From contig NC_015589.1 in NCBI RefSeq assembly GCF_000215085.1, positions 682,001-746,000 on the forward strand: DNA of 64,000 nucleotides. Reading direction: 5' to 3'. Every line of letters begins with the position of its first letter. Positions within the stretch are counted from its first letter, which is position 1. Source of the stretch: Desulforamulus ruminis DSM 2154. Its GTDB lineage: Bacteria; Bacillota; Desulfotomaculia; Desulfotomaculales; Desulfotomaculaceae. The position numbers and the translations under genes were made by a program. This document shows positions 1-64,000 of the stretch, in pieces. Under the pieces are notes generated by a model that saw only the letters and a list, made by a program, of their open reading frames with translations, was not told where the DNA came from and searched no databases.

Positions 1-2010
1 GATACCGTGATGGGGGCCTTTTGCGGGACGGAACGCTGGCTGCTCAATTCCCAGCGGCTGCAAAAAGCCCTGGAGTCCGAAGAAGAGTTATTTAAAAAAA
101 TCCGCCATGCCACCCACGGCCGGGCCGTCTTCGCCGACCTGGATTTTATCCTCCGCCGCAACACCAAACGGGTTGGGGTTTTACCGCCTCCTTTAGCTTC
201 CCGGGACGGAGGACATTTTACCCCGGCCATACTGTCGGCCTTTTCGGACGGCTGCAAAATAGACGGCCGGCCGCCCACCTACATCACCATCCGTAACGGT
301 TCGGACGAAGTCCAGTACCAAACCTTCATCACCTTTCCGGACGTCCCCAGGGAACTTCCTCTGACCGGCGCCGAGTGGCTGGCCTCCCTGGATGTCATCG
401 GAATGGCGGTGGATGCGGCCGTCCATTTTGAAATTACCAAGTCGCACAAAGCCAAAAAACAGGTACTTACTCGGCGGAAGTTTCTTAAAGGCCAGATCAA
501 AGAGGCGGAAAGCGGCAATGACGAGGCTAGTGAGGAGGAAAATGATGCTCTCCACCGGGCGAAAAACCTGATCAGCCGACTGGGCTCGGGAGAGCCCTTG
601 TCCAAATTCTCCACCGTCATCGGCCTGGCCGACCGGGATCTAAAGACCCTCCGGGCCAACGCCAATACCCTGAAAGAAACCTATTCAACCCGGGGGTTTT
701 ATGCCGTGCGGCCCATCGGAGATCAACTGAAGTGCTTTTACTCCTTCATTCCCGGGTCCAAACCGGCGGCGCCGATGATCCAGGCCAATCCCGGATTTCT
801 GGCTGCCGGCGGTCCGTCGGTTTCACTGGATCTGGGCGATGAGACCGGCCCTCTGCTGGGCTGGACCGGGTCCTTCCCGGTGCACTGGAAAGCCGGCTAT
901 GCGGCCAGAATCCTGAAACGCTCCAATGCCAGTTTTATCGCCGGTGCCCTGGGCGGCGGAAAAAGCCTGCTCATTAAATACCTGATTTATCTGGCCTACC
1001 TGGCCGGGGCCTACGTTTTTGTGATTGATCCGAAAATGAATGAATACGCCGTACTGGAAAAGCTGTTTCCGATCACGAAAATCGATCTTTGCCCCGGTGG
1101 GAAAGACCAGTTGAATCCCTTTATGATCTCCTGCGACCCACTTACCGCCAAGGGCATTGTCACCGACTATCTGTTTATTGCTTTAAATATCCGGGAGGAT
1201 AACGATTCAAGGCGAATCGTTGTGGGAAAAGCCGTGGAAATGACGGCAGCGTTACCCCCAGAAAAAAGAAACATGCACTCCTGCCTGGAAGCTTTTCGGG
1301 AGATCCAGGAAATCCTCCCGGATCAAAATCTCCGGGAAGAGGCCTACAAATGTGCCCTGCTGCTGGAGGACATCCGAAACAGCGACCTGGGACGGCTGGT
1401 TTTCGGTACCGGACACACCCAGAATATCGCCCGGGCTACCGTGGTCAACATGCAGGGACTGCCCCTGCCGGAGTCGGCGGAACGCCTGAAACTGGGCATC
1501 TCCCCGAATGAACGGCAGGGATTGGGATTGCTCTATCTGGCTTCCACCATGGCCAAGGAGGTGGCCTTTACCCTTCCGCCGGAAATACTGAAGATTATTC
1601 CCATTGATGAATCATGGATGATGCTGAATATCAGCGAAGGAAAACGGGTCATTGATTCCCTGATCCGCAAGGGCGCCCGAAGTCACGGGGCCATACCAAT
1701 ACTAGGCACCCAGAATACCACGGATGTCGAGGACTTCCAAGGTTTGAGAAATAACATCAGCTACATTTTTACCTTCCGGACGGCGGAAAAGAACGAGATC
1801 AAAGCCAACCTTGATCTGCTGGGGGCGGATATGGATGAGGAGGCGCTGAAAACCGGCCTGGCGGCGCAGTATCCCAACCTCAGCAGCGGCTGGTGCATCA
1901 TGCGAGACGCCCTGGGCCGCATTGGAAGAGTCTACATTCACCCCCATCCGGAAGATCTCATTGACCTCTTCGACACCTCACCCAAGGAGGCGAAGAAAAA
2001 TGCGGTTTAA
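1..2010 (+). CDS. virB4: VirB4-family T4SS ATPase, 5' end outside window
   Basis: Energising ATPase of a type IV secretion/conjugation channel, acting on the cytoplasmic face of the membrane. The frame is open to base 1, so the GTG/ATG at 7-12 is probably internal and the N-terminus is missing. Counting from base 1, a Walker A motif GALGGGKS lies near residue 315, an IDPKMNEY segment follows it, a Walker B-type PIDES lies near 536, and GTQNTTDV follows as in VirB4/TraC proteins. The stop overlaps the start of the VirB6-like gene by 11 bp, which suggests translational coupling. Family assignment is firm; the length of the missing part is unknown. Confidence 0.9.
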   Translation, partial: DTVMGAFCGTERWLLNSQRLQKALESEEELFKKIRHATHGRAVFADLDFILRRNTKRVGVLPPPLASRDGGHFTPAILSAFSDGCKIDGRPPTYITIRNGSDEVQYQTFITFPDVPRELPLTGAEWLASLDVIGMAVDAAVHFEITKSHKAKKQVLTRRKFLKGQIKEAESGNDEASEEENDALHRAKNLISRLGSGEPLSKFSTVIGLADRDLKTLRANANTLKETYSTRGFYAVRPIGDQLKCFYSFIPGSKPAAPMIQANPGFLAAGGPSVSLDLGDETGPLLGWTGSFPVHWKAGYAARILKRSNASFIAGALGGGKSLLIKYLIYLAYLAGAYVFVIDPKMNEYAVLEKLFPITKIDLCPGGKDQLNPFMISCDPLTAKGIVTDYLFIALNIREDNDSRRIVVGKAVEMTAALPPEKRNMHSCLEAFREIQEILPDQNLREEAYKCALLLEDIRNSDLGRLVFGTGHTQNIARATVVNMQGLPLPESAERLKLGISPNERQGLGLLYLASTMAKEVAFTLPPEILKIIPIDESWMMLNISEGKRVIDSLIRKGARSHGAIPILGTQNTTDVEDFQGLRNNISYIFTFRTAEKNEIKANLDLLGADMDEEALKTGLAAQYPNLSSGWCIMRDALGRIGRVYIHPHPEDLIDLFDTSPKEAKKNAV

Positions 2011-4411
2011 AAAAGGTATCGTCCTCTTCCTGCTGTTCACCATGGTCTTTTCCATCCTAACCTCCGCCTATGCCATGGTTGGCGATGAAGACGCCCTGGA
2101 ACATAACCTGGTGGGAGACATTGAAACCGAGAAAAACCAGGAAGGCTCCTTGTTTATGCCGGTGGGCCTGAGTGTCTTATCAACGGCCCCGGTGGCCACC
2201 GCCCTATCCGGACCCTTTGGGGCGGTTACGGTGGTCACCGGCGCGGCCACAAGCGGCCTGGGCGTCATTGCCGATCCCAAATACGCCATCTGGGAAAACT
2301 GGCCCATGAGTCGCTGGAAGTTTGACCATGCCGACCCCGAAGGCAGTTGGGGCTTTACCTCCATGGCCGGAAAGGCTGCGGCCGCCACCGAAGAGATCTT
2401 TGCCAACCTGATTTTTGCGGTCAGTAAAAGCCTTACCCGGCTATCCATTAATCTCTGCGTTTTTGCCTTTAACATGGACATTGTCGCCGGCATGGTGGGC
2501 TGGATCGGCGAAGGGATGCGGAGCATTTTTGATCCGGATGGCGATGTCACCTTTTTGATGCTGACCGCGGGAAGCATTCTCCTGATGATTTATGCGGTCT
2601 TTCATTTCCTTAAAGGACAGTTAACTTCGGTGTTAAGCGCCGTGCTTTTAGCCTGCTTGGCCGTGGGCGGGGTTTTTTACTTCATCGCCAATGCAGAACC
2701 CATCATTCGCAGCGTGACCAAAACAACCGATTCCGTAACCGGCGTATTTCTGGAGGCCTTCGGTTCTTTTACCTCCCAGAGTCAGCAGACGAAAGGGATT
2801 TCCGACCCTCTGGACCGGGGACTGGTGGCCATGGGGCAGTGCACCTGGAACGCCATCATCGGCGCTCCCTGGGCGGTGTCCCTTTTTGGGACGGCGGATG
2901 AAAAAAACTTAAAATTGACCGAAGGGGAATACGAGCTGCTGGACAGCGACCTGAAAAGGCTGGAGCATGTGCAGCCGGGCATGCGAATTGACACCCTGTA
3001 CCTGGGAACCGTGGGCAGCTACCGGGATTCGGTGGTGGAAGCCCTGGCCAGACCCAATAAAAAATATCTAAAGTTTATCGAAGGGGAATCCATTGATCAT
3101 GGGAATCACAGCGGCAGCATGGTGGGGCTGAGCGCGGAAAATGCCGGAGAGCACAAAGTCACGGCCGCTCTAACGCTTTTCCCGGCGGCAGCCTTCTTTC
3201 TTCTGACCGTTCTGGTGGCGGCCCCGGTGATCTTTTCCAAATTCATGCTGGCGGGTCTTCTGTTGATTCTCCCGGGAGCCCTGCTGGCAATGGTCATTCC
3301 TGTCCAGGGATGGGATTTGGCAGCCAAATACTTTAAGAACGTGCTTAAATTTCTGCTGACCCTTTTAATCTACGGCCTGTACCTGTCCCTGGTCCTCTGT
3401 CTTGCCACCATTGTGGTCATGCTTTTCCTGGAAGGGGGGCAGGTTGGATGGGCCATGCTAACTCTGACAGTGCTGTTTGGGGGCGCCGCCTACTTCCGGA
3501 AAAAGTTCTTTAATGCCATCCTGGACTCGGCTCAAAAAGGGTATTCCAAAGTTGGTAATCCGGCAGCCGGCATGCTTAAAACAGCGGCCATGCTCAGGCT
3601 GGTAAGAAGAATCGGACTGGCGGATATGGCCGTTGACTTCATGGATTTCAGGGGAGGGAGAAAAAGGAAGGCGGGGGGATCTTCTTCCCGGTCCGATGCG
3701 TCCATGGATTTAAATGCCCAGGGAAGTCCCGCCCGGAAGAAGAAGGAAGCCCCGAACGCCGCAAAGGCGTCGGCGACGGCTTCCCCGGAGGGGAGCGATG
3801 ATCGCTCGCTGTTGGAAATCATGCAGGACCGGCGAAAGGAACTGAAAAACAACCCTCCGCCCAAGGAAGCATGGAATCAGCCCCTGGAAAAGGTCCCCTG
3901 GAGTCTGGACGGGGCCGAGGCAAAGCAAAAGGAGGGGACGGTACAAAGTAAAACCCGGAAAGTTTCCGGCAAAACTTCCTTAAACCAGACCAGCCAATCG
4001 AGAGTCAGTACTCAGAAGGAACCTGCAAAATCAACCGGTCAGGAGATGATCCAAATGAATCAGGAACACGCCCCGGAGTCCCGGGAAACCGTCAGAGAGC
4101 CGGGAGAGACTGTGGTGACGAAATCCGAAAGGGCTTCCGCCCGGGAGCCAGGAAAAGACCTGAGAACCCGTTATGAGCAGATGAAACAGGCGCCGGCCGA
4201 TGCCGGACTGATGGAAAAATATCAGGCTATGGCGGCGGGCAAGACCGGGGGACGGCCCGGGGAAGAGAACGGGATGCGGCAGAAATATGACGCCCTGGTG
4301 GCCGGGACAAACCAGGCTCAGACAAAAGTACTTGAATCAAGGACAGAGCATGCCCGGGAGGAAACGAAAACAACGTTTCACCTTGAAACGCCCATGGAAG
4401 AAAAAGAATAG
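2000..4411 (+). CDS. VirB6/TrbL-like polytopic membrane protein with long charged tail
   Basis: Probable inner-membrane channel component of the T4SS. ATG at 2000 is chosen because AAGGAGG lies just upstream (1984-1990) and the protein then begins with a signal peptide ending near SAYA. Hydrophobic segments lie at about residues 184-205, 210-231, 391-434, 450-479 and 485-500. From about residue 560 to the end (803 aa) the sequence is hydrophilic and low complexity. It ends with three related short units (TRYEQMKQA, MEKYQAMAAG, RQKYDALVAG). Position directly after virB4 and before a cell-wall hydrolase matches the Tn916/ICEBs1-type order. The identity rests on topology and context rather than motifs. 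Confidence 0.72.
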   Translation: MRFKKGIVLFLLFTMVFSILTSAYAMVGDEDALEHNLVGDIETEKNQEGSLFMPVGLSVLSTAPVATALSGPFGAVTVVTGAATSGLGVIADPKYAIWENWPMSRWKFDHADPEGSWGFTSMAGKAAAATEEIFANLIFAVSKSLTRLSINLCVFAFNMDIVAGMVGWIGEGMRSIFDPDGDVTFLMLTAGSILLMIYAVFHFLKGQLTSVLSAVLLACLAVGGVFYFIANAEPIIRSVTKTTDSVTGVFLEAFGSFTSQSQQTKGISDPLDRGLVAMGQCTWNAIIGAPWAVSLFGTADEKNLKLTEGEYELLDSDLKRLEHVQPGMRIDTLYLGTVGSYRDSVVEALARPNKKYLKFIEGESIDHGNHSGSMVGLSAENAGEHKVTAALTLFPAAAFFLLTVLVAAPVIFSKFMLAGLLLILPGALLAMVIPVQGWDLAAKYFKNVLKFLLTLLIYGLYLSLVLCLATIVVMLFLEGGQVGWAMLTLTVLFGGAAYFRKKFFNAILDSAQKGYSKVGNPAAGMLKTAAMLRLVRRIGLADMAVDFMDFRGGRKRKAGGSSSRSDASMDLNAQGSPARKKKEAPNAAKASATASPEGSDDRSLLEIMQDRRKELKNNPPPKEAWNQPLEKVPWSLDGAEAKQKEGTVQSKTRKVSGKTSLNQTSQSRVSTQKEPAKSTGQEMIQMNQEHAPESRETVREPGETVVTKSERASAREPGKDLRTRYEQMKQAPADAGLMEKYQAMAAGKTGGRPGEENGMRQKYDALVAGTNQAQTKVLESRTEHAREETKTTFHLETPMEEKE

Positions 4412-4424
4412 CTTTAATCCTTTT

Positions 4425-4451
4425 AGGCGGCCGATGGGCCGCCTTTTTTTA
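4425..4451 (+). terminator. Intrinsic terminator after the VirB6-like gene
   Basis: Perfect 8-bp stem AGGCGGCC/GGCCGCCT with loop GATG, followed by a T run (4444-4450). It sits between the VirB6-like gene and the hydrolase gene and could attenuate read-through. Confidence 0.85.
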
Positions 4452-4477
4452 TGGACGGCATCCCGGGGAGGTGACCT

Positions 4478-5476
4478 ATGAATCTGATGACAGCTGCTAA
4501 AGCAGCCTATGGAGCCGGTAAAATCGCCCAGGATGAAAGCTATCGGAACAAAATGGTCGGCATTCTGGCAGCCATTGCCCTGCTGGCCGTGCTGGGATTC
4601 CTTCTTTTGGGCATGTGTATCTCCGCCGTACTTTCCGGTATGGTGAACCTGTCCACCGGGTTTAAATCCGGTACGGCTTCGAATATTGCCAAAGCCGAAA
4701 TTCCTTCGGAACTCATGCCCGTCTTTGTGAATGCCCAGGAGAAATTTGGCGTTTCCTGGGCCATTCTGGCGGCCATCGCCAAAACGGAAACCGACTTTGG
4801 AAAAAACATCAAAGTCTCCAGTGCCGGCGCCATCGGTTTCATGCAGTTCATGCCGGCCACCTGGCAGGCTTATAAACAGGACGGTGACGGGGATGGAATC
4901 TGCGACCCGTCCAATGCCTGGGACGCCATCTACAGCGCGGCAAACTATCTTCAGGCCAGCGGCTTCGAGAAAAATCCGTCCAATGCCATTTATGCCTATA
5001 ACCATGACTGGGGCTATGTGAACACTATCCTAACCATCGCCTCCGGTTACTCCGCCACCATGGTCCCAACGGGCAATGGAATCTGGCCCCTGCCGGGTTA
5101 TTTGAATATCACCTCGGACTTTGGATATCGACCTCATCCGATCAAAAAGAAAAGGCTTTTTCACGAGGGGATTGATATTGGGGCTCCCCAGGGAACACCC
5201 ATCGTTGCAGCTGCAGACGGCCGGGTGACCATGGCCAAATATTACGGAGGCTATGGTCTGTGTGTACAGGTATTAACGAAAGACTGTCTCAATGTCTACG
5301 GCCACATGTCCGGGTTTGCCGTGCGTGAGGGGCAGAATGTACGGGCCGGGCAGGTGATCGGCTATGTGGGCAGTACCGGTTCCTCCACTGCGCCGCACCT
5401 GCATTTCGGGGTGTATGTCAACAACAGCCCCTGCAATCCAAAGGAATGGCTTAAGATCGAGTCCGGCAATCGTTAG
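4478..5476 (+). CDS. Bifunctional lytic transglycosylase / M23 peptidase
   Basis: Cell-wall hydrolase that would open peptidoglycan for the conjugation channel (VirB1/CwlT role). ATG at 4478 follows GGGGAGGTG. A single transmembrane segment at about residues 27-52 anchors the protein, with the enzyme domains outside. The SLT domain has its likely catalytic Glu at 104 (AKTETDFGKN) followed by GAIGFMQFMPATW. The M23 domain has HEGID (H229, D233) and HLHF (H307, H309), the zinc ligands of LytM-type peptidases. Both active sites look intact. Order after VirB4 and VirB6 supports the T4SS role. Confidence 0.9.
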   Translation: MNLMTAAKAAYGAGKIAQDESYRNKMVGILAAIALLAVLGFLLLGMCISAVLSGMVNLSTGFKSGTASNIAKAEIPSELMPVFVNAQEKFGVSWAILAAIAKTETDFGKNIKVSSAGAIGFMQFMPATWQAYKQDGDGDGICDPSNAWDAIYSAANYLQASGFEKNPSNAIYAYNHDWGYVNTILTIASGYSATMVPTGNGIWPLPGYLNITSDFGYRPHPIKKKRLFHEGIDIGAPQGTPIVAAADGRVTMAKYYGGYGLCVQVLTKDCLNVYGHMSGFAVREGQNVRAGQVIGYVGSTGSSTAPHLHFGVYVNNSPCNPKEWLKIESGNR

Positions 5477-5498
5477 ACAGAAGAAGGAGGGATAAAAA

Positions 5499-7325
5499 AT
5501 GATCATCGCTGTGCTGGGAGCTGCCCCTGCGGTGGGGACCTCCACGGTGGCGGCCAATATGGCCACCTTAATGGCCGCCGCCGGGCCGACCATCCTGATC
5601 GAACTTTCGGGGCACAACACGCTGCTGAACGCCCTGGGGCTTACCGAAAGGATGCAGGAAGGCAATTACCCCACGGTATTAAACTGGAAGCAGGGATCTT
5701 TCCTAAAAACCCGGCAGGGCTTGGATGTTCTGCCCGGATCAGACCGAATGTCTTCCATTGAACCTTCTTTGGGGGTTGAGATCGTCAAGGAGGTCCGCAA
5801 AAACTATGAGCATGTGCTTTTGGATTTGGGGCCTTTAAAGGAAGAGAAAGAGGCGCTTTATCAGCAAGCCGGGATGATGACTCTGTTGGTCACGGAATTA
5901 AGCGAAAGATGCTTAATTCGGAGGGCTCTGCCGCAAAAGTATCATTTGGTGGTCAATAAGGTCTCGAAGAAAAACATCTACCACCCCAGGGACATGGAAC
6001 GCTGGTTTCATGTCCCTTCCGGCTTTCATATTCCGGAAAACATTACGGCAGCGAAAAAAGCCATCCAGACCCGGATACCCATCCTCTATTGCGGAAAGAA
6101 CGTTGCCAAAGCCTATGAGGAGATAGTTTTAGCACTGACCGGAGATTCCAATGAGAAGAATACCTCTTTGCTGAGCTGGTTCCAGGGTAAAGCAAAACGG
6201 AGGGACGTGCCGGCAGAAATTGAAACAAAACCGGTGCTCCCAGACCCTGATTTAGTCATAAATGGTGATGAGAATGTGCTTTCACCTACTTTGCCTTTAG
6301 GTGATATGGGGCCTCCGCCGGAACAGTCACCGAAAGACCTGCCAATGGAGGATTTGAAAGGAGAGACATATCAGGAAATCACAACCAACACGGTCCGGGC
6401 GCTTTCAGACAGGACAACCGATCACTTAACCGGCTGCCTCACCCGGGGAGCGTTGGAAAAGATTTTGTCTGAGTCGAAGGGATACAGCGTCCTGTTTTGT
6501 GACCTGGATCATTTCAAATTAATCAATGATACCTATGGCCATGCCGCAGGGGATGAAATCCTCCGGCAGTTTGGGCAGTTTCTCCGGGCTTCCACCCGTC
6601 AATCGGATGATGTGATTCGGTATGGCGGCGATGAGTTCTTAATTGTCCTGGCAGATACCCAACTGGATGGCGCGCTGGTGCTGGCGGAAAAAATGTGTAT
6701 CCGGTGGAACAGCCGAAGATTTCCTTTGATCGGCAACAAGCCGGTCCTGTTTTCCGGCGGCCTGGCACAAAGCGGAACCCATGGCCACTCCCCGGAAGAA
6801 ATACTGAAAGCCGCCGATGATGCCCTCTACCGCGTAAAGCGTTCTGGACGCGGGCGGGTAGAAGTTGCGGTATCAGTGGCGGTGAAACCGGTTCAATCCA
6901 AAGTGACGCTTCCGGAGGACCCGTTGGTCATTCTGAGGGGAGTTGGAGCCGAGGACCTCCTGGAAAGGCTGCAGGCAAAAAACCAAGACCCGGTAACCTG
7001 GATTGAGGCTGACCCGGATCAGTCTCAATTGGGCTTCCGGCTGGGGATTGAGCCCGGCCTGCTCTGGAGGCATGACTGGCGCATGGGTCTGGCGGCAGAC
7101 CCTTTTACCGTACACCCCGTCACCTTTTTCGGGATGGACAGAGAGTTCAGCGATATTGAAGCAAGAGACATCCGGGCACTGATGGATCTGATCCGTCAGT
7201 GCCTTAAAAAAAGCCGGGTCATTGTACATACGGGCCTGGATCACTCCCAAATTGCCCGGGCGATCCGCCAACAACAAGACCTGAAGGCCACTTACATTGG
7301 AGGGGATGATTTTGATCTATCTTAA
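5499..7325 (+). CDS. CpaE-like domain fused to GGDEF diguanylate cyclase
   Basis: A 608-aa fusion. Residues 1 to about 210 resemble a CpaE/MinD P-loop ATPase, but the Walker A position reads GAAPAVGTST and lacks both lysines. Residues about 305-450 form a GGDEF domain with intact active-site GGDEF at 376-380. An RxxD inhibitory site (RQSD, 367-370) lies exactly five residues before it, so cyclic-di-GMP synthesis with product inhibition is predicted. The last 150 residues are unassigned. AGAAGGAGG lies upstream of the ATG. It opens the Tad-like pilus operon, which suggests control of pilus assembly by c-di-GMP. Activity is inferred from motifs only. Confidence 0.85.
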   Translation: MIIAVLGAAPAVGTSTVAANMATLMAAAGPTILIELSGHNTLLNALGLTERMQEGNYPTVLNWKQGSFLKTRQGLDVLPGSDRMSSIEPSLGVEIVKEVRKNYEHVLLDLGPLKEEKEALYQQAGMMTLLVTELSERCLIRRALPQKYHLVVNKVSKKNIYHPRDMERWFHVPSGFHIPENITAAKKAIQTRIPILYCGKNVAKAYEEIVLALTGDSNEKNTSLLSWFQGKAKRRDVPAEIETKPVLPDPDLVINGDENVLSPTLPLGDMGPPPEQSPKDLPMEDLKGETYQEITTNTVRALSDRTTDHLTGCLTRGALEKILSESKGYSVLFCDLDHFKLINDTYGHAAGDEILRQFGQFLRASTRQSDDVIRYGGDEFLIVLADTQLDGALVLAEKMCIRWNSRRFPLIGNKPVLFSGGLAQSGTHGHSPEEILKAADDALYRVKRSGRGRVEVAVSVAVKPVQSKVTLPEDPLVILRGVGAEDLLERLQAKNQDPVTWIEADPDQSQLGFRLGIEPGLLWRHDWRMGLAADPFTVHPVTFFGMDREFSDIEARDIRALMDLIRQCLKKSRVIVHTGLDHSQIARAIRQQQDLKATYIGGDDFDLS

Positions 7326-8544
7326 AGGCTCAGGCAGCCTGAAAGAGGCCCTGGGGGCTTATCCGTTAACCGAGGATCTAAACGGTGCAACCTGCGTTGT
7401 CCTGGAACTGCCGGAAAACCGTTCTGAACTGGCAGCACTTCCCGAAGGAGTGCCGGTCTGGGTGGTCATCACGGGAATGCTTTCTCTGGCGGAGATGAAA
7501 GAAATTCAGGCTGTGGGAGCCAAACCCGTCGCCCTTTCCCAGTTGACAGCCGAACTAAGCCAATATACTGAGAGTCAAAGAAATCCGGCCGTTGCCATCT
7601 TTGAAGATGATCTTTACTTGAAAGGGCCGGAGATGGCCGGAGAAAGCAGCCGACAGCTGGCAGTGGGCCGGAAAACCAGGAAAAATTCGCAGTGCCACGT
7701 GGCCATCTCCTTCTCCACTGCCGGAGGCGTGGGAAAAACCTTTCTGTCCCTGAACCTGGCAGTCTGCACGGCCTTAAAGGGCATTGATGCGGTGGCCCTG
7801 GATCTGGATCTGCGTTCCAGTGAACTGGATTTCGCCGCCGGGCTGGTTGATCCGGAGAACCGGAAAAAGGTCATTGACAAAAAGGCCCGGGTTCCCCGGG
7901 ACGGCTGGATGACGCTGGCCAACTGGCGGGGATTTCCCCGGGACAACCTGAAAGAAAGCATTCTCCGGCACAGCTCCGGACTTTATGTGGTACCGGCCTA
8001 TCCCACCATCAATACGGAGATACCCGGTCATGAAATTGAAGAACTGATCTGCACCCTAACCGAATCCTTTGACCTGGTGATGATCGACGGAGGCCTGGAC
8101 TTTGCCCAACCCCATATCCGGACCGCCCTGACCCTGGCCGACACCATTTTTCTGGTGGCCGATCAGGAAATCAAAAGCTTGGGTAAAGTAAGGGAATTTT
8201 TAGCCCTGGCCGGTCCGAATCTAAAGCAAAAATCCAAACTGGTTATCAACATGGTCAACCCCCAGGGATATTTTGCCCCGGATGAAGTGGCTTCCCGGCT
8301 TCAATATAACGAATACGCCTCCATCCGGATGGACCGGCAGGGGGTTAATACGGCCCGGCGCAGCCGGAGAGCCACAGTGCAGATGAAAGGGTCTCCGGCC
8401 GGAGAAGACGTTTGGCAGATCGCCTATCAGCAGTTGCCTTTTTCGTTCTCCGGGGCCAACCGGCCGGATTCCAGGGCCAGTCTCTGGGGCCGGTTAAAAA
8501 CCCTGCTTTGCATATGGAAAGGAAAAAGGAGGATTAAGGCATGA
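7306..8544 (+). CDS. CpaE/MinD-like pilus ATPase lacking the signature lysine
   Basis: Tad pilus localisation/assembly protein of the CpaE type. ATG 7306 overlaps the previous gene by 20 bp; TTG 7312 is an alternative with better spacing from GGAGG (7299-7303). An N-terminal receiver-like region of about 130 residues is followed by the P-loop STAGGVGKT at 137-145. The P-loop lysine (K144) is present, but the first, signature lysine of the MinD/ParA family is replaced by Ala139. Later motifs such as VMIDGGLDF resemble the switch region. It overlaps the next gene by 4 bp, so all these genes are probably co-translated. Confidence 0.78.
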   Translation: MILIYLKGSGSLKEALGAYPLTEDLNGATCVVLELPENRSELAALPEGVPVWVVITGMLSLAEMKEIQAVGAKPVALSQLTAELSQYTESQRNPAVAIFEDDLYLKGPEMAGESSRQLAVGRKTRKNSQCHVAISFSTAGGVGKTFLSLNLAVCTALKGIDAVALDLDLRSSELDFAAGLVDPENRKKVIDKKARVPRDGWMTLANWRGFPRDNLKESILRHSSGLYVVPAYPTINTEIPGHEIEELICTLTESFDLVMIDGGLDFAQPHIRTALTLADTIFLVADQEIKSLGKVREFLALAGPNLKQKSKLVINMVNPQGYFAPDEVASRLQYNEYASIRMDRQGVNTARRSRRATVQMKGSPAGEDVWQIAYQQLPFSFSGANRPDSRASLWGRLKTLLCIWKGKRRIKA

Positions 8545-9587
8545 GGGGAATTTACAGCAACCTGCCGGCAGAAATACTTCAGAAACTGGCCGAGACCGTT
8601 GCGCTGCCGATTGCCGGCCATAAGGAAGAGGCCGATGTATTGATCTACCTCTATCAGGGGGCGGATACTCCGGAGATCAGTCAACCGGTCAGAACCCTCC
8701 TCATCGTTCCGGTGGATCAGAAAGGGGCCATGGAATACATTGACCAGGCGACCCGGCAGGGGGTGGCAGAAACCAATCTCTTTCTGCTCCAGCCGGGTCA
8801 AAAAATATCCACCCGGTCCCTGCAGGAAAAAATCCTGGCGTTTAAAAGCCAGTTCCCAACCGACCCGAATTACCAGCAGGAGCCAAATAAACCCAAACAG
8901 ACCCGGATTATCGCACTGCTCAGTTTTAAAGGGGGTGTTGGCCTGACCACATTAGCCACCGCCCTGACCTTCCACTACGCTAACTGCGGTGAAAAGGTGG
9001 CCCTGGTCGACCTGGGTGAACCCCCATACACGGTTTACTATATGGCCAAACCGCCTCTGGCGGAAGGAAACGGATACCGGTTTGCCCGGACTATCCGGGG
9101 CGATATCTATATTCCCCATCCGATCAAAGGTGGGGAAAACCTGTCACCGTTGCTGGAAAAGCTGCAGGGCAGCTACGACCGGGTTATCATTGACTGCCCG
9201 CCCCTGACCGGCTCCAAGCATCCGCCGGTAGCCCCCGGGGCCATGAAAATTCTGCTGGTTGATTACGACCTGAGAACACTGGAACAGACTGCAGAAATGC
9301 TTAAACAGACCGGATTGGTTCAGGATATGCTGGTAGCCAACCGCATTCCCAGGGTCTATATAGGTACCTATGGTGCTGTGGCGGAGGATATTCTGGGGAT
9401 GCGACCTCAGCTGGAGATCCCGGCCGATGCCGAAGGATGCCAGGCGGTACTGGACCAGTACCGGCCGGTCAATGATGACCGGGGCAGCGAGATCCTGGCG
9501 GCCCGGATTGGCGAAATGGCAGCCCTTTTAAATCAAATTGAAATGAAGGAGAAAGATCATGCTTTCAAACCTGCTCAGAAACTATAA
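8541..9587 (+). CDS. CpaE/MinD-like protein lacking the P-loop lysine
   Basis: Third CpaE-like protein in the row. The Walker A region reads FKGGVGLTTL with K130 present but Leu135 where the nucleotide-binding lysine should be. This is the reverse of the preceding paralogue, which keeps the P-loop lysine and lacks the signature one. The remaining fold is recognisable (VALVDLGE, VIIDCPPLTG, ILLVDYD). The ATG overlaps the previous stop, and the 3' end overlaps cpaB by 29 bp. It is probably a partner or pseudo-ATPase rather than an independent enzyme. Confidence 0.75.
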   Translation: MRGIYSNLPAEILQKLAETVALPIAGHKEEADVLIYLYQGADTPEISQPVRTLLIVPVDQKGAMEYIDQATRQGVAETNLFLLQPGQKISTRSLQEKILAFKSQFPTDPNYQQEPNKPKQTRIIALLSFKGGVGLTTLATALTFHYANCGEKVALVDLGEPPYTVYYMAKPPLAEGNGYRFARTIRGDIYIPHPIKGGENLSPLLEKLQGSYDRVIIDCPPLTGSKHPPVAPGAMKILLVDYDLRTLEQTAEMLKQTGLVQDMLVANRIPRVYIGTYGAVAEDILGMRPQLEIPADAEGCQAVLDQYRPVNDDRGSEILAARIGEMAALLNQIEMKEKDHAFKPAQKL

Positions 9588-10197
9588 AGTGATGCTCATT
9601 CTGGGGGCGGTCTTTGCCCTTTTAACCGCCGTGGCGGCCTCTTATGAATGGAAAAAAATTGCGGGCAACAAAGATGTGCTGGTGGCAGCCGTGGACATCG
9701 GTCCCGGCGTCGAACTGACGGCCAAAGAGATTGTTACCAAACCCAAAAACAAACGGGATCTGCCGCAGGATACGGTGTACTCCATAACGGATCTGCAGGG
9801 GAAAGCCCCCCGGGGCGTGATTCCCCAGGATACCGTATTAAGACAATCCATGTTCAAACCCATGGAAAGCTTTGGGGCGGAGGGGATGCTCAAGGATTAC
9901 CCGGGTAGAAAAGCCCTGGCCTTTGGACGGGATCTGGACACCACCGTGGGCGATCAGGTGCAGTCCGGCTCCAGGGTGGATATTCACGCCATTATCACCG
10001 GAGCCATTAATGGAGCCGAAAAGAAAAAAACAGTGGCTGAAAATGTACCGGTATTGCTGGTTACTGCAACTGCCAACACCCAAAACAAAAGCAGCGCCGC
10101 CGTGGTTGTGGCCTTGACTCCGGAGGAGATTGACAAAATCATGCTGGCCCATGCGGAGTCGGCTAAATTCCTATTTACGCTTTTACCTAAAAATTAA
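9559..10197 (+). CDS. cpaB: CpaB/RcpC-like pilus assembly protein (SAF domain)
   Basis: Predicted periplasm-facing Flp pilus assembly factor of 212 aa. An N-terminal membrane anchor (about residues 10-28) is followed by an SAF domain in which DVLVAAVDIGPGVELTAKEI and DTVYSITDLQGKAPRGVIP are typical of CpaB. GAAGGAG (9544-9550) precedes the ATG at 9559. It lies between CpaE-type genes, as in Tad loci, though it is shorter than many proteobacterial CpaB proteins, as expected where no secretin is needed. Confidence 0.85.
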   Translation: MLSNLLRNYKVMLILGAVFALLTAVAASYEWKKIAGNKDVLVAAVDIGPGVELTAKEIVTKPKNKRDLPQDTVYSITDLQGKAPRGVIPQDTVLRQSMFKPMESFGAEGMLKDYPGRKALAFGRDLDTTVGDQVQSGSRVDIHAIITGAINGAEKKKTVAENVPVLLVTATANTQNKSSAAVVVALTPEEIDKIMLAHAESAKFLFTLLPKN

Positions 10198-10209
10198 GGA
10201 GGTCCTTAC

Positions 10210-11478
10210 ATGGCCGGGATGTTAGTCTTTGGAAACCAAAGTTTTGTGGATGAATTTTTAAGCCGCCCCTTTGCGGTTCCGGTTCTGGGGGTTGCCCATG
10301 ATATGGTAAACGCAACGGACTTCCTGAAGCTGTATGAAGAAGCCGGTGAAGTGGTGGTGGCACTTGGGGTGGATTATGCGCTGGAGATGGCGGAGATCTA
10401 TCGCAACAAACGTTTTTTTCTGGTACTGGACCAAAAGGATATCACCGCCGACCTTTACCGAAGGGCGGTATCCAGAGGAATTCGGGTGGTTGAAAGAACC
10501 TCGGCAATTGAAGCCATTGGTGCGGAAATCGGAAGGAGCCAGGGGGACCGGCATAATCGAAGGATTCTGGAGCCTTCGGTGGCAGCTGCCCTCGAACAAA
10601 AAACCATTCTGAAAAAACCCCGAACGATCAAATCCCATTGTCTGTCCATTACCGGTGTCAAAGGGGGCAACACCAAGACAACCACCGCCGTCAACCTGGC
10701 GGCCTATGTGGCCTCCTGGGCCAAAAAAGAGGGGATTGATTATCGGGTCTGTCTGGTGGATTGCGATGCCGAAGGAGCCCGCAGTGCCGGCTACCTGCTT
10801 GGAATTGCCAGTGCGCCCCAGTCACTCTCGGTCTGGGCCAGCCTGGAGAAAGAGCCCAGCTGGATGGAATTGGAGCAGTTGCTCATCCGCCATGAGGAAA
10901 CCGGGTTGTACATTCTGCCGGGGCCTCAAAGTTTCCGGGATGCTTTTGATACCGAAATGACCGCAGCGCTGGCTGAACGGGTCATTCATGCCCTCAAGTG
11001 GCACTTTGATTTGATCGTCCTGGACGTAGGGCTCTTTGTCAACAATCCCACCGCCATCCGGGCCATGCAGATATCAAGCAAAGTGTTTCTGGTGATTGAA
11101 CCCACCCTGACGGTCCTTAAGCTGTTGGAAGAGCTGGTGAGGGAAAATACCCTGGGAACCCTGAAAGTGGACTTATCCAGAGTAAAGCTGGTACTGGGGA
11201 TGACGGACGGTACCTTTACCAAGAAGGATATCGAAAGAAGTTTCGGAATTCCGGTGGCCGTGGAAATCCCCCTGGACCGAACGGTGAGAAAGGCGGAAAA
11301 TAGCGGGAAATGCATTCCGGCAGCCATCGGATCACCCCACAGTGCCTTTGCCCAGGGCATTGCTTCCCTGGCCCGGGCCGCAGTGGACAACGAACTGCTG
11401 CCGTTTTATAAGCCCCGACCTTGGGAGTTTCTGACCAAGATCAAAAACTATCCGTTTCTTAAATTCAAAAAGGCCTAA
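10210..11478 (+). CDS. cpaE: CpaE/ParA-like ATPase with both lysines
   Basis: Fourth CpaE-like protein and the only one in the operon with both Walker A lysines (VKGGNTKTTT, K151 and K156). The N-terminal 130 residues look receiver-like; the C-terminal ATPase has LVDCDAEGA and LIVLDVGLF. AAGGAGG lies about 7 bp before the ATG. It stands immediately upstream of the CpaF motor ATPase, the usual place for CpaE. It may be the active member that the degenerate paralogues modify. Confidence 0.85.
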   Translation: MAGMLVFGNQSFVDEFLSRPFAVPVLGVAHDMVNATDFLKLYEEAGEVVVALGVDYALEMAEIYRNKRFFLVLDQKDITADLYRRAVSRGIRVVERTSAIEAIGAEIGRSQGDRHNRRILEPSVAAALEQKTILKKPRTIKSHCLSITGVKGGNTKTTTAVNLAAYVASWAKKEGIDYRVCLVDCDAEGARSAGYLLGIASAPQSLSVWASLEKEPSWMELEQLLIRHEETGLYILPGPQSFRDAFDTEMTAALAERVIHALKWHFDLIVLDVGLFVNNPTAIRAMQISSKVFLVIEPTLTVLKLLEELVRENTLGTLKVDLSRVKLVLGMTDGTFTKKDIERSFGIPVAVEIPLDRTVRKAENSGKCIPAAIGSPHSAFAQGIASLARAAVDNELLPFYKPRPWEFLTKIKNYPFLKFKKA

Positions 11479-11493
11479 GGGGGGAATCACCAA

Positions 11494-12750
11494 GTGCTCA
11501 CTCATTACAAGCCGATGCCGATTGATCAATTAAGGCATGGCCTTATTGAACGGCTCCGCAATGAAAACCGGCAGGCGCTGAAATATCCGGCCAAGCATAA
11601 AGCCTATCTGGAAAGTACCGCCCACATGGTGGCCAGGAGCCAGCAATTGCCTGTAAATATTGAAGATATCCGGGCCGTGGTGAATGATCTGTTAGGCTAT
11701 GGACCCATTAACTCCATCCTAACCTCCAGTGATGAAATTACGGAAGTGCAGGTCACTTCCTATAACAAGATTTATGTGGAAGAAAACGGAATTCTTTTAC
11801 CCACCCGGATCAACTTTCGGGATGAAAAGAGCCTGAGAACCATGGCTGAGAAAATCGCCCTGATGTCCGGGCGCAGACTGGACGAATCGACCCCTTTTCT
11901 AAACACCAAACTGGCTGACGGAACCCGGGTAAATATCAGCATTCCGCCCATTGCCGGCTCCGGCACCACCCTTTCTTTTCGAAGGTTTCCCCGGTCCTAT
12001 ACCATTCAGGAACTGGTCGCTCTGGGAACCTTAACGGAGGAAGCCTATGCTTACCTGTATGAAGTGATGAAAAACGGATATAACTTTGCGGCAACCGGGG
12101 CCATGAGCTCCGGCAAAAGCACCCTGCTGAATGCCCTGATTGGCTTGATCAGTCAAATTCACGGGCCTCATACCAGCATTGTAACCTACGAAGATACCAT
12201 GGAACTGCAGCCCCGGCACGAGAATATTCGGCAGTTTGAGGCCCGTCCCCCCAATATCGAGGGGAAAGGGGAAATCTCCATCAAACTCCTGGCCCAGACG
12301 CATATGCTGCGGACCCGGGCAGACTGGATGATCTTAGGGGAAGCCATGGGGCAGGAGGGATATTATATTGCCAGCATGATGGCCACCGGCCATCCTTCAG
12401 GAACCACCTTCCACGCCTATGACTGTGAAGATGCGGTCCTATATCGGATGCCCAGTATGATTATCATGTCGGAAGAAGGGCGGGCGGAAGGACGGGAAGG
12501 GGCTCTGGGCAAGACCGCCTCTGCACTGGATGTACTTATTCACTGCGCCAAAATAAAAGAAGGAAACCGGATGGCACGTAAAAGTGTGCAGATTGCGGAA
12601 GTATTGAGGAAGAGGCTGCCTGATGGCCGATACCTGCCCGAGGTCCATGAGGTCTTCCGGTTTCAGGAAGGGAAATTACAACAGGTGGCCGATTCCAAAC
12701 TGCATAAAAAAGTCAGGAGGTGGTACGAATCAACGCCTTTGGCAGTTTAA
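11494..12750 (+). CDS. cpaF: CpaF/TadA secretion motor ATPase
   Basis: Hexameric VirB11/GspE-type ATPase that powers Flp pilus assembly. Walker A GAMSSGKST is at 202-210. The upstream N-terminal domain contains DEITEVQVTSYNKIYVEENG, typical of CpaF, and the later sequence includes RADWMILGEA and ATGHPSGTTFHA, matching Walker B and the His box. GTG at 11494 is taken as start, behind a purine-rich AAGGGGGGAAT. The 3' end overlaps the TadB-like gene by 31 bp. In a conjugative element it could also serve the T4SS as VirB11, but its neighbours favour the pilus. Confidence 0.92.
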   Translation: MLTHYKPMPIDQLRHGLIERLRNENRQALKYPAKHKAYLESTAHMVARSQQLPVNIEDIRAVVNDLLGYGPINSILTSSDEITEVQVTSYNKIYVEENGILLPTRINFRDEKSLRTMAEKIALMSGRRLDESTPFLNTKLADGTRVNISIPPIAGSGTTLSFRRFPRSYTIQELVALGTLTEEAYAYLYEVMKNGYNFAATGAMSSGKSTLLNALIGLISQIHGPHTSIVTYEDTMELQPRHENIRQFEARPPNIEGKGEISIKLLAQTHMLRTRADWMILGEAMGQEGYYIASMMATGHPSGTTFHAYDCEDAVLYRMPSMIIMSEEGRAEGREGALGKTASALDVLIHCAKIKEGNRMARKSVQIAEVLRKRLPDGRYLPEVHEVFRFQEGKLQQVADSKLHKKVRRWYESTPLAV

Positions 12751-13616
12751 TAGGACTTTCTGTTTTTTTCTTCTTTCTGGCCGGGCTTTTATGGTATCAA
12801 CGCAGTCCGGTAACAGAAAAACTGAACCAACTCGGTCCGGCCCCTGTCCGGAAAGAACCGGTTCTCTGGCAGAAAATTTTGGGGGTTTCTCTAAGGGGAG
12901 ACATAAAAGAAAAAGAGTTGTTCAGTGCGGATCTGATCCTTTCTGCCTTTACGGCAGTCTGCCTGTACATCTTCCTTTTGGATATGGTTACCGCCCTTTT
13001 AGCCGGGCTGGGTACTTTTTTTATTTTTCCCCGGATGTATGCCCGGTACCGCATCCGAAAATTGCAGCTGGAATTTAACCGGAACCTACCCCGGGCTGTC
13101 TACTCCATTACCTCCACCCTGCAGGGAGGCTCAACCCTGCTGCAGGGATTTGGTAATGCGCACCGGGAACTGCTTTATCCGGTCAACCAATTATTTCTGC
13201 AGGTGGTTGAGGATACCGAGGCTTCCGTTCCCCTGGAGCAGGCGGTTCAGAACATGGCCGACAAAGTGGGAACATCGGCAGCTTACCTGCTGGCGGACAG
13301 CATTGCGCTGATTAAAGAGATCGGTGGAGGAGAGGCGGCCATAAACTTACTGGAGAGTGTGGCGGAAAGTGTCCGGGAAGAAGAGTATATTGCTCAAAAG
13401 ATCCGGGCCAATACCAGATACCTCCTGGCTGCCTTTGCCTTTTGCACAGCTTTTCCTTTTGGCCTGGCGGCCTTCCTGTCTTTTACTATGCCGGAATATC
13501 TGCAGATTATGGCCACCCTCCAGGGAAAAATTCTTACGGCTTTATCAGGGATCATCCTGCTGACGGGGTGGTGGATTGTTTACGGCATCATTAAAAGAAC
13601 CCGGGAAATGTTGTAA
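12720..13616 (+). CDS. tadB: TadB-like inner-membrane platform protein
   Basis: Predicted polytopic membrane protein of the T2SF family, paired with TadC as the pilus assembly platform. Membrane segments occur at the N-terminus (LIGLSVFFFFLAGLLWY), around residues 78-105 and near the C-terminus. The central cytoplasmic domain holds RNLPRAVYSITSTLQGGSTL, the conserved T2SF core. The start is uncertain: GTG at 12720 overlaps its own Shine-Dalgarno sequence (AGGAGG, 12716-12721), and no better in-frame start is visible. Confidence 0.85.
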   Translation: MVRINAFGSLIGLSVFFFFLAGLLWYQRSPVTEKLNQLGPAPVRKEPVLWQKILGVSLRGDIKEKELFSADLILSAFTAVCLYIFLLDMVTALLAGLGTFFIFPRMYARYRIRKLQLEFNRNLPRAVYSITSTLQGGSTLLQGFGNAHRELLYPVNQLFLQVVEDTEASVPLEQAVQNMADKVGTSAAYLLADSIALIKEIGGGEAAINLLESVAESVREEEYIAQKIRANTRYLLAAFAFCTAFPFGLAAFLSFTMPEYLQIMATLQGKILTALSGIILLTGWWIVYGIIKRTREML

Positions 13617-13632
13617 GGGGGAGGGAGTCAAC

Positions 13633-14496
13633 TTGGGTGGAAATTTGGTTTTGATCTTTTTTTCAGCAGTGATCTTCTTCTCGGTTATCGGCTTTCTTTC
13701 TTTTCTTTTCCGGTCACCGGTACAAGAAAAATTAGAACGGCTAACCAATCGGGAGACCATAAAACAAAAAGCCTACCGACTGGTCAGAGAAGTGGGGGAA
13801 TCTCTACAGCAGATCAGCTTTCTGAGAGACATTGTCAATCTGGACCTTCTTGGGGCCAAGCTCCGGATGGCCGGATTAAAAATCGGGCCGGCTGATTTTT
13901 TGGGAATCTGGGCATCGTCGATCCTGGGTTCTTTCATCTTAGCTCTGTTAACCCGAAGTGTCCTGCCGGGATTTTTTGTTCCCTTTTTGATCCTTCTTGG
14001 AATTGCCGTCCCTAAATCCTATCTGGATAAAGGATACCGAAAAAAGAGGGTGATTTTCAGAAAACAGTTTATTGCTTTTGCTGAAAGAGTCCGGGTGGGC
14101 CTTGCCGGCGGGGTTGGCTTTTTTCGGGTCCTCCAGTGGGCCTCTCAATCCAATAGCCTGTTTGCCGGAGAAATCCAAAGAGTGGTGGAAGAGGTTCAGG
14201 CGGGAACTTCCCTGGAAGATGCTTTGGATAATTTTGCCAGGCGTATGGATGATCAGGAGGTGATTAATTTTGTGACCACCATAAAAAATGCTGAAAGGAA
14301 AGGCGCCTTCGGTTACAGCAAGGCTTTGGCCAGCCTCATCGCCGATATTCGAAAAAGAAGGGGCGCCCAAATTGATGAGGTCGCCAAAATGGCTGAAGTT
14401 AAATTGATTTTTCCGGTGGTGCTTACCGTGTTTCCGGCCACCGCCATTTTGCTGCTGGGACCCATGGCTATCTATGCTTTTGCCATATTCTATTGA
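13633..14496 (+). CDS. tadC: TadC-like inner-membrane platform protein
   Basis: Second T2SF-family platform protein. TTG at 13633 is chosen because GGGGGAGGGAG lies just upstream (13617-13627) and the protein then opens with a hydrophobic segment. Further membrane segments flank a central domain with FAERVRVGLAGGVGFFRVLQWAS, and the C-terminus is hydrophobic. It directly follows tadB and precedes the TadG-like gene, the standard Tad order. Confidence 0.87.
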   Translation: MGGNLVLIFFSAVIFFSVIGFLSFLFRSPVQEKLERLTNRETIKQKAYRLVREVGESLQQISFLRDIVNLDLLGAKLRMAGLKIGPADFLGIWASSILGSFILALLTRSVLPGFFVPFLILLGIAVPKSYLDKGYRKKRVIFRKQFIAFAERVRVGLAGGVGFFRVLQWASQSNSLFAGEIQRVVEEVQAGTSLEDALDNFARRMDDQEVINFVTTIKNAERKGAFGYSKALASLIADIRKRRGAQIDEVAKMAEVKLIFPVVLTVFPATAILLLGPMAIYAFAIFY

Positions 14497-14511
14497 GAGA
14501 AGGTTGTTTCG

Positions 14512-15069
14512 ATGAAAGAGGTACTAAAAAATCAGAAAGGGGTTTTATGGGTGACCCTTTCTTATCTTCTTCTCCCTTTTGGGATTCTGGCCTTAGCCAT
14601 CCAGATGGACTTTGCCAGGCCTCTGTGGGTTGAGGCGCAGCTGCAGACCGCAGCCGATGCCGGCGCCCTGGCCGGGGCATTGACCGCAGAGGCCTTCCCG
14701 GAAAAGGAGGTAGAGGTACAGTATGATGCGTCAGGCAATATCATCGGGATCAACGAAAGGATTGTGGGCTGGAAAACAGACATAACCGATCCGGAAAAGG
14801 CCTACCACGCTGCAAAGGAAGCCGTCCAGTGGAATACCCAGTGGCTCTCCTCCAGGGAGGGGGGATTTACCATGCAGGAGGCGTTCAATCCGGATGAAGA
14901 CTTGTCCGGTGAGAAACTGACCAACGACAGCTATCTGGTAAACCTAAAGGCTCATGTTGCCACTCTGCTGATGGGAAAAATCCAAAAAGCCTATGGTCAG
15001 GTTGAAACGGATCAGATAACGGTCAAGGTAACCGGTGTCGGCCAGGCCTTCCCTGTAGTGGAGCCATAG
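14512..15069 (+). CDS. TadG-like pseudopilin/membrane protein
   Basis: 185-aa protein with an N-terminal hydrophobic segment followed by AQLQTAADAGALAGAL, the hallmark of the putative Flp-pilus-assembly TadG N-terminal family. The rest is an extracytoplasmic domain with no motif I recognise. ATG at 14512 follows GAGAGAAGG. TadG proteins are usually longer, with a von Willebrand domain; this one keeps only the conserved N-terminus. Confidence 0.78.
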   Translation: MKEVLKNQKGVLWVTLSYLLLPFGILALAIQMDFARPLWVEAQLQTAADAGALAGALTAEAFPEKEVEVQYDASGNIIGINERIVGWKTDITDPEKAYHAAKEAVQWNTQWLSSREGGFTMQEAFNPDEDLSGEKLTNDSYLVNLKAHVATLLMGKIQKAYGQVETDQITVKVTGVGQAFPVVEP

Positions 15070-15090
15070 AAAGGAGCAAAGTGGAAGATC

Positions 15091-15801
15091 ATGGTCATTG
15101 TTGTTGTGCTCGCCGGGGCTTTGGGGGCTATTCTCGGGAGTTTGGCGGCCTGCCTGGGATACCGACTGCCCAGGGGAATCTCCCCCTGGGGAAGATCCTT
15201 CTGCCCGGCCTGTAAACAGGTCTTAGGGCCGGTGGACCTGATTCCCATCCTGGGATATTTTTTTACGAAAAGGCACTGCCGGTACTGCAAAGTAAAAATA
15301 AGCCCGATTTATCTGATGCCAGAGATCACGCTGGCATTTTTATCTGCCCTTTTAATGTTTCTTCTTGGGCCGACACCTTTGTATTTTCTTTATATGGTCT
15401 TGTTGACGGTCACCGCCATAGCAGCGGTTTCTGACCTGGGGACAGAGATCATTCCCGATTCGTTGATCCTTTCCCTGATCCTATTCGCACTACCCTTTAT
15501 TCTTTGGACAAAAAGCATTCCGGTCTGGTTTGCCCTGCTGGGAGCCATCACAGGAGTGGCTGCGATGCTTTTACCTGGGCTGCTGACAAAAAAGTATCCG
15601 GGAGGAGGGGATATTAAGTTGACTGGGGCCATTGGATTCTATCTTGGTCCCTTTGGAGTTGCCTGCGTTGTTTTACTGGCTGCGGTAACCGGGTTGATTG
15701 GCCAGGGATACAAGGGGAAGAGAGAATTTGCCTTTGCTCCCTATCTTTATGTGGGCGTCATCGGAACCGTGTTTATCAGCTTATCCGGGCTGATCAATTG
15801 A
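15091..15801 (+). CDS. Prepilin peptidase (A24 family, PilD type)
   Basis: Polytopic aspartic protease that would cleave leader peptides of the pilin and minor pilins nearby. Catalytic Asp motifs are present as SDLGTEIIPD and GGGDIKL. Two CxxC pairs (FCPACK and HCRYCK) form the zinc-binding loop of PilD-type enzymes, so N-methylation may also occur; Tad-specific TadV peptidases usually lack it. About eight hydrophobic segments. GAAAGGAG precedes the ATG. Confidence 0.93.
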   Translation: MVIVVVLAGALGAILGSLAACLGYRLPRGISPWGRSFCPACKQVLGPVDLIPILGYFFTKRHCRYCKVKISPIYLMPEITLAFLSALLMFLLGPTPLYFLYMVLLTVTAIAAVSDLGTEIIPDSLILSLILFALPFILWTKSIPVWFALLGAITGVAAMLLPGLLTKKYPGGGDIKLTGAIGFYLGPFGVACVVLLAAVTGLIGQGYKGKREFAFAPYLYVGVIGTVFISLSGLIN

Positions 15802-15819
15802 TAGTAGGAGGAGAAAACG

Positions 15820-16038
15820 ATGAAAAAAATTCAGGATATTAAATTTGGGTTGGAGTATAAAATGGCACAGAAGATCCAGGAAGTAAGAGAGGCTTTTAAA
15901 AACCAAAAGGGCATAACCATCATGGAGATGTTGACCATCTTAGGTCTTTGCATCATTCTAATTGGCGCAACGTATGGAGTTGCAAAACCGGTAATTACTG
16001 AATGGTGGAACGATAAAGTAATGCCTTATTGGGAGTAG
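15820..16038 (+). CDS. Short type IV/Flp-like prepilin
   Basis: Probable major pilin. The 72-aa precursor has a long basic leader of about 31 residues ending NQKG, then ITIMEM, which fits the prepilin site G/xxxxE, followed by a hydrophobic helix. The mature product would be only about 41 residues, close to the smallest Flp pilins. AGGAGGAG precedes the ATG. It follows the prepilin peptidase and is followed by a terminator, suggesting higher expression of this part of the operon. Confidence 0.8.
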   Translation: MKKIQDIKFGLEYKMAQKIQEVREAFKNQKGITIMEMLTILGLCIILIGATYGVAKPVITEWWNDKVMPYWE

Positions 16039-16053
16039 AAGCTGCAGAAGGGG

Positions 16054-16075
16054 AGGGGAAACCTTCCCCTTTTTC
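16054..16075 (+). terminator. Hairpin terminator or attenuator after the pilin
   Basis: Stem AGGGGAA/TTCCCCT with loop ACC, followed by a short T run. It could reduce transcription of the minor-pilin genes relative to the pilin. Confidence 0.7.
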
Positions 16076-16114
16076 ATTTAGAGAGGTTAAAAGATAAAAA
16101 GAGGATGGTGAATT

Positions 16115-16594
16115 GTGAGACGTTTTTTGCGTTGTAATAAAGGTTTAACCGAAGTGGAGGCCTTAATTTTATCTCCCTTTATACTCTATTTTTTACTCTT
16201 TTTCATAACCATTGGAATGGTTTTTTGGGTAAAAATCGAACTGCCCCATGCCTCCAGGGAGGCGGCCCGACAGGCGGCCGCATTAGGGGAATACGGATTT
16301 AATTCAAGACCCTGGAAGACGGCGGTGGAAACTGTTTCAAAAAGCCTGCCGGCCAATTTGAGTGTTGGCACCTCCGGGAATGGGGTAAAGAAAGCTTTCA
16401 GCCCCGATTCTCCTAATCCGGATCAGCCGGATGTTTTAGTGGAAAAGATGGAGGGCTACTATACTGCGGTGGTGTCTTATCACATCATTACCCCGGCTCC
16501 CGGGATGGCCAAACTTTTAAATCCCAGCGCCGGATGGCTGGAGAAGTACATTACCATTACTAACCGAGCATACTTCCCGGACGAAGGAGGCTAA
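16115..16594 (+). CDS. TadE-like minor pilin 1
   Basis: 159-aa protein with a short leader ending CNKG, then LTEVE (Glu at +5) and a hydrophobic helix. HASREAARQAAA follows, as in TadE-like proteins. GTG at 16115 lies behind GAGGATGGTG. Its C-terminal half shares the VVSYHIITPAPGMAKLLN pattern with the next gene, so the two are tandem paralogues. Confidence 0.8.
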   Translation: MRRFLRCNKGLTEVEALILSPFILYFLLFFITIGMVFWVKIELPHASREAARQAAALGEYGFNSRPWKTAVETVSKSLPANLSVGTSGNGVKKAFSPDSPNPDQPDVLVEKMEGYYTAVVSYHIITPAPGMAKLLNPSAGWLEKYITITNRAYFPDEGG

Positions 16595-16601
16595 ATCTGC
16601 A

Positions 16602-17081
16602 ATGAAACATGGAAAGGATAACCGGGGATTTATAACTATCAAGGTTCTTTTGCTTTCACCCTTCCTATTGTGGCTTGCACTGGCCACCATCACCTTTCTG
16701 CAAAAGGAAGTGGCGGAGTATGTAACTGCCAAGGCTACCAGAAATGCTCACCGTATACTGGCGGTAAGCCATGATGCGGAAAGGGCCAAAGGGGTTGCGG
16801 TTGATGTAGTTTCCAGGTGCCTGGTGACAGAGTTATCCATACCTGGTTCCACCCGTCCCAAAAAATCTTTTGATCCGGATCATGCCAATTCAATAAAAGA
16901 TGCTTTACCGGATGTATATACCCAGGATGATGGCAGTGAATGCCTGGTGGGAGTCCGGTATCATGTTGTGGTGCTGGCGCCAGGTATGGGGAAGCTTCTT
17001 AATAAAGATGCCGAAATGTTAGAGAAATATATCACTGTGGAGAAGGTGATTAAAGGGCCTCGAGAGATTACACCGCCATAG
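16602..17081 (+). CDS. TadE-like minor pilin 2 with Lys at the +5 position
   Basis: 159-aa paralogue of the preceding gene (shared VRYHVVVLAPGMGKLLN near the C-terminus and EKYIT after it). The leader ends NRG and continues FITIK, so Lys replaces the Glu normally required at +5 for pilin packing. This suggests a capping or terminating subunit. ATG at 16602; GAAGGAGG lies about 15 bp upstream, inside the previous gene. Confidence 0.75.
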   Translation: MKHGKDNRGFITIKVLLLSPFLLWLALATITFLQKEVAEYVTAKATRNAHRILAVSHDAERAKGVAVDVVSRCLVTELSIPGSTRPKKSFDPDHANSIKDALPDVYTQDDGSECLVGVRYHVVVLAPGMGKLLNKDAEMLEKYITVEKVIKGPREITPP

Positions 17082-17432
17082 ATCCCATTTTGTAAATCTA
17101 CGTAATTTACAGCAGGTAAATGTTGAAAGCTACAATGAACATATTAATCAGTCCGGGAAGCCCAAAGGGAATATCCATCACCCACGAAGTGGCTGCGAAA
17201 CAGATTGACGTAAAGTAAACGCTACCAACTGGCCAAATCTGCCGGTGGGATGGAAATACCAAAATGGTCTTTAATCCACTCTCATCATTAAAGTTTTCAT
17301 TCAAAAATTTATAGATGGATACTCTGATGAAATCCATTTTGATTTTCACACCGTGATCCTTTGTGTCTTAAGTCTGTATGTAGGAAAAAACTTTAGTTTA
17401 TAAATTAAAAATGCTTAGGAGGTAATGAGGAT
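17082..17432. other. Intergenic stretch, one doubtful minus-strand ORF
   Basis: About 350 bp. A minus-strand reading frame (17349-17107, 80 aa, GTG start behind AAAGGA) encodes two hydrophobic stretches but resembles nothing I know. The region is AT-rich and probably holds the promoter of the downstream gene; I cannot place it confidently. Confidence 0.3.
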
Positions 17433-17855
17433 ATGAATAAAAAGCTTGCTTCTATGATTGTAGGAGCCGCCCTGTTAGGGTGTGTTGTGGGTGCAGTAGG
17501 GGATCACTACTACTACATAACGAAACCCCAAAAAATAGCCGCCCAGGAGGCTCAGAAGCAGCAGGAGAGGCTGAACCAGATGGTTCGGCATGCAAAGGTC
17601 ATCGAAGTCAAACCGGATCAGTTGGTGGTGCATGTGATTAAATCTGGAAATGGACAGGACGAGGGGAAGAAGATCACAGTAAGTATTGATGACCGTACAA
17701 ACATTCAAAAGGGCAATGAGTTGCTTAACGGGCCGATGATGCCTCCAGTGGATCTGACAAAAGAGCTGAGACCTGAGATGAAAGTTGATTTGATGGTGGA
17801 TCAGGGGAATAAAGCCGTCGCATTGTATTGGGAGCCGGATAATATTGCTCAGTAA
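17433..17855 (+). CDS. Membrane-anchored protein, family shared with 22636-23076
   Basis: 140-aa hypothetical protein. An N-terminal membrane anchor (about residues 5-26) is followed by a short helical linker (QEAQKQQERLNQMVRHAKV) and a small extracytoplasmic domain. The 146-aa product at 22636 has the same plan: anchor, QE(Q/K)xERxNxMVR, then DxTxIQxG and a Pro-rich turn. I do not recognise the family. TAGGAGG precedes the ATG. It may accompany the surface proteins downstream. Confidence 0.7.
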   Translation: MNKKLASMIVGAALLGCVVGAVGDHYYYITKPQKIAAQEAQKQQERLNQMVRHAKVIEVKPDQLVVHVIKSGNGQDEGKKITVSIDDRTNIQKGNELLNGPMMPPVDLTKELRPEMKVDLMVDQGNKAVALYWEPDNIAQ

Positions 17856-18180
17856 TTACTCCTCCTTGGGAGGAAAAGGATACCCCCTGCACCAAGCGTC
17901 AAGGGTTTTTCGCGGTATATCTTCCCGGGAACCGTTGGTCCGGTATCCACACAAACCCTTGATCGCCCGGTTCCGGGAGGTGGCCGGAAGTTAATGGGGA
18001 AAGGGGCACAGCCCGCAATATAAAATCTTGGGGGGTAGATTCGGTTACTGAAGAAAGACTTTGGATTCGGTTTTCTAAGTGGGAATTAGACTAAAATAAA
18101 CACGTTTCCGTATTCAGGATAGCCTAATTAATAGTGGATATTTTTATAGTTTTACTTTCTTTTACGATTCCACAAAGGAG
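17856..18180. other. Intergenic region with nested inverted repeats
   Basis: No gene seen. It holds a hairpin CCTCC/GGAGG just after the previous stop. A larger nested structure follows: TCAAGGGTTT (17899-17908) pairs with AAACCCTTGA (17953-17962), and GGAACCG (near 17928) pairs with CGGTTCC (near 17969). It may be a folded RNA leader or a mobile-element scar. Confidence 0.4.
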
Positions 18181-18189
18181 ATGATATTA

Positions 18190-18669
18190 TTGAACTTCTT
18201 AAAAAATAACCGAGGGTTAAGTATTATTGGAGATATGATTTTTTGTTGTTTTTTTTGTTTGGTCCTTTTTACTATTTTTCCTTGTATATTAAGTGCTTCA
18301 ATAAAATCACAAAAAGGAACTAGATTCTTCTCAGCCTTTCTTGAAAGTTGGAATTCATTACCAAATTATGTTTTGTGGTTCGTATATCTTTTTATTGTTC
18401 TAGTAGTTTTAGGCATCTTCTTTGAGTTGGTAATAGAGATGTCAGTATGGGGAATAGGCAGATTACCTTACTCAAAAGTTGTCGAATTCGTGAATACTAC
18501 CAATTTCCTTGGCTTAAGAAAATATACGTTTCAGAATCCCTCTTTGTCGATCGAATTACTAAAAGAAGCAAATCGTAACGAGCTAAAATATGCTGTTAAG
18601 CATCCCAAATGTCCTGAGAAAATAAAATCTAAATATAAGAAGTTTCAAAGAATGGGATTATTAATATGA
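18190..18669 (+). CDS. Small membrane protein with prepilin-like N-terminus
   Basis: TTG at 18190 is preferred over ATG 18181 because AAAGGAG abuts the ATG directly. The product then starts MNFLKNNRG-LSIIGDM, resembling the leaders of the pilin-like proteins upstream, but with Asp at +6 instead of Glu at +5. Two hydrophobic segments follow (about 16-40 and 57-80), then a basic C-terminus. The gene is much more AT-rich than its neighbours, which suggests separate acquisition. Function unknown. Confidence 0.6.
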   Translation: MNFLKNNRGLSIIGDMIFCCFFCLVLFTIFPCILSASIKSQKGTRFFSAFLESWNSLPNYVLWFVYLFIVLVVLGIFFELVIEMSVWGIGRLPYSKVVEFVNTTNFLGLRKYTFQNPSLSIELLKEANRNELKYAVKHPKCPEKIKSKYKKFQRMGLLI

Positions 18670-18686
18670 TACAAAGAATTTGAAAA

Positions 18687-18708
18687 GTAGGGAAACCCTG
18701 CTTTTTTT
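18687..18708 (+). terminator. Intrinsic terminator
   Basis: Stem GTAGGG/CCCTGC (one G-U pair) with loop AAA, followed by seven T. It ends the AT-rich small gene and isolates the surface-protein genes. Confidence 0.8.
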
Positions 18709-18711
18709 GTA

Positions 18712-19484
18712 TCCAAGGAGGAAGATGATTTGAAGAGATGGTCTATATGGGGCATCCTGGTATGTCTCTTTTTGGTTCCTGGTACAGCTCATGCCGGGCC
18801 AAAAGCGAATGAGGAAGTAATCGGCAGCAGTATCATTTCCAGCTACTATGCAATCTGGAATTATCCAAATCAACCGACCCGATACCAGGCCATGCCTACG
18901 GGCGGTTCACAACTGGGCAACCTTTCCCTGGGGCAATCGGTTCCCAGCTATTATGCGGACTATGGCTTTCCGTTTGGGGATAAAGTGAGTCAATATAAAA
19001 ATATCCGGGTGGAAGTGGTCAATCCGGAGAATATTTCATCTACAGAGTACGGGAAGGCGAATATTTGGAGAAGTGGATTAAGTCACGATGTTTTTTTAGA
19101 GAAATATATAAACTGTATGCCAACCGGTTTTAATGTAAGCCTGGCCAGCAGTGAGAGCCAATACAACAGCGTAAGGGTAAAGTGGGATCTGAATTTAAAT
19201 TATGTGGATGAGTCCCACAGCAGACGTGCGGTTGATATTAAAAGCGATCCTACGGCCATAAATTACTACGTTCCCACCTGGGGCAGCTCACCGCCCTCCG
19301 GGTTTGCCGAATCGACCTTAGCTTGGTTGTGGACCTTACCCGTGCAGCTCATCTGGTATGGCGAACCCATCCGGCCTCATGATTTGCAGTTTACTGATGC
19401 GGCACCTACGTTATTTGGCAACATTGAAGCTGGGAAAACGGTGACCGGGAACATTCGATTGAAAAATTTTACTTCTTGGCCAAC
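18712..19484 (+). repeat. 773-bp direct repeat, copy 1
   Basis: Bases 18712-19484 appear identical to 25287-26059 (offset 6575). The repeat spans the ribosome-binding site, start and first 251 codons of two paralogous secreted-protein genes, then ends abruptly inside both frames. Identity was judged by reading, not by alignment software. Confidence 0.9.
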
Positions 19485-20361
19485 TCTTCCGTCCACGACT
19501 CAATTCCGGGTCTACACCTGGGCGCAGGGAGATGCGAAACCCCTGCTGCACAATACAAAGAATATCAGCCTTGGCGGCCTTTCCAACGGGCTTTTTTCTT
19601 TTCAATTCACATGCCCGGGCAAACCGTTTATTTTGATATTAACTGCCGATATGTACCACAACGGGCGGTGGATCAATGAACCTCTAACTGTTACGACCAG
19701 CAGCGGCCCGGTCTGCAAACTGGAGGAAGAATATGTCCGAAACAAAGTGGAAGTGCCCCTGGTCCCTGGCTCCGGTGGTGCCGGACAGCCCTCCAACCTG
19801 TCGGTAACCAAGATGGAACTACAGACCCCAGAAGGCAACCCGGTGGGTGGGTACGTGACGGTCAATACACCGTATAAAGTCCAGGCTCAGTTCAAATCCA
19901 CCTTTGATCAGCCCGGCTGGGCGAAGATCCGCCTTTATGAGAAGCGCAGCACAGGGACCATGCTGCCAAAAGACGAATCAAACGCTTATTTCAGTGCCAA
20001 CGGAGAAGTCTCAAAGACCTGGGACTGGACCGGGCTTTCGACCAACGTAACCCTCTATGCCACCGTCTCCTATCGCTGGTGGGACCAGCAGAGTCAATGG
20101 GTTGAGGAATTGTTCAACGATCAACGGGAAACCACCTACGCCGATAACAAAATGGAACTAAGCACTACCGGCACGGATATTCCAGAAGGACCACCCACAC
20201 CGGGGAATTGGGCCTATCCAGTCTACTATCACCCGGTTGTAGAGGAAATGATTCCGATATATGGAACCATCGAGCACCGCCATGTGGTTCCTGGATGGGT
20301 AGAGATACCCTATACCCATCAAGATAAAGAAGCCCGGATTCGAGTCCGGTTGATCGAATAA
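18730..20361 (+). CDS. Secreted surface protein A1
   Basis: 543-aa protein with a signal peptide (RWSIWGILVCLFLVPGTAHA). TTG at 18730 is 8 bp after AAGGAGG. Residues 1-251 are identical to protein A2 at 25305; the remainder is homologous but diverged. The later part has Ig/CARDB-like beta-rich stretches (FGNIEAGKTVTGNIRLKNF) and a C-terminal YYHPVVEEMIPIYGT shared with A2. No cell-wall anchor motif is seen. Position beside the pilus operon suggests a pilus-associated or adhesin role, which is inference only. Confidence 0.75.
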   Translation: MKRWSIWGILVCLFLVPGTAHAGPKANEEVIGSSIISSYYAIWNYPNQPTRYQAMPTGGSQLGNLSLGQSVPSYYADYGFPFGDKVSQYKNIRVEVVNPENISSTEYGKANIWRSGLSHDVFLEKYINCMPTGFNVSLASSESQYNSVRVKWDLNLNYVDESHSRRAVDIKSDPTAINYYVPTWGSSPPSGFAESTLAWLWTLPVQLIWYGEPIRPHDLQFTDAAPTLFGNIEAGKTVTGNIRLKNFTSWPTLPSTTQFRVYTWAQGDAKPLLHNTKNISLGGLSNGLFSFQFTCPGKPFILILTADMYHNGRWINEPLTVTTSSGPVCKLEEEYVRNKVEVPLVPGSGGAGQPSNLSVTKMELQTPEGNPVGGYVTVNTPYKVQAQFKSTFDQPGWAKIRLYEKRSTGTMLPKDESNAYFSANGEVSKTWDWTGLSTNVTLYATVSYRWWDQQSQWVEELFNDQRETTYADNKMELSTTGTDIPEGPPTPGNWAYPVYYHPVVEEMIPIYGTIEHRHVVPGWVEIPYTHQDKEARIRVRLIE

Positions 20362-20376
20362 AAGGGGTGTTTCAAA

Positions 20377-22629
20377 TTGAAAAAACAACTTCTCAAAATT
20401 TTAACCCTTACCCTTATAATTGCCTGTCTGGGGGCGGTTCCTTTACAGGCAGAAACGAAACATATGCAGTGGATTACCATCCAGAATCTTAAAGATCGCA
20501 ATGGGAATCCACTGAGTGATCGAAATGTGTACGGGTATTTTCAGGACTTTGGTTCCAATCAAATCTTCGTTGAATGCGACAGCACAGGAAAGCCCTCCGG
20601 GAGATGCTACTACAATACTCAAGAGATCAAGGTGACCACCGAGGAGGTAGTGGTCGATTATCAAAAAAAGAAATATGAGGATTGGACTAAGACTAAGAGA
20701 GTTGATCCGGTAGATGTCACCCTGATGGCTCCCAATGTTATGACCGGAACCTCCTGGGATTGGGATTATTATGACCAAACCGGAGAGATGCGTTCTCTGG
20801 CCAAAGGGCCGGTGCAGTGGCCAGGTAATACCGGAGCTTATTTAATCCCTGGTTCTGACCCGGACTACTGGTTAATTGTCGCCAAAGTTTACAATCCCAA
20901 TCCTTTTTCGGTGAAAGCAACTGTTTCGGTTGATCTCAGCGATTGGCGGAATGGGTTTTCTGAATATGATAACAACAATGCTTTGGCTTTGACCAAAAAC
21001 GTGGATGTGATCTTGGAGGCCAATGACACCAAATTTGTCCTAATCAACCGGGGGAAAAAGTATCCGATCATCGGAGAAGAGATTGAATGGCGTTCCGAAG
21101 TCAATATGGATGCCTGGTCTGAAGCCTATTATACCGCCTCGGTCACAGAGAATTTGGACCCCGAACTGCCGGACAGCCTAAAACCCAACAAGGGTTTTAT
21201 TTCTTTTACCAATTATTCTGGCAAGCCTCCAGAACCCAACAATCTCAGTGGGGGCTATACCATGACTCATTATATCCGATGCTATCCTGAAGGCGTTTCG
21301 TCGAACAGCTCAAACTACTGGCTTTTCGATGGGACGGTTTCCCTCGTTCAAACCGGATGGGCAGTGACCCCTGGTAGCAGCAGCAAAAATCCTGATTTGG
21401 CGAAACAGAAGATGGAAACGTTTTTCTCCGGACGGGCGCCGGACCAGGTGCCCTATGTCGATCATGACGGGAACTCAAAGATCATTGATAACATTCGATT
21501 CTCCAAGCTCGAGAATAATGGGGTTCAGGTTTCAAATCCACAGCAGAACTACTTTGACAATCCAGGGCCGGTTTTAGTTGATTATACTAACGCCGCAGAT
21601 TATAACCTTAACGTCAAGGTGTTGAGTACCGACGCGCCAGGATATGCTGGATGGATCGACAGTCTTCCGGTTCTGAAATATGAGCTGACGTTTCTAGAAT
21701 TTTATCGATTCCAACCCACCGTGGGGACTGATGTAGGGAAGCTGGTAAAAGAAGTGATTCCAGGCTATATCGTAAGGGCCTCCACGATTAATCGGCCTTA
21801 CTTTGAAATTACAGATACCTACACCGATTACAACATAACCCTTGTGAAAGCTAGCCGGTCGGAAAACAATTATTACAGTGTTAAAATACAACATTACGTG
21901 ACGATCCGAGGTATAAACAATTCACAAGTCCGAGTAACCTTCCCAAACTGTTCTCTGGCATCTCCAAATTTCTGGGCCGGCAAGGGGGGGATCGACGCCT
22001 ACCTGGATGACCGGATCGGATATAACGTGAATGTCATTCCGAACATTTCGGATCAAAGTTCCGGGTTGTTGAACACCTTCTCCTTGGGTGATATAACCCT
22101 AGAACCCGGTGAAAGCAAGGTTGTATATAGTGGTCCGGTTACTTCCGAGATTATGGTATATCAAACAGTCGGACGGGGAGAGGGGTATAGTCCTTTGTAC
22201 CTTAATCAAACATATGTTGATGATGCTGTTAGAAACGTAGCACCTAGCTATTTTAGCTGGGTTGGAGAGATGGCTTTTCTTAGCACTGGAAATCAAATAG
22301 TCATTAATCCCAGTGGTTCGGATGTGTTAAGTTTAAATAATGCCTACGCCAAATATAAAGACAAAAAAGACTATAAATATAAAGATATTGGCTTTGTGGC
22401 ATTGGATGGCCCCAAGTTTATACGAAAGCTGTCCTATTTTAATGGAGAAGGTTTGGCCATGAAGGCATCGGATGAAGTCTGGGCCCAAATCATGGCCAAT
22501 AAAATTTTGACTAGCAGAGTGAATCCTTCAGTCAGTTCAACCATGTACGCCGCCTTCTGGCCTGCCATGACTTACGTGAGCAAAACCGGGTGGAGCTGCA
22601 GCTTAAGTTACTACAATATTTTTTATTAG
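20377..22629 (+). CDS. Large secreted protein B1
   Basis: 750-aa protein with a signal peptide (about residues 1-25, ending LQA), TTG start behind AAAAGGGGTG. Unrecognised, but homologous to the split gene at 26966-29240: both contain WDWDYYDQTGE / DMDYY-GETGE, then WPGNT or WPGDT and YLIVA-VxNPNxF. The A and B genes are adjacent in both sets, so the products probably act together at the surface. Confidence 0.72.
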   Translation: MKKQLLKILTLTLIIACLGAVPLQAETKHMQWITIQNLKDRNGNPLSDRNVYGYFQDFGSNQIFVECDSTGKPSGRCYYNTQEIKVTTEEVVVDYQKKKYEDWTKTKRVDPVDVTLMAPNVMTGTSWDWDYYDQTGEMRSLAKGPVQWPGNTGAYLIPGSDPDYWLIVAKVYNPNPFSVKATVSVDLSDWRNGFSEYDNNNALALTKNVDVILEANDTKFVLINRGKKYPIIGEEIEWRSEVNMDAWSEAYYTASVTENLDPELPDSLKPNKGFISFTNYSGKPPEPNNLSGGYTMTHYIRCYPEGVSSNSSNYWLFDGTVSLVQTGWAVTPGSSSKNPDLAKQKMETFFSGRAPDQVPYVDHDGNSKIIDNIRFSKLENNGVQVSNPQQNYFDNPGPVLVDYTNAADYNLNVKVLSTDAPGYAGWIDSLPVLKYELTFLEFYRFQPTVGTDVGKLVKEVIPGYIVRASTINRPYFEITDTYTDYNITLVKASRSENNYYSVKIQHYVTIRGINNSQVRVTFPNCSLASPNFWAGKGGIDAYLDDRIGYNVNVIPNISDQSSGLLNTFSLGDITLEPGESKVVYSGPVTSEIMVYQTVGRGEGYSPLYLNQTYVDDAVRNVAPSYFSWVGEMAFLSTGNQIVINPSGSDVLSLNNAYAKYKDKKDYKYKDIGFVALDGPKFIRKLSYFNGEGLAMKASDEVWAQIMANKILTSRVNPSVSSTMYAAFWPAMTYVSKTGWSCSLSYYNIFY

Positions 22630-22635
22630 GAGGTA

Positions 22636-23076
22636 GTGCTGATGAAAGAGAATTGGAAAAGATATATATCCTATGTTGTCGTACTGGTTCTCGGTATTGG
22701 GGTTGGCATTGGTGGGTACTGGTACTACACAGTCAAACTCCCGGAACAAAGAGCCTATAAATTGGCTCAGGAGCAATCCGAGCGATTTAATAGCATGGTC
22801 CGAACTGGTAAAGTACTCTCTATTAAAGAAAAGGAAATTGCCTTACAAGTAATGAAAAAGGGGCGGGAGGATATAACGGACCAAAATCTAATTGAGAAAA
22901 TCAAAGTCTCCGATGAAACCATCATTCAGGAAGGAATGGACCATATTAAGCCACCGGGGGAAAGCTTTCTATTGAGAGATTATATCCAAGAAGGGATGAA
23001 TGTTGATCTTCTAGTTGAAAATGGAGAAGCCCTAATTTTACATTTCGATAAAAGGGTTGGCTCGACAGAAAAATAA
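22636..23076 (+). CDS. Membrane-anchored protein, paralogue of 17433-17855
   Basis: 146-aa protein with an N-terminal anchor (YVVVLVLGIGVGIGGYWYY) and a small outside domain (ETIIQEGMDHIKPPGE). TTAGGAGG precedes the ATG. It completes an A1-B1-C1 group and resembles the gene at 17433 in layout and motifs. Function unknown. Confidence 0.7.
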   Translation: MLMKENWKRYISYVVVLVLGIGVGIGGYWYYTVKLPEQRAYKLAQEQSERFNSMVRTGKVLSIKEKEIALQVMKKGREDITDQNLIEKIKVSDETIIQEGMDHIKPPGESFLLRDYIQEGMNVDLLVENGEALILHFDKRVGSTEK

Positions 23077-23099
23077 TGCGGCATCAGGTACTCGAAGAC

Positions 23100-23128
23100 T
23101 TGATTTCTTAGAAAATTTACTATATAAT
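23100..23128 (+). promoter_or_regulatory. Promoter of the phd/PIN operon
   Basis: TTGATT, 17-bp spacer, TATAAT, ending about 30 bp before the antitoxin ATG. Close to the vegetative consensus. Confidence 0.75.
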
Positions 23129-23158
23129 ACATTTAAAAGCACTTTTGGATGTGATTTT

Positions 23159-23461
23159 ATGAAAATGATTAGTATTACAGACATGAGGAGAAATGCCAAA
23201 GATGTGTTGTCTGAAGTGGTGAACACCAAAAAACCGGTGGTGATTTTACAAAGATCTAAACCGGTGGCCTATTTGGTGGACGCTGAGAGCTATGAAAAAA
23301 TGCAGCATTCACTTGAGGCCGATGAATTCAAAGAAACCCGGATGAAGAGTTTAGAAACCCTACTTCGCATAAAAGAAAAGACGGCTTCTCGAACAGGGAA
23401 ACAGGGTGATTCCACCGTTTTAATTAGGGAACTCCGTGAAGGTATTGGTCGCCATGAGTAG
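23159..23461 (+). CDS. Phd/YefM-type antitoxin
   Basis: 100-aa antitoxin expected to neutralise the PIN toxin encoded next and to repress the operon. ATG at 23159 is chosen: it lies 30 bp after the -10 box and starts the conserved MISITDMRRNAKDVLSEV. The motif KPVVILQRSKPVAYLVD is typical of Phd/YefM. Its stop overlaps the toxin start by 8 bp, which suggests coupled translation. Confidence 0.88.
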   Translation: MKMISITDMRRNAKDVLSEVVNTKKPVVILQRSKPVAYLVDAESYEKMQHSLEADEFKETRMKSLETLLRIKEKTASRTGKQGDSTVLIRELREGIGRHE

Positions 23462-23921
23462 ATATATTTGCGTTGATAGCTCCGTTTTTGTGAAACTGTT
23501 TATTGAAGAAGATGATAGCCATAAAGCAAAAGTATTATTCCACAAGATTATTGAGGATGATCAAATTATTGTTCTACCGGCTTTTGCCTGGGCTGAGATC
23601 GGGAGTATTATTCGGAAGAAAATTAGACGGAACGAACTGAGTCTCCGGGAAGCAGACGAAACTTGGTCTGCCTTTAGACATTTTCCCGGCATCCTCTATC
23701 TTGAAGAGGAAACGATTGCAGACAGAGCATGGAAAATTAGCCGTTACTTTGATTTACCAACCCTCTATGATGCTGCATTTTTGGCAGTTTCCGAGGAGAT
23801 TCAATGGAAGACGGGAGAGACCTGTGAGTTTTGGACGGCAGATGAAAGGCTGGCCCAAGACCTCAAAGGGAAGAAAGACTATGTCTCTTTACTTAAAGAG
23901 ATTGGATTAGACAGGGAATAA
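23454..23921 (+). CDS. PIN-domain (VapC-like) toxin
   Basis: 155-aa predicted ribonuclease. ATG at 23454 overlaps the antitoxin end. Conserved acidic residues of the PIN fold are visible: YICVDSSVFVKLF near the start, WAEI in the middle, LYDAAFLAVSEE and FWTADERLAQ towards the end. VapC toxins usually cut tRNA or rRNA; the target here is unknown. The pair lies between the two surface-protein sets and could stabilise that region. Confidence 0.87.
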   Translation: MSRYICVDSSVFVKLFIEEDDSHKAKVLFHKIIEDDQIIVLPAFAWAEIGSIIRKKIRRNELSLREADETWSAFRHFPGILYLEEETIADRAWKISRYFDLPTLYDAAFLAVSEEIQWKTGETCEFWTADERLAQDLKGKKDYVSLLKEIGLDRE

Positions 23922-23952
23922 TTTAATAGGGTGATTTAGGAGGGAAATTATT

Positions 23953-24852
23953 ATGAAGCGATGGATCATTGGCATACTCACCGGCTGCCTGGCCTTAATA
24001 CTGGCCACCGGCGCTATGGCGGGCAACGCTACCCATAAAGTCTACTTTATTGTAGGCCAGAACAGCTACAATGCGGATGGCCAGATAAAACAGATGGACG
24101 CCGCGACCTTTATTGAGCATGACCGGACTTACGTGCCCGTCCGGTTCCTGGGCTATGCCCTGGGCGTGAGTAGCGAAGGAATCAAATGGCAGGATCCCAG
24201 TGCGATCCTGGCCATGGGGGACACCACTATAACGTTGACCATGGGGAGCAGGCAGTACCAGGTCAACGGTCAGACCCAGTCCATGGACGTGACCCCGATC
24301 AACAGAAACGGCCGCATTTACCTGCCGGCCCGGTTTGTTGCCGAGGCCTTTGGTTATGAAGTAGGCTGGGATAACGTGAAAAGAGCGGTACTGATTGGAC
24401 CCAAAGGGGAGCTGCCTAGCCTTCCGGTCATTGACATCACTGGCCAGGGGGAACCTATTGCCGGAAAGCCCTGGGCAAATTATTTTGACGGAAAAGGAAC
24501 CGTGGTAAACAAGGATATTAGTGACCTGAATACTCAGTCCTTTAAAATACATGATATGATTGTCCATGGGGTTACGGTTACAAGGGATGAAATTATTGTA
24601 ACAATAGAAGGGAAGAAAAGTACTACAGGTATCAGAGTATATATGTATGAAAACGATAATTTGTTACGCGCCAGAGATAACTATACAACCTATGATAAAG
24701 GAGGCGTACATGATTTTAAATACCCGGTACTAAAGGTTACTGATGAATTAGTTAGGAACTTACCACCTGCCAATATCAGTAAAATGAAGTACATTTTCCT
24801 TAAATGGGTGGATACAATTCTTGTAATCAACAACCCATTGTACAAAGGCTAA
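23953..24852 (+). CDS. Secreted protein with copper-amine-oxidase-N (stalk) domain
   Basis: 299-aa secreted protein. A signal peptide (residues 1-23) is followed by two beta-rich repeats typical of the Cu_amine_oxidN1/stalk domain (TFIEHDRTYVPVRFLGYALG and INRNGRIYLPARFVAEAFGY). Such domains are common on surface proteins of Gram-positive bacteria and do not imply oxidase activity. The C-terminal 130 residues are unrecognised and more AT-rich. TTAGGAGG precedes the ATG. A hairpin with T run follows. Confidence 0.85.
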   Translation: MKRWIIGILTGCLALILATGAMAGNATHKVYFIVGQNSYNADGQIKQMDAATFIEHDRTYVPVRFLGYALGVSSEGIKWQDPSAILAMGDTTITLTMGSRQYQVNGQTQSMDVTPINRNGRIYLPARFVAEAFGYEVGWDNVKRAVLIGPKGELPSLPVIDITGQGEPIAGKPWANYFDGKGTVVNKDISDLNTQSFKIHDMIVHGVTVTRDEIIVTIEGKKSTTGIRVYMYENDNLLRARDNYTTYDKGGVHDFKYPVLKVTDELVRNLPPANISKMKYIFLKWVDTILVINNPLYKG

Positions 24853-24882
24853 GGAGCAGTCAAAAGCTGCTTCTTTTTTTAT
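24852..24882 (+). terminator. Intrinsic terminator
   Basis: Stem around AGCAG/CTGCT with flanking G-U pairs, followed by seven T. Confidence 0.75.
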
Positions 24883-24909
24883 ATATCCGTTTAAGAAGAG
24901 GGGAATTAA

Positions 24910-25212
24910 GTGAAGGATATAACGGAAATTGCAATATTAATTTCAGTCATTCTCAATTTTATCTTGCTATTTTATTTTTCAGGGAAGGAAAATTCTTCGT
25001 TAAGGCAAAAAATAAAATACTCCATATTATCAGCAATACCTTCTATGTTAATTTTTTCATTCTGGATAATATTTCAAGGCAGTATCAAGTTATTGTCATA
25101 TTCTTCGCAGATTAACGTGGTACATATTTTTCTAGTACTTGGAGTTGTTGCGCTTTTTGGGCTGGGTTTGATTATATTAGGGATAGCTTATTTATACTGT
25201 CAAACTAGTTAA
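24910..25212 (+). CDS. Small AT-rich membrane protein
   Basis: 100-aa protein with three predicted membrane segments (about 5-24, 37-57, 72-95). GTG at 24910 follows AAGAGGGGAATT. No family recognised. Base composition is clearly lower in GC than the neighbouring surface genes. Confidence 0.6.
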   Translation: MKDITEIAILISVILNFILLFYFSGKENSSLRQKIKYSILSAIPSMLIFSFWIIFQGSIKLLSYSSQINVVHIFLVLGVVALFGLGLIILGIAYLYCQTS

Positions 25213-25258
25213 ATCATAAATTTAACGTGTATTTAACAATGATGGTTACGTCAACCCG

Positions 25259-25280
25259 AACCCGCCTCTCGCGGGTTTTT
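25259..25280 (+). terminator. Intrinsic terminator before surface protein A2
   Basis: Stem AACCCGC/GCGGGTT with loop CTCTC and a T run. Confidence 0.85.
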
Positions 25281-25286
25281 ATTAAT

Positions 25287-26059
25287 TCCAAGGAGGAAGA
25301 TGATTTGAAGAGATGGTCTATATGGGGCATCCTGGTATGTCTCTTTTTGGTTCCTGGTACAGCTCATGCCGGGCCAAAAGCGAATGAGGAAGTAATCGGC
25401 AGCAGTATCATTTCCAGCTACTATGCAATCTGGAATTATCCAAATCAACCGACCCGATACCAGGCCATGCCTACGGGCGGTTCACAACTGGGCAACCTTT
25501 CCCTGGGGCAATCGGTTCCCAGCTATTATGCGGACTATGGCTTTCCGTTTGGGGATAAAGTGAGTCAATATAAAAATATCCGGGTGGAAGTGGTCAATCC
25601 GGAGAATATTTCATCTACAGAGTACGGGAAGGCGAATATTTGGAGAAGTGGATTAAGTCACGATGTTTTTTTAGAGAAATATATAAACTGTATGCCAACC
25701 GGTTTTAATGTAAGCCTGGCCAGCAGTGAGAGCCAATACAACAGCGTAAGGGTAAAGTGGGATCTGAATTTAAATTATGTGGATGAGTCCCACAGCAGAC
25801 GTGCGGTTGATATTAAAAGCGATCCTACGGCCATAAATTACTACGTTCCCACCTGGGGCAGCTCACCGCCCTCCGGGTTTGCCGAATCGACCTTAGCTTG
25901 GTTGTGGACCTTACCCGTGCAGCTCATCTGGTATGGCGAACCCATCCGGCCTCATGATTTGCAGTTTACTGATGCGGCACCTACGTTATTTGGCAACATT
26001 GAAGCTGGGAAAACGGTGACCGGGAACATTCGATTGAAAAATTTTACTTCTTGGCCAAC
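25287..26059 (+). repeat. 773-bp direct repeat, copy 2
   Basis: Second copy of the repeat at 18712-19484, same orientation. Recombination between the two would delete 6575 bp and produce an A1/A2 chimera. Confidence 0.9.
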
Positions 26060-26951
26060 CATTGCTAGTTATACGAAGATGCGGGTCTATACTTGGGAAG
26101 AGGGGGCGGCTAAGCCAGAGCTGCACAACACTTATTCGGTCACCCTGGGGGGTCTTACGGAGGCTCCTTTTTCATTCGGTTTTAAGGTACCGCCGAAGCC
26201 TTTTAAGTTGATACTGACCGCGAATATCTATAACAATACCGGCAGCTATGTGAATGAGCCGTTGGCCATTTCCACGAGTACCGGACCTTTGTCGAAGCCC
26301 GAGGAAGAATATGCGAAAAACAAAGTGGAAGTCTACCTGGTTCCTTCTTCGCCTGGCAGTGGTGGAGGCGGTGAAACCACACAGGCCAATTTAGCCGTCA
26401 CTTCCCTTGAAATCCTGAACGCAAATGGTGATCCGGTAGGTGGAACCTTGACAGCCGGCAGATCCTATCAGGTCAAAGCAAAGTACTCTTCCACCTTTGA
26501 TATTAGTGGTTCTGCCCGGGTGTGTCTCTTTTACAAAGACAGCTCTGGCAATGTGCGACAGATTGGAGATTCCTATTATAAAACCTTCTCGCCCAAGGGC
26601 TCTGGAGAAACAACCTGGACCTGGAGCGCGGGATCAAATGGAACCCTGATTGGTACCATCAACCTGGAATGGCGTGGTGGGACTACTTTTAACAACATGC
26701 AATTTGAGGGAAGAACGGAAACGACGTATGCGGATAATAAAAGGGAGCTGTCAACCACGGTAGGCGACAGCCCGCCGATTCCTCCAACCTCCCAGCATGT
26801 TTCCACCTCGCTTTATTATCATCCGGAAGTTGAAGAAATGATCCCGATTTACAAGACTGTTACGGAGACTGTATTTGTTCCGGATGTCCGGAAGATTCCC
26901 TATACCAAAGACGACCGGCAAGCTAAAATCCGGGTCTATCTTGTGAAGTAG
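25305..26951 (+). CDS. Secreted surface protein A2
   Basis: 548-aa paralogue of A1. TTG at 25305 matches the A1 start exactly; the frame is open upstream to 25227, but that part lies before the ribosome-binding site. Residues 1-251 equal A1. The remainder is homologous but diverged, with a Gly-rich linker (SSPGSGGGGETT) and the shared C-terminal YYHPEVEEMIPIYKT. It is followed 15 bp later by the B2 gene. Confidence 0.75.
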   Translation: MKRWSIWGILVCLFLVPGTAHAGPKANEEVIGSSIISSYYAIWNYPNQPTRYQAMPTGGSQLGNLSLGQSVPSYYADYGFPFGDKVSQYKNIRVEVVNPENISSTEYGKANIWRSGLSHDVFLEKYINCMPTGFNVSLASSESQYNSVRVKWDLNLNYVDESHSRRAVDIKSDPTAINYYVPTWGSSPPSGFAESTLAWLWTLPVQLIWYGEPIRPHDLQFTDAAPTLFGNIEAGKTVTGNIRLKNFTSWPTIASYTKMRVYTWEEGAAKPELHNTYSVTLGGLTEAPFSFGFKVPPKPFKLILTANIYNNTGSYVNEPLAISTSTGPLSKPEEEYAKNKVEVYLVPSSPGSGGGGETTQANLAVTSLEILNANGDPVGGTLTAGRSYQVKAKYSSTFDISGSARVCLFYKDSSGNVRQIGDSYYKTFSPKGSGETTWTWSAGSNGTLIGTINLEWRGGTTFNNMQFEGRTETTYADNKRELSTTVGDSPPIPPTSQHVSTSLYYHPEVEEMIPIYKTVTETVFVPDVRKIPYTKDDRQAKIRVYLVK

Positions 26952-26965
26952 TGAGGTGAATTTAT

Positions 26966-29240
26966 ATGAGAAGGATTATTTTATTGCTGGTTTGTGTCCT
27001 TGTATTTTTTTCCACATCACCGGTATCCGGAGAAGAATACGACAAAAGATGGTGCACCCTGGCGGACAACACCCAGGTATACGGATATTGGCAGGAAGTT
27101 GCGGGAACCTGGATACTGGTTGAGTGTAATCCTGGTACCGGAAAAGAAACGGGCTTTGCTTTTCTAAACTCCGGAAAGTATGAAACCAGAGAAAAACAGG
27201 TAGTGGATCGCTATGAATACGTTAAGCATGAAGATTTAAGGCGGGTTAGGGAGGTAAAGCCGGTTATTGTGGAAAGAGTATTTGCCCCCAATGCCCCCAC
27301 GGATACAGAAGTGGACATGGACTACTACCGGGGAAACCGGGGAGGTGCGGCTCATATCGTCATATAGTGCCATGTGGCCGGGAGACACCGACCCGGTGGT
27401 CATTCCCAACACAGATCCCAAAAGATACCTGATCGTGGCGGCCGTCACCAACCCGAATTCCTTCCCGGTGAAGGCTCGGGTCCAGGTAACGTTGCAAACG
27501 ACAACCAATCCATCCGGGGCAGATATAGACGTGCTTTTTCAGCCGAACGAAACCCGATACATCAAAGTCAATGATCAATATCAGAAAAAAATTGAAGATC
27601 AATATGGGGAGTACGTGAATGGCAATTGGCAGGAAGGCTGGTCCACCGGGAGGAATTCAACCTCCATTCGGGAAAACCTAGACCCGCAATTACCGACATA
27701 CTTGAGGCCCAGTTATGGATGGTATGATATGTCAGACGTCACGGGAAATGGCAATCTGGCTCTGTGGAATCCGGATGTCCTCACTGCCAATTCAAAAATT
27801 TTCTATCGTATCCGGTCCAGCTCTTCTCCAAGTTGGTCCATGGAAGGGACCATTTATCACGATGTGAACGGCTGGCAGATTAGTGGGACTTGTACTCCTG
27901 CCAATCAGGCCAATACAGCAAAGACGAAGATTCAAGCATGGGTCAATAAAAATGCTCCCTTATTTACAACGGTACGTTCATATAACGACCCCGTGACATA
28001 TTCTAGTGACGGAATCATTGTGGAACGAATGTATGGTTCTGAAGCCGGGATTACGGATCGAGCCTCCCTCAGCGAATGGGATCTGGTTGGTCCAATCGTG
28101 AGGGGATATAGCAGCGGCGATATTGATACCGTTGAAGAAGACCGGGGAGGAAGGGGACTCTGGACCCTGCGGGACCCCCGATTCTCGGCTTGGCACGAAA
28201 ACCTAATTCCTGTAGTCAAGCAAGAACCCCTCTTTATTGCCCAATACGAGTTTATAGCCCAGGAACATCCCCAGGTTGGATATTTGAAAAAGGCCGTTAT
28301 CCCTGGATGGTATGTTTTGGCAGGAACCGAAGAACTGCCGCGGTTTACGCAGACGGTGAACCTGGTCAGCGCGAACGTACAGAACGTATCCGGATCAAAC
28401 TATCAGTTTACGGTCGTTTGTGATATAAACGTCACCGCCGTTAACAAGAGTGGATTTGATGTGAAATTTACTTCCCCGAATCCCATTCGCTTCTATATTC
28501 CAGCAGCAAAATTATTTAAAAATTATATTCAAAAAAATGCTTACGTAACCTCTACTGAAAGATATGATGGCCGCAAGGATAGATATATCACCTATTATGA
28601 ACGGACCGAACCCACTGCCACAAATACAGATTTTGATAAGATTCAACTGGGGACTAATACCATTACGCTGCCCAATGGGACAAACCAAACCCTTTTCAGC
28701 GAGCGTAGAACCATTATTCTAAAATGCCGTATGAAGAACGTCCCTGCTGTGAGTACCTTCGGAACCTACCTCAATGATTCGCGGGAGTCCCCATTCATTC
28801 AAAACGGTAGTCTGACATTCGAGTTTATACCCAAGACTGAGTTTGTCGGCATCGGGATCGCGGACATGCGATACAAATACTACAGCATTCCGAGCGACCG
28901 CATGGATGATGACTATACGAAGGATGTTTTTGGCAACCCCAATGGAATCCCCTTTCTGTCCAACATTCGGAAAGGCTTTCCACTCCTGGCCACGGATTCT
29001 CTCTATACCCGGTTGTGGAGCTATACTGGCCGTACAAAGATCGCTATCACAACCGGCAGCAGCACCATAAACAATAAATACTGGGTCGTGACAGAGATGC
29101 CCAGTGATACCTCGGATAATCCAAAGTATAAACCGGAATATAAGGATTACTATCAAAACGATTCTCTCAGACCTTTGGCTACCAGTGAATGGTCATGGAA
29201 TTGGGAAGAGGAAAGCGGCGGGGGTTTAGGAGGAGATTAA
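26966..29240 (+). pseudogene. Secreted protein B2, split by a +1 frameshift
   Basis: Homologue of B1. The first frame (26966-27367) encodes a signal peptide and continues to VDMDYY. Near 27328 the homology moves to the +1 frame (GETGEVRLISSYSAMWPGDTD), which stays open to 29240. Read across the shift the product is about 758 aa, against 750 for B1. The junction lies among short G runs (CCGGGGAAACCGGGG). No other lesion is visible, so it could be a recent mutation, a phase-variable tract, a programmed frameshift or a sequencing error. Confidence 0.75.
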
Positions 29241-29276
29241 CGAATTCAACTAGCTAAACGAGGAATTGTCCATCAC

Positions 29277-29325
29277 AAGGAACCCCCTACTTTAGTAAGG
29301 CTAAGGTAGGGGGTTCCTTATTTTT
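29277..29325 (+). terminator. Strong intrinsic terminator closing the surface-protein region
   Basis: Long stem AAGGAACCCCCTAC/GTAGGGGGTTCCTT, extended by TTTA/TAA pairing, followed by TATTTTTAT. Confidence 0.9.
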
Positions 29326-29358
29326 ATAACCCTTTATTAAAACAAGGAGCGTGATGAT

Positions 29359-30108
29359 GTGAACGAAACCATTGCCCAAATCCTTCATAAAAGAGACATA
29401 TCCATCTTTTTTCAACCCATACAAGATATGTGCTCCGAGGAGGTGTTTGGCTTTGAGGCCCTGGCCCGGGGACCCGGGGACCTGTTCTCCCCGGTGAATC
29501 TTTTTCGTGCCGCAAAGAAAGTTGGAAGATCTCAGGAGATGGAGCTTTTATGTTTTAACCAGGCCCTATCCGGATTGGATCATTTTCTCAAACCCATCCA
29601 AATCTTTATTAACATTAGCCCGGACACCCTGATCCAGCATCACGAAAAAATGATCCATGCGATTAAAAAATATCGTCAGCACCAAAATCGGATCATCATT
29701 GAACTGGCCGAGATCGGCCTCAAGGAGAAGAGAAGGATGGCGCTGGCTGAAATTCTGATGGACATTAAACAAACCGGCATCCAGGTTGCACTGGATGATG
29801 TGGGATCAGGGGACCGGAGCTTTTCCAATATCTGCGAACTGCCTGCGGACTATCTCAAGATCGACCGGAGTATTATCCAGGGCCTCACGAAGTACCAAAA
29901 CGGTTCGGCTCCTCACTACCTGACAGCCTTGGAAGCAATGCTCAGTATCGCCGGAAACCTGGGAGCCAAAGTGATTGCCGAAGGGGTCGAGACGCCAAAA
30001 CAGTACGAAATAGTCAAAAGTGCCGGGGTTCATCTGGCCCAAGGGTTTTACTTCTCACAGCCCAGACCGGTGGAATACTGGAAGTTCAAGGAGGTGACAA
30101 CATGCTAA
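29359..30108 (+). CDS. EAL-domain cyclic-di-GMP phosphodiesterase
   Basis: 249-aa single-domain protein predicted to hydrolyse c-di-GMP. Active-site motifs look intact: EAL at 33-35, INIS, IIELAE, DDVGSG (D146-D147, replacing the usual DDFGTG), K167 in YLKIDRS, AEGVET and QGFYFSQP. No sensory domain is attached. GTG at 29359 lies 9 bp after AAGGAG. It overlaps the next gene by 7 bp. With the GGDEF fusion at 5499 it gives the element both halves of c-di-GMP metabolism. Confidence 0.9.
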   Translation: MNETIAQILHKRDISIFFQPIQDMCSEEVFGFEALARGPGDLFSPVNLFRAAKKVGRSQEMELLCFNQALSGLDHFLKPIQIFINISPDTLIQHHEKMIHAIKKYRQHQNRIIIELAEIGLKEKRRMALAEILMDIKQTGIQVALDDVGSGDRSFSNICELPADYLKIDRSIIQGLTKYQNGSAPHYLTALEAMLSIAGNLGAKVIAEGVETPKQYEIVKSAGVHLAQGFYFSQPRPVEYWKFKEVTTC

Positions 30109-30632
30109 TCGGAGTGGATCTCTGCAACACCGTAACCAACATTAACTACGAGCTGCTTCAACGTTTCAACATCAGCCTAAAACAGTATCCGGCGCCGGAA
30201 GTACCGAAGGATTTTTTCACCTCCGCCGAAGGGCTCAAACTGTTTTTGAATGCCCGACCCTATACCGGCGCCCAGGAAGCTTTATTTCGAATGGCCGAAG
30301 AGGGATACCGCGTGGTTTATATGACCAGCCGGCCCAAACTGGCCGAGTTTGTAACCCGGAAGTGGTTACAAAAACATGGATTTCCTGCGGGCAGTGTAGA
30401 GTTTATTCCCGGCGACGAAAAAGCCACGATGGCCCGGGATTCAGGGATGGTGGCTTTCTTTGATGATGACCCGACCGTCATCCGGGGGCTGATCGAAAAA
30501 GAGATCCCGGTTTTTGTGAAAGCAGCCCCCTATAACGCCGCACTTTCCAGTCCCAACATTGTGCGGTTTACCGACTGGAAGCAGATGAATTCTTTAAACC
30601 AAATAATAAAGGGAGTGACCTCTCAATGTTAA
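30102..30632 (+). CDS. HAD-family 5'-nucleotidase-like phosphatase
   Basis: 176-aa protein of the HAD superfamily. Motif I reads GVDLCNT (first Asp kept, Asn where the acid Asp is usual), motif II YMTSRP, motif IV FFDDDP. This pattern resembles the NT5C/YqfW group of small nucleotidases. Overlaps on both sides (7 bp) place it in one operon with the EAL protein and the ParM-like protein. The altered motif I leaves the activity uncertain. Confidence 0.7.
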   Translation: MLIGVDLCNTVTNINYELLQRFNISLKQYPAPEVPKDFFTSAEGLKLFLNARPYTGAQEALFRMAEEGYRVVYMTSRPKLAEFVTRKWLQKHGFPAGSVEFIPGDEKATMARDSGMVAFFDDDPTVIRGLIEKEIPVFVKAAPYNAALSSPNIVRFTDWKQMNSLNQIIKGVTSQC

Positions 30633-31615
30633 CAAAAATTCTTGCCATTGATGTCGGCTACAGCCATGTCAAAGCCGTCTCTACGGAAAGCCGGATTTTG
30701 ATTCCATCCATCGTGTCCCCATACCAGGAGATGGTTCTGGCGGATCTCTCCAGTACCGATACAGGCCATTTGGTGAAGGTGAAAAAGGTGGATGGAACCA
30801 CCATCATCTACTTTGTAGGCGAACTGGCGGTAAAAGAGGGCCGGGGCGCCACCTTTACCTTGGACCGCCAGAAACATAAACACCCCAATCACGATATCCT
30901 GGTACTGACAGCCTCCAGGATCTTGGAAGCTCAACCGGGGTCTACCCTGGGAGTTGGTCTGCCGGTAGCGTATTACCGGACCCAGCGCGAGGAATTGATT
31001 CAACACCTGATGGGGGTTCATGGGGATATCAGCGTAAATGACAGTATTTTGAGGCGTATCAGCTTCGGTAAGGTGATTGTCTATCCCCAGGGTGCTGCGG
31101 CCCTTATAACGGCTCCTGGGCTTCCTCAGAACGGGCTGGTACTCCTGGTGGACGTGGGATATAAAACCACCGACTACATTGTGGCGGAAGTGGTCGGCGG
31201 GAAAGTGCGGCCGGTTTCCAACCTCTGCGGTAGCGTGGAAACCGGGATTTATGCCGTCCATGAAACCATTGCCCTTGAATATCAGAATCAAACTGGAATG
31301 CCCCTGTCCGTGGTAAATGTGCCGCAGGTCCTCAGCGAAGAGGGGAAGATTATCCACTACGGCCGGGAAATCGATTTCAACCTGACGCTGGAAAAAATTA
31401 AAACCGAAATCGCCATGAACATCGTCGATCAGGTTACCGCCCGACTGGGGGAACGAATGGCCTTTGTCCGCAAGGCCTACCTGGCTGGCGGCGGAGCCAA
31501 ATGCTTACCGGTTCTCTCATCCATGTTTCCGGTTACCACCATCTTGCCCAACGCCCAGTGGGCCAACGCAGAAGGGATTTTGGCGGTTGTGAAGCAGACG
31601 GAAGAGGCGTTATAG
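30626..31615 (+). CDS. parM: ParM/StbA-like actin-type partition ATPase
   Basis: 329-aa actin-fold protein that would polymerise to separate DNA copies. Phosphate-1 motif (ILAIDVGYSHVK), phosphate-2 (LLVDVGYKTTDYIV) and adenosine motif (AYLAGGGAKCLP) are clear. It is followed by a repeat region and a small ParR-like gene, the arrangement of type II plasmid partition loci (here gene, repeats, second gene). AAGGGAG precedes the ATG. Confidence 0.85.
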   Translation: MLTKILAIDVGYSHVKAVSTESRILIPSIVSPYQEMVLADLSSTDTGHLVKVKKVDGTTIIYFVGELAVKEGRGATFTLDRQKHKHPNHDILVLTASRILEAQPGSTLGVGLPVAYYRTQREELIQHLMGVHGDISVNDSILRRISFGKVIVYPQGAAALITAPGLPQNGLVLLVDVGYKTTDYIVAEVVGGKVRPVSNLCGSVETGIYAVHETIALEYQNQTGMPLSVVNVPQVLSEEGKIIHYGREIDFNLTLEKIKTEIAMNIVDQVTARLGERMAFVRKAYLAGGGAKCLPVLSSMFPVTTILPNAQWANAEGILAVVKQTEEAL

Positions 31616-31626
31616 ACGGAAACCGT

Positions 31627-31780
31627 TTTGTCCGACAAGTTTAAACCAGGAATACTCCGGGCTGAAGGCTCTTTTTTTATGTACTTGTCCGACAGAATTT
31701 TATTAATAAAAACTTGTCGGACAAACTTACTAAAATCAACCGTTAGCCCTTGATTATATTGAAAACGAGGTGTCCGACAA
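31627..31780 (+). repeat. Centromere/operator-like repeats of TTGTCCGACAA
   Basis: Four copies of TGTCCGACA in the gap between the actin-like gene and the ParR-like gene: near 31628, 31686, 31713 (inverted, TTGTCGGACAA) and 31771-31780. The last abuts the ATG of the ParR-like gene, so binding there would also block its translation or transcription. A weak GC hairpin with seven T lies at about 31659-31678. Confidence 0.75.
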
Positions 31781-32083
31781 ATGGCGTTTGATAAGAAATT
31801 GGATATTCGTCTGCCGGCGGATCATCCTTTGCTGCAGTTCCCCCAAAAAATCCGAAGCCAAAAGGCACGAGAAGCCATAGAGGCCGGGTTGGCTGTAAAT
31901 CAAGTCCTTGGAGAAATCAAAAACCTACTCTACGCCCTAGATATGCGGATGGGAAAACTGGAAAATTCATTAGAAATACTTCAAACCAGTGGCATTCAGC
32001 CTATTGAAAATAAAGAGGCGGAAAGAGAAGAAGCCCAAGCCAATGTTCAGTTTGACGTGGATGCTTTCATGAACCTGATGTGA
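31781..32083 (+). CDS. ParR-like centromere-binding adaptor (inferred)
   Basis: 100-aa protein. The N-terminal part (KLDIRLPADHPLLQFP...KAREAIEAGL) has the character of a ribbon-helix-helix DNA-binding protein, followed by a coiled-coil-like helix (MRMGKLENSLEIL) and an acidic tail. Size, position after the ParM-like gene and the adjacent repeats all suit ParR. Identity is from context. Confidence 0.65.
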   Translation: MAFDKKLDIRLPADHPLLQFPQKIRSQKAREAIEAGLAVNQVLGEIKNLLYALDMRMGKLENSLEILQTSGIQPIENKEAEREEAQANVQFDVDAFMNLM

Positions 32084-32112
32084 TGTGAATTTGAGTACGG
32101 GGAGCTGATATT

Positions 32113-33111
32113 GTGGATGACGTAAAATTCAAGGTTGGGGTGAAAGAAAGAAGAAAAAGAGCCGAGCTTACACTCCCACCTCTCACATTTCATCATTTGG
32201 ACTCATGGAGAAAGACCCTCGGGAATGATGCTTTTTTAGCCTGGCAGGTACTCTACACATTAGCAGACCGTCAAGCCTATCCGGAAACTCATGTCATTCA
32301 TCACTTTGATTATACCCGGCTGGCGGAGCGATTTGGATGTAAAAAAGACAAAGCTCTTCAACTGATCAAAACCCTGTTTGAATACGGGCTTATTGAAATT
32401 TGTGAAGAAAAAAATAAATTCGGTGGCACAACGAACCTCTATGTATGGTGTGATGTGCCTTTCTATTCGGAGACCATCTATTGCGATTTGGAAAAGAGGC
32501 GTCACTGGAAAGATCGGAACTCTGAAGGTCAAAAACTCGCTGCCATGAGGAAAATCAATCAAAAAGAAAGCCGTTCGGAAAAACCGAATGGCTCCGAGCC
32601 GTTCGGAAAAATAGAACGGCAGCCATTCGGAAAAATCGTACGGGAGCCGTTCGGAAATTCCGAATGTATTAATAATACAAATAATAATATTTCAAATTAT
32701 AATAAATCAAATCATTCATCCTTCCATCCTTCCGTTAGTGAAGGTATGAAAGAGTATCCTCCTAATGCGGGAAGGAAAGAAGGATTGAATGAGGATGGAA
32801 TGAAAAATCAATTAATCAATCAAAAGCAACTTGAGGAAGATATCGAAGTCGTTAAAAAGTATTTCTTTGAGAAGGTATCAGAGGATCAGGACATCGTTCC
32901 CTTTTTGCAAAGGTGGGTAAAGGAGAGTAACAAGGATACTGTACTTTACTGCATCGACCGGCTATTGGAGCAGGAAGAAGTGAAATTCACAATCCAGTGG
33001 TTGGAAAAAGCGATTGAGAACCCTGAAAAATACCCAAAAAAAATTAAATATGCAAAAAAAGATTCAGGCAATAACAAAAAACAAGTTTATTTGCGATCCA
33101 TGTATTCATAA
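32113..33111 (+). CDS. Probable replication initiator (wHTH N-terminus)
   Basis: 332-aa protein. The first 120 residues contain a winged-helix-like region (FDYTRLAERFGCKKDKALQL) as seen in plasmid replication initiators. A low-complexity middle (about 150-235) follows, including PFGKIERQPFGKI repeats that arise from DNA iterons and an Asn/Ser-rich stretch, then a C-terminal domain. GTG at 32113. Its place directly after a partition operon supports a Rep role. I cannot name the family. Confidence 0.6.
   Translation: MDDVKFKVGVKERRKRAELTLPPLTFHHLDSWRKTLGNDAFLAWQVLYTLADRQAYPETHVIHHFDYTRLAERFGCKKDKALQLIKTLFEYGLIEICEEKNKFGGTTNLYVWCDVPFYSETIYCDLEKRRHWKDRNSEGQKLAAMRKINQKESRSEKPNGSEPFGKIERQPFGKIVREPFGNSECINNTNNNISNYNKSNHSSFHPSVSEGMKEYPPNAGRKEGLNEDGMKNQLINQKQLEEDIEVVKKYFFEKVSEDQDIVPFLQRWVKESNKDTVLYCIDRLLEQEEVKFTIQWLEKAIENPEKYPKKIKYAKKDSGNNKKQVYLRSMYS
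32569..32735 (+). repeat. Iteron-like repeats and AT-rich stretch inside the rep-like gene
   Basis: AGCCGTTCGGAA occurs at 32569, 32597, 32621 (one change) and 32645, spaced 28, 24 and 24 bp. Inverted copies lie at 32584-32593 and near 32658. A very AT-rich tract (about 32667-32720) follows. This is the layout of an iteron origin with an unwinding region, placed inside the coding sequence. Confidence 0.65.
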
Positions 33112-33148
33112 AGCAATGCGAAAAAGCATTTAAAGGAGATGGATTGGT

Positions 33149-33565
33149 TTGAAAAAAATTGTTTGTGAAATAATCTCTAGCCCGGATCATGTGATCAAGT
33201 TTATCGAGGAATCCATGTTTGGATTCGATGAGACAAGGGTGAAATTCAAAGCAACCAGGGAAAAAGAAGCGTATCTGATAATTGAATTAGTCAACAAAAT
33301 TCCTGCACTGAGCTGGTTTGAAGCAGCTGAAAAATGGTTGCGTGAAAAACGATATTTCAAAGGGAAACACGCCTTTAAGATCGTCGGGGTGACTACTTAC
33401 GGAATAGCTATATATGACGATGCTCATCTTGCAAGGAAAGACGTGTCCGTTTTTATCCCATGGAGCAACATTGCCGGCATCCATACTCACACAGATGAAG
33501 ATCTTGTAGAGATGGAAAATGAAGTTAAAAGGCTACCATACTTACATCGCGAGGGCGGAAAATAA
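33149..33565 (+). CDS. Hypothetical protein
   Basis: 138-aa protein, TTG start 11 bp after AAAGGAG. Mixed alpha/beta composition, no membrane segment or signal peptide. It follows the rep-like gene in the same direction. No family recognised. Confidence 0.6.
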   Translation: MKKIVCEIISSPDHVIKFIEESMFGFDETRVKFKATREKEAYLIIELVNKIPALSWFEAAEKWLREKRYFKGKHAFKIVGVTTYGIAIYDDAHLARKDVSVFIPWSNIAGIHTHTDEDLVEMENEVKRLPYLHREGGK

Positions 33566-33864
33566 ATTCCGGACGTTTGTTCGTGTTGTACTCGAAAAAA
33601 CAGATAATATTGGGGTGGTTGAGAATGAGAATCTTTTTCGATCGCCCTTTGTTTTTCCCCCCGCCCAGGCTCCCCCGGGTCGCCCTCCCCAAACTCCTTA
33701 CCCCATAGGGGAATACAACGCATAAGCGAGCCGGAGGCCGCGCCTGGCCCGGCCCCAGGTGTCATACCGGGTGCGCGCCCCGGCCCCGGGAACCCGGCAC
33801 CGAGGTCCAGGCCGCCCAGGTCAAGGCCTCAGGCGTATGACAACAGTCGAACGACAAGAAAATC

Positions 33865-33880
33865 GTTCACCTAAGTGAAC
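33865..33880. promoter_or_regulatory. 16-bp palindrome, site 1 (one mismatch)
   Basis: GTTCACCTAAGTGAAC; differs by one base from the perfect form found five more times up to 43499. Candidate ParB (parS-like) or regulator site. Confidence 0.6.
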
Positions 33881-34050
33881 AACCGGTTTTTCCCCGGCCC
33901 GGTTTCCCAGGCACCCAGGAACCTGGCCCCGGGACCCAGGGGCGGCCCAGGTACCCGGGAACCTGGAACCCGGGAAAACCAGGACCAGGCCAAGGCCGAT
34001 CCAGGAGCCGGGACCGGGAACCTGGATACCCAGGAGCCAGGGCTGGGTTT

Positions 34051-34106
34051 CCGTTGCGGCCGGGGTCTTGTTCCCGTGAGAAAGAACAAGACCCCGGCCG
34101 CAACGG
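34051..34106. repeat. Perfect 23-bp inverted repeat with 10-nt loop
   Basis: Arms 34051-34073 and 34084-34106 are exact reverse complements (core GCGGCCGGGGTCTTGTTC), loop CCGTGAGAAA. No T run follows, so it is unlikely to be a simple terminator. It ends 41 bp before the RHH gene. Confidence 0.9.
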
Positions 34107-34146
34107 CCAGGTAACCGGGACCCGGAGGCCGGACTGACAGAAAGAG

Positions 34147-34488
34147 GTGAAGAGGATAAGCACAAGGGAATCTTTACGGCTGCCGGTGGAGATGGCGTCG
34201 AAGGTGCAACGGGAGGCGGCCCGGAGACATACAACGAAAACGGCGGTCATCATCGAGGCACTGGAGTGTTATTTCGGCAAACAAGAGATGGTTTTGACCA
34301 TGGCGGCGTTTATGGCGTCATCGGAACTACTGGCCATGGCCAGGAAACAGGAGGCGGAGGATCTGAGGAAGAGGATGATTCAACAGGCCCGGACGCTTCT
34401 GGAGGTGAACAGGGATGATATTCACACGGCTGGCTCGGGACAACAAAAAGATCGTCAAGGTGTTGGGACTGGTGAGTCCCCTGTTTGA
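34147..34488 (+). CDS. Ribbon-helix-helix (CopG/Arc-type) protein
   Basis: 113-aa protein with an N-terminal RHH motif (ESLRLPVEMASKVQREAARRHTTKTAVIIEAL) identifiable by its alternating strand and two helices. GTG at 34147 follows AGAAAGAGG. Such proteins serve as relaxosome accessories, ParR-type adaptors or antitoxins. The adjacent inverted repeat and downstream VirD4 favour a relaxosome role. The last 40 residues are poorly conserved in character and overlap the next gene by 74 bp. Confidence 0.7.
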   Translation: MKRISTRESLRLPVEMASKVQREAARRHTTKTAVIIEALECYFGKQEMVLTMAAFMASSELLAMARKQEAEDLRKRMIQQARTLLEVNRDDIHTAGSGQQKDRQGVGTGESPV

Positions 34489-34876
34489 TACCCGTCGGGA
34501 AAATCTCACGCCCAGGGAATACTGGCAGGACGGCACGTACTTCACCCACCCGGCCCGGGCCAAGGCGGTCCTGGTTAACCTGGAACCGGGGCGGCGCCTG
34601 GACCGGGAGGCCATGGTTTCCCTGGGGCGCCAGGGGGCGGGGCTCCTGGAGGCCCGGACTGGGCTGGTCACGGACTGGTGCGGGGGGATCTCCAAGGACG
34701 GTCGGCGGGTGGTGCTGGTGTTTAAGACGCTGGCTCATGATAACAGGACCTGGCGCAGGCGGGAGCTGTGGGTGGAGCCGGAGGATCTGCGGGCCATGGC
34801 GGAGCTGGTCCCCCGGCGGGGCAAGGACAGGGACCGGTGGCAGCACCGGAGGCGGGGGATGGAGCGCGGGCGGTAG
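34415..34876 (+). CDS. Hypothetical protein, very GC-rich
   Basis: 153-aa protein, ATG behind GGAGGTGAAC. Basic, with many Arg and Trp in the C-terminal half. No family recognised. The gene shares the high GC content of the region upstream, unlike most of the element. Confidence 0.5.
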   Translation: MIFTRLARDNKKIVKVLGLVSPLFDTRRENLTPREYWQDGTYFTHPARAKAVLVNLEPGRRLDREAMVSLGRQGAGLLEARTGLVTDWCGGISKDGRRVVLVFKTLAHDNRTWRRRELWVEPEDLRAMAELVPRRGKDRDRWQHRRRGMERGR

Positions 34877-34886
34877 GGGGTGAGGT

Positions 34887-34902
34887 GTTCACTTAAGTGA
34901 AC
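34887..34902. promoter_or_regulatory. 16-bp palindrome, site 2
   Basis: GTTCACTTAAGTGAAC; contains the GTG start codon of the next gene, so a bound protein would block its expression. Confidence 0.65.
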
Positions 34903-35109
34903 GAAAGGGGGTGGAAGTGTATCCGGTACAGCGAATGTAAGGACTGCCCGTGCGGGAACTGCGAATCCCGGAGGGAGCAATGCCCGGGGTGTAAGGAGAT
35001 GGCCTATTGTCAATCTCTAAAGCAGGCGCGGGGTGTCCGGTGGCATCATGGGGAGGGCTTTGGCTGTCATGTAAAGACAATTCGAAGGGAGTGTGGTGCT
35101 AATGAATAA
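34897..35109 (+). CDS. Small Cys-rich, probable zinc-binding protein
   Basis: 70-aa protein with eight or more Cys arranged as CxxCPCGNC, CPGCxxMAYC and a later GCHVK, suggesting one or two zinc clusters. GTG at 34897 lies inside the palindrome and about 11 bp after GGGGGTGAGG. It overlaps the next gene by 8 bp. Function unknown. Confidence 0.6.
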   Translation: MNERGWKCIRYSECKDCPCGNCESRREQCPGCKEMAYCQSLKQARGVRWHHGEGFGCHVKTIRRECGANE

Positions 35110-35539
35110 AGGTCCAGAGGCCGTTCACTTAAGTGAACGAATGGAAGGTCTCTTGCAGGGACACCGTACAGTATTTGGTTCTACAAGGCAGGGAATGAGT
35201 TTTTGCACAGGTATTTCCAGACTAACGGAAGATTTGAAGGATTTTGAGAGCCTCGTGATTACCGATCCTAAAATTGAGTGGATGCGTGATGGGATCGATG
35301 GTAAGAGGCAGGATTTTTATCTTGCTCTGGCGGGGCTGGTTATGTATGGTGGCAGGTTTAAGGCAGGGGATAAGAACTTAAGCACCATGATGGCTTTGGA
35401 ATATTTGCCGATAGAGCAACTGAATCAGATTTTTAAGGAAGAGCACCGGAGTGGAAAACTGCCGGTGTTTTTCTATGAGCACTGGCAGAAATACCGGCGC
35501 CAATTGATGCCGCCAGGGAAGGGAGGTGATAAAAGATGA
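35102..35539 (+). CDS. Stand-alone copy of the VirD4 all-alpha domain
   Basis: 145-aa protein. Its C-terminal half aligns with the middle of the VirD4 protein encoded just downstream: DFYLALAGLVMYGGRF / NLFTALMGLTRYGSFL, then EQLNQIFKEEHRSGKLPVFF / EKLDEAFEKEFRSGRLPVYY and YEHWQKYR / YEKWRGAV. In VirD4 this segment lies between the Walker motifs, where the substrate-binding all-alpha domain sits. No ATPase motif is present. It overlaps the following gene by 4 bp. It may be a decoy, adaptor or regulator of substrate docking. Confidence 0.7.
   Translation: MNKGPEAVHLSERMEGLLQGHRTVFGSTRQGMSFCTGISRLTEDLKDFESLVITDPKIEWMRDGIDGKRQDFYLALAGLVMYGGRFKAGDKNLSTMMALEYLPIEQLNQIFKEEHRSGKLPVFFYEHWQKYRRQLMPPGKGGDKR
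35123..35138. promoter_or_regulatory. 16-bp palindrome, site 3
   Basis: GTTCACTTAAGTGAAC inside the first codons of the VirD4-domain gene (encodes VHLSE). Confidence 0.65.
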
Positions 35540-36027
35540 TGTGGCGGTCACATTTGGTCATGGGCCTGGGGGCCGGGTATCTGGTTTCGGGGTTTGATCC
35601 GGTTTTGCTGGCGGCAGCGGGACTGGGATCTCTCCTGCCGGACCTGGATCATCCAAACAGCTGGATCGGCAGCAGAATACCGATTCTTCCCACGATTGCG
35701 AGGGGAGTTCTGGGGCACCGGGGGGCGCTGCATAGCCTGGCGGCCACCCTTGCTCTGGGCGGGATTATCGGTTTGCTGTGGGGCCGGGAGATAGGCTTAG
35801 CGATGGCGGCCGGGTATCTGGCGCATTTAGCGGGAGACATGTTGACCCTGTCCGGCGTTCCCCTGCTGTGGCCGTTACCGGTTATGGTGCGGATTCCCCT
35901 GGTGAAAACCGGCGGCTTGCTGGAACGGTTTGTGGTCTTTCCGGCATTGACACTGGGCCTGGTTTACTGGGCAGTGCTGCCGGAGGTATCCGGCTATGTG
36001 GGGAGGGTGATGGCTTGGTTAACCTAA
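35536..36027 (+). CDS. YdjM-like membrane-bound metal-dependent hydrolase 1
   Basis: 163-aa polytopic protein of the YdjM/DUF457 type. Conserved residues are SHLVMG near the start, PDLDHP, GHRGALHS and AHLAGDML, a His/Asp set likely to bind metal at the membrane. GGGAGGTG precedes the ATG. It overlaps the VirD4 start by 13 bp. A second member of the family follows VirD4. Confidence 0.8.
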   Translation: MMWRSHLVMGLGAGYLVSGFDPVLLAAAGLGSLLPDLDHPNSWIGSRIPILPTIARGVLGHRGALHSLAATLALGGIIGLLWGREIGLAMAAGYLAHLAGDMLTLSGVPLLWPLPVMVRIPLVKTGGLLERFVVFPALTLGLVYWAVLPEVSGYVGRVMAWLT

Positions 36028-38075
36028 AAAAAGATCGTATTGTGATGTACTCGCTGTTGGCGGTGGTCTTTTTAGCACTGGTTTTCATCGCCCATGGACT
36101 GGCTCTAATGTTTATCTGCATGGGTGCTGCATGGTGGGTCAGAGAGAAAAAGCTTCAGGCCCCAGTCATTGTTGTGGTGATTACCATTGGAATGGGGCTG
36201 CTTGGTGGGTACGGAATGAATCTCATTCAGAAAATACCAAGGTTTGATGAGGGGTCCGGGAATTGGCTGAAACCCGAAGTTCAGGATGTTTCTGTTCGAT
36301 CTTGGTTTACTGCCAGGGATTTAAGAAACCCCGCAGACCGGGCAGGACATACCGGAGTGCTGTTGGGAAGTTTGCTGGGGTTTGCAGTTGCGGTGGGGAT
36401 GATGAGACGCAGACGCCGGATGCATGGACCGGGAGTGGTTCAGGGAAGGCCGTTGGTGAAAAAGGATAGTGGTTGGGCCGACGAAAAAGAGGCTGCCAAA
36501 TTATGTGAATTTGGGCCTCCAAAGCCGGGCAAGTACGGCGGAGGGGTGATCATCGGGAAGTTGAACGGCCGCATTTTGCGGGTCATCATCGGCCGCATGG
36601 CTATTGCAGCTCACACCGCCATTTTTGGAGCCACGGGGGCCGGAAAAACCTTTGGCTGGGTTCTGCCGAATATCATAGCTGCGGCCCATGACGGTTGGTC
36701 CATGGTGATTTCGGACCCAAAAGGGGAGTTGGTGGCCGGAAAGTGGAATGGCAAGGGGGAGTATGAGCCGGGCATTGCGGACTGGCTGAAGACCCAGGGC
36801 TACAATGTGATCGTCCTGAATTTTAAAGATCCGGGACAGGGGAGTCATCGCTGGAATCCCTTGTTTGAAGCGAGAGATGAGGGCGAATTCCGGCAGGTTT
36901 GCGAAGCCATGATTCTCAGTGCCGGGAAAGAAAATCCGTTCTTTGCCGGGGGCGAATCCAACCTCTTCACGGCGCTTATGGGGCTGACCCGGTACGGGAG
37001 TTTTCTGGAGGAAGAAATGCGGCATATGCGAACGGTGCTGACGCTGCTCTCCTGGCCGGTGGAAAAACTGGATGAGGCTTTTGAGAAAGAGTTCCGGTCG
37101 GGCCGTCTGCCGGTCTATTATTATGAGAAATGGCGGGGGGCGGTCGGCATGTTTAATAACTTTGCCACCGGGGTGCAGAACAAAGTAGCGGTGATGACGG
37201 ATGGTCCCTTAGCGGCCCTGACCGCCGGGCATGATGTTAATCTCCTGGATCTCGCCACCAAGAAAACCGCGCTGTTTTGTATCCTCCCGACCATTGGGGA
37301 TTTAAGGCCGTTACTGACGGCTTTTTATTTTTTGCTTTTTAAGCGTCTGGTGGAATATGCGGAGGCCAATAACAATCGGCTTCCGATTCCCGTTCGGTTT
37401 ATCCTTGATGAGTTTGCCAACATCGGTCGAATTCCGAACTTTAACAACCGGATTTCGTTCGACCGGGGACTGGGGATCTGCTACAACTACATTGTCCAGT
37501 CCCGCACCCAGTTGAACAGCCTCTATGGGGCGGATGTGGCCGAGACGTTTTTAGGGAATACCGATATCCGCATGGCCCTGCGGGTTAATGACGATAAAAC
37601 GGCCGGGTACTTTACCCGGCAGCTGGGCAGTGCGGATGTGTGGGATGTTTCCCAGAGAAAAGACGTGACCTGGCCCTGGAAGCGGGTGGAGATCCCCAAA
37701 AAGACGGAGAGTAAGAAGAAGATGGATCTCTTGTTCCCCTGGCAGTTTTATGAGATGGAATTCTTTACGTCCGTGGTTCGGATTCCCACCTGCCGGCCTT
37801 TTTATCTGGACACGGTGGCCTTCTCGGACCTGAAAGAGTTTAAGGAGTTATCCAGGGAACCCAAAACCATTGCGGATTTTGCCCCGGCGGTACCGAAGCA
37901 GGTACCCACCCCGCCGATTCCCAGTCCGGTGGAAGAAGCAGAAGGGATTGAGGAACTGCCAAAGAGGAAGAGGAAAGGGTCGAAGGGAAACCCGGTTGAG
38001 CCTCTGCCGGATGTGGCCGGGATTTTGGAAGCGGACCCCGGGGATAACGATATTATGCGGATGTTTGGGAGTTAG
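36015..38075 (+). CDS. virD4: VirD4/TraG-family coupling protein
   Basis: 686-aa ATPase that brings DNA to the secretion channel. TTG at 36015 is chosen because GGGAGGG lies 7 bp upstream and the product then opens with two membrane segments; the frame is open further upstream but overlaps the previous gene. Walker A GATGAGKT is at 205-212, SDPKGE follows, Walker B FILDEFANIG lies near 459, and SRTQLNSLYG is typical of the family. A disordered acidic/basic tail ends the protein. All motifs intact. Confidence 0.93.
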   Translation: MVNLKKDRIVMYSLLAVVFLALVFIAHGLALMFICMGAAWWVREKKLQAPVIVVVITIGMGLLGGYGMNLIQKIPRFDEGSGNWLKPEVQDVSVRSWFTARDLRNPADRAGHTGVLLGSLLGFAVAVGMMRRRRRMHGPGVVQGRPLVKKDSGWADEKEAAKLCEFGPPKPGKYGGGVIIGKLNGRILRVIIGRMAIAAHTAIFGATGAGKTFGWVLPNIIAAAHDGWSMVISDPKGELVAGKWNGKGEYEPGIADWLKTQGYNVIVLNFKDPGQGSHRWNPLFEARDEGEFRQVCEAMILSAGKENPFFAGGESNLFTALMGLTRYGSFLEEEMRHMRTVLTLLSWPVEKLDEAFEKEFRSGRLPVYYYEKWRGAVGMFNNFATGVQNKVAVMTDGPLAALTAGHDVNLLDLATKKTALFCILPTIGDLRPLLTAFYFLLFKRLVEYAEANNNRLPIPVRFILDEFANIGRIPNFNNRISFDRGLGICYNYIVQSRTQLNSLYGADVAETFLGNTDIRMALRVNDDKTAGYFTRQLGSADVWDVSQRKDVTWPWKRVEIPKKTESKKKMDLLFPWQFYEMEFFTSVVRIPTCRPFYLDTVAFSDLKEFKELSREPKTIADFAPAVPKQVPTPPIPSPVEEAEGIEELPKRKRKGSKGNPVEPLPDVAGILEADPGDNDIMRMFGS

Positions 38076-38086
38076 GAGTTGGTGAG

Positions 38087-38626
38087 ATGACGGGCATTAC
38101 TCATGCGGCGGCCGGCTCGGTTCTGGGGGCAGCTATAGCAGTGTGGGGCGGGCAGGAGATGATTGGCGCCGTAGTCGGGGCTGCGGCAGCGCTGCTTCCG
38201 GATGTGGATCACCCCGGCAGTTACGCCGGCCGGGGGTTCCGGCCCCTGGCAGTTTGGCTGGAGCGAAAGTATGGCCACCGGGACAGCCCCACCCATACGC
38301 TGCTGTTTTGTATTACCGTGGGATTGGTCTTCGGCGTTTTGGCCGCCGTTGCCTTTGGCAGTGCGCTTTTAGTCCTTTCCGCAATAGCCGGGGCCGTATC
38401 CCATCTCTTACTGGACGGGTTGACACGCAGCAGCATCCGGCCATTGCGATTGTTTTTACCGAGACTGCCCCGGAAATGGGAGCCGGTAAAGGCGAAACTG
38501 GAAAAAGCATCCTGGACCCGGAAGAAATGGAGTGGACCTATTTCCACCGGGAAGGATCTCCGGGAGTTTGTTTTAGCAGTACTCTGCTTTTCGTTAACCC
38601 TGATAATTTTTGGCATAAAATCTTAA
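38087..38626 (+). CDS. YdjM-like membrane-bound metal-dependent hydrolase 2
   Basis: 179-aa polytopic protein related to the one at 35536: ITHAAAGS, PDVDHPGSY, GHRDSPTHTLLF and SHLLLDGLT provide the conserved His/Asp residues. ATG at 38087, 12 bp after virD4. The last part is basic, with one further hydrophobic segment. Flanking of VirD4 on both sides by the same family suggests a shared membrane role. Confidence 0.8.
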   Translation: MTGITHAAAGSVLGAAIAVWGGQEMIGAVVGAAAALLPDVDHPGSYAGRGFRPLAVWLERKYGHRDSPTHTLLFCITVGLVFGVLAAVAFGSALLVLSAIAGAVSHLLLDGLTRSSIRPLRLFLPRLPRKWEPVKAKLEKASWTRKKWSGPISTGKDLREFVLAVLCFSLTLIIFGIKS

Positions 38627-38643
38627 ACGAAAGGAAGATCAAA

Positions 38644-39459
38644 ATGATGTACAAACCTGAAGGATATAGCATTACGGCGGATCGCTGGGAGCAGCTGCAC
38701 GAGGCAAAAAAGCGGGGGTTTCCGGTAGAGGGAACGGTGGAGCGAGTTACCTGGGTTGAAGAGAAGCCGGTTTGGGTATTGGACATGGGAGAAGAGATAC
38801 CCGGGATGGTCCCTTTCGGTGAGACCGGACTGGAAAGGGAGGAAATGGCCAGTCGCTTCATCGGTCAGAAGGTATGGGTGAAGGTACGGCGGTTGGATGC
38901 GGGGACACGATCAGTCATTTGCTCCCGCAAAGAAGTGGTTGAGGATGCCGCCGAGAGGTTCTTTAAGGAGATCAAACCCGGAGATGTAATTCCGGTGGTT
39001 GTGAAGGCGGTTTTGGCCAAGACTGAAGAAAAACCGGAACGGCTGCAGGTGGATGTAGGGGGCGGGGTATTGGTGGAAGTATCCCGCAAAAACGCAACCC
39101 GAAGTCAGGTACGTCGTTTGGTGGAGCTTTATCCTCCTGGGACTTCGGTTCGAGCCCGGGTGATCCAGGCTGATCGGGAGTCGAATGCCATCCAGGTGTC
39201 TTTGGTGGACGAAAAGAACCCCTGGGAGGGTTTTTTAGTCCAGCGGGGGGACTTTCTGAAGGGACAGGTTATAAAGATGGTGAGTACAGAGAAAGATCAA
39301 CTGGTTCTGTTAGAAATTAAGCCGGGAATTATAGGCATTGCCAATCTGCCGCAGCGCGGCCGGCTGAAAAGGGGAGACGTGGTACCGGTGGCGGTAACCA
39401 TGGTTGACCCGGAGAAGGAAAAGCTTCATCTCAGGATACGGGGTGTTCGATTGGCCTAA
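38644..39459 (+). CDS. Multi-S1/OB-fold protein, probably RNA-binding
   Basis: 271-aa protein, ATG at 38644 behind AAAGGAAG; the longer upstream frame overlaps the previous gene and is not used. At least three S1-like units are visible (VEGTVERVTW...GMVPFGE; PGDVIPVVVKAVL...VEVSRKNATR; GDFLKGQVIKMVS...IGIANLP). S1 proteins bind RNA or single-stranded DNA. Its place after VirD4 is unusual and suggests handling of transfer DNA or of element mRNA. Confidence 0.7.
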   Translation: MMYKPEGYSITADRWEQLHEAKKRGFPVEGTVERVTWVEEKPVWVLDMGEEIPGMVPFGETGLEREEMASRFIGQKVWVKVRRLDAGTRSVICSRKEVVEDAAERFFKEIKPGDVIPVVVKAVLAKTEEKPERLQVDVGGGVLVEVSRKNATRSQVRRLVELYPPGTSVRARVIQADRESNAIQVSLVDEKNPWEGFLVQRGDFLKGQVIKMVSTEKDQLVLLEIKPGIIGIANLPQRGRLKRGDVVPVAVTMVDPEKEKLHLRIRGVRLA

Positions 39460-39476
39460 AGGGAGAGGGATACAGC

Positions 39477-39974
39477 ATGACGGTATTGGTAGATCAAAGA
39501 AAATCGCCCGGGCTGATCACCAGCCCCCGGGCGGAAAGGGTATTATGTTTTTTAGAGAGCTGCGCCGGTGCTTCGGAAGAAGCACTGGCCCTCCTTTTTC
39601 CTTTTTATCGACAGTCTCTCCGGATCTTACGGGGTTCGGGATATGCATTGCGCTGTTGGAAGCCCGGGGGCGAGGTGTTCTGGTGCCCGATGAATAAGCC
39701 ATTGCCGACGGATGACACCTATGCCGCCCGGTGTGCATTGGGATGGCTGGCCGCCCGGTTTGCGGAGAGCGGAGCGGAGCTGCAGGGTCGGGTGGCCGTA
39801 CTGAAGAACCGGCAGAGGCTGCGGGTCTATGTTGTGCCGCCGGTACCTCCGGAGAACGAGGAGCCGGGATTGGCGGTATTGTTGGAAAAGGTGGTTTTGC
39901 CCAAAGGGTGGTATTCGGTGTCGGCTGCTCAGTTGCCGAAAATGAAGCTATCGGACTGTGTGCGGAAAATGTGA
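39477..39974 (+). CDS. Hypothetical protein
   Basis: 165-aa soluble protein, ATG behind GGGAGAGGG. The N-terminal part (AERVLCFLESCAGASEEALALLF) may form a helix-turn-helix, and a basic middle follows. Last gene of the VirD4 block. No family recognised. Confidence 0.55.
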   Translation: MTVLVDQRKSPGLITSPRAERVLCFLESCAGASEEALALLFPFYRQSLRILRGSGYALRCWKPGGEVFWCPMNKPLPTDDTYAARCALGWLAARFAESGAELQGRVAVLKNRQRLRVYVVPPVPPENEEPGLAVLLEKVVLPKGWYSVSAAQLPKMKLSDCVRKM

Positions 39975-40118
39975 AGAAAAAAAGAATAGTAGCGAAAAAT
40001 GCAAAAATTATAGGTCCTAGTATTAGTATTTTATGGTAATATGTAAATGGGAATACATAGCGAACAAACGGGTCTCACCTGCCGGGGATGGAAACATCCG
40101 GAAAGGGGGTGGGACGGG

Positions 40119-40208
40119 ATGATTACTATAGGTGATACAGTTCAAATTGTTATAGCAGTAATACTCCTGTTGACCCTCGTAGTTCAATTGACGAACCGAA
40201 GCAAGTAA
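40119..40208 (+). CDS. Holin-like type I toxin peptide (TxpA/Fst-like)
   Basis: 29-aa peptide with ATG behind AAAGGGGGTGGGACGGG. It is one hydrophobic helix (VQIVIAVILLLTLVVQL) ending in a polar, basic tail (TNRSK), the pattern of membrane-active type I toxins. A bidirectional terminator follows and an antisense promoter lies beyond it, which fits control by a converging RNA. Confidence 0.72.
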   Translation: MITIGDTVQIVIAVILLLTLVVQLTNRSK

Positions 40209-40213
40209 TTAAA

Positions 40214-40245
40214 AACCCTTAAGCTGTTCCCGCAGCTTAAGGGTT
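40214..40245. terminator. Bidirectional terminator between toxin and antisense RNA
   Basis: Perfect 13-bp stem AACCCTTAAGCTG/CAGCTTAAGGGTT with loop TTCCCG. The A run on the left (40211-40215) acts as a T run for the opposite strand. Confidence 0.85.
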
Positions 40246-40375
40246 CTAGATGAAAACCTCGGTAGGTCGAGGCAACCACGCCGTTTTGTTCGTTAACAGT
40301 ATTCCCACTTTTATTATCTCATAATAAAAGTATATATAAAGAATATATTTATATCAATGCTTTTATTATTTTCTC
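40214..40375 (-). ncRNA. Putative antisense RNA of the type I toxin
   Basis: On the minus strand a TTGACT box lies at 40388-40383, with AT-rich -10 candidates 15-17 bp further on. Transcription would run leftwards to the shared terminator. Its early sequence GGGAATACTGTTAACGAAC (about 40308-40290) resembles the 5' part of the toxin mRNA (GGGAATACATAGCGAACAAA, 40050-40069). The exact 5' end is uncertain. Confidence 0.5.
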
Positions 40376-40402
40376 GCAAATAAAGTCAAGTAAAAAACCA
40401 TA

Positions 40403-40432
40403 TTGACAGAGTAAACGGAGGTCTGCTAAGAT
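40403..40432 (+). promoter_or_regulatory. Promoter of structured RNA copy 1
   Basis: TTGACA, 18-bp spacer, TAAGAT. The same arrangement precedes copy 2 at 52256-52285 (TTGACA, 18 bp, TAAAAT). Confidence 0.8.
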
Positions 40433-40438
40433 TTGGAT

Positions 40439-40705
40439 ATACAGGGAGAAAAACCTGTATCCGTTTCTCACCCGGTGTGGTGACTTGATTCCGATGTGGG
40501 GAAATTATTCCGATCGGAGGAAGTACCGTTTAACCATTAGATGGTTTTGGCGGCGAATGCCGAGCGTGATTTTAGGTTACGCCCTTCTGTGGCAGGAAGG
40601 ATACATGCTGCTACTAGCACAACCTTAAGGTTCGTGTGACGAGTGCCCAACCGGGTTATGAGAATTTTGAGAGTATGGAAAGGACCTGACTGGGTCTTTT
40701 TGTGT
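40439..40705 (+). ncRNA. Structured RNA of unknown class, copy 1
   Basis: About 265 nt from a good promoter to a T-run terminator (GACC/GGTC, then five T, near 40700). Stems shared with copy 2 at 52292 are ACAGG/CCTGT, TCACC/GGTGA, AACCAT/ATGGTT, CGGC/GCCG, GCGTGAT/GTTACGC and CCTTC/GAAGG. Invariant segments include CTGTATCCGTTTCTCACCC and TGTGGTGACTTGA. Several stems differ from copy 2 by base-pair-preserving changes, which indicates selection on the fold. No open reading frame runs through it. I do not recognise the class. Confidence 0.75.
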
Positions 40706-40753
40706 TTTTAACTGAGCAATCCGGTTTTCCGGCAAAATATATAAAGGCTTATT

Positions 40754-40826
40754 ACGGCCACCGCAAGAGTTATCTCATTAGCGCGATGAGAGTTTCGGCA
40801 ACTTTTGTGTGTGGCCGTTTTTTGTT
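40754..40826 (+). ncRNA. Hairpin RNA/terminator following structured RNA copy 1
   Basis: Outer stem ACGGCCAC/GTGGCCGT with an inner ATCTCAT/ATGAGAG stem, followed by a T run. A related element (ACGGCCACTGC/GCAGTGGCCGT, T run) follows copy 2 at 52552, so the two-part arrangement is conserved. Confidence 0.6.
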
Positions 40827-40882
40827 TTTATATAGACATCGGGGCGGCGGCCCCAATCAATCACTTTCAAGAGGAGGTGATA

Positions 40883-41179
40883 TTGGGGACGCCGGCCGAA
40901 GGGCGGACCCCTATGTCTATGGCAAGAGTGTTGAATATGGTGAAGAACAAAAAAGGGACGTATGTGTACAAGTATCAGTATACCATACGGTATCGGATGA
41001 ATCAGATTACAGCATGGACCATGACTAAATTACAGGCTGGTTGTTTGCTTGTGTTAAAGCCGGTTCTTGTTGTACTTCTATCGATTGCGCTGGTGGCGAT
41101 GTTTATCGGAAAGATCGGATATATATCCGGAAGATCCATTCAGCGCCGGTTGGTACCCAGGCTTTTGGCCTGGCTGTAA
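40883..41179 (+). CDS. Small membrane protein
   Basis: 98-aa protein. TTG at 40883 follows GAGGAGG; earlier in-frame starts lie inside the RNA hairpin. The basic N-terminal half has a Tyr-rich stretch (YVYKYQYTIRYRM), then one or two membrane segments (LVLKPVLVVLLSIALVAMFI) and a basic end. No family recognised. Confidence 0.5.
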   Translation: MGTPAEGRTPMSMARVLNMVKNKKGTYVYKYQYTIRYRMNQITAWTMTKLQAGCLLVLKPVLVVLLSIALVAMFIGKIGYISGRSIQRRLVPRLLAWL

Positions 41180-41211
41180 GTTTAAAAATTAAAATTTAGG
41201 GAGGAATATAC

Positions 41212-41871
41212 ATGATGTTGAAATTAGCAGAGAAGTTGACCGGGAAAGGCATTGAGGATTGCGTCCTGCAGTACCATATAGCCCGGGGAAACAAGAATGA
41301 TTTGCTTAGTAAGATTAAAGTGAGAGAGGCGGCTATTAGTCACCCCTCATACAGGGAGCAGGATAAAGTTCTACAAGACATGTATAAAGAAATGAGCGAG
41401 GCCAGAGCAGCAGTCGCAATTGCGGAGGCTGCTTTGGAGAAGGCAAAGGCGGAACAAACCGGGCTAATCAGTTTGGTTGGTTTGCTGTCCGCATCGATCC
41501 AGTCAGGGAAAGAAACCTCTGAAATCGAAGCGGCAATTGCAAAGATCATTGATCTTGATCCGGGGAGCTTGCCGAAAGAGAAAGAAGAAGCACAGGAAGG
41601 TACTAAATCTCAGCCCTCGTCGCATGGAACTGAAACGCAAGGGGACGAGATGGAGTCCAAAGTATTTAAGGTTCTGGAAACTCGACCGGGAAAAAGCGAA
41701 GGAACCGTTCGAGCTTATTGTGAGGCACGGGATGGGTCCAAGCATGCTGTATTTGCCAAAAATGGAAACGGTAAGAAACTACTCGAGTCCATAGACAAAT
41801 TGGTTTTCGTAAAGTATCGACCAGGAAACAAGGGCCTTATTGCATTTGCCGTGGAAATATTAAATTCTTAG
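41212..41871 (+). CDS. Coiled-coil protein with small C-terminal domain
   Basis: 219-aa protein, ATG behind AGGGAGG. Residues about 55-90 form an Ala/Glu-rich coiled coil (EARAAVAIAEAALEKAKAE). A charged linker leads to a C-terminal beta-rich domain of about 70 residues (VFKVLETRPGKSEGTVRAYC...VFVKYRPGNKGLIAFAVE) that may be an OB fold. Function unknown. Confidence 0.6.
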   Translation: MMLKLAEKLTGKGIEDCVLQYHIARGNKNDLLSKIKVREAAISHPSYREQDKVLQDMYKEMSEARAAVAIAEAALEKAKAEQTGLISLVGLLSASIQSGKETSEIEAAIAKIIDLDPGSLPKEKEEAQEGTKSQPSSHGTETQGDEMESKVFKVLETRPGKSEGTVRAYCEARDGSKHAVFAKNGNGKKLLESIDKLVFVKYRPGNKGLIAFAVEILNS

Positions 41872-41886
41872 GGAGCAAAAATAAAT

Positions 41887-41902
41887 GTTCACTTAAGTGA
41901 AC
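41887..41902. promoter_or_regulatory. 16-bp palindrome, site 4
   Basis: GTTCACTTAAGTGAAC, 38 bp before a 22-codon ORF. Confidence 0.65.
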
Positions 41903-41939
41903 AAGGGAGTTTTATAAAAACAGATAGGAGTGGAATTTA

Positions 41940-42008
41940 ATGAGTGAGGATACAATCGTTTTATTGCTGGCGCTAATACAGTGCTACCTAGACTCAATAG
42001 ATCTTTGA
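41940..42008 (+). CDS. Very small hydrophobic peptide
   Basis: 22-aa peptide (MSEDTIVLLLALIQCYLDSI then DL), ATG behind TAGGAGTGG and followed at once by a terminator. A short hydrophobic helix with acidic ends; it could be a regulatory or membrane-active peptide. Support is only the ribosome-binding site, terminator and palindrome upstream. Confidence 0.4.
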   Translation: MSEDTIVLLLALIQCYLDSIDL

Positions 42009-42014
42009 GAGGAG

Positions 42015-42050
42015 AGAGAACGCTTAAATTTTCGGCGTTCTCTTTCAATT
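42015..42050 (+). terminator. Intrinsic terminator
   Basis: Stem AGAGAACGC/GCGTTCTCT with an 11-nt loop, followed by TTCAATTTTT. Confidence 0.8.
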
Positions 42051-42065
42051 TTTGTGTAAGAAGTT

Positions 42066-42099
42066 TTTAAGAATGTTCACTTAAGTGAACATTCTTAAA
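42066..42099. promoter_or_regulatory. Palindrome site 5, extended to 34 bp
   Basis: The 16-bp core at 42075-42090 is flanked by TTTAAGAAT and ATTCTTAAA, giving a perfect 34-bp palindrome. It is the most extended of the six sites. Confidence 0.7.
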
Positions 42100-42170
42100 T
42101 TCTACATCTTTTACAGGGAGGATGTTGATATTAAAAAGAGGTAAAGTATGCAGAAAATGGCAAAAGTACA

Positions 42171-42413
42171 ATGAGTGAAACGGTGCCCTTTTCTTCTAAA
42201 ATGGATGCTGATGTGAAGAAAACACTAGAAGACTTGGTTGAAAAAAGTGGAGTGACGACGAAGGAGTTCATGGGCCGGTTGGTGATGAACTACCAAGCTG
42301 CCCAGGAACGTGAAAGCATGGGTCAGGTAAAAGAATTGGAGAATCTACGACATCACCTTGCACGAGTAGAAGAGGTTTATATTTCTTTCGTAAAAGCTGC
42401 CCAGGATCGCTAG
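42171..42413 (+). CDS. RHH-like/coiled-coil N-terminal part of a split gene
   Basis: 80-aa reading frame, ATG at 42171. Residues 1-45 (MDADVKKTLEDLVEKSGVTTKEFMGRLV) look like a ribbon-helix-helix domain. It stops at an in-frame TAG (42411-42413), after which the same frame continues open as Ala/Glu-rich coiled coil into the DUF2786 protein. The stop therefore seems to divide one original gene. Confidence 0.6.
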   Translation: MSETVPFSSKMDADVKKTLEDLVEKSGVTTKEFMGRLVMNYQAAQERESMGQVKELENLRHHLARVEEVYISFVKAAQDR

Positions 42414-42491
42414 GAGGCCGATGCTACTCGAATAAGTAAAGCGGAGGCAGACGCCCAGGCCGCCAAGGCCGAGGCACATGAAAGGGAGAGG

Positions 42492-43409
42492 ATGGCTGCG
42501 GAGGCCATTGATGCTGCTAATGAAAGGGTCCAACAAACAGAAGGCGAAGCAGCTATTGTTAGAGAACAGACTGACAAAGAATTAAATGAAATGAGTAGAG
42601 AATTAAATGAAATGAGAGAGGCTTTAGCCAGAGAAAAAGAAGCCCGGGAACAATCAACTAGAGTGGCAAGTTTTGCTGAACAGGCTGCCTCTGTTGCCGG
42701 ACGAAGATTAGGGAAGAGAGAGATAGAGGAGGATTATAAAGTGGAACAAGATAAGATCATTAACAAGATACGCAAGGTCCTTGCGTTAACGAAAAGTAAC
42801 TATCAGGAAGAAGCTCAGGCAGCTCTGTTGAAGGCACAGGAACTTATGGCTCAACATGGAATCACAATGTCTGAAATTGAGATCTCTTCAAAGGAAGTAG
42901 ACTTAGAAAAGCAGGTGGTTGACACATGCGTTTCAGAAAGCAGAAGAAACACCTGGTACGAAAAAAACTTATCTTCAATTATAGGTAAAAATTTTCGTTG
43001 TCATCCCTATGTAACAGGTGGTAAAGGGATCTATTTTATAGGATTAAAAGAAGATGTAGAAATTGCGAAAGAGATTTATTTGTATGCCCTTACCACGATG
43101 CTTTATTTAGCAACTAACTATGTAAAAGAGAACCGTAATAAAATAATTAGAATAACAAGTAAGCAATTAAAAAATGATTATATGATTGGGTTTCTTAATG
43201 GACTAAAAAAACGGTTTGAAGAACAGGTTGAATCAAAGGGATACGCTTTAATCTTGGCTAAGGATGCCCTGGTTGTACAAGCCGTAGAGGAGAAAAATTT
43301 AATAAAGAAAAAAGGCAGTAAAATTGTAATAGCAGGTTCTTTAGATGCCAGGCAAACCGGGTATCGGGATGGCCGTAACTTTAATGAGAATAAGAAAATG
43401 ATTCGCTAA
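42492..43409 (+). CDS. Coiled-coil plus DUF2786 protein, downstream part of a split gene
   Basis: 305 aa from ATG 42492; the frame is open from just after the TAG at 42411. A long coiled coil (about 1-75) is followed by a DUF2786 motif (IINKIRKVLALTKSNYQEEA then LLKAQELMAQHGI) and a C-terminal domain often found with it. GGGAGAGG abuts the ATG, so independent translation is possible but not well spaced. Function of the family is unknown; it is frequent on phages and plasmids. Confidence 0.7.
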   Translation: MAAEAIDAANERVQQTEGEAAIVREQTDKELNEMSRELNEMREALAREKEAREQSTRVASFAEQAASVAGRRLGKREIEEDYKVEQDKIINKIRKVLALTKSNYQEEAQAALLKAQELMAQHGITMSEIEISSKEVDLEKQVVDTCVSESRRNTWYEKNLSSIIGKNFRCHPYVTGGKGIYFIGLKEDVEIAKEIYLYALTTMLYLATNYVKENRNKIIRITSKQLKNDYMIGFLNGLKKRFEEQVESKGYALILAKDALVVQAVEEKNLIKKKGSKIVIAGSLDARQTGYRDGRNFNENKKMIR

Positions 43410-43483
43410 GAGGTATTGGTGGCCTGGTTCACTCCAGGCCGATCCTCTTAATATTTCCACAAGTAAAATTTATGGCGCCAACC

Positions 43484-43499
43484 GTTCACTTAAGTGAAC
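43484..43499. promoter_or_regulatory. 16-bp palindrome, site 6
   Basis: GTTCACTTAAGTGAAC directly before the folded leader of the GNAT gene pair. Confidence 0.65.
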
Positions 43500-43505
43500 A
43501 GACAT

Positions 43506-43576
43506 CTCCCAAAGGCCACGAATGGTTATAGGTTCCATATAGTTGGTCATAACTATAGACAAGGTTTCTTTGGGAG
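43506..43576 (+). ncRNA. Folded leader upstream of the GNAT gene pair
   Basis: Outer stem CTCCCAAAG/CTTTGGGAG (43506-43514 with 43568-43576) encloses TATAGTT/AACTATA (43538-43544 with 43551-43557). Could be a regulatory leader or a small RNA. No T run follows. Confidence 0.5.
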
Positions 43577-43643
43577 GGGTATAATTTTGGAAAGAGGTTG
43601 GTCCATAGCAGGAAGAAAACATCTAAAAAAAGGAGGGAGAAGG

Positions 43644-43841
43644 ATGGCAGTCAGCATGCGGGAGTACCCAGTTCTTAGGGGGCGTGATGCAAAGCGATTC
43701 ACTGAAGACAAAACGAGAACAGAAGAGCTTCTTGCGAAAAAAGCTGAAGAGTTTAGAAAAGATCCTACCTCCGTGAAAGCAGGCAAGAGGAGTAGGGGCA
43801 TTTCTATATGCGTTCGGAAGAAATCCACACGCAGTCAATAA
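43644..43841 (+). CDS. Small charged protein preceding GNAT, possible antitoxin
   Basis: 65-aa highly charged protein; ATG at 43644 lies behind AGGAGGGAGAAGG. It overlaps the GNAT gene by 34 bp, as antitoxin and toxin genes often do. It does not look like the DUF1778 antitoxins usually paired with GNAT toxins, so the role is inferred from gene arrangement. Confidence 0.55.
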   Translation: MAVSMREYPVLRGRDAKRFTEDKTRTEELLAKKAEEFRKDPTSVKAGKRSRGISICVRKKSTRSQ

Positions 43842-44344
43842 TCCTTCAAGCAATTATTGATTGTGATTATGATAAGTATAAGGATTTTACTTGTGGAAAT
43901 GGCAGCTTAGATCAGTTCTTAAAAACAGAGGCCTATTTAAGTCATGTTGAGAAAGAGGCAAGTACAACGCTTGTGCTTGCCGATAACGAATTGGTTGCAT
44001 ATTTCACCCTGAAGCATTCTACGATCCGGTTTGAAAATGATAAAGGCAGTCTGGAAGCTGTTGAGTGCTTAGAAATTGCAAGAATAGGAGTTAGTATATT
44101 TAAACAAAACCAGGGGATCGGGAAGGCGATTGTAAATCATATCATTGAATATGCCTATATTTTTAATGAGAAGTATATCATTAGCCTTGCATTGCGTGAA
44201 AGAGTGAAATGGTATATCAGAAATTTTGGTTTTCAGGTTGCAGTAGAGGAAGAGTTAGAAGCAGACACCGGTGACCCGGTCATCTTTATATATCTAAATC
44301 TGGATTTTCAAAAATTGAAAGAAGAACTTGAAAGTAACCCTTAA
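43808..44344 (+). CDS. GNAT-family acetyltransferase, possible toxin
   Basis: 178-aa GNAT protein. The N-terminal part FTCGNGSLDQFLKTEAYLSH resembles the opening of TacT/AtaT-type acetyltransferase toxins. The acetyl-CoA loop appears as ARIGVSIFKQNQGIGKAIVNH (QNQGIGKA, a fair match to Q/RxxGxG/A). ATG at 43808. If toxic, it would acetylate aminoacyl-tRNA; an ordinary acetyltransferase is also possible. Confidence 0.72.
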   Translation: MRSEEIHTQSIILQAIIDCDYDKYKDFTCGNGSLDQFLKTEAYLSHVEKEASTTLVLADNELVAYFTLKHSTIRFENDKGSLEAVECLEIARIGVSIFKQNQGIGKAIVNHIIEYAYIFNEKYIISLALRERVKWYIRNFGFQVAVEEELEADTGDPVIFIYLNLDFQKLKEELESNP

Positions 44345-44392
44345 GGTCAGCGGTTTTTATGATATAAGGGTAAAGCTTTGCAAGACATAAGA

Positions 44393-44425
44393 AATGCCAG
44401 GGCTTTTATAACCCTGGCATTTTAA
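44393..44425 (+). terminator. Intrinsic terminator after the GNAT gene
   Basis: Stem AATGCCAGGG/CCCTGGCATT with loop CTTTTATAA, followed by TTAATATTA. Confidence 0.8.
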
Positions 44426-44649
44426 TATTATTTGAAGGGAGGTGATACCAACCAAGACTTTTATGTGATTGGGGGTGATCGATTAAAAAGGAAAAATAAA
44501 AACGGGTTCAGCAGTAAGCTGGCCCGCAAACAAAACCGTAAGTAAATAATAACAGTAGATTAGATAAAAAGCAAACCTTTTTTATCCTGCTGCACCAGGG
44601 AATAAAAATTTCCCCTGGGGTGCAGACCAGGGGTAGAAGAGGGATAGAT
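44426..44649. other. Leader region of the amidoligase cassette
   Basis: No clear gene; a 26-codon frame at 44465-44545 is basic but lacks a spaced ribosome-binding site. A hairpin at 44588-44624 (CTGCACC and AGGGAA pairing with TTCCCCT and GGGTGCAG) lies 26 bp before the amidoligase ATG and may regulate it. Confidence 0.45.
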
Positions 44650-45381
44650 ATGTTAGAAATAAAGGGATTAAGACTCCCGACAATCAAGTGCGTAGGATGC
44701 GGAGCAGAAATTCCAAAAGGAACAGCTTGTAGATATTGCATGGGATTAATTGATACACCGAAGGACTATAGCTACCAAAGATTTTCTATTGTGGGAAAGA
44801 AAAAAAAGAATGCACCGGCTGAGGTATGGGGCTTTGGGGTTGAAATTGAAACACTCTCGGAATCACCAAGCCAGTTGATATTGTTAAAGAAAGGCTTTAC
44901 ACCCTGCATTGACTCTACGGTTACACTAGAATGGAAATCACCTATATTCCAGAGCCTATTGGGGTTTAAGGGAATTTGCAAAACAATAGAGGAGATGGAT
45001 GTCAGTCATGGTGGCAGCCATGTTCATGTATCTGTTCAGAGAAAAGACTTATTCCAGGATCACTATGAGGAGATCTTTCATCCTCTGGCAGATTTTCTTT
45101 ACGGTACTAGCTTTTATGAGATTTGGGGTCGTCGGGATACCAGTTATTGTAATTTGCCGGGCAGCGCCTATAAACGACATAGCTGGGTCAACGTTAACAC
45201 CAACTATAGCACCATCGAATGGCGCTTACCCAAATTCGTAAGTGCTGAGCAGTATTATAATTTGGTCAAATGGCTAACCAATGTTACCTGGGGCCTTGAC
45301 AGAAAGCTACTTAGCAAAAAAAGCCCCAGGGCTATCGGAAATTGGCTGCTTAATAACTATCAACAACAGATGGCAGCATAA
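44650..45381 (+). CDS. Amidoligase-like enzyme with N-terminal zinc ribbon
   Basis: 243 aa from ATG 44650 (GTAGAAGAGGGATAG upstream). CVGCGAEI...CRYC forms a likely zinc ribbon. The remainder fits the putative amidoligase family: WGFGVEIET near residue 58, SHGGSHVHVS and the late STIEWRLPKF. Amidoligases of this glutamine-synthetase-like group form amide or peptide bonds. The next gene encodes a glutamine amidotransferase, a known partner type. Substrate unknown. Confidence 0.75.
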   Translation: MLEIKGLRLPTIKCVGCGAEIPKGTACRYCMGLIDTPKDYSYQRFSIVGKKKKNAPAEVWGFGVEIETLSESPSQLILLKKGFTPCIDSTVTLEWKSPIFQSLLGFKGICKTIEEMDVSHGGSHVHVSVQRKDLFQDHYEEIFHPLADFLYGTSFYEIWGRRDTSYCNLPGSAYKRHSWVNVNTNYSTIEWRLPKFVSAEQYYNLVKWLTNVTWGLDRKLLSKKSPRAIGNWLLNNYQQQMAA

Positions 45382-45405
45382 AATTTAAATATACTGGAGG
45401 TGGAA

Positions 45406-45431
45406 GGAGCGAGTATCTGGGTACTCGCTCC
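45406..45431 (+). promoter_or_regulatory. Hairpin before the amidotransferase gene
   Basis: Perfect 10-bp stem GGAGCGAGTA/TACTCGCTCC with loop TCTGGG, ending 9 bp before the ATG at 45441. It includes a GGAG that could be the ribosome-binding site, so translation may depend on opening it. Confidence 0.6.
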
Positions 45432-45440
45432 TCTTAATAT

Positions 45441-46193
45441 ATGTGTAGACTATTTTTAGCAAACCGAGAAGGGCTTGACCGGTTGGGACCCAAAGGAACG
45501 GAACAGGTTTTTGAATTTCTTGAAGCCAGCATGGGTGGCCATGGTAATGGGGTCGCTTATGTTAAAAAGGAAAAAGTCTATATAAGGAAAGGGCTTAAGT
45601 TTCCGGTCAGTAAAGCAAGTAAATTAGCCTTTAATTCCTGTGCGGAATGGTTCATCTTTCATACAAGATGGGCAAGCATGGGGGAAGTATCAAATCAGAA
45701 TTGCCATCCGTTCCAATACGGCCGTATTGTGGCAGCCATGAACGGAACTGAGTTTGGGTTGAGATCCCTTAGTCGAGCAATGGGAGAGATCACGGATACA
45801 GAAGCCTTAGTTATATCCATTGCCGCATCTTCCTACCATCTTCCGGCCATAGAAATTGCAAAACGGTTTACTGAGCTTGATTCCGTTTTTGTAGGGCTAA
45901 TTAAACAGGATAAGAAATATGTCCCTTTTGCCAGTGTAGGACCCGCGCTGGGGGATCTTCAAGTCTATCAAGATAAGGGAGCTATCATAATGGCCTCTGA
46001 ACTACCTTTTGTAGATGAAACCAAAGTTATGAATGCAATTGATGGTTTTTATTGGGCTGGTGGTCCTGTTCCGGAAGATAGCCTAGTAAAGATGGGCGCA
46101 AAAAATAGAATAAAGAGGGCTAAATCTATTAATAGATTTTACCATGAGATCCCGAATTATTATGGATACTATGGGTCTAGAGGGCTAAGGTAG
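45441..46193 (+). CDS. Class II (Ntn) glutamine amidotransferase
   Basis: 250-aa enzyme beginning MCRLF, so Cys2 becomes the N-terminal nucleophile after Met removal. FHTRWAS, NCHPF and AAMNGT match the class II glutaminase fold. It would release ammonia from glutamine for an amidation. The C-terminal 60 residues are basic. Its place between the amidoligase and a third gene suggests a peptide- or surface-modifying pathway. Confidence 0.85.
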   Translation: MCRLFLANREGLDRLGPKGTEQVFEFLEASMGGHGNGVAYVKKEKVYIRKGLKFPVSKASKLAFNSCAEWFIFHTRWASMGEVSNQNCHPFQYGRIVAAMNGTEFGLRSLSRAMGEITDTEALVISIAASSYHLPAIEIAKRFTELDSVFVGLIKQDKKYVPFASVGPALGDLQVYQDKGAIIMASELPFVDETKVMNAIDGFYWAGGPVPEDSLVKMGAKNRIKRAKSINRFYHEIPNYYGYYGSRGLR

Positions 46194-46203
46194 GAGGAGC
46201 GAT

Positions 46204-46716
46204 ATGAGAAAAACTTCATTAAGAATTGAGGGTAACAGGCTAATACTCGGGAAAAAGACAGTAGATAATCTCCCTCCCTGGATTAATACCCTGAAGGAGT
46301 ATACGGAAAATTGGGGGATTCCTCCCAAAGCTCAACTACTGTCTGCTCTGGTAAGAGCAGGAGCAATTATCGAGGAACCTCGGCAAGCGCAGACTCAGGC
46401 GCTTGTAATTGTTAACGGAGATGATTTTATGACATCTATGTCTTTTAATTTAGACATTGGTTATCCAACTCCGTCTAAAATATTTTTATATGGACGAAAT
46501 CGAATTGCAGTTGGGAATGACGAAAGGATAAGCTTTAGCAGCTGGATTAGGGGCACAGAGAAAAGAATTAAAAAAGGGAGGGTTATTTTTTATAGCCCCA
46601 GCATTACGCCAGAAGGACATTGGGCAATTGGACTACCAAGGGAATTTAGAGAAAGAAAAAACTTATATAGCCTAGAGGATGTAAAAATATTTTTATTAAA
46701 CTTATTAAAGATATAA
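46204..46716 (+). CDS. Third gene of the amidoligase cassette, unknown
   Basis: 170-aa soluble protein, ATG behind TAGGAGGAG only 11 bp after the amidotransferase. Beta-rich; LRIEGNRLILGKKTVDNL near the start. No family recognised. It might be the modified substrate or an accessory protein. Confidence 0.6.
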   Translation: MRKTSLRIEGNRLILGKKTVDNLPPWINTLKEYTENWGIPPKAQLLSALVRAGAIIEEPRQAQTQALVIVNGDDFMTSMSFNLDIGYPTPSKIFLYGRNRIAVGNDERISFSSWIRGTEKRIKKGRVIFYSPSITPEGHWAIGLPREFRERKNLYSLEDVKIFLLNLLKI

Positions 46717-46805
46717 GTTTAAGCCATTCCTGGCCCTGTTTCATGGCCAGGAAACTCGGCCAAGCGGATCATACCGTGGTCCAGTATACAAAAGATAGGA
46801 TGATG

Positions 46806-46832
46806 CCCGGGAATTTGTTCCCGGGCTTTTTT
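46806..46832. terminator. Terminator between convergent operons
   Basis: Perfect stem GCCCGGGAA/TTCCCGGGC with loop TTTG and a T run on the plus strand; it also lies just beyond the end of the minus-strand recombinase-like gene. Confidence 0.88.
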
Positions 46833-47562
46833 ATTTCAGGACAGGGTAATCTTTATTTTCCCTGCAAGCTTGCATCACTCTTTGTAGTTCATCAAATTGC
46901 TCACGTGGAATGATAGCTTCATGATCATTTTTAATTGTGAGACTTTGTTTCATTGGTCCTTTCCCACGTTCGCAAACTTTAGCATCACCAACATAGAGAG
47001 GGTCACTAAAAATACGCTTTATGTGTAATTTGTATTCTGATTCTTTTTTCGTATACTCCGGGCTATACATTTTCTCCTTAAGCTCTTGAAGTTCTGCTTC
47101 TGGGAATTTTTCCAGCTTCAAATTAAGAATGTCCTCAAATTCTATTGAAGGATCTATCTCCTTTATGGTTAGATAATAGACTTCTTTTATGCAAAATTCA
47201 TGAGCTATATACTCTAAAATTTGAGAGGTACTTACTAGTGATTTGGCTTCTTCATGGCTCACAGACTCTAAGGGCTTTCTTAAGCCGTTGGCTTTGATAG
47301 CCCTTTTCAGCAGTTCATCTGGTGGATTATCGGAGTAGGAAAGAAACTGTCTCACTTTCCATCGTATAATTGCACTCTCTTCCCTATTGATAACGAGCTT
47401 TCCTTTTACGAAATCATAATCATAGCCATAATGTCCGATCGCCCGTTTTATCGCTCTTTTTTCCCGAACAGCCATCAACCCGTCTACCAAGCGTTGCGGC
47501 AATCCAGGCTCAGATTTCAAGGCTTTTAGTATCTCGCTTAATGAGTGTTCTATATTGCTCAA
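46831..47562 (-). CDS. Serine-recombinase-like DNA-binding protein without catalytic domain
   Basis: 243-aa protein; TTG start behind AGAAAGGAGA. It resembles the Recombinase domain of large serine recombinases: GYDYDFVKGKLVINREESAI near residue 45, KRIFSDPLYVGDAKV near 185, then HEAIIPREQFDELQRVMQ. The N-terminal resolvase domain with its catalytic Ser is absent and the zinc-ribbon end is also missing. It stands just downstream of a tyrosine recombinase gene on the same strand. Possible directionality factor, repressor of integration or remnant. Confidence 0.65.
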   Translation of the reverse strand: MSNIEHSLSEILKALKSEPGLPQRLVDGLMAVREKRAIKRAIGHYGYDYDFVKGKLVINREESAIIRWKVRQFLSYSDNPPDELLKRAIKANGLRKPLESVSHEEAKSLVSTSQILEYIAHEFCIKEVYYLTIKEIDPSIEFEDILNLKLEKFPEAELQELKEKMYSPEYTKKESEYKLHIKRIFSDPLYVGDAKVCERGKGPMKQSLTIKNDHEAIIPREQFDELQRVMQACRENKDYPVLK

Positions 47563-47626
47563 AACATATATCTCCTTTCTGGCTTAACTTCGCACTAACA
47601 GACACTCAGAACATAACAAGTCCAAA

Positions 47627-48901
47627 TTATTCTGAAAGACGATTTACCGTTCGCTGTAAATCCTGGGTGCCGGGTTTCGTATATCTGGCTACCATCTGAA
47701 TATTTGGATCTCCATTTTTTTTTGTGTGACCAAGTAAAAAAGCCACTTCTGTATCTGAGGCCCCATTATCCTTAAGATTTTTTGCAAAGCTATGCCTAAG
47801 TGTACGGGGGTTCAGTCTACGAATACCTGTGAGTTGCCGGTAATATTCTACACGTTGATGCAAATATTGATAATCTATGCGCTTTCCCCTCAAGATAAAA
47901 AGAGCCTCTTGATCACTACCGTATTGATTCTCACGAAAATCAATGTATTTTCTTAAGGCCTCATGCAGCCGGCCGCCAATATACTTCATTTTATCCTTAA
48001 ATCTTTTCTCAATAAATTTCATAGGCACTGATCGAGATTTATTTCGTTTTGAATTATTGATATAAATTTTGCTCTGATTAACGGGATATAAGGTTAAGTT
48101 GTTAAGATCCAGCTTAACAACTTCAGAAGGCCTTAGACCCGCATCTAACATAACAAGCACCATGGTTATATCCAAAAGAATATTTTCTTTCTCTAAACGA
48201 TGAATTAATAGAGATTGTTCTCTGGGGGATAACCACTTATCCTCTCCGTTACTCACTTCATCACACAATAAACCGCGAATCCTTTTCGCCGGATTAGACT
48301 CTAAGAAATCTTTTTCTACTAAGAAATTGCACAGGGACATAATGGCCATGAGTTTAGTATTCGTGGTACCGGGTGTATTAGTTTTTACCAATTCATCACG
48401 GTATGTTTTGATCAGGGAAGGCGTGATATTCAGGGGGTTAAATTCTTCATTGGTATGGCTTGACATCCATTGAATAAATAGCTTGTTGTTCGTTAAGTAA
48501 GATTTATTGGTGTTTTCTGAAAGAGTCTGCATTTGATCCCACTCAGAATACTCCTTCAAGACTCCTATAAGAGGTTCTTTATCAGCTTTTATTCTCTGTC
48601 CCGTTATTATGAAAGATTCCAGAAAGATCTTTTTATTTTCTGGGATGTTCGGCGGCAACCCTTTACTATCAAGAGCCCAAGTGAAGAAATACCTTAATCG
48701 GTCCTTTGTGGACTTATTTTCAACCGGATGAAGAGCCCCAAGGTATGTTTCCAGCTGCATAACCATATACTTTAAAACTTCCTCAGAATCTATCCCCTTT
48801 AACCAGTTTAGGTAATTCTTGATAGGAGAAAAATAGGACCGAGCAGTGCTCTTACTGTACTTTTTGAGAAGGAGGGATCTGTATTCCTCGATGATATTCA
48901 T
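47627..48901 (-). CDS. Tyrosine recombinase/integrase
   Basis: 424-aa recombinase. The N-terminal SAM-like core-binding domain is followed by a catalytic domain with GLRPSEV (first Arg), PRTLRHSFAKNL (second Arg), LLGHTKK and the nucleophile in MVARYTKPG. In box II the usual His of HxxR is Arg (RTLR). ATG start behind TAAGGTGAGG. As the element already has a serine integrase at its end, this enzyme may resolve multimers or invert a segment. Confidence 0.85.
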   Translation of the reverse strand: MNIIEEYRSLLLKKYSKSTARSYFSPIKNYLNWLKGIDSEEVLKYMVMQLETYLGALHPVENKSTKDRLRYFFTWALDSKGLPPNIPENKKIFLESFIITGQRIKADKEPLIGVLKEYSEWDQMQTLSENTNKSYLTNNKLFIQWMSSHTNEEFNPLNITPSLIKTYRDELVKTNTPGTTNTKLMAIMSLCNFLVEKDFLESNPAKRIRGLLCDEVSNGEDKWLSPREQSLLIHRLEKENILLDITMVLVMLDAGLRPSEVVKLDLNNLTLYPVNQSKIYINNSKRNKSRSVPMKFIEKRFKDKMKYIGGRLHEALRKYIDFRENQYGSDQEALFILRGKRIDYQYLHQRVEYYRQLTGIRRLNPRTLRHSFAKNLKDNGASDTEVAFLLGHTKKNGDPNIQMVARYTKPGTQDLQRTVNRLSE

Positions 48902-49069
48902 ATATTTAGAATCCTCACCTTAAATTATATTTAGGGAAATAAAAAATAATCTGTTAAATTATCATGGTACTGGTTTTTCTTTTTTAGAAGGAGTTTTACC
49001 CCTTTGTGGCTCTGCCACCAGGACATTTTTCATAGCCATATTAATTATACCTTTTTGGGAACAGAAAAA

Positions 49070-49111
49070 CAACAAAACAAAAGATTATGATTATAATCTG
49101 TTGTTTTGTTG
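49070..49111 (-). terminator. Long inverted repeat, probable minus-strand terminator
   Basis: 19-bp arms (49070-49088 and 49093-49111, one mismatch), rich in A/T, followed on the minus strand by TTTTT. It lies between a small minus-strand gene and the integrase. Confidence 0.6.
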
Positions 49112-49187
49112 ACTAATATAGACATAATGCAACCCGGGCCGGAAAGGGTATATAATCTGAGCCACAAGCATTACTAATGAGAACTGT

Positions 49188-49322
49188 TTATTTTTTTTCA
49201 CTATCCTTATGTGACTTATGTGATGTGTTTTTGGCTATGTTCTCGGCAGCCTTGTTTATATCGTAGCTGTCCCGATCATATTCTTTATTCTTAAGATCCG
49301 AAGTATCAAGGAAAGATAACAA
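49188..49322 (-). CDS. Small hydrophilic protein
   Basis: 44-aa frame with TTG start spaced correctly from GGAGGTG on the minus strand. The product is charged (DLKNKEYDRDSYDINKAAEN) and ends in a Lys/His-rich tail. No family recognised; support comes from the ribosome-binding site and the terminator-like repeat downstream. Confidence 0.5.
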   Translation of the reverse strand: MLSFLDTSDLKNKEYDRDSYDINKAAENIAKNTSHKSHKDSEKK

Positions 49323-49394
49323 TTAATAACACCTCCAAAAATATTATTACCTTGAAGAAAGTTACATATACTGAATTAACTGGAGGTGGGAGAT

Positions 49395-49802
49395 TTGGAC
49401 TTTAGCTTGATAAAAATACCAAAAGACATGGAAGAGGTTCTGAATATTATCTACCTTAAGGCGAAAAAGCTCAACCCCGGCCTTACAGAGAGTCTTTTCC
49501 TCCAACGTATTTTAGAAGAGTGGTTAGAGCCATATAAACGTGAAACTAGTGGATCTAATCAGCTTCCCAGAAGTAAGGTAGTTTTACGAAATAAAGTTAA
49601 AGCAGCACTTGAATTTTATGGAAAGGCACAAAAACAGGTTGCAAGAGATGTAGGGATTGACCGATCATATCTTTGCCAGATCGCTAATAATGCCCCCCAT
49701 GACTTATCTGTCAAAATTGCTTTTCTTATAGCTGACTCAATAGGATACCCTAAAGAAAAATTTAGAGAACTGTTTTATTTGGAGTCTGCTGAACAGGAAT
49801 AA
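49395..49802 (+). CDS. HTH DNA-binding protein
   Basis: 135-aa protein; TTG at 49395 has better spacing from GGAGG (49381-49385) than GTG 49386. The N-terminal 50 residues are RHH-like, and the C-terminal half holds a helix-turn-helix (QKQVARDVGIDRSYLCQIAN). Divergent from the recombinase genes, it could control them or the FtsK operon. Confidence 0.65.
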   Translation: MDFSLIKIPKDMEEVLNIIYLKAKKLNPGLTESLFLQRILEEWLEPYKRETSGSNQLPRSKVVLRNKVKAALEFYGKAQKQVARDVGIDRSYLCQIANNAPHDLSVKIAFLIADSIGYPKEKFRELFYLESAEQE

Positions 49803-49917
49803 CTTACCTGACAGCAGATTTATTTATTTTGTTATATTGGACAGCTTTTAAGGCATATGAAAATATTAAACCTTTAGGTTGAAAATTTTCAACATATAGG
49901 AGGTGATAAGAATAAGA

Positions 49918-51189
49918 ATGCGGCAGACCAACACCTTGGGTGAGGCTCTAGAAACCTTAAAATTAATTTGGAGACACCGGGAAGGTTTTAAATTCGGTGG
50001 TCGGCAGATAAATCAATTAAAGCTTTTTAAATGGCAGGTTGATCTGGAAAATAAAATTCCTGCTGCGGTACTTGATACAATTGACGTCCTTTATCCGGAG
50101 GGGAAACCACGGCCACTGTTGACAAAGAAAAATAGAATAGCCACAGGTTGGCACATGATTTTTACCCTACAGCCGGGAGTAACCTTCTCCGGAATATTAA
50201 GGCAGACAGAATTTTTCTCTGATGCTTGCCGGGCTCACGTAAGTATAGAGCTTAAGGGGGGGTTCATCCATATGACTGTCCATGATGCAAAGGTGGAAAC
50301 ATACTACCCCTACCTTTGGGACCCTACGCCTTATTTAGAAAAAATGGATTTACCCATTCCCATTGGCTACGGCCCTACCGGTCAGTTGAAAGTCATTGAC
50401 CTGGCGGATCTTCCACATATGAGGGTTGGGGGTACTACCTTCACTGGAAAGAGCAATTTTCTTCATAACCTGTTTATCTCGCTGGCAAAATTGCCCTATG
50501 TCCGTCTGGCAGTTATTGATTTAGCTCTACTGGAATTTAGCTACTCCAGGGGATTTGCTGCATTTGCAACTGAAACAATCACAGCTTTAAGACTTTTAAC
50601 TGCTTTGGAAAAGGAAATGCATCGTCGGCGACAGGTTCTTGAGGCAGTTGGAGTGGAGAAAATTCAGGAGTACCATTCTCTCATGGGTGAGGAGAGTAAA
50701 TATGATCTGCCCTATATCATTTTACTGATAGACGAATTCGCCTTCATGAATCCGGACAGTACCCCGGAGACAGGAGAAAAAGAAATCCGGAGACAGTGCC
50801 AGTCCATTTGTGCAAACCTTGCGGCCCTGGCGAGAAAAGTAGGTATTCACTTGATTCTTGCCATGCAGCGACCGGATATGAAAATCCTACCCGGCCAGTT
50901 AAAGGCAAATCTACCTGGAGCACTTTCCTTTAAAACCATTGATGACGTTAACTCTCAAATTATATTGGATAATAACGCAGCTGCAAACCTTCCGGATATT
51001 AAGGGCCGGGCTATTTGGCAGGTTGGGAACCGGCAGCAAGAAGTACAGGTAATGCATCTGCCGTTGAAAAAGGCAAGAATGATTCTAAATCAGCTTCGAG
51101 GGGTGAGGGATTCTGGGGAATGGATTAACTACGAGGCAAAAAGGCTCCCTCCGTCGAAAAGCTCAAGAAAGGCTTCTAAAACTCTATAA
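49918..51189 (+). CDS. FtsK/SpoIIIE-type DNA translocase
   Basis: 423-aa ATPase. Walker A GGTTFTGKSNF is at 171-181 and Walker B YIILLIDEFAFM follows; HLILAMQRPD is the typical third motif. Similar proteins act as coupling proteins in Tn916/ICEBs1 and as TraB-type double-strand DNA pumps in actinomycete plasmids. ATG 49918 is assumed; GTG 49903 overlaps the AGGAGG. The element also has VirD4, so two coupling-type ATPases are present. Confidence 0.88.
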   Translation: MRQTNTLGEALETLKLIWRHREGFKFGGRQINQLKLFKWQVDLENKIPAAVLDTIDVLYPEGKPRPLLTKKNRIATGWHMIFTLQPGVTFSGILRQTEFFSDACRAHVSIELKGGFIHMTVHDAKVETYYPYLWDPTPYLEKMDLPIPIGYGPTGQLKVIDLADLPHMRVGGTTFTGKSNFLHNLFISLAKLPYVRLAVIDLALLEFSYSRGFAAFATETITALRLLTALEKEMHRRRQVLEAVGVEKIQEYHSLMGEESKYDLPYIILLIDEFAFMNPDSTPETGEKEIRRQCQSICANLAALARKVGIHLILAMQRPDMKILPGQLKANLPGALSFKTIDDVNSQIILDNNAAANLPDIKGRAIWQVGNRQQEVQVMHLPLKKARMILNQLRGVRDSGEWINYEAKRLPPSKSSRKASKTL

Positions 51190-51220
51190 GTTAAAAAGGG
51201 TTAAACGGTGTCGATACTCT

Positions 51221-51706
51221 TTGACTGAGCCATATTGCTACTTTACAGGACAGCGTTATGGCCAATTAGAACATCTTTTAGATTTAAACTGGGTTTATGT
51301 ATGGCTAATAAATAAATTAAAATCCTGGGAGCAAATGCACTGTTTTCAATACGAGCTGCCATTAAAGATCCTGCAACCGGACGCTTTATGTGGAATATGG
51401 AACACCATTACCAAACGTATGAAATTTTATTTTCTAGAGATGGATCGCAGCAAGAATCATTTTGATAAAGTTGAAAAATATAATCGTTGGTACGAAGCGG
51501 ATGGATATATCGGTCAGTGGTGGTTGGATCAAACAGACCGGTTCCCGGTTATTCTGGTTGTCACACTTACTACCAGGCGTAAGGAAAAAATCATGGAAAA
51601 GATCGCAAAGGAAAACACGAATGGCCTGGAATTTAAGGTAATGTTATTAAGTGAAATAAAGGGGGGGCGCTATGATAATAACTGGTTTTTATGTGAGGGC
51701 CAATAA
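51221..51706 (+). CDS. Replication-relaxation (Replic_Relax) family protein, N-terminus apparently lost
   Basis: 161 aa from TTG 51221. GQLEHLLDLNWVYVWL, LQPDALCGI and FYFLEMDRSKNHFDKVEKY match the Replic_Relax family, in which an N-terminal winged helix normally comes first. The same frame is open further upstream to 51107 and encodes family-like sequence (RLLKLYKLKRVKRC) overlapping the ftsK end, but no ATG, GTG or TTG lies there. This suggests an N-terminal deletion, or an unusual start. Family role: rolling-circle or transfer replication. Confidence 0.6.
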   Translation: MTEPYCYFTGQRYGQLEHLLDLNWVYVWLINKLKSWEQMHCFQYELPLKILQPDALCGIWNTITKRMKFYFLEMDRSKNHFDKVEKYNRWYEADGYIGQWWLDQTDRFPVILVVTLTTRRKEKIMEKIAKENTNGLEFKVMLLSEIKGGRYDNNWFLCEGQ

Positions 51707-52061
51707 ATCCAGGATAATAAATAAAAGTAAAGTTAAAGACCTGATTAGGTTTTGCGGAACAGCACTGATAGCTGTCAATACAGCAGTGATCGGTAGCCCG
51801 AATCAGGTTATGGCCAGTACCGGCACTGACGTGATTGGCCGGATAGCCGGCACGACCTTTGGCCCTGGAGGCCCTGGGACGCTAATTATTAGCCTGCTAT
51901 TGATCGCTTTGGTTGGCTGGTTGTCCGGATATATCGCTCAGGCGTGTGGAAAAGGCCAGGTTGCCGGTATGATCCATGTAACCACCGTTTTCTCATGTAT
52001 TGCTTTGGTGGCGGAATCAGCATTAAAAGCACTTGGGTCACTAACAAAGTTTTTAGGATAG
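51672..52061 (+). CDS. Small membrane protein, VirB2-like in layout
   Basis: 129-aa protein with ATG behind AAAGGGGGGG. A possible signal region ends near VMAS, followed by two hydrophobic segments (LIISLLLIALVGWLSGYIA and VTTVFSCIALVAESAL) separated by a short basic loop. This is the layout of T4SS pilin-type proteins. Identity not certain. Confidence 0.55.
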   Translation: MIITGFYVRANKSRIINKSKVKDLIRFCGTALIAVNTAVIGSPNQVMASTGTDVIGRIAGTTFGPGGPGTLIISLLLIALVGWLSGYIAQACGKGQVAGMIHVTTVFSCIALVAESALKALGSLTKFLG

Positions 52062-52082
52062 CCCTTCGGGGCTTTTTCTTTT
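52060..52082 (+). terminator. Intrinsic terminator
   Basis: Stem AGCCC/GGGCT with loop TTCG and TTTTTCTTTTT. Confidence 0.82.
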
Positions 52083-52110
52083 TATAACACAATAGTGTGA
52101 ATTAGACTTC

Positions 52111-52158
52111 CATGCGTTAAGTCGTACGTTGATCCATACGTTAACCCATACGTGCAAA
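52111..52158. repeat. Four tandem 12-bp repeats
   Basis: CATGCGTTAAGT, CGTACGTTGATC, CATACGTTAACC, CATACGTGCAAA in exact 12-bp register. Consensus CATACGTTAAcc. About 100 bp before the promoter of structured RNA copy 2; operator-like. Short GATAGGGG repeats follow at about 52233-52255. Confidence 0.6.
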
Positions 52159-52255
52159 CAGGTAGTTTTGTTTGTCCAAGGCCATCAAATTACTAAAACA
52201 ATCGAGAAGGTTAGGAAGAGGCTGAGGGCAGTGGATAGGGGATAGGGGATAGGGA

Positions 52256-52285
52256 TTGACAGGATATTAAGTTGTCTGCTAAAAT
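52256..52285 (+). promoter_or_regulatory. Promoter of structured RNA copy 2
   Basis: TTGACA, 18-bp spacer, TAAAAT; same layout as the promoter of copy 1. Confidence 0.82.
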
Positions 52286-52291
52286 TTGGTT

Positions 52292-52496
52292 ACAGGGAAA
52301 GAACCTGTATCCGTTTCTCACCCATTGTGGTGACTTGACTCCTGAAATGGAGTGTACCGTTTGCCAGTTGGCATTTGCGGCAAAATTGCCGAGTGTAACT
52401 ATTAGGTTACACCCTTCCGTGGCAGAAGGAATTTTAAAGCCATAAGTTGCAATAAATTATTTGAAAGAATTTAAAGACCTTTTATAGGTCTTTTTG
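52292..52496 (+). ncRNA. Structured RNA of unknown class, copy 2
   Basis: About 205 nt. Stems: ACAGG/CCTGT, TCACC/GGTGA, ACTCC/GGAGT, TGCCA/TGGCA, CGGCAA/TTGCCG, GTGTAAC/GTTACAC, CCTTC/GAAGG and the terminator AAGACCT/AGGTCTT with T run. Compared with copy 1 the stems keep pairing although bases differ, while the linking segments (CCGTTTCTCACCC, GTGGTGACTTGA, GTACCGTTT, TGCCGAG) stay constant. It lacks the extra 3' stretch of copy 1. Confidence 0.78.
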
Positions 52497-52551
52497 TGTT
52501 TAAATTAAGGAAGTATACCGGGTTATCCCTGGTTCATATATTAGGCTTTCT

Positions 52552-52612
52552 ACGGCCACTGCGAGTTGTACGAGACGAATTTCCTGGACAGCTTTGCAGT
52601 GGCCGTTTTTTG
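52552..52612 (+). ncRNA. Hairpin RNA/terminator following structured RNA copy 2
   Basis: Perfect 11-bp stem ACGGCCACTGC/GCAGTGGCCGT followed by TTTTTTGC. Counterpart of the hairpin at 40754. Confidence 0.65.
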
Positions 52613-52669
52613 CTTAGGAAAGAAAACAAATGGTTATGCCCACCTAACGGGTAGAAAGGAGAGTAAAGA

Positions 52670-52798
52670 ATGATTATGTTCAAAATCAAGGGCAAATACC
52701 CGGGTCAACCCTGTGAGGACTTCGACGAGTTCGAGACAATGGCGGAAGCGGTTTCCATGCTTAGGGAGTACCGGATGGCCTTTGGCTCCGGATGGTAG
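52670..52798 (+). CDS. Small protein
   Basis: 42-aa frame, ATG behind AAAGGAGAG. MFKIKGKYPGQPCEDFDEFE and the later REYRMAFGSGW give a small mixed-charge protein with no known family. A terminator follows at 52865. Confidence 0.6.
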   Translation: MIMFKIKGKYPGQPCEDFDEFETMAEAVSMLREYRMAFGSGW

Positions 52799-52864
52799 CT
52801 CAAGATCACCAGGTAGCTCTACCGACTATGGAAAAGATTACGAAATAAAAGCTTCTTATTAGAG

Positions 52865-52893
52865 GATTGCTGCCCACTCCTTGGGCAGCAATC
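52865..52893. terminator. Hairpin between convergent genes
   Basis: Perfect 12-bp stem GATTGCTGCCCA/TGGGCAGCAATC with loop CTCCT. No strong T run on the plus strand, so termination may be weak. Confidence 0.65.
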
Positions 52894-52941
52894 AACATAC
52901 TAAAGCATGCATAGTCTCAATACTTAATCTTTATCATTGAT

Positions 52942-53407
52942 CTAAGCATGTTTTAGTATGTTGAATGACTGTCTTCTTAGCCTTACAAAATCAAGCGTAA
53001 CTTGGAAATGGTTAGCTAGTTCGACATCCTCCAATGTTTGTAATTCTAAGAACTCATTCTCTGGTATTAGAAAGTTTATAGCCCATATCTTGGCTTTGAG
53101 TTCATCTATACTTACATTCAATAAATCTGCCAGGCTTTCAGTTCCTGTTAATATATTTGATTTGGCCTCGGTAAAGTGATGGCCAACTTCTTCTGCCAGG
53201 GAACAGAGAAGCTTAATTGGGTCCAATTTCAGATTGGTGTTTAAAAGAATAAAATACTCAGGATCTTTTCACATAATAAAACCCATTTTGGTTCTTTTTG
53301 AAGGGATAGTAATAAATGTAAATTCCCTCTTTTTTTGCAATTGAGAATAAAGTAGATAGTCTTGTATCCAATATCAGATCCTCAATCCATGATACATTTA
53401 AAAACAT
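52942..53407 (-). pseudogene. immA: ImmA-like metalloprotease gene, frameshifted
   Basis: The minus strand starts at ATG 53407 and encodes MFLNVSWIEDLILDTRLSTL, then IYIYYYPFKKNQNGFYYVKRS, and meets a stop near 53258. The next frame continues with PEYFILLNTNLKLDPIKLLC, then LAEEVGHHFTEAKSNI (metal-binding HH of the ImmA/IrrE family) to 52942. A one-base frameshift at about 53258-53266 explains both. ImmA cuts ImmR-type repressors to release ICE genes; here it is probably inactive. It lies directly downstream of an Xre repressor gene, the ICEBs1 arrangement. Confidence 0.78.
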
Positions 53408-53468
53408 TAATGTCAGATAATTGAAATGGGCTAAAAATTAGGAAAACCACCTAATCGGTGGTAATGTA

Positions 53469-54083
53469 CTATTTTTCTTGATCTTTCTTTTTTTGTGCCA
53501 TCGCAGCCTCTATAGCCTTTTGAATGTCTTCACCCTCTTCAAGGGTAGGTATATGAAAAAAACGCTCACCTTCGTAGCTGGCTGCAAGGACTTCATTGTC
53601 TTCTTTAGTCATGACATCCTCAGAGGGAAGGATATCTCTAAGGACTTCTAGTATCTGAATTCTTTCTTCCAAGGATATGGGTTTGCCAGCGAGAGTAATC
53701 GGTTCTTTGGAATTAAATAAGTCTAGGATCTCGCGACTTAAAGTTTTTGTAGTACTCCGTTTTAGAAGCTGATTAACCTTCGAAAACTCAGTAACAATAT
53801 TTTTCACTAGATCTACTTGCGTAGAATATAGATTCTGAATTTCTGATATTAAAGGTTCTAAATTGACTGACTTTGTTTGTTTATTATTAGATTCATCAAA
53901 GAAATCAGATATAGTAATATCCAACACTCCGCAGATACGAGACAGAACATCTACGGTCGGCTGACTTTTACCTTGTTCGATATCTCTCAGATAAGATTGA
54001 GAAACACAAGATAATTTTGCAAGTTTGTTAGTGGAATATCCCTTTTTTTCTCTTAAATAAATAATCTTAGATGCAATATCCAT
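53469..54083 (-). CDS. Xre/ImmR-like repressor 1
   Basis: 204-aa regulator; ATG at 54083 behind GGTGG. N-terminal HTH (NKLAKLSCVSQSYLRDIEQG) and a C-terminal region including ITLAGKPISLEERIQILEVLRDIL that recurs in the repressor at 54943-55467. Divergent from a small Xre gene, with operator-like repeats between them, it forms a cI/cro-like switch. The downstream ImmA-like gene is broken. Confidence 0.85.
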   Translation of the reverse strand: MDIASKIIYLREKKGYSTNKLAKLSCVSQSYLRDIEQGKSQPTVDVLSRICGVLDITISDFFDESNNKQTKSVNLEPLISEIQNLYSTQVDLVKNIVTEFSKVNQLLKRSTTKTLSREILDLFNSKEPITLAGKPISLEERIQILEVLRDILPSEDVMTKEDNEVLAASYEGERFFHIPTLEEGEDIQKAIEAAMAQKKKDQEK

Positions 54084-54101
54084 AAAAACCACCAATTTAC
54101 T

Positions 54102-54184
54102 TTATCGACATACCGTTATTTTACCACAAAAAATCCATGCCAAATTAGCGACATACCATTGATTAATTATAGGTATACCGATAA
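54102..54184. promoter_or_regulatory. Operator repeats of Xre switch 1
   Basis: TTATCGACATACC (54102-54114), TTAGCGACATACC (54145-54157) and the inverted GGTATACCGATAA (54172-54184) lie between the divergent Xre genes. Confidence 0.7.
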
Positions 54185-54207
54185 AATGATATGAGGGGGG
54201 TGACTGT

Positions 54208-54420
54208 ATGCACTTAATAAAGGAACATAGAAAAAGCCTAGGTTGGACTCAAACTAAACTTGCACAAGCTTCAGGAGTATCACAAACATATATAAGCGAG
54301 ATTGAGGCTGGAAAGTTTCAACCCACAGTTAAGATAATGCAAAAGCTTGCTGCTAGCATGGGCATAACTGTCTCTGAGCTACTAGGAGAAAAGATGCCCC
54401 TTAAGGCAGCTGGCGAATAG
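54208..54420 (+). CDS. Small Xre-family regulator 1 (Cro-like)
   Basis: 70-aa HTH protein (QTKLAQASGVSQTYISEIEAG), ATG behind GAGGGGGGTG. Divergent from Xre repressor 1. Its tail (MPLKAAGE) resembles that of the second small Xre (TSNRAVGE). Confidence 0.85.
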   Translation: MHLIKEHRKSLGWTQTKLAQASGVSQTYISEIEAGKFQPTVKIMQKLAASMGITVSELLGEKMPLKAAGE

Positions 54421-54564
54421 AAATAAGTTTCAATCAACAAATTCTATCATAAAAATATAGATAGATTTGTAAAAAAATGTCGTTTGTAAATGATTTTACA
54501 TTTAGTACTGTAAAATGAGCAACCGTCGTCTGGCAGTAGGTCATTGGGAGGGGGTAGTGGTTCA

Positions 54565-54861
54565 ATGAAAATAATTCTGGAGAATGAGATGGAGAGGAAG
54601 GCATGGGATATCCTCCTTGAAGCCCATCATAAATGGGAAAAGAACCATTACAAGGAAGAAACGGACCAGATGATTGCGAAGGAGGCAGGGAAAAGGCTGT
54701 CCGAGGATTACGGTCCCGATGGACTGGATGTTATGGGAGTCTCTGAGGCGATGTATGTAAGTCGGTTATCATCCGAGTTAATGTCACAAGGAATTTCATA
54801 CAAGTTTATCATAAAAAAAACCAAAAGTTTGTCAAACTCGGTCCGCGTTCAATATCGTTGA
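54565..54861 (+). CDS. Small hypothetical protein, 3' end possibly rearranged
   Basis: 98 aa from ATG 54565 (GGGAGGGGGTAG upstream). Acidic and basic helices, no family. The last 20 residues are encoded by DNA that on the other strand carries a broken Xre gene, so the C-terminus may be a fusion product of a rearrangement. Confidence 0.5.
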   Translation: MKIILENEMERKAWDILLEAHHKWEKNHYKEETDQMIAKEAGKRLSEDYGPDGLDVMGVSEAMYVSRLSSELMSQGISYKFIIKKTKSLSNSVRVQYR

Positions 54862-54962
54862 TAAACGAGAGAGCAACACCGGATTTCCTAGATAATGCAC
54901 TTCGGCTAATACCATTTTTTTCTCGCAATTTCGATAATACGTTTACCGACTTCCATCTTCAT
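54809..54962 (-). pseudogene. Remnant of a third Xre regulator
   Basis: The minus strand encodes MKMEVGKRIIEIAR, then after one surplus A in a run of seven (near 54918) continues KNGISRSALSRKSGVALSFI and NDIERG, a typical HTH start, before hitting a stop at 54809. It overlaps the ends of both neighbouring genes and lacks most of its C-terminus. Confidence 0.65.
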
Positions 54963-55467
54963 CCTCTGGAGGGAGAATGGTGGTATTCAACGCCTTTAAT
55001 AACTGAACTCTTTCTTCCAATGTTATAGGTCTACCGGCAACGGTAAGAGTAGCATATTTTCTCTCAAGTAAATCTAAAAGTTCTATAATATCGGTTTTGT
55101 TAGTCCATAGTGTAGTTTTATTAACTCTGACGATCTCTTTCATAACAGAATTAATTAATTGCAATTGATCACTCGTCAATTTTTGTGCCAAGCTATTTAA
55201 CTGATTGAAATTATTATTTATAGGAAGTTCTTCTTTTCCTTTATTAGAAAAAAACTCTTCAAAGGTTATACCTAGTACAGAACAAATTTTAGAAAGCACC
55301 TCTAATTTCGGCAACCTTTTGCCTAATTCAATCAAGCTAATAAAACCTTGAGTTACACCAGATTCATTGGCCAGTCTATTTCTACTATAATTTTTAGCCT
55401 CTCTGAACTTTGTAAGGCGAGAGCCAATATCTTTTTTGAGTGTTGTAAGGCTGGAATCAATATCCAT
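54943..55467 (-). CDS. Xre/ImmR-like repressor 2
   Basis: 174-aa paralogue of repressor 1: HTH RNRLANESGVTQGFISLIELG and C-terminal LTVAGRPITLEERVQLLKAL. Divergent from the small Xre gene at 55604, with AT-rich operators between. No intact ImmA accompanies it. Confidence 0.83.
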   Translation of the reverse strand: MDIDSSLTTLKKDIGSRLTKFREAKNYSRNRLANESGVTQGFISLIELGKRLPKLEVLSKICSVLGITFEEFFSNKGKEELPINNNFNQLNSLAQKLTSDQLQLINSVMKEIVRVNKTTLWTNKTDIIELLDLLERKYATLTVAGRPITLEERVQLLKALNTTILPPEDEDGSR

Positions 55468-55489
55468 TAAGAATTAACCCTTTCAAACC

Positions 55490-55578
55490 ATATTACTATA
55501 AGTATTATAACAAATAAGATTATCAACAAAAATTATTACTTGAAGTATTGATATATATTACTTGGTGTAATATACTTA
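55490..55578. promoter_or_regulatory. Operator repeats of Xre switch 2
   Basis: Three related AT-rich sites: ATTACTATAAGTATTA, ATTACTTGAAGTATTG and ATTACTTGGTGTAATATA, between the divergent Xre genes. Confidence 0.6.
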
Positions 55579-55603
55579 AAGACAGTAGGAGGTGTGTTTC
55601 TCA

Positions 55604-55819
55604 ATGAAGCTTGATCTTAAAAAGTTACGTGAAGCAGCCGGGCTCTCCCAATCTGAACTTGCAAATAGGGTTGGTGTTACTCAAGGATATATTAGTCATA
55701 TTGAAAAAAACTTAAGAGCTCCTGCGTTAAAGATTTTGGACGCGCTTGCCCGGGAACTAAATGTTCATCCTACTGAATTAATCGTAAAAGAGACTTCCAA
55801 TAGAGCTGTAGGAGAGTAA
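55604..55819 (+). CDS. Small Xre-family regulator 2 (Cro-like)
   Basis: 71 aa from ATG 55604 (TAGGAGGTG upstream). HTH QSELANRVGVTQGYISHIEKN. After its stop, TTTATCATAAAAGAAATCCAA resembles the DNA near 54806, a further trace of duplication in this block. Confidence 0.85.
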   Translation: MKLDLKKLREAAGLSQSELANRVGVTQGYISHIEKNLRAPALKILDALARELNVHPTELIVKETSNRAVGE

Positions 55820-55919
55820 ACTATATTTTTTGACGATTTATTAAGTTTATCATAAAAGAAATCCAACTCATGTCAAATAGCGTCGAAGATGGGAAGACTC
55901 AATAACTGGAGGTGAAATT

Positions 55920-56693
55920 ATGGCTAAAAAAATCACTATATCAAACCAAAAAGGGGGGACTGCAAAAACCACCAGTGCCCTTAACCTGGGGGCCTGCTTG
56001 GCTGAGAAAGGCAAACAAGTTCTGTTGGTGGATTTTGACCCACAGGCCAACTTAACCCGAGGTCTGGGCATAATCCTAAAGGATGATGAACCTGGAATAG
56101 ATGAGTTTTTGAAGGAAGAATGCGAACATGAAGAAGCAATCCAAAATACAGAAATTGAAAAACTGTCTATTATACCCTCCCGCATTGATCTAGCTGGGGT
56201 TGAAGAGAACTTCTTAAGGGAACCTGGTCGTGAACAGCAGCTAAGAGTCGTCTTGGGCGATATTCAGGACCAATATGATTACATATTAATTGACCCACCG
56301 CCATCCTTGGGGCGACTTATGATGAATGCCCTAACTGCAGCCGACCAAGTGATTATTCCAGTGCCTGCCCAAATATATGCTGTAGAGGGACTGCAGCTAC
56401 TTTTGGAAACCATCGACAGTGTTAGGGCCAGGGTAAACCCCTATCTGGAAGATTGGGCTATCTTACATACCTTAATTGATTATAGGCGGAAAGAGGATCG
56501 GTTGATCATGCAGATGATTAAGGCGCGGTATGGAGCAAAGGTTCTAAATAGTGCTATTCGCGTAAACGCCAGGATTCCGGAGGCATCAAGAAAAGGCCAA
56601 GCTATTACCCAGTATGCTAAAAACTCTGTTGGAGAGAAGGAATATAGTAGTTGCGCGGAGGAACTGCTAAAAATTTACGAAGGAGTGGCATGA
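55920..56693 (+). CDS. parA: ParA/Soj partition ATPase
   Basis: 257-aa Walker ATPase: NQKGGTAKTTSALNLG with both lysines, VDFDPQANLTRGLG, YILIDPPPSLG. ATG behind CTGGAGGTG. It lies 1 bp before parB, so translation is coupled. It would segregate the element when it is extrachromosomal, or position it in the cell. Confidence 0.93.
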   Translation: MAKKITISNQKGGTAKTTSALNLGACLAEKGKQVLLVDFDPQANLTRGLGIILKDDEPGIDEFLKEECEHEEAIQNTEIEKLSIIPSRIDLAGVEENFLREPGREQQLRVVLGDIQDQYDYILIDPPPSLGRLMMNALTAADQVIIPVPAQIYAVEGLQLLLETIDSVRARVNPYLEDWAILHTLIDYRRKEDRLIMQMIKARYGAKVLNSAIRVNARIPEASRKGQAITQYAKNSVGEKEYSSCAEELLKIYEGVA

Positions 56694-56694
56694 T

Positions 56695-57534
56695 ATGGCG
56701 ACCCGGGGAACGAGCCATGTAGTGGATATGTTTTTGACCGGGACAGGGAAGCAAGAGAGAGGCAATTTAAGAAGAACCCGAATTTTGGAGCTTCCTATCG
56801 ATTCGATCACTCCGAACCCGGATCAGCCAAGAAAAAAATTTAATTTAGTCCAAATAATGGAATTGGCTGAGTCAATAAAAGAGCATGGAATCTTGCAGCC
56901 CATCGGAGTCCGAAAAGTTGAAACCGGACATCAGATTGTATATGGAGAACGCAGGTGGCGGGCGGCTGCGGTGGCCGGGATGGAAACAGTCCCTATCGTT
57001 ATAGTTCCCGAGGATGCAGATATACGAACAATTGCCATGATTGAAAATCTTCACCGTCAGGATCTTTCGGCCATAGAAAAAGCCATGGCAATAAAAGAGA
57101 TGATGCAGGCGGAGAAGCTAAGCATGGAGGCGGTTGGCCAAAAACTGGGACTAGGGAAAACCCGGGTTCATCAGCTGCTTAATATTCTAAAACTTCCTGA
57201 GGAATTGCTGGCGGAATTCTGCAGGGCGAATATGAATGAAACCCATGCGAGGGGTTTGTTAGCACTTAAAAAATTCCCTGATGCCCAAAAGGAGCTTTTT
57301 CAAAAAATTATCGACCAGGATCTTGCCGGGAACCAGGCTCTGATCTGGGCAGAAAACTATCTTAAAAAACTACCGTCGAAAACCCCGGTTAGTGATATGG
57401 TGAGTAAGTCCTTAAATAAACTTGCCAAAATCGAAAAACGATGGCTAAAGATAACTAACGAGGAAAGGGAACGCTATATAAAAGAATTGTTGCCCTTAAA
57501 AGAAAAAATAGATTATTTATTAGGTAATTCTTAA
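56695..57534 (+). CDS. parB: ParB centromere-binding CTPase
   Basis: 279-aa protein with ParB/Spo0J motifs: ITPNPDQPRKKF, GILQPIGVR, GERRWRAA (nucleotide-binding) and ENLHRQDLSAIEKAMA, then the HTH VGQKLGLGKTRVHQLLNIL. Its target is unknown; the repeated 16-bp palindrome at 33.9-43.5 kb is a candidate. ATG follows parA. Confidence 0.93.
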   Translation: MATRGTSHVVDMFLTGTGKQERGNLRRTRILELPIDSITPNPDQPRKKFNLVQIMELAESIKEHGILQPIGVRKVETGHQIVYGERRWRAAAVAGMETVPIVIVPEDADIRTIAMIENLHRQDLSAIEKAMAIKEMMQAEKLSMEAVGQKLGLGKTRVHQLLNILKLPEELLAEFCRANMNETHARGLLALKKFPDAQKELFQKIIDQDLAGNQALIWAENYLKKLPSKTPVSDMVSKSLNKLAKIEKRWLKITNEERERYIKELLPLKEKIDYLLGNS

Positions 57535-57550
57535 TATACCTGCCTGATGA

Positions 57551-57569
57551 GCCTGGGTCGTGCCCAGGC
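57551..57569 (+). promoter_or_regulatory. Hairpin after parB
   Basis: Stem GCCTGGG/CCCAGGC with loop TCGTG and no T run. It lies in the leader of the next gene. The following GAAACCGGGCCAA resembles GAAACTCGGCCAA after the hairpin at 46727-46753. Confidence 0.6.
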
Positions 57570-57624
57570 GAAACCGGGCCAACTGGTCGCAGGAAACGAA
57601 TATCTTAGAAATGGGGTGCTTTCT

Positions 57625-58827
57625 TTGAAAGCGGAACAGCAGTCCATATGTCCTCCCTATGCCCAAAAGATGAAAGACGATTATGAGGGCGAACCCAACG
57701 AAGGCAAAAAAGGAAATATAAGGAAAAGGAATGAAACAATACTAGCCGTTGCCAGATTGCTCATTCAGGATTGCTTAATAAAGCGAAGCGACATGGCAGA
57801 TGTTTGTGGAGTTAGCCCTCAAGAAATTTCATCCGCATTAAAAAAACTTCAAAAAACAGTTAACGATGGGCATACCATTATCGGGCTAAACAACGCAGAA
57901 CTAGAACTCCTTATAAACAGCCTGGAAAAAAGAAGGCGTGAGGAGGAAGCCCCAACAATAAAGATTGCAAAGCTACTTATTGAGGACTTTTTGATGGATC
58001 GCAGCAAAATCGCTGCTATCTGCGGAATAACGCCCCAAAAGGTATCCACAAACATAAAAAAGGTCAAAACAATGATGATGAGGGAAGATCCTTCTGCACT
58101 AAAACAGCTGGATATAGAAAGATTAAAAGCAAATATTGAGCTGCGAGAAGTATATCAGAAGAGTTTGCAAGATGAGCTTTTAAGAAATGTCGCTCGAATA
58201 TTATTAAAAAATTACCGGATTACTGGTAAAGAAATTGCACAGGAACTAAATATAAAGGAGCCGAATGTAAGTAGCGCAATCAAAAAAATTAAAATTAAGA
58301 TCGGCTATCAAGAAACTGGTGCTGAAGAAAAATTAACTGAAGCCCCCGGGATCATAGGGTTAACATCCGAAGAAAACGCGCAGTTACTCCGACTAATTAT
58401 AAATAGAGAGAAAGAAGCATTGCGGGAGAAGGAGCTGCGTCAAAAAGAAATAGCATTGGCAAAGGCGAGCCGAGAGAGCATGAAGGATATTGTCAGGCAA
58501 GCGAAGAGAAAGGCCAGTAAGAAGCCCGCGACAATTAGTGACATCGGCTTGGCAGAATGGAATGTAATGAGCTATGATGCGAAATCTGGCAAATTAGATT
58601 ACGGGTATATTTTTAAAGGGTGGAAAGAGCAGATATATTCTCCCTCAAAAGATGACAAAGTAAAGACTATTGCTCCGGGACTACCAAGGGATTTTCCGAA
58701 ACGCTTACCCAAAAATGAAATGTCAATACAACAGGACCATAAGATAGATCCTTCTTATTTAATACCTTCAAAAGCCTCGGGGACAGTAGCTGGTAGAAAA
58801 CGTATCAATGGCATGAGGCTTACTTAG
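57625..58827 (+). CDS. Protein with three HTH repeats, downstream of ParB
   Basis: 400 aa from TTG 57625 (GGGGTG 7 bp upstream); ATG 57547 would translate the leader hairpin. Three similar units occur: ILAVARLLIQDCLIKRSDMA then DVCGVSPQEISSALKKL; IKIAKLLIEDFLMDRSKIAA then ICGITPQKVSTNIKKV; VARILLKNYRITGKEIAQEL then NIKEPNVSSAIKKI. Each looks like a helix-turn-helix. A basic helical region and a C-terminal domain follow. No family recognised; it may bind DNA near the partition site. Confidence 0.6.
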   Translation: MKAEQQSICPPYAQKMKDDYEGEPNEGKKGNIRKRNETILAVARLLIQDCLIKRSDMADVCGVSPQEISSALKKLQKTVNDGHTIIGLNNAELELLINSLEKRRREEEAPTIKIAKLLIEDFLMDRSKIAAICGITPQKVSTNIKKVKTMMMREDPSALKQLDIERLKANIELREVYQKSLQDELLRNVARILLKNYRITGKEIAQELNIKEPNVSSAIKKIKIKIGYQETGAEEKLTEAPGIIGLTSEENAQLLRLIINREKEALREKELRQKEIALAKASRESMKDIVRQAKRKASKKPATISDIGLAEWNVMSYDAKSGKLDYGYIFKGWKEQIYSPSKDDKVKTIAPGLPRDFPKRLPKNEMSIQQDHKIDPSYLIPSKASGTVAGRKRINGMRLT

Positions 58828-58834
58828 AGAAACA

Positions 58835-58858
58835 AGTCGGGCTCCGGGAGGAGCGACG
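58835..58858 (+). promoter_or_regulatory. Hairpin upstream of the DUF7352-like gene
   Basis: GTCGGGCTCC pairing with GGAGCGAC, loop GGGA; no T run. Another of the non-terminator hairpins between genes. Confidence 0.5.
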
Positions 58859-58879
58859 TGTACTGTGAGGAGAATTTTA

Positions 58880-59152
58880 ATGAAAAGAATTTTCAAATAT
58901 GAATTGGAAGTTGCGGGTTTTCAAGTAGTAAACATCCAAAGTGAAGCTATACTAAGTGTTCAGGAACAAAATGAAAAAATTGTGGTTTATGCCTTAGTAG
59001 ACACCGATCTACCTCCAAACAAATATGAATTTGGAATAATTGGTACTGGGCACCCGATTACATTTGATATAAATAAATTTTGTTTCCTGGGTACTGTAAA
59101 AATGTATGGCGGCGGTTTGATGTTTCACGTCTTTTATAGAAAACTAGAATAG
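58880..59152 (+). CDS. DUF7352-like small protein
   Basis: 90 aa from ATG 58880, behind TGAGGAG. FKYELEVAGFQVV, ILSVQEQNEKIVVYALVD and GTGHPI...FLGTV...LMFHVFY match a small family common on phages and mobile elements. Function unknown. Confidence 0.65.
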   Translation: MKRIFKYELEVAGFQVVNIQSEAILSVQEQNEKIVVYALVDTDLPPNKYEFGIIGTGHPITFDINKFCFLGTVKMYGGGLMFHVFYRKLE

Positions 59153-59187
59153 CGTTGTGTCATACTTCAACTGAGAGTTCACCACGT

Positions 59188-59220
59188 AAAAATCGTCTAC
59201 TAAGGTCGGCGATTTTTATT
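59188..59220 (+). terminator. Terminator in duplicated leader, copy 1
   Basis: AAAATCG/CGATTTT stem with an inner TAAGG loop region, followed by T run. Copy 2 is at 59853-59886. Confidence 0.7.
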
Positions 59221-59300
59221 TTGTAAGGGAAATAAATCCCCTGCAATCTTAATATGCTATGAAAAAGACTTTCTAAGTAAAAATGGGAGTGAGTGATTTT

Positions 59301-59750
59301 ATGGAAAAGAAAATAAATGAAGAAATGGAAGGATACCCTGAAAATATTAAGGTTGCAGTAGGGGAACATCTTAAGAAACATAATAACTCTAAAATAATTC
59401 ACACTTCTAAAACAGAAGCAAGGATTTATAAAGATCAATCAAAGGGAGTAACTACCTATAAGGTTTTCGTGGAAGATGGCCATTCTTATATTGTGTTTAA
59501 GTGTAGTGAAAATTTTCTCCCGGATTTCGAGGAAGTTATGAAAAATACCATGACTAAAGATGAAATCAATGTGTTTTTAGATCATTCACTGGAGTTTGAG
59601 AATTTTACTACTGTTCAACAAGTAGCTAAAAAGCTAGATAAAATCAAACAGTTAGCGTCTATGGCTAAGAAGGATAACCATCCTGAATCTTACATCGAAT
59701 GGGAGTTAAAAAATATTCTAAAAGGTAAAGAATCAATTGCAGATCGATAG
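59301..59750 (+). CDS. Hypothetical protein
   Basis: 149 aa from ATG 59301 (GGGAGTGAG upstream). It begins MEKKINEEMEGYPENIKVAV, similar to the 42-aa product at 59962 (EKKIKVEIPDTVYEKIV). Mostly alpha-helical and charged; no family recognised. Confidence 0.6.
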   Translation: MEKKINEEMEGYPENIKVAVGEHLKKHNNSKIIHTSKTEARIYKDQSKGVTTYKVFVEDGHSYIVFKCSENFLPDFEEVMKNTMTKDEINVFLDHSLEFENFTTVQQVAKKLDKIKQLASMAKKDNHPESYIEWELKNILKGKESIADR

Positions 59751-59852
59751 TGCGTAGCCCTTTAACGTGTTACTAAGGGATAAAGGTGGGGTGTTTTGGG
59801 GATTATTGAACCGGCCTAGCTACTAGTAGTCTTCATACATACGGCGCCATGT

Positions 59853-59886
59853 AAAAATCGTCGACTAAGGTCGGCGATTTTTTTTG
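59853..59886 (+). terminator. Terminator in duplicated leader, copy 2
   Basis: AAAATCG/CGATTTT with inner GAC/GTC pairing and a run of eight T. Confidence 0.75.
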
Positions 59887-59961
59887 TAAGGGCAATTAAC
59901 AATATATCGGCAACCTTAATATCCTATGGTAAAGATTTTTACGAAAATGGGGGTGATTTTT

Positions 59962-60090
59962 TTGGAAAAGAAAATAAAGGTAGAGATACCCGATACAGTT
60001 TACGAAAAGATTGTGCACTCTCTCATAAAATCTGTTCAAAACAAGCAAAAGCAAGTTCCTTTAGTACGAAGCCAAAAGATAAGTGGGTAA
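59962..60090 (+). CDS. 42-aa protein upstream of the serine recombinase
   Basis: TTG behind GGGGGTGAT. Basic, helical product (EKKIKVEIPDTVYEKIVHSL and a Lys/Gln-rich end). It follows a second copy of the leader at 59188 and resembles the start of the protein at 59301, so it may be a truncated duplicate. Its small size and position also allow a recombination directionality factor; no motif supports this. Confidence 0.5.
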   Translation: MEKKIKVEIPDTVYEKIVHSLIKSVQNKQKQVPLVRSQKISG

Positions 60091-60104
60091 AACCCACCCT
60101 TTTT
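60083..60104 (+). terminator. Terminator before the serine recombinase
   Basis: Stem GTGGGT/ACCCAC with loop AAA, then CCTTTTTT. It separates the recombinase from upstream transcription, leaving about 30 bp for a promoter and ribosome-binding site. Confidence 0.82.
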
Positions 60105-60137
60105 TGATTATATATGTGATGAGGGTGAGGATATCTT

Positions 60138-61796
60138 ATGCATTTAACGCCGCAAGTTCCCGACCTTTCATTTTTGGTAAATACAGCGGGCATTGCCCCA
60201 CCTTTGTTTTTACCGCCGCAAGTTTCAACCCGGTTGGAAACATATAAAGATCCAAAGGAAACATTAGACGAGAAAAACATTCCTGTTGGTGGATATATTA
60301 GGATATCGACCAGAAAGGACAGCCAAAAAAAAAGTATAGAAAACCAAAAGAAGTACATTTTACAGTGGGCCGAAATGAACGGCTATAATATCGTTCGTTT
60401 CTATATTGATGTGAAATCCGGAGAGTATATGTACCTGCGGAATGATATGATGCAGATGTACGAAGACGTCAAATCAGGAGTTATTAAAGGCCTGATTTGT
60501 AAAGAGATATCTAGGACATCTAGGGATGTAATGGATATCTTAGAATTAAAAAGAACCTTGGTTGGGTATGGGGCTTTTTTTTTATCGATAAAAGAAAACT
60601 ATGATAGTAGAACAGATGATGATGAATTCCTGCTTATTATTTATGCGGCATTAGCTCAGAAGGAGCGAAAAACAACTAGTTCCAGAGTAAAAATCACCCA
60701 GGTGTTAAAGGCTAAGGAGGGGAAAACCAATGTACCCCTCCCAGCCTTCGGATACATGCTCTCCGAAGACAAACAGTACTTGGTAAAGAATCCCAAGACA
60801 GCCCCGATCTATCTTGAGATTGTCAATAAATTTCTAGATGGATGGGGTCAATTAAAAATTGCAAAGTGGTTGAATGCCAATAATATTCCTACCAGAAGGA
60901 AAGGCAAATGGTCCACAAACGCAGTAAAGACTGTACTGAGTAACCCGGTTTATCTAGGGATCACAATTTATAATGCTACAACTTTGATTAGAGATCCTCA
61001 GGGAAAACAGAAAAGGGTAGTTAGACCCCTGGAGGAATGGATAATTAGAGAGGACACTCATGAAGCCTTAATAACCCTAGAAGTGTTTGAAAAAATTCGA
61101 TCTCTCATGAAAATGAGATCTGAAAAACATAAGCATGAGTGGAACTGCGACAAGAAATACCTTGGATCTGGTATCCTTCGGTGTGCTGTTTGCAAAGGGA
61201 AAATCTATGGCACCCGATTTGAAAAGAAGAAAAACAATAAAAATAAGCCTAAAGAGAAAGAGTATTTCTATCGATATCGATGTGCAGGAAGTAATGGAAA
61301 ATGTGATAGTATAAAATACTGGCATATGGATATGATTGATCAAAATCTTATGTCTTTTATTAGCACAATATTTTCCGATAAAGAAAGGCTATTCACTTTC
61401 ATAAAAAGAAATATTGATTTATATACCAAAAACTTCGATGAGTTAGTTAAAAAGAGAGAAGAATTGAGGAAAAAATTAGAAAAAAATGCTCATGCCGTTA
61501 GAAAACAGCAAATTGCCTATGAAGGAGATCTTATAAACGACGGGGAATACAAGGAAAGAATATATGAGCTAAGAGTAGAGAAGACGATACTGCAGAAGCA
61601 AATTGATGATCTGAATAGATCCCTTGAAAAAGTAGATTTACTTGAGGAAAAATGTCTAAAAATTTACAATGAAGTGAATTCAGCATTGCAAAACCTAATT
61701 GACTTACCTTTTGAAGATCAAGTGAACCTGATTAATAATTTTTCTGCTATTTACATCGATAAAAATGGGGAGATTGTTGATATAGAGTTCGACTGA
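60138..61796 (+). CDS. Large serine recombinase (integrase)
   Basis: 552-aa site-specific recombinase that probably inserts and excises the element. Catalytic Ser57 lies in GGYIRISTRKDS. The Recombinase domain includes PLPAFGYMLSEDKQYL and NPVYLGITIYN, then a zinc ribbon (LRCAVCKGK...YRCAG) and a long coiled coil. An extra 50 residues precede the catalytic domain (MHLTPQVPDLSFLV...). ATG behind GAGGGTGAGG. The stop lies about 25 bp from the junction with cotJC. Confidence 0.93.
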   Translation: MHLTPQVPDLSFLVNTAGIAPPLFLPPQVSTRLETYKDPKETLDEKNIPVGGYIRISTRKDSQKKSIENQKKYILQWAEMNGYNIVRFYIDVKSGEYMYLRNDMMQMYEDVKSGVIKGLICKEISRTSRDVMDILELKRTLVGYGAFFLSIKENYDSRTDDDEFLLIIYAALAQKERKTTSSRVKITQVLKAKEGKTNVPLPAFGYMLSEDKQYLVKNPKTAPIYLEIVNKFLDGWGQLKIAKWLNANNIPTRRKGKWSTNAVKTVLSNPVYLGITIYNATTLIRDPQGKQKRVVRPLEEWIIREDTHEALITLEVFEKIRSLMKMRSEKHKHEWNCDKKYLGSGILRCAVCKGKIYGTRFEKKKNNKNKPKEKEYFYRYRCAGSNGKCDSIKYWHMDMIDQNLMSFISTIFSDKERLFTFIKRNIDLYTKNFDELVKKREELRKKLEKNAHAVRKQQIAYEGDLINDGEYKERIYELRVEKTILQKQIDDLNRSLEKVDLLEEKCLKIYNEVNSALQNLIDLPFEDQVNLINNFSAIYIDKNGEIVDIEFD

Positions 61797-61918
61797 CGAC
61801 CACGACGACAAAAGAATAAATCCGGTCCGCCGTATTGGGTGATAACGTATTTGGCCATGCGGGGGTCGGGACCGGAAACTCTTACCGGGATCTCCAGCTT
61901 CTTTTCATAAATCCACAT
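61751..61918 (-). pseudogene. cotJC: cotJC, 5' part, interrupted by the element
   Basis: On the minus strand ATG 61918 opens MWIYEKKLEIPVRVSGPDPR and continues MAKYVITQYGGPD, the N-terminus of spore-coat protein CotJC (a Mn-catalase-like protein). After Asp33 (about 61820) the sequence no longer fits: the family continues GELAAALRY, here LFFCRRG follows and the frame ends at 61751 inside the recombinase gene. The rest of cotJC must lie beyond the left end of the element or be lost. cotJB and cotJA are intact upstream. Confidence 0.85.
61815..61845. other. Right attachment site (attR), approximate
   Basis: The junction between element and host is placed at about 61820 by the end of cotJC homology. 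The crossover probably lies in CCGGTCCGCCGTATTGG (codons for QYGGP). The exact core needs the left junction. Confidence 0.65.
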
Positions 61919-61936
61919 CGCTACAAGTCCTTTCCT

Positions 61937-62200
61937 TTAATATTTAATTTCCCAGGGCCAGGGACTATCGATCCATTTCCAGCAATTCTGCGGGTTGGGA
62001 GAAAAACCGAAGTTTAATAAGGGGCCGTAGATCTGCTCATAATTTCTTACACAATTCATTAATTCCTGGTGTATCTGATTGTACATAGCCAGGGCCTGTT
62101 GGTCATTGGGGTGGGTATCTAAAAATAAATTTAGTTCCACCGCCGCAAATTCCAATTGCTGTATTTGCAGGAGCATTTGCGCTTGTTGTCTGTTATCCAC
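61937..62200 (-). CDS. cotJB: Spore-coat protein CotJB
   Basis: 87 aa from GTG 62200, which is 8 bp after GGAGG (GTG 62209 is an alternative). MLLQIQQLEFAAVELNLFLD, THPNDQQALAMYNQI and YGPLLNFGF are typical of CotJB. Expressed in the mother cell in Bacillus as part of cotJABC. It lies 18 bp before the cotJC remnant. Confidence 0.9.
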   Translation of the reverse strand: MDNRQQAQMLLQIQQLEFAAVELNLFLDTHPNDQQALAMYNQIHQELMNCVRNYEQIYGPLLNFGFSPNPQNCWKWIDSPWPWEIKY

Positions 62201-62214
62201 AATACTCACCTCCG

Positions 62215-62493
62215 TTAGTAGGGACAGGGTCGATATAAATCAGGAAAGAGAGTTCCCCTTTTTAATGCCTCGGAGCAATTAAATACAGCCCCAAACTGCT
62301 GAATAGGCACATAGGCACGGGCTAATTCCAATCCGGGCTGCATTCCGGGGTAACAACCGGGTCCCATGCCTGGCATCGGTTGCACAAAGGGACCGGGCAT
62401 TCCCGGGGGCATCATTCCTTGTTTGCCCGGGGCAGGACCCATCAGGGGGACTGCCTGCAGCGGTTGTTCCTGGTGTTTATCTCTTGTAAACAA
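62215..62493 (-). CDS. cotJA: Spore-coat-associated protein CotJA
   Basis: TTG at 62493 is preferred because GGAGG lies 7 bp upstream; ATG 62514 would put that site inside the gene. A Pro/Met/Gly-rich N-terminal half is followed by ELARAYVPIQQFGAVFN and KRGTLFPDLYRPCPY, the conserved CotJA end. First gene of the cotJ operon. On the minus strand an AATACAAT motif near 62530 resembles a sporulation sigma-E -10 box, but no convincing -35 was found. Confidence 0.9.
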   Translation of the reverse strand: MFTRDKHQEQPLQAVPLMGPAPGKQGMMPPGMPGPFVQPMPGMGPGCYPGMQPGLELARAYVPIQQFGAVFNCSEALKRGTLFPDLYRPCPY

Positions 62494-62741
62494 AGGGCAT
62501 ACCTCCAAATTCATTGGAATTGTATTTTACAACAATCTATGGTAACAAATGGAAAAATGTTCCGGAAAGGCGGTTTTTTTCTAGGGGGACACCTGCATTT
62601 TTAATTTATGCATCCATTGAGCTGCCGTTAATTGTAGAAAAATTGGGTAAACTAAATTCGTATTGGAGAAGGGTATTTGGTCCGGGGGGAGTAATATCTT
62701 CATAATTAAACACAGGATCAATATGGAGGGAGGGAGCAAGT

Positions 62742-64000
62742 ATGGTGCGGTATCAGGATTTTGATTGGCGGGAGCAAATGAAAATAAAAGTAGACTTTAA
62801 TCATATGATGAGTGATTTTTTGGGTTCCCGGGAAGGGTTTTCCCCGGAGGATATGCAGGGACTGGCGGATCGCGTTGGTCAAGCTCACGGGAGTATGGCA
62901 GAAAAGAAAAACAACGGTGGAATGGATTGGCGCCGCCTGCCCTTTACCCCGGGGCATATCCTGGAAGAAATTTTAAAAGTTGCCCAAAACCTCCGCAAGG
63001 AATTCGAAACCTTTGTACTCTTGGGAATCGGCGGTTCCGCTTTGGGGCCACTGGCTGTACAAACGGCTTTGAACCATCTTCACTATAATGAATTACCCCG
63101 GGAAAAGCGGGGAGGACCTAAAATATATATATTGGATAATGTGGATCCTGAACGGGTAAGGGCGCTCCTGGATGTGATCGATCCGGCAACAACGGTTTTT
63201 AACGTGGTCAGTAAATCCGGCAGTACTTCCGAAACCATGGCCCAGTTTATGATTGTTCAACAATGGCTCCAAGAAAAGGTGGGGAACCAATATGCCCGGC
63301 ATATCATTGCCACCACCGACCGGGAACGGGGGAACCTGATTAAAATTGCTCAAAAGGAAGGGTATACCACTTTCTATGTCCCCTCCGGAGTGGGAGGACG
63401 GTATTCTGAATTGTCACCGGTAGGCTTGCTGCCGGCAGCCGTGGCCGGTATTGATATTAAGGAAATGCTGGCTGGGGCCGCCTATATGGATCAGTTGTGC
63501 GAGGAAGGAAATGTATGGGCCAATCCTGCTTATCTATTGGCTGTACTGCAGTATTTGGCCATGGGCAGGGGTAAAAATATTTCAGTTATGATGCCCTATG
63601 CGAACTCATTAAAATATTTTGCCGACTGGTACGCCCAATTGTGGGCCGAGAGCCTAGGCAAACGTTTTAACCTGAGGGGCGAAGAGGTTTTTATGGGGCA
63701 AACACCGGTAAAGGCCCTGGGCGCCACCGACCAGCATTCCCAGGTACAGTTATATACCGAGGGTCCCTTTGACAAAGTGGTTGGCTTTTTAGCGGTGGAA
63801 GAATACCGGCAGGAAGTAGCCATTCCCAAAACATTTGAGGAAATACCGGGCATTGCCTTTTTAGGGGGACATACCCTGGGAGAATTAATCAAGGCGGAGC
63901 AAATGGCCACCGAATATGCCCTGCTGAAGGCGCAAAGATTAAATTACACCATTCTTCTGCCCGAGGTTAACGCCTTTACTGTGGGACAATTAATCCAGTT
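62742..64000 (+). CDS. pgi: Glucose-6-phosphate isomerase, 3' end outside window
   Basis: Glycolytic enzyme. ATG 62742 follows GGAGGGAGGGAG. LLGIGGSALGPLAVQTAL, the signature SKSGSTSETMAQF, GGRYSELSPVGLLP and GATDQHSQVQLY (His and Gln of the active site) are all present in order. Host chromosomal gene, divergent from cotJA. No stop before the window end. Confidence 0.95.
   Translation, partial: MVRYQDFDWREQMKIKVDFNHMMSDFLGSREGFSPEDMQGLADRVGQAHGSMAEKKNNGGMDWRRLPFTPGHILEEILKVAQNLRKEFETFVLLGIGGSALGPLAVQTALNHLHYNELPREKRGGPKIYILDNVDPERVRALLDVIDPATTVFNVVSKSGSTSETMAQFMIVQQWLQEKVGNQYARHIIATTDRERGNLIKIAQKEGYTTFYVPSGVGGRYSELSPVGLLPAAVAGIDIKEMLAGAAYMDQLCEEGNVWANPAYLLAVLQYLAMGRGKNISVMMPYANSLKYFADWYAQLWAESLGKRFNLRGEEVFMGQTPVKALGATDQHSQVQLYTEGPFDKVVGFLAVEEYRQEVAIPKTFEEIPGIAFLGGHTLGELIKAEQMATEYALLKAQRLNYTILLPEVNAFTVGQLIQ

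Follow-up and report, generated by a model that had tools for sequence, protein, structure and literature searches.

The spore-coat gene cotJC of Desulforamulus ruminis is split by a 67.9-kb ICE-like element whose excision would rejoin it

The stretch of DNA analysed here, called the window, comprises 64,000 nucleotides of Desulforamulus ruminis DSM 2154 (C1:682001-746000, C1 being the only contig of the genome, 3,969,014 bp) and carries at its right end, on the minus strand, the spore-coat genes cotJA and cotJB directly upstream of the start of cotJC at 61918. An earlier, sequence-only reading had described cotJA and cotJB as intact, in agreement with their Pfam matches, and cotJC as leaving its family after codon 33, about 25 bp from the end of a large serine recombinase gene; the Mn_catalase match does cover model positions 1-33, and the distance is 23 bp from the last family-matching codon and 30 bp from the crossover. 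The features on which the analysis rests are the following (window coordinates unless preceded by C1):

1..61826, no strand: part of the element inside the window (whole element C1:675955-743826, 67,874 bp)
59899..59925, plus strand: sigma-K-like promoter candidate, AC - 17 - AATATCCT, a pattern match
59962..60090, plus strand: conserved small ORF of 42 aa starting with TTG, immediately 5' of the recombinase gene, candidate directionality factor
60138..61796, plus strand: large serine recombinase, 552 aa, of the site-A cotJC integrase family (Pfam Resolvase and Recombinase)
61805..61850, minus strand: right attachment site, one half cotJC and the other half element, from junction comparison
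61827..61828, minus strand: crossover dinucleotide GG of the right junction, common to 19/19 paired site-A ends
61827..61918, minus strand: cotJC 5' piece, codons 1-31 including the GG crossover dinucleotide, from family match and junction comparison
61937..62209, minus strand: cotJB, intact (Pfam CotJB, E 2e-31)
62215..62514, minus strand: cotJA, intact (Pfam CotJA, E 6e-16)
C1:675499-675966, minus strand: cotJC 3' piece, about 6 kb left of the window, at the left end of the element

The Resolvase and Recombinase domains of the window recombinase exceed the Pfam cut-off, and its zinc ribbon (E 1e-4, 23 bits) lies just under the cut-off of 25.3 bits. The truncated cotJC frame (61751-61918, minus strand) reads MWIYEKKLEIPVRVSGPDPRMAKYVITQYGGPD and then departs from the CotJC family, its non-family tail reading LFFCRRGR.... 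In a family search of the same genome, the 5' piece was matched at C1:743820-743918, and Mn_catalase model positions 29-196 were found at C1:675499-675960 on the minus strand, the strand that is common to both pieces. This second match is the 3' piece, which reads GGPEGELSASLRYL (DNA ...QKSGGPEGELSASLRYLNMRYT...); the sequence-only reading had expected the rest of the gene at the left junction, starting with GELAAA, and it is present there in frame, with GELSAS as its start. The crossover was placed at the common GG of the second glycine codon (at the left junction C1:675953-675954, outside the window), and precise recombination at this GG gives an in-frame joined CotJC of 190 residues, 166 of which are identical in the unbroken CotJC, of equal length, encoded by a genome of the same genus (G003). 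The cotJC of G003 shares its neighbour genes with the D. ruminis locus, and the DNA of G003 aligns to both flanks of the element with an overlap of 11 bp at the core, so that it represents the empty site. On these sequence grounds the split-gene structure is close to certain.

An intact cotJC elsewhere in the genome, which the sequence-only reading had named as an argument against itself, did not come to light: the only full-length relative found, at C1:56002-56550, belongs to a different Mn-catalase subfamily, is unlinked to cotJA and cotJB and was excluded on these grounds, its match to a CotJC profile having an E value of 6e-36 versus 2e-87 for the long piece of the split gene. A further weak match at C1:2800339-2800623, by eye a ferritin-like ORF of 105 aa, was also rejected as CotJC. 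The paralogous full-length Mn-catalase might substitute for CotJC.

The genes carried by the element include, by Pfam, a type IV secretion ATPase (AAA_10, read as VirB4-like) together with a VirD4/TraG-like coupling protein (T4SS-DNA_transf), a lytic transglycosylase/M23 protein, a TadA-like ATPase, T2SSF, ParA/ParB, an FtsK-like protein and a tyrosine recombinase. On account of genes of this kind the element is called ICE-like, and we infer that it is conjugative. Neither a relaxase nor phage structural families were detected with Pfam among the 28 element ORFs scanned, which make up some of its genes, all to the right of its left 6 kb. Other parts of the window deserve mention in their own right. 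Two long ORFs (18730-20361 and 25227-26951) have a near-identical first part, KRWSIWGILVCLFLVPGTAHAGPKANEEV..., and are probably copies of a duplicated, secreted protein inside the element; at 23057-23921, a Phd/YefM-type antitoxin followed by a PIN-domain protein, recognised by eye, likely forms a toxin-antitoxin pair of the element; and at 46831-48901 the tyrosine recombinase adjoins a fragment with a match to the Recombinase domain known from serine recombinases but none to a resolvase domain.

The same architecture was read at the same codon in other genomes, and this position, codon 31, is called site A. Among 19 site-A elements with both ends read, all have GG at that codon on both ends and all give a joined frame that is open and of the CotJC type. 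The point of integration would be the GG dinucleotide inside the conserved QYGGP(D/E)GEL stretch. The element arms around the GG form an inverted repeat in these 19 elements, with 14-20 of 22 positions matching; in the attP reconstituted for the window element the figure is 14/22. In 13 of the 19 pairs a single contig contains both pieces, in 12 of these 13 on the same strand; in the other six genomes (G002, G024, G034, G070, G089, G103) the pieces are on different contigs. The exception is G378 (L118, L119), whose pieces are on opposite strands, 483 kb apart, with the recombinase beside the 5' piece; simple excision therefore cannot rejoin them, which calls for either an inversion as the rejoining step or a rearrangement subsequent to the insertion. 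Of twelve site-A 5' pieces examined for stops, eleven run into an in-frame stop within about 25 codons past the junction, in five cases as the second codon after the match, and the twelfth stops at a contig end. The 3' end of the recombinase gene faces the junction, its neighbour being the 5' piece in some elements and the 3' piece in others, from which it follows that both orientations occur. At one locus, L096, the recombinase gene starts 3.8 kb away from the closest cotJC piece, and just past this gene, near 11584, stands an attP-like symmetric sequence, GAAGTTCTGCCCGCCGAACTTC, which is perhaps a second attachment site.

The frequency of such splits was assessed by searching 113 genomes of the order with a CotJC profile built from 19 intact proteins. 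At E 0.01, 90 genomes were matched, and hand-sorting among the matches listed gave 58 contiguous genes (G056, G094, G106 and G108 being counted as contiguous only from a contig edge), 23 split genes, three unclear cases (G021, G007, G096) and six genomes with paralogues or weak matches only (G018, G046, G060, G061, G068, G075). cotJC is therefore split, among the matches listed, in 23 of the 84 genomes of the order that have it (G000, G002, G008, G016, G024, G030, G032, G034, G038, G053, G064, G066, G067, G070, G071, G073, G077, G089, G099, G100, G102, G103, G112); in G064 only the 5' piece is present among these matches. The splits fall at three sites: site A in 13 genomes, site B (codons 54-59, core AAGGGNNTGNTNAC) also in 13, and site C (codons 62-65) in two. 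At least two sites are split in G016 and G070 (A and B), in G034, and perhaps in G102, which is possibly split at A and B, its 5' piece stopping at a contig end and the middle piece being absent among the matches listed. In G034 (L053, L072, L054) all three sites are occupied and the gene lies in four pieces, namely codons 1-33, 28-59, 54-65 and 62-183, of which the first is on a separate contig and the third consists only of AKGVLTDIGTEE; the three junctions have three different large serine recombinases, one each.

In the same 113 genomes the control gene spoIVA was matched in 104, at full length in 102, and no split of spoIVA by an element was found in these 104 genomes, the two exceptions having no element (two adjoining frames in G007; in G079 a frame break with the remainder directly after it). 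Likewise, none of 28 nearly full-length Mn-catalase paralogues among the matches listed is split. A wider sample of 398 genomes of the phylum gave a cotJC match in 255, the best matches listed being mostly contiguous; 29 genomes were then hand-picked, mostly for their split look, so that no rate can be derived from them, and 13 of these were read. Further cotJC splits were found among the 13, and the fetched loci of 12 of them contain a large serine recombinase, the exception being G300. They include G398, with three cotJC pieces inside 10 kb, G309, with three pieces cut near codons 67 and 136 and the last on another contig, and G407 (L116, L117), a genome of 6.5 Mb in which two pieces lie 53 kb apart and a recombinase 1.5 kb from one of them. 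The G407 recombinase shares 52.6% identity with the enzyme of Paenibacillus phage phiIBB_P123, and for this reason active phage may use cotJC too. These data also bear on the view that the right end of the window reflects an assembly artefact or a chance resemblance. No point in its support was found, the genome is a single contig that contains the matching half, and the same architecture appears in many separate assemblies, isolates among them; a chance match was rejected, given that the same split, core and recombinase family recur in other genomes. We therefore give this explanation practically no weight.

In the order, a recombinase lies within about 110 bp of a junction in 10 of the 13 site-A genomes, and one is present in the loci fetched for 12 of the 13 site-B genomes. 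An alignment of site-A recombinases was scanned against the genome_contigs collection (84,980 species) and gave 27 loci from named genomes, 24 of them with a clear cotJC piece within about 4 kb. Six of the 27 (L089 to L094) had supplied rows of the query alignment owing to their position at cotJC; without them the proportion is 18/21. The loci without a clear piece are L095, whose contig ends in the recombinase, L113, where the recombinase is fragmented, and L114, which has a weak cotJC match (E 0.0014) at a contig end. Isolates with a site-A locus include Pelotomaculum terephthalicicum JT, Heliobacterium mobile, Heliobacterium chlorum, Heliorestis acidaminivorans, Ruminiclostridium hungatei, R. 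papyrosolvens, R. cellobioparum (two records), R. sufflavum and Pseudobacteroides cellulosolvens. As far as these sequences go, the family of the window recombinase occurs almost only at site A of cotJC. Phage records hold 722 matches to the window recombinase and no close relative, all having less than 60% identity and the best-ranked 24.5%. In R. papyrosolvens (L104), a recombinase lies beside each of two cotJC pieces (1-33 and 21-58), and a third serine recombinase was observed about 7 kb further on. The other elements in cotJC are far smaller than that of D. ruminis: 7.3 kb in P. terephthalicicum, 4.6 kb at site A in H. mobile and H. chlorum, where the gene has an additional split, and about 3.2 kb in the two minimal cases (L105 1631-4858; L103 404-3569), and the element of L105 contains almost only the recombinase, an ORF of 34 aa and one of 344 aa.

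Are the separated pieces still under selection as parts of a functional gene? No stop codons occur in the pieces examined, namely 17 from the 5' side of site A (codons 2-31), 12 from its 3' side (34-178) and 13 from the 3' side of sites B/C (64-178). Of 22 pairs of pieces compared, one consisted of identical sequences and two had reached saturation. The remaining 19 yielded finite dN/dS values from 0 to 0.17, with dS above 1 in several comparisons; the value is at most 0.08 in 17 of the 19, and the higher ones are 0.14 (G008/G066) and 0.17 (G000/G030, a short piece). For G071/G073, the long piece has a dS of 0.24 and a dN/dS of 0.03; for G034/G070, the long piece has a dS of 0.31 and a dN/dS of 0.06, and the short piece a dN/dS of 0.05. 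Five pairs of intact cotJC gave 0.02 and 0.04, the other three being saturated. The recombinases have a dN/dS of 0.07-0.18 over nine pairs with finite dS, and at site B their divergence (dS 0.241 and dN/dS 0.18 for G071/G073; dS 0.378 and dN/dS 0.14 for G034/G070) is in step with that of cotJC, so that in these pairs the split looks older than the species and appears to have been kept functional. In other pairs the two divergences disagree: recombinase dS is 0.60 versus 0.30 for the short cotJC piece at site A of G034/G070, 0.439 versus 0.12 for the short piece in the Heliobacterium pair, 0.655 versus 0.36 for the short piece in L103/L105, and 0.445 in G030/G103 versus 0.91 for the long piece and 0.37 for the short one. 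Some insertions may therefore postdate the separation of the species.

The simplest competing view is that of ordinary site-specific integration, in which cotJC is just the attB of the element, CotJC has become dispensable to the host and nothing but the recent date of the insertions has preserved the halves. Large serine integrases commonly sit in host genes that they disrupt (PMC10083194; the papers cited here by PMC number were available in part, and statements on them refer to those parts), the D. ruminis genome has the other Mn-catalase described above, and in some pairs, such as G030/G103, the recombinase is less diverged than the gene. On the other side stand the absence of stops from all 42 pieces and, in G071/G073 and in G034/G070 at site B, a long-piece dN/dS of 0.03-0.06 with a similar dS of the recombinase, which together indicate that the split is old and that gene and recombinase have both been maintained in those pairs. 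Decay of an unneeded gene was set aside, given the low dN/dS of the pieces and the maintenance of the recombinases, and integration into a dispensable gene is in our opinion quite improbable. The strong purifying selection on most pieces speaks for restoration over decay: the split gene probably still serves its host and is rejoined, and rejoining in some cells is likely from selection.

Assemblies that contain more than one form of the locus bear on the same question. In G108 (L075, L076, L077), three contigs have an exact common stretch of 141 bp, covering codons 13-59; the first reaches it from the upstream side and stops, the second leads on into an intact cotJC and the third into an element. 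In G067, site A is crossed by a contig that carries codons 1-49, and another contains the element and codons 30-183, with 62 bp in common, and G112 also has sequence crossing the site; both forms may be present in these two genomes. The contigs of G108 and G067 fit a population with both forms, a strain mixture being possible as an alternative. It was observed separately that the contig ends of G108 coincide with attachment sites and that similar contig ends at the sites exist in G021 and G102.

If the gene is rejoined, the next question is when. The small ORF at 59962-60090 has no Pfam match, and its pattern around IP-x-x-VYE-x-L-x-x-LIK is conserved directly upstream of site-A recombinases. 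By script, candidates with a called length of 32-80 aa were obtained for 16 of 26 elements, and in several others (Rhun, Rpap, Rcel, Pcel, Hchl) one was picked by eye. Even the L105 element, at about 3.2 kb the smallest observed, retains the small ORF, which is therefore the best candidate for the directionality factor. The promoter search followed the consensus form of sigma-K promoters, and its pattern, AC-N16/17-[CA]ATAnnnT, had been relaxed after inspecting the sequences. It covered 20 of 21 chosen elements (L099, where the start string is absent, was omitted), and the pattern was found upstream of the small ORF in 10 of the 20, the window included; Hmob, Hchl, Hacid, G002, G016, G032, L096, L103, L105 and Pcel lack it. 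In 1,000 dinucleotide shuffles the mean was 0.445 and the maximum three, and among 895 background gene starts taken from the fetched loci, with overlaps between loci retained, 43 have the pattern. With the unrelaxed -10 (CATAnnnT), the counts are 4/20 elements versus 24/895 background gene starts. No consistent promoter was found upstream of the site-B and site-C recombinases, and a search for sigma-E-type promoters upstream of 19 site-A recombinases matched one element. In the window, the stretches 59230-59283 and 59905-59962, CAATCTTAATATGCTATG and CAACCTTAATATCCTATGG, are similar and precede an ORF of 155 aa at 59283 and the small ORF, respectively, which suggests a duplicated promoter. Full-length sigK and spoIVA, the only two spore-formation genes sought, are both present in the genome. 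In C. difficile, sigma-E and sigma-K have promoters similar to their B. subtilis counterparts, and mother-cell sigma-K is required for the operons that encode CotCB and CotD, two homologues of CotJC (PMC3789822).

Restoration of cotJC could also proceed outside any developmental control, with excision at a random low rate or upon induction of the element and the spores making use of the joined copies. This is suggested by the constitutive recombinases of SPbeta and of the C. difficile skin element (PMC5595907), by the resemblance of element genes to conjugation genes and by the presence of both forms in the G108 assembly; the sigma-K-like motif before small ORF and recombinase in half of the elements scanned, and the mother-cell sigma-K control of CotCB and CotD in C. 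difficile (PMC3789822), tell against it, and we regard it as unlikely. We hold it to be highly probable, instead, that an ICE-like element sits in cotJC and that its excision rejoins the gene, an event that would be switched on late in the mother cell. In this mechanism, the 67.9-kb element would have integrated by means of the large serine recombinase at codon 31 of the coat Mn-catalase gene, and recombination between the two junctions would yield a circle of the element and a rejoined cotJC with no base gained or lost. Excision would belong to a late stage of sporulation in the mother cell, where the sigma-K-like promoter would drive joint production of the recombinase and of a small directionality factor; this mother-cell timing is plausible and is something that we infer. 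Excision in the terminal mother cell would be free of cost to the element because the chromosome of the forespore keeps it, and the same mother-cell logic would explain how different recombinase families settled at several sites of cotJC.

A broader reading, towards which we lean with more reserve, is that cotJC serves as a general docking gene of spore formers, used by several recombinase families whose elements are excised one after another in each mother cell during sporulation. If so, the coat catalase would be assembled by splicing at the DNA level from up to four pieces separated by up to three elements, and the elements of about 3.2 kb would have shrunk to near self-removing inserts, a DNA counterpart of inteins. 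It becomes testable now why mobile elements choose genes that are used only in a doomed mother cell, and whether the host benefits. Furthermore, the loci provide a family in which large serine recombinases, putative directionality factors and attachment sites of near symmetry come naturally paired.

Several known systems resemble this arrangement, among them vfbin, which targets spoVFB. As in the skin element in sigK of B. subtilis and C. difficile, a large serine recombinase accompanies a sporulation gene in two parts that excision restores; the target of skin is however a sigma factor and not a structural coat catalase, sigK is full length here, and, unlike skin, the D. ruminis element is ICE-like and has its small ORF directly before the recombinase gene. 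The directionality factor of C. difficile skin is likewise a small protein, of 72 aa, made in the mother cell (PMC5025042). SPbeta in spsM of B. subtilis is also a mobile element inserted in a spore-envelope gene, which its excision rebuilds (PMC4191935), but gene and cargo differ, and no phage structural family appeared in the element ORFs scanned here. Sporulation genes likewise harbour gin (in gerE of Bacillus cereus ATCC10987), vfbin and yin (in yabG), which are non-phage (gin) or prophage-like (PMC5595907, PMC10747680); the splitting of one gene at multiple sites by multiple elements is not described in the available text, from which "cotJ" and "catalase" are absent in PMC10747680 and "catalase" in PMC5595907. 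The attachment site of the phi027 prophage of C. difficile lies beside cotG, a CotJC homologue (PMC11222575, PMC12122855); there, unlike here, the gene is described as adjacent to the prophage or as downstream of attR, and the available text claims no split or reconstitution. With ICEs that use serine integrases the D. ruminis element shares VirB4- and VirD4/TraG-like proteins, a peptidoglycan hydrolase and ParAB, and differs from them by having no relaxase among the ORFs scanned; its transfer is putative. No report of a cotJC split and rebuilt by excision was found in the literature searched, which was available in part and did not extend to most subscription journals. Sporulation genes known to be rebuilt by excision include sigK, spsM, gerE, yabG and the target of vfbin (PMC4191935, PMC5595907, PMC10747680), a short list that cotJC would join if it is rejoined. 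The published cases, in the text available, are single ones, whereas the arrangement in cotJC is a frequent, multi-site hot spot in many genera, cultivable isolates included. Among sporulation rearrangements of the skin and SPbeta type, it is a variant with a new target and with striking recurrence.
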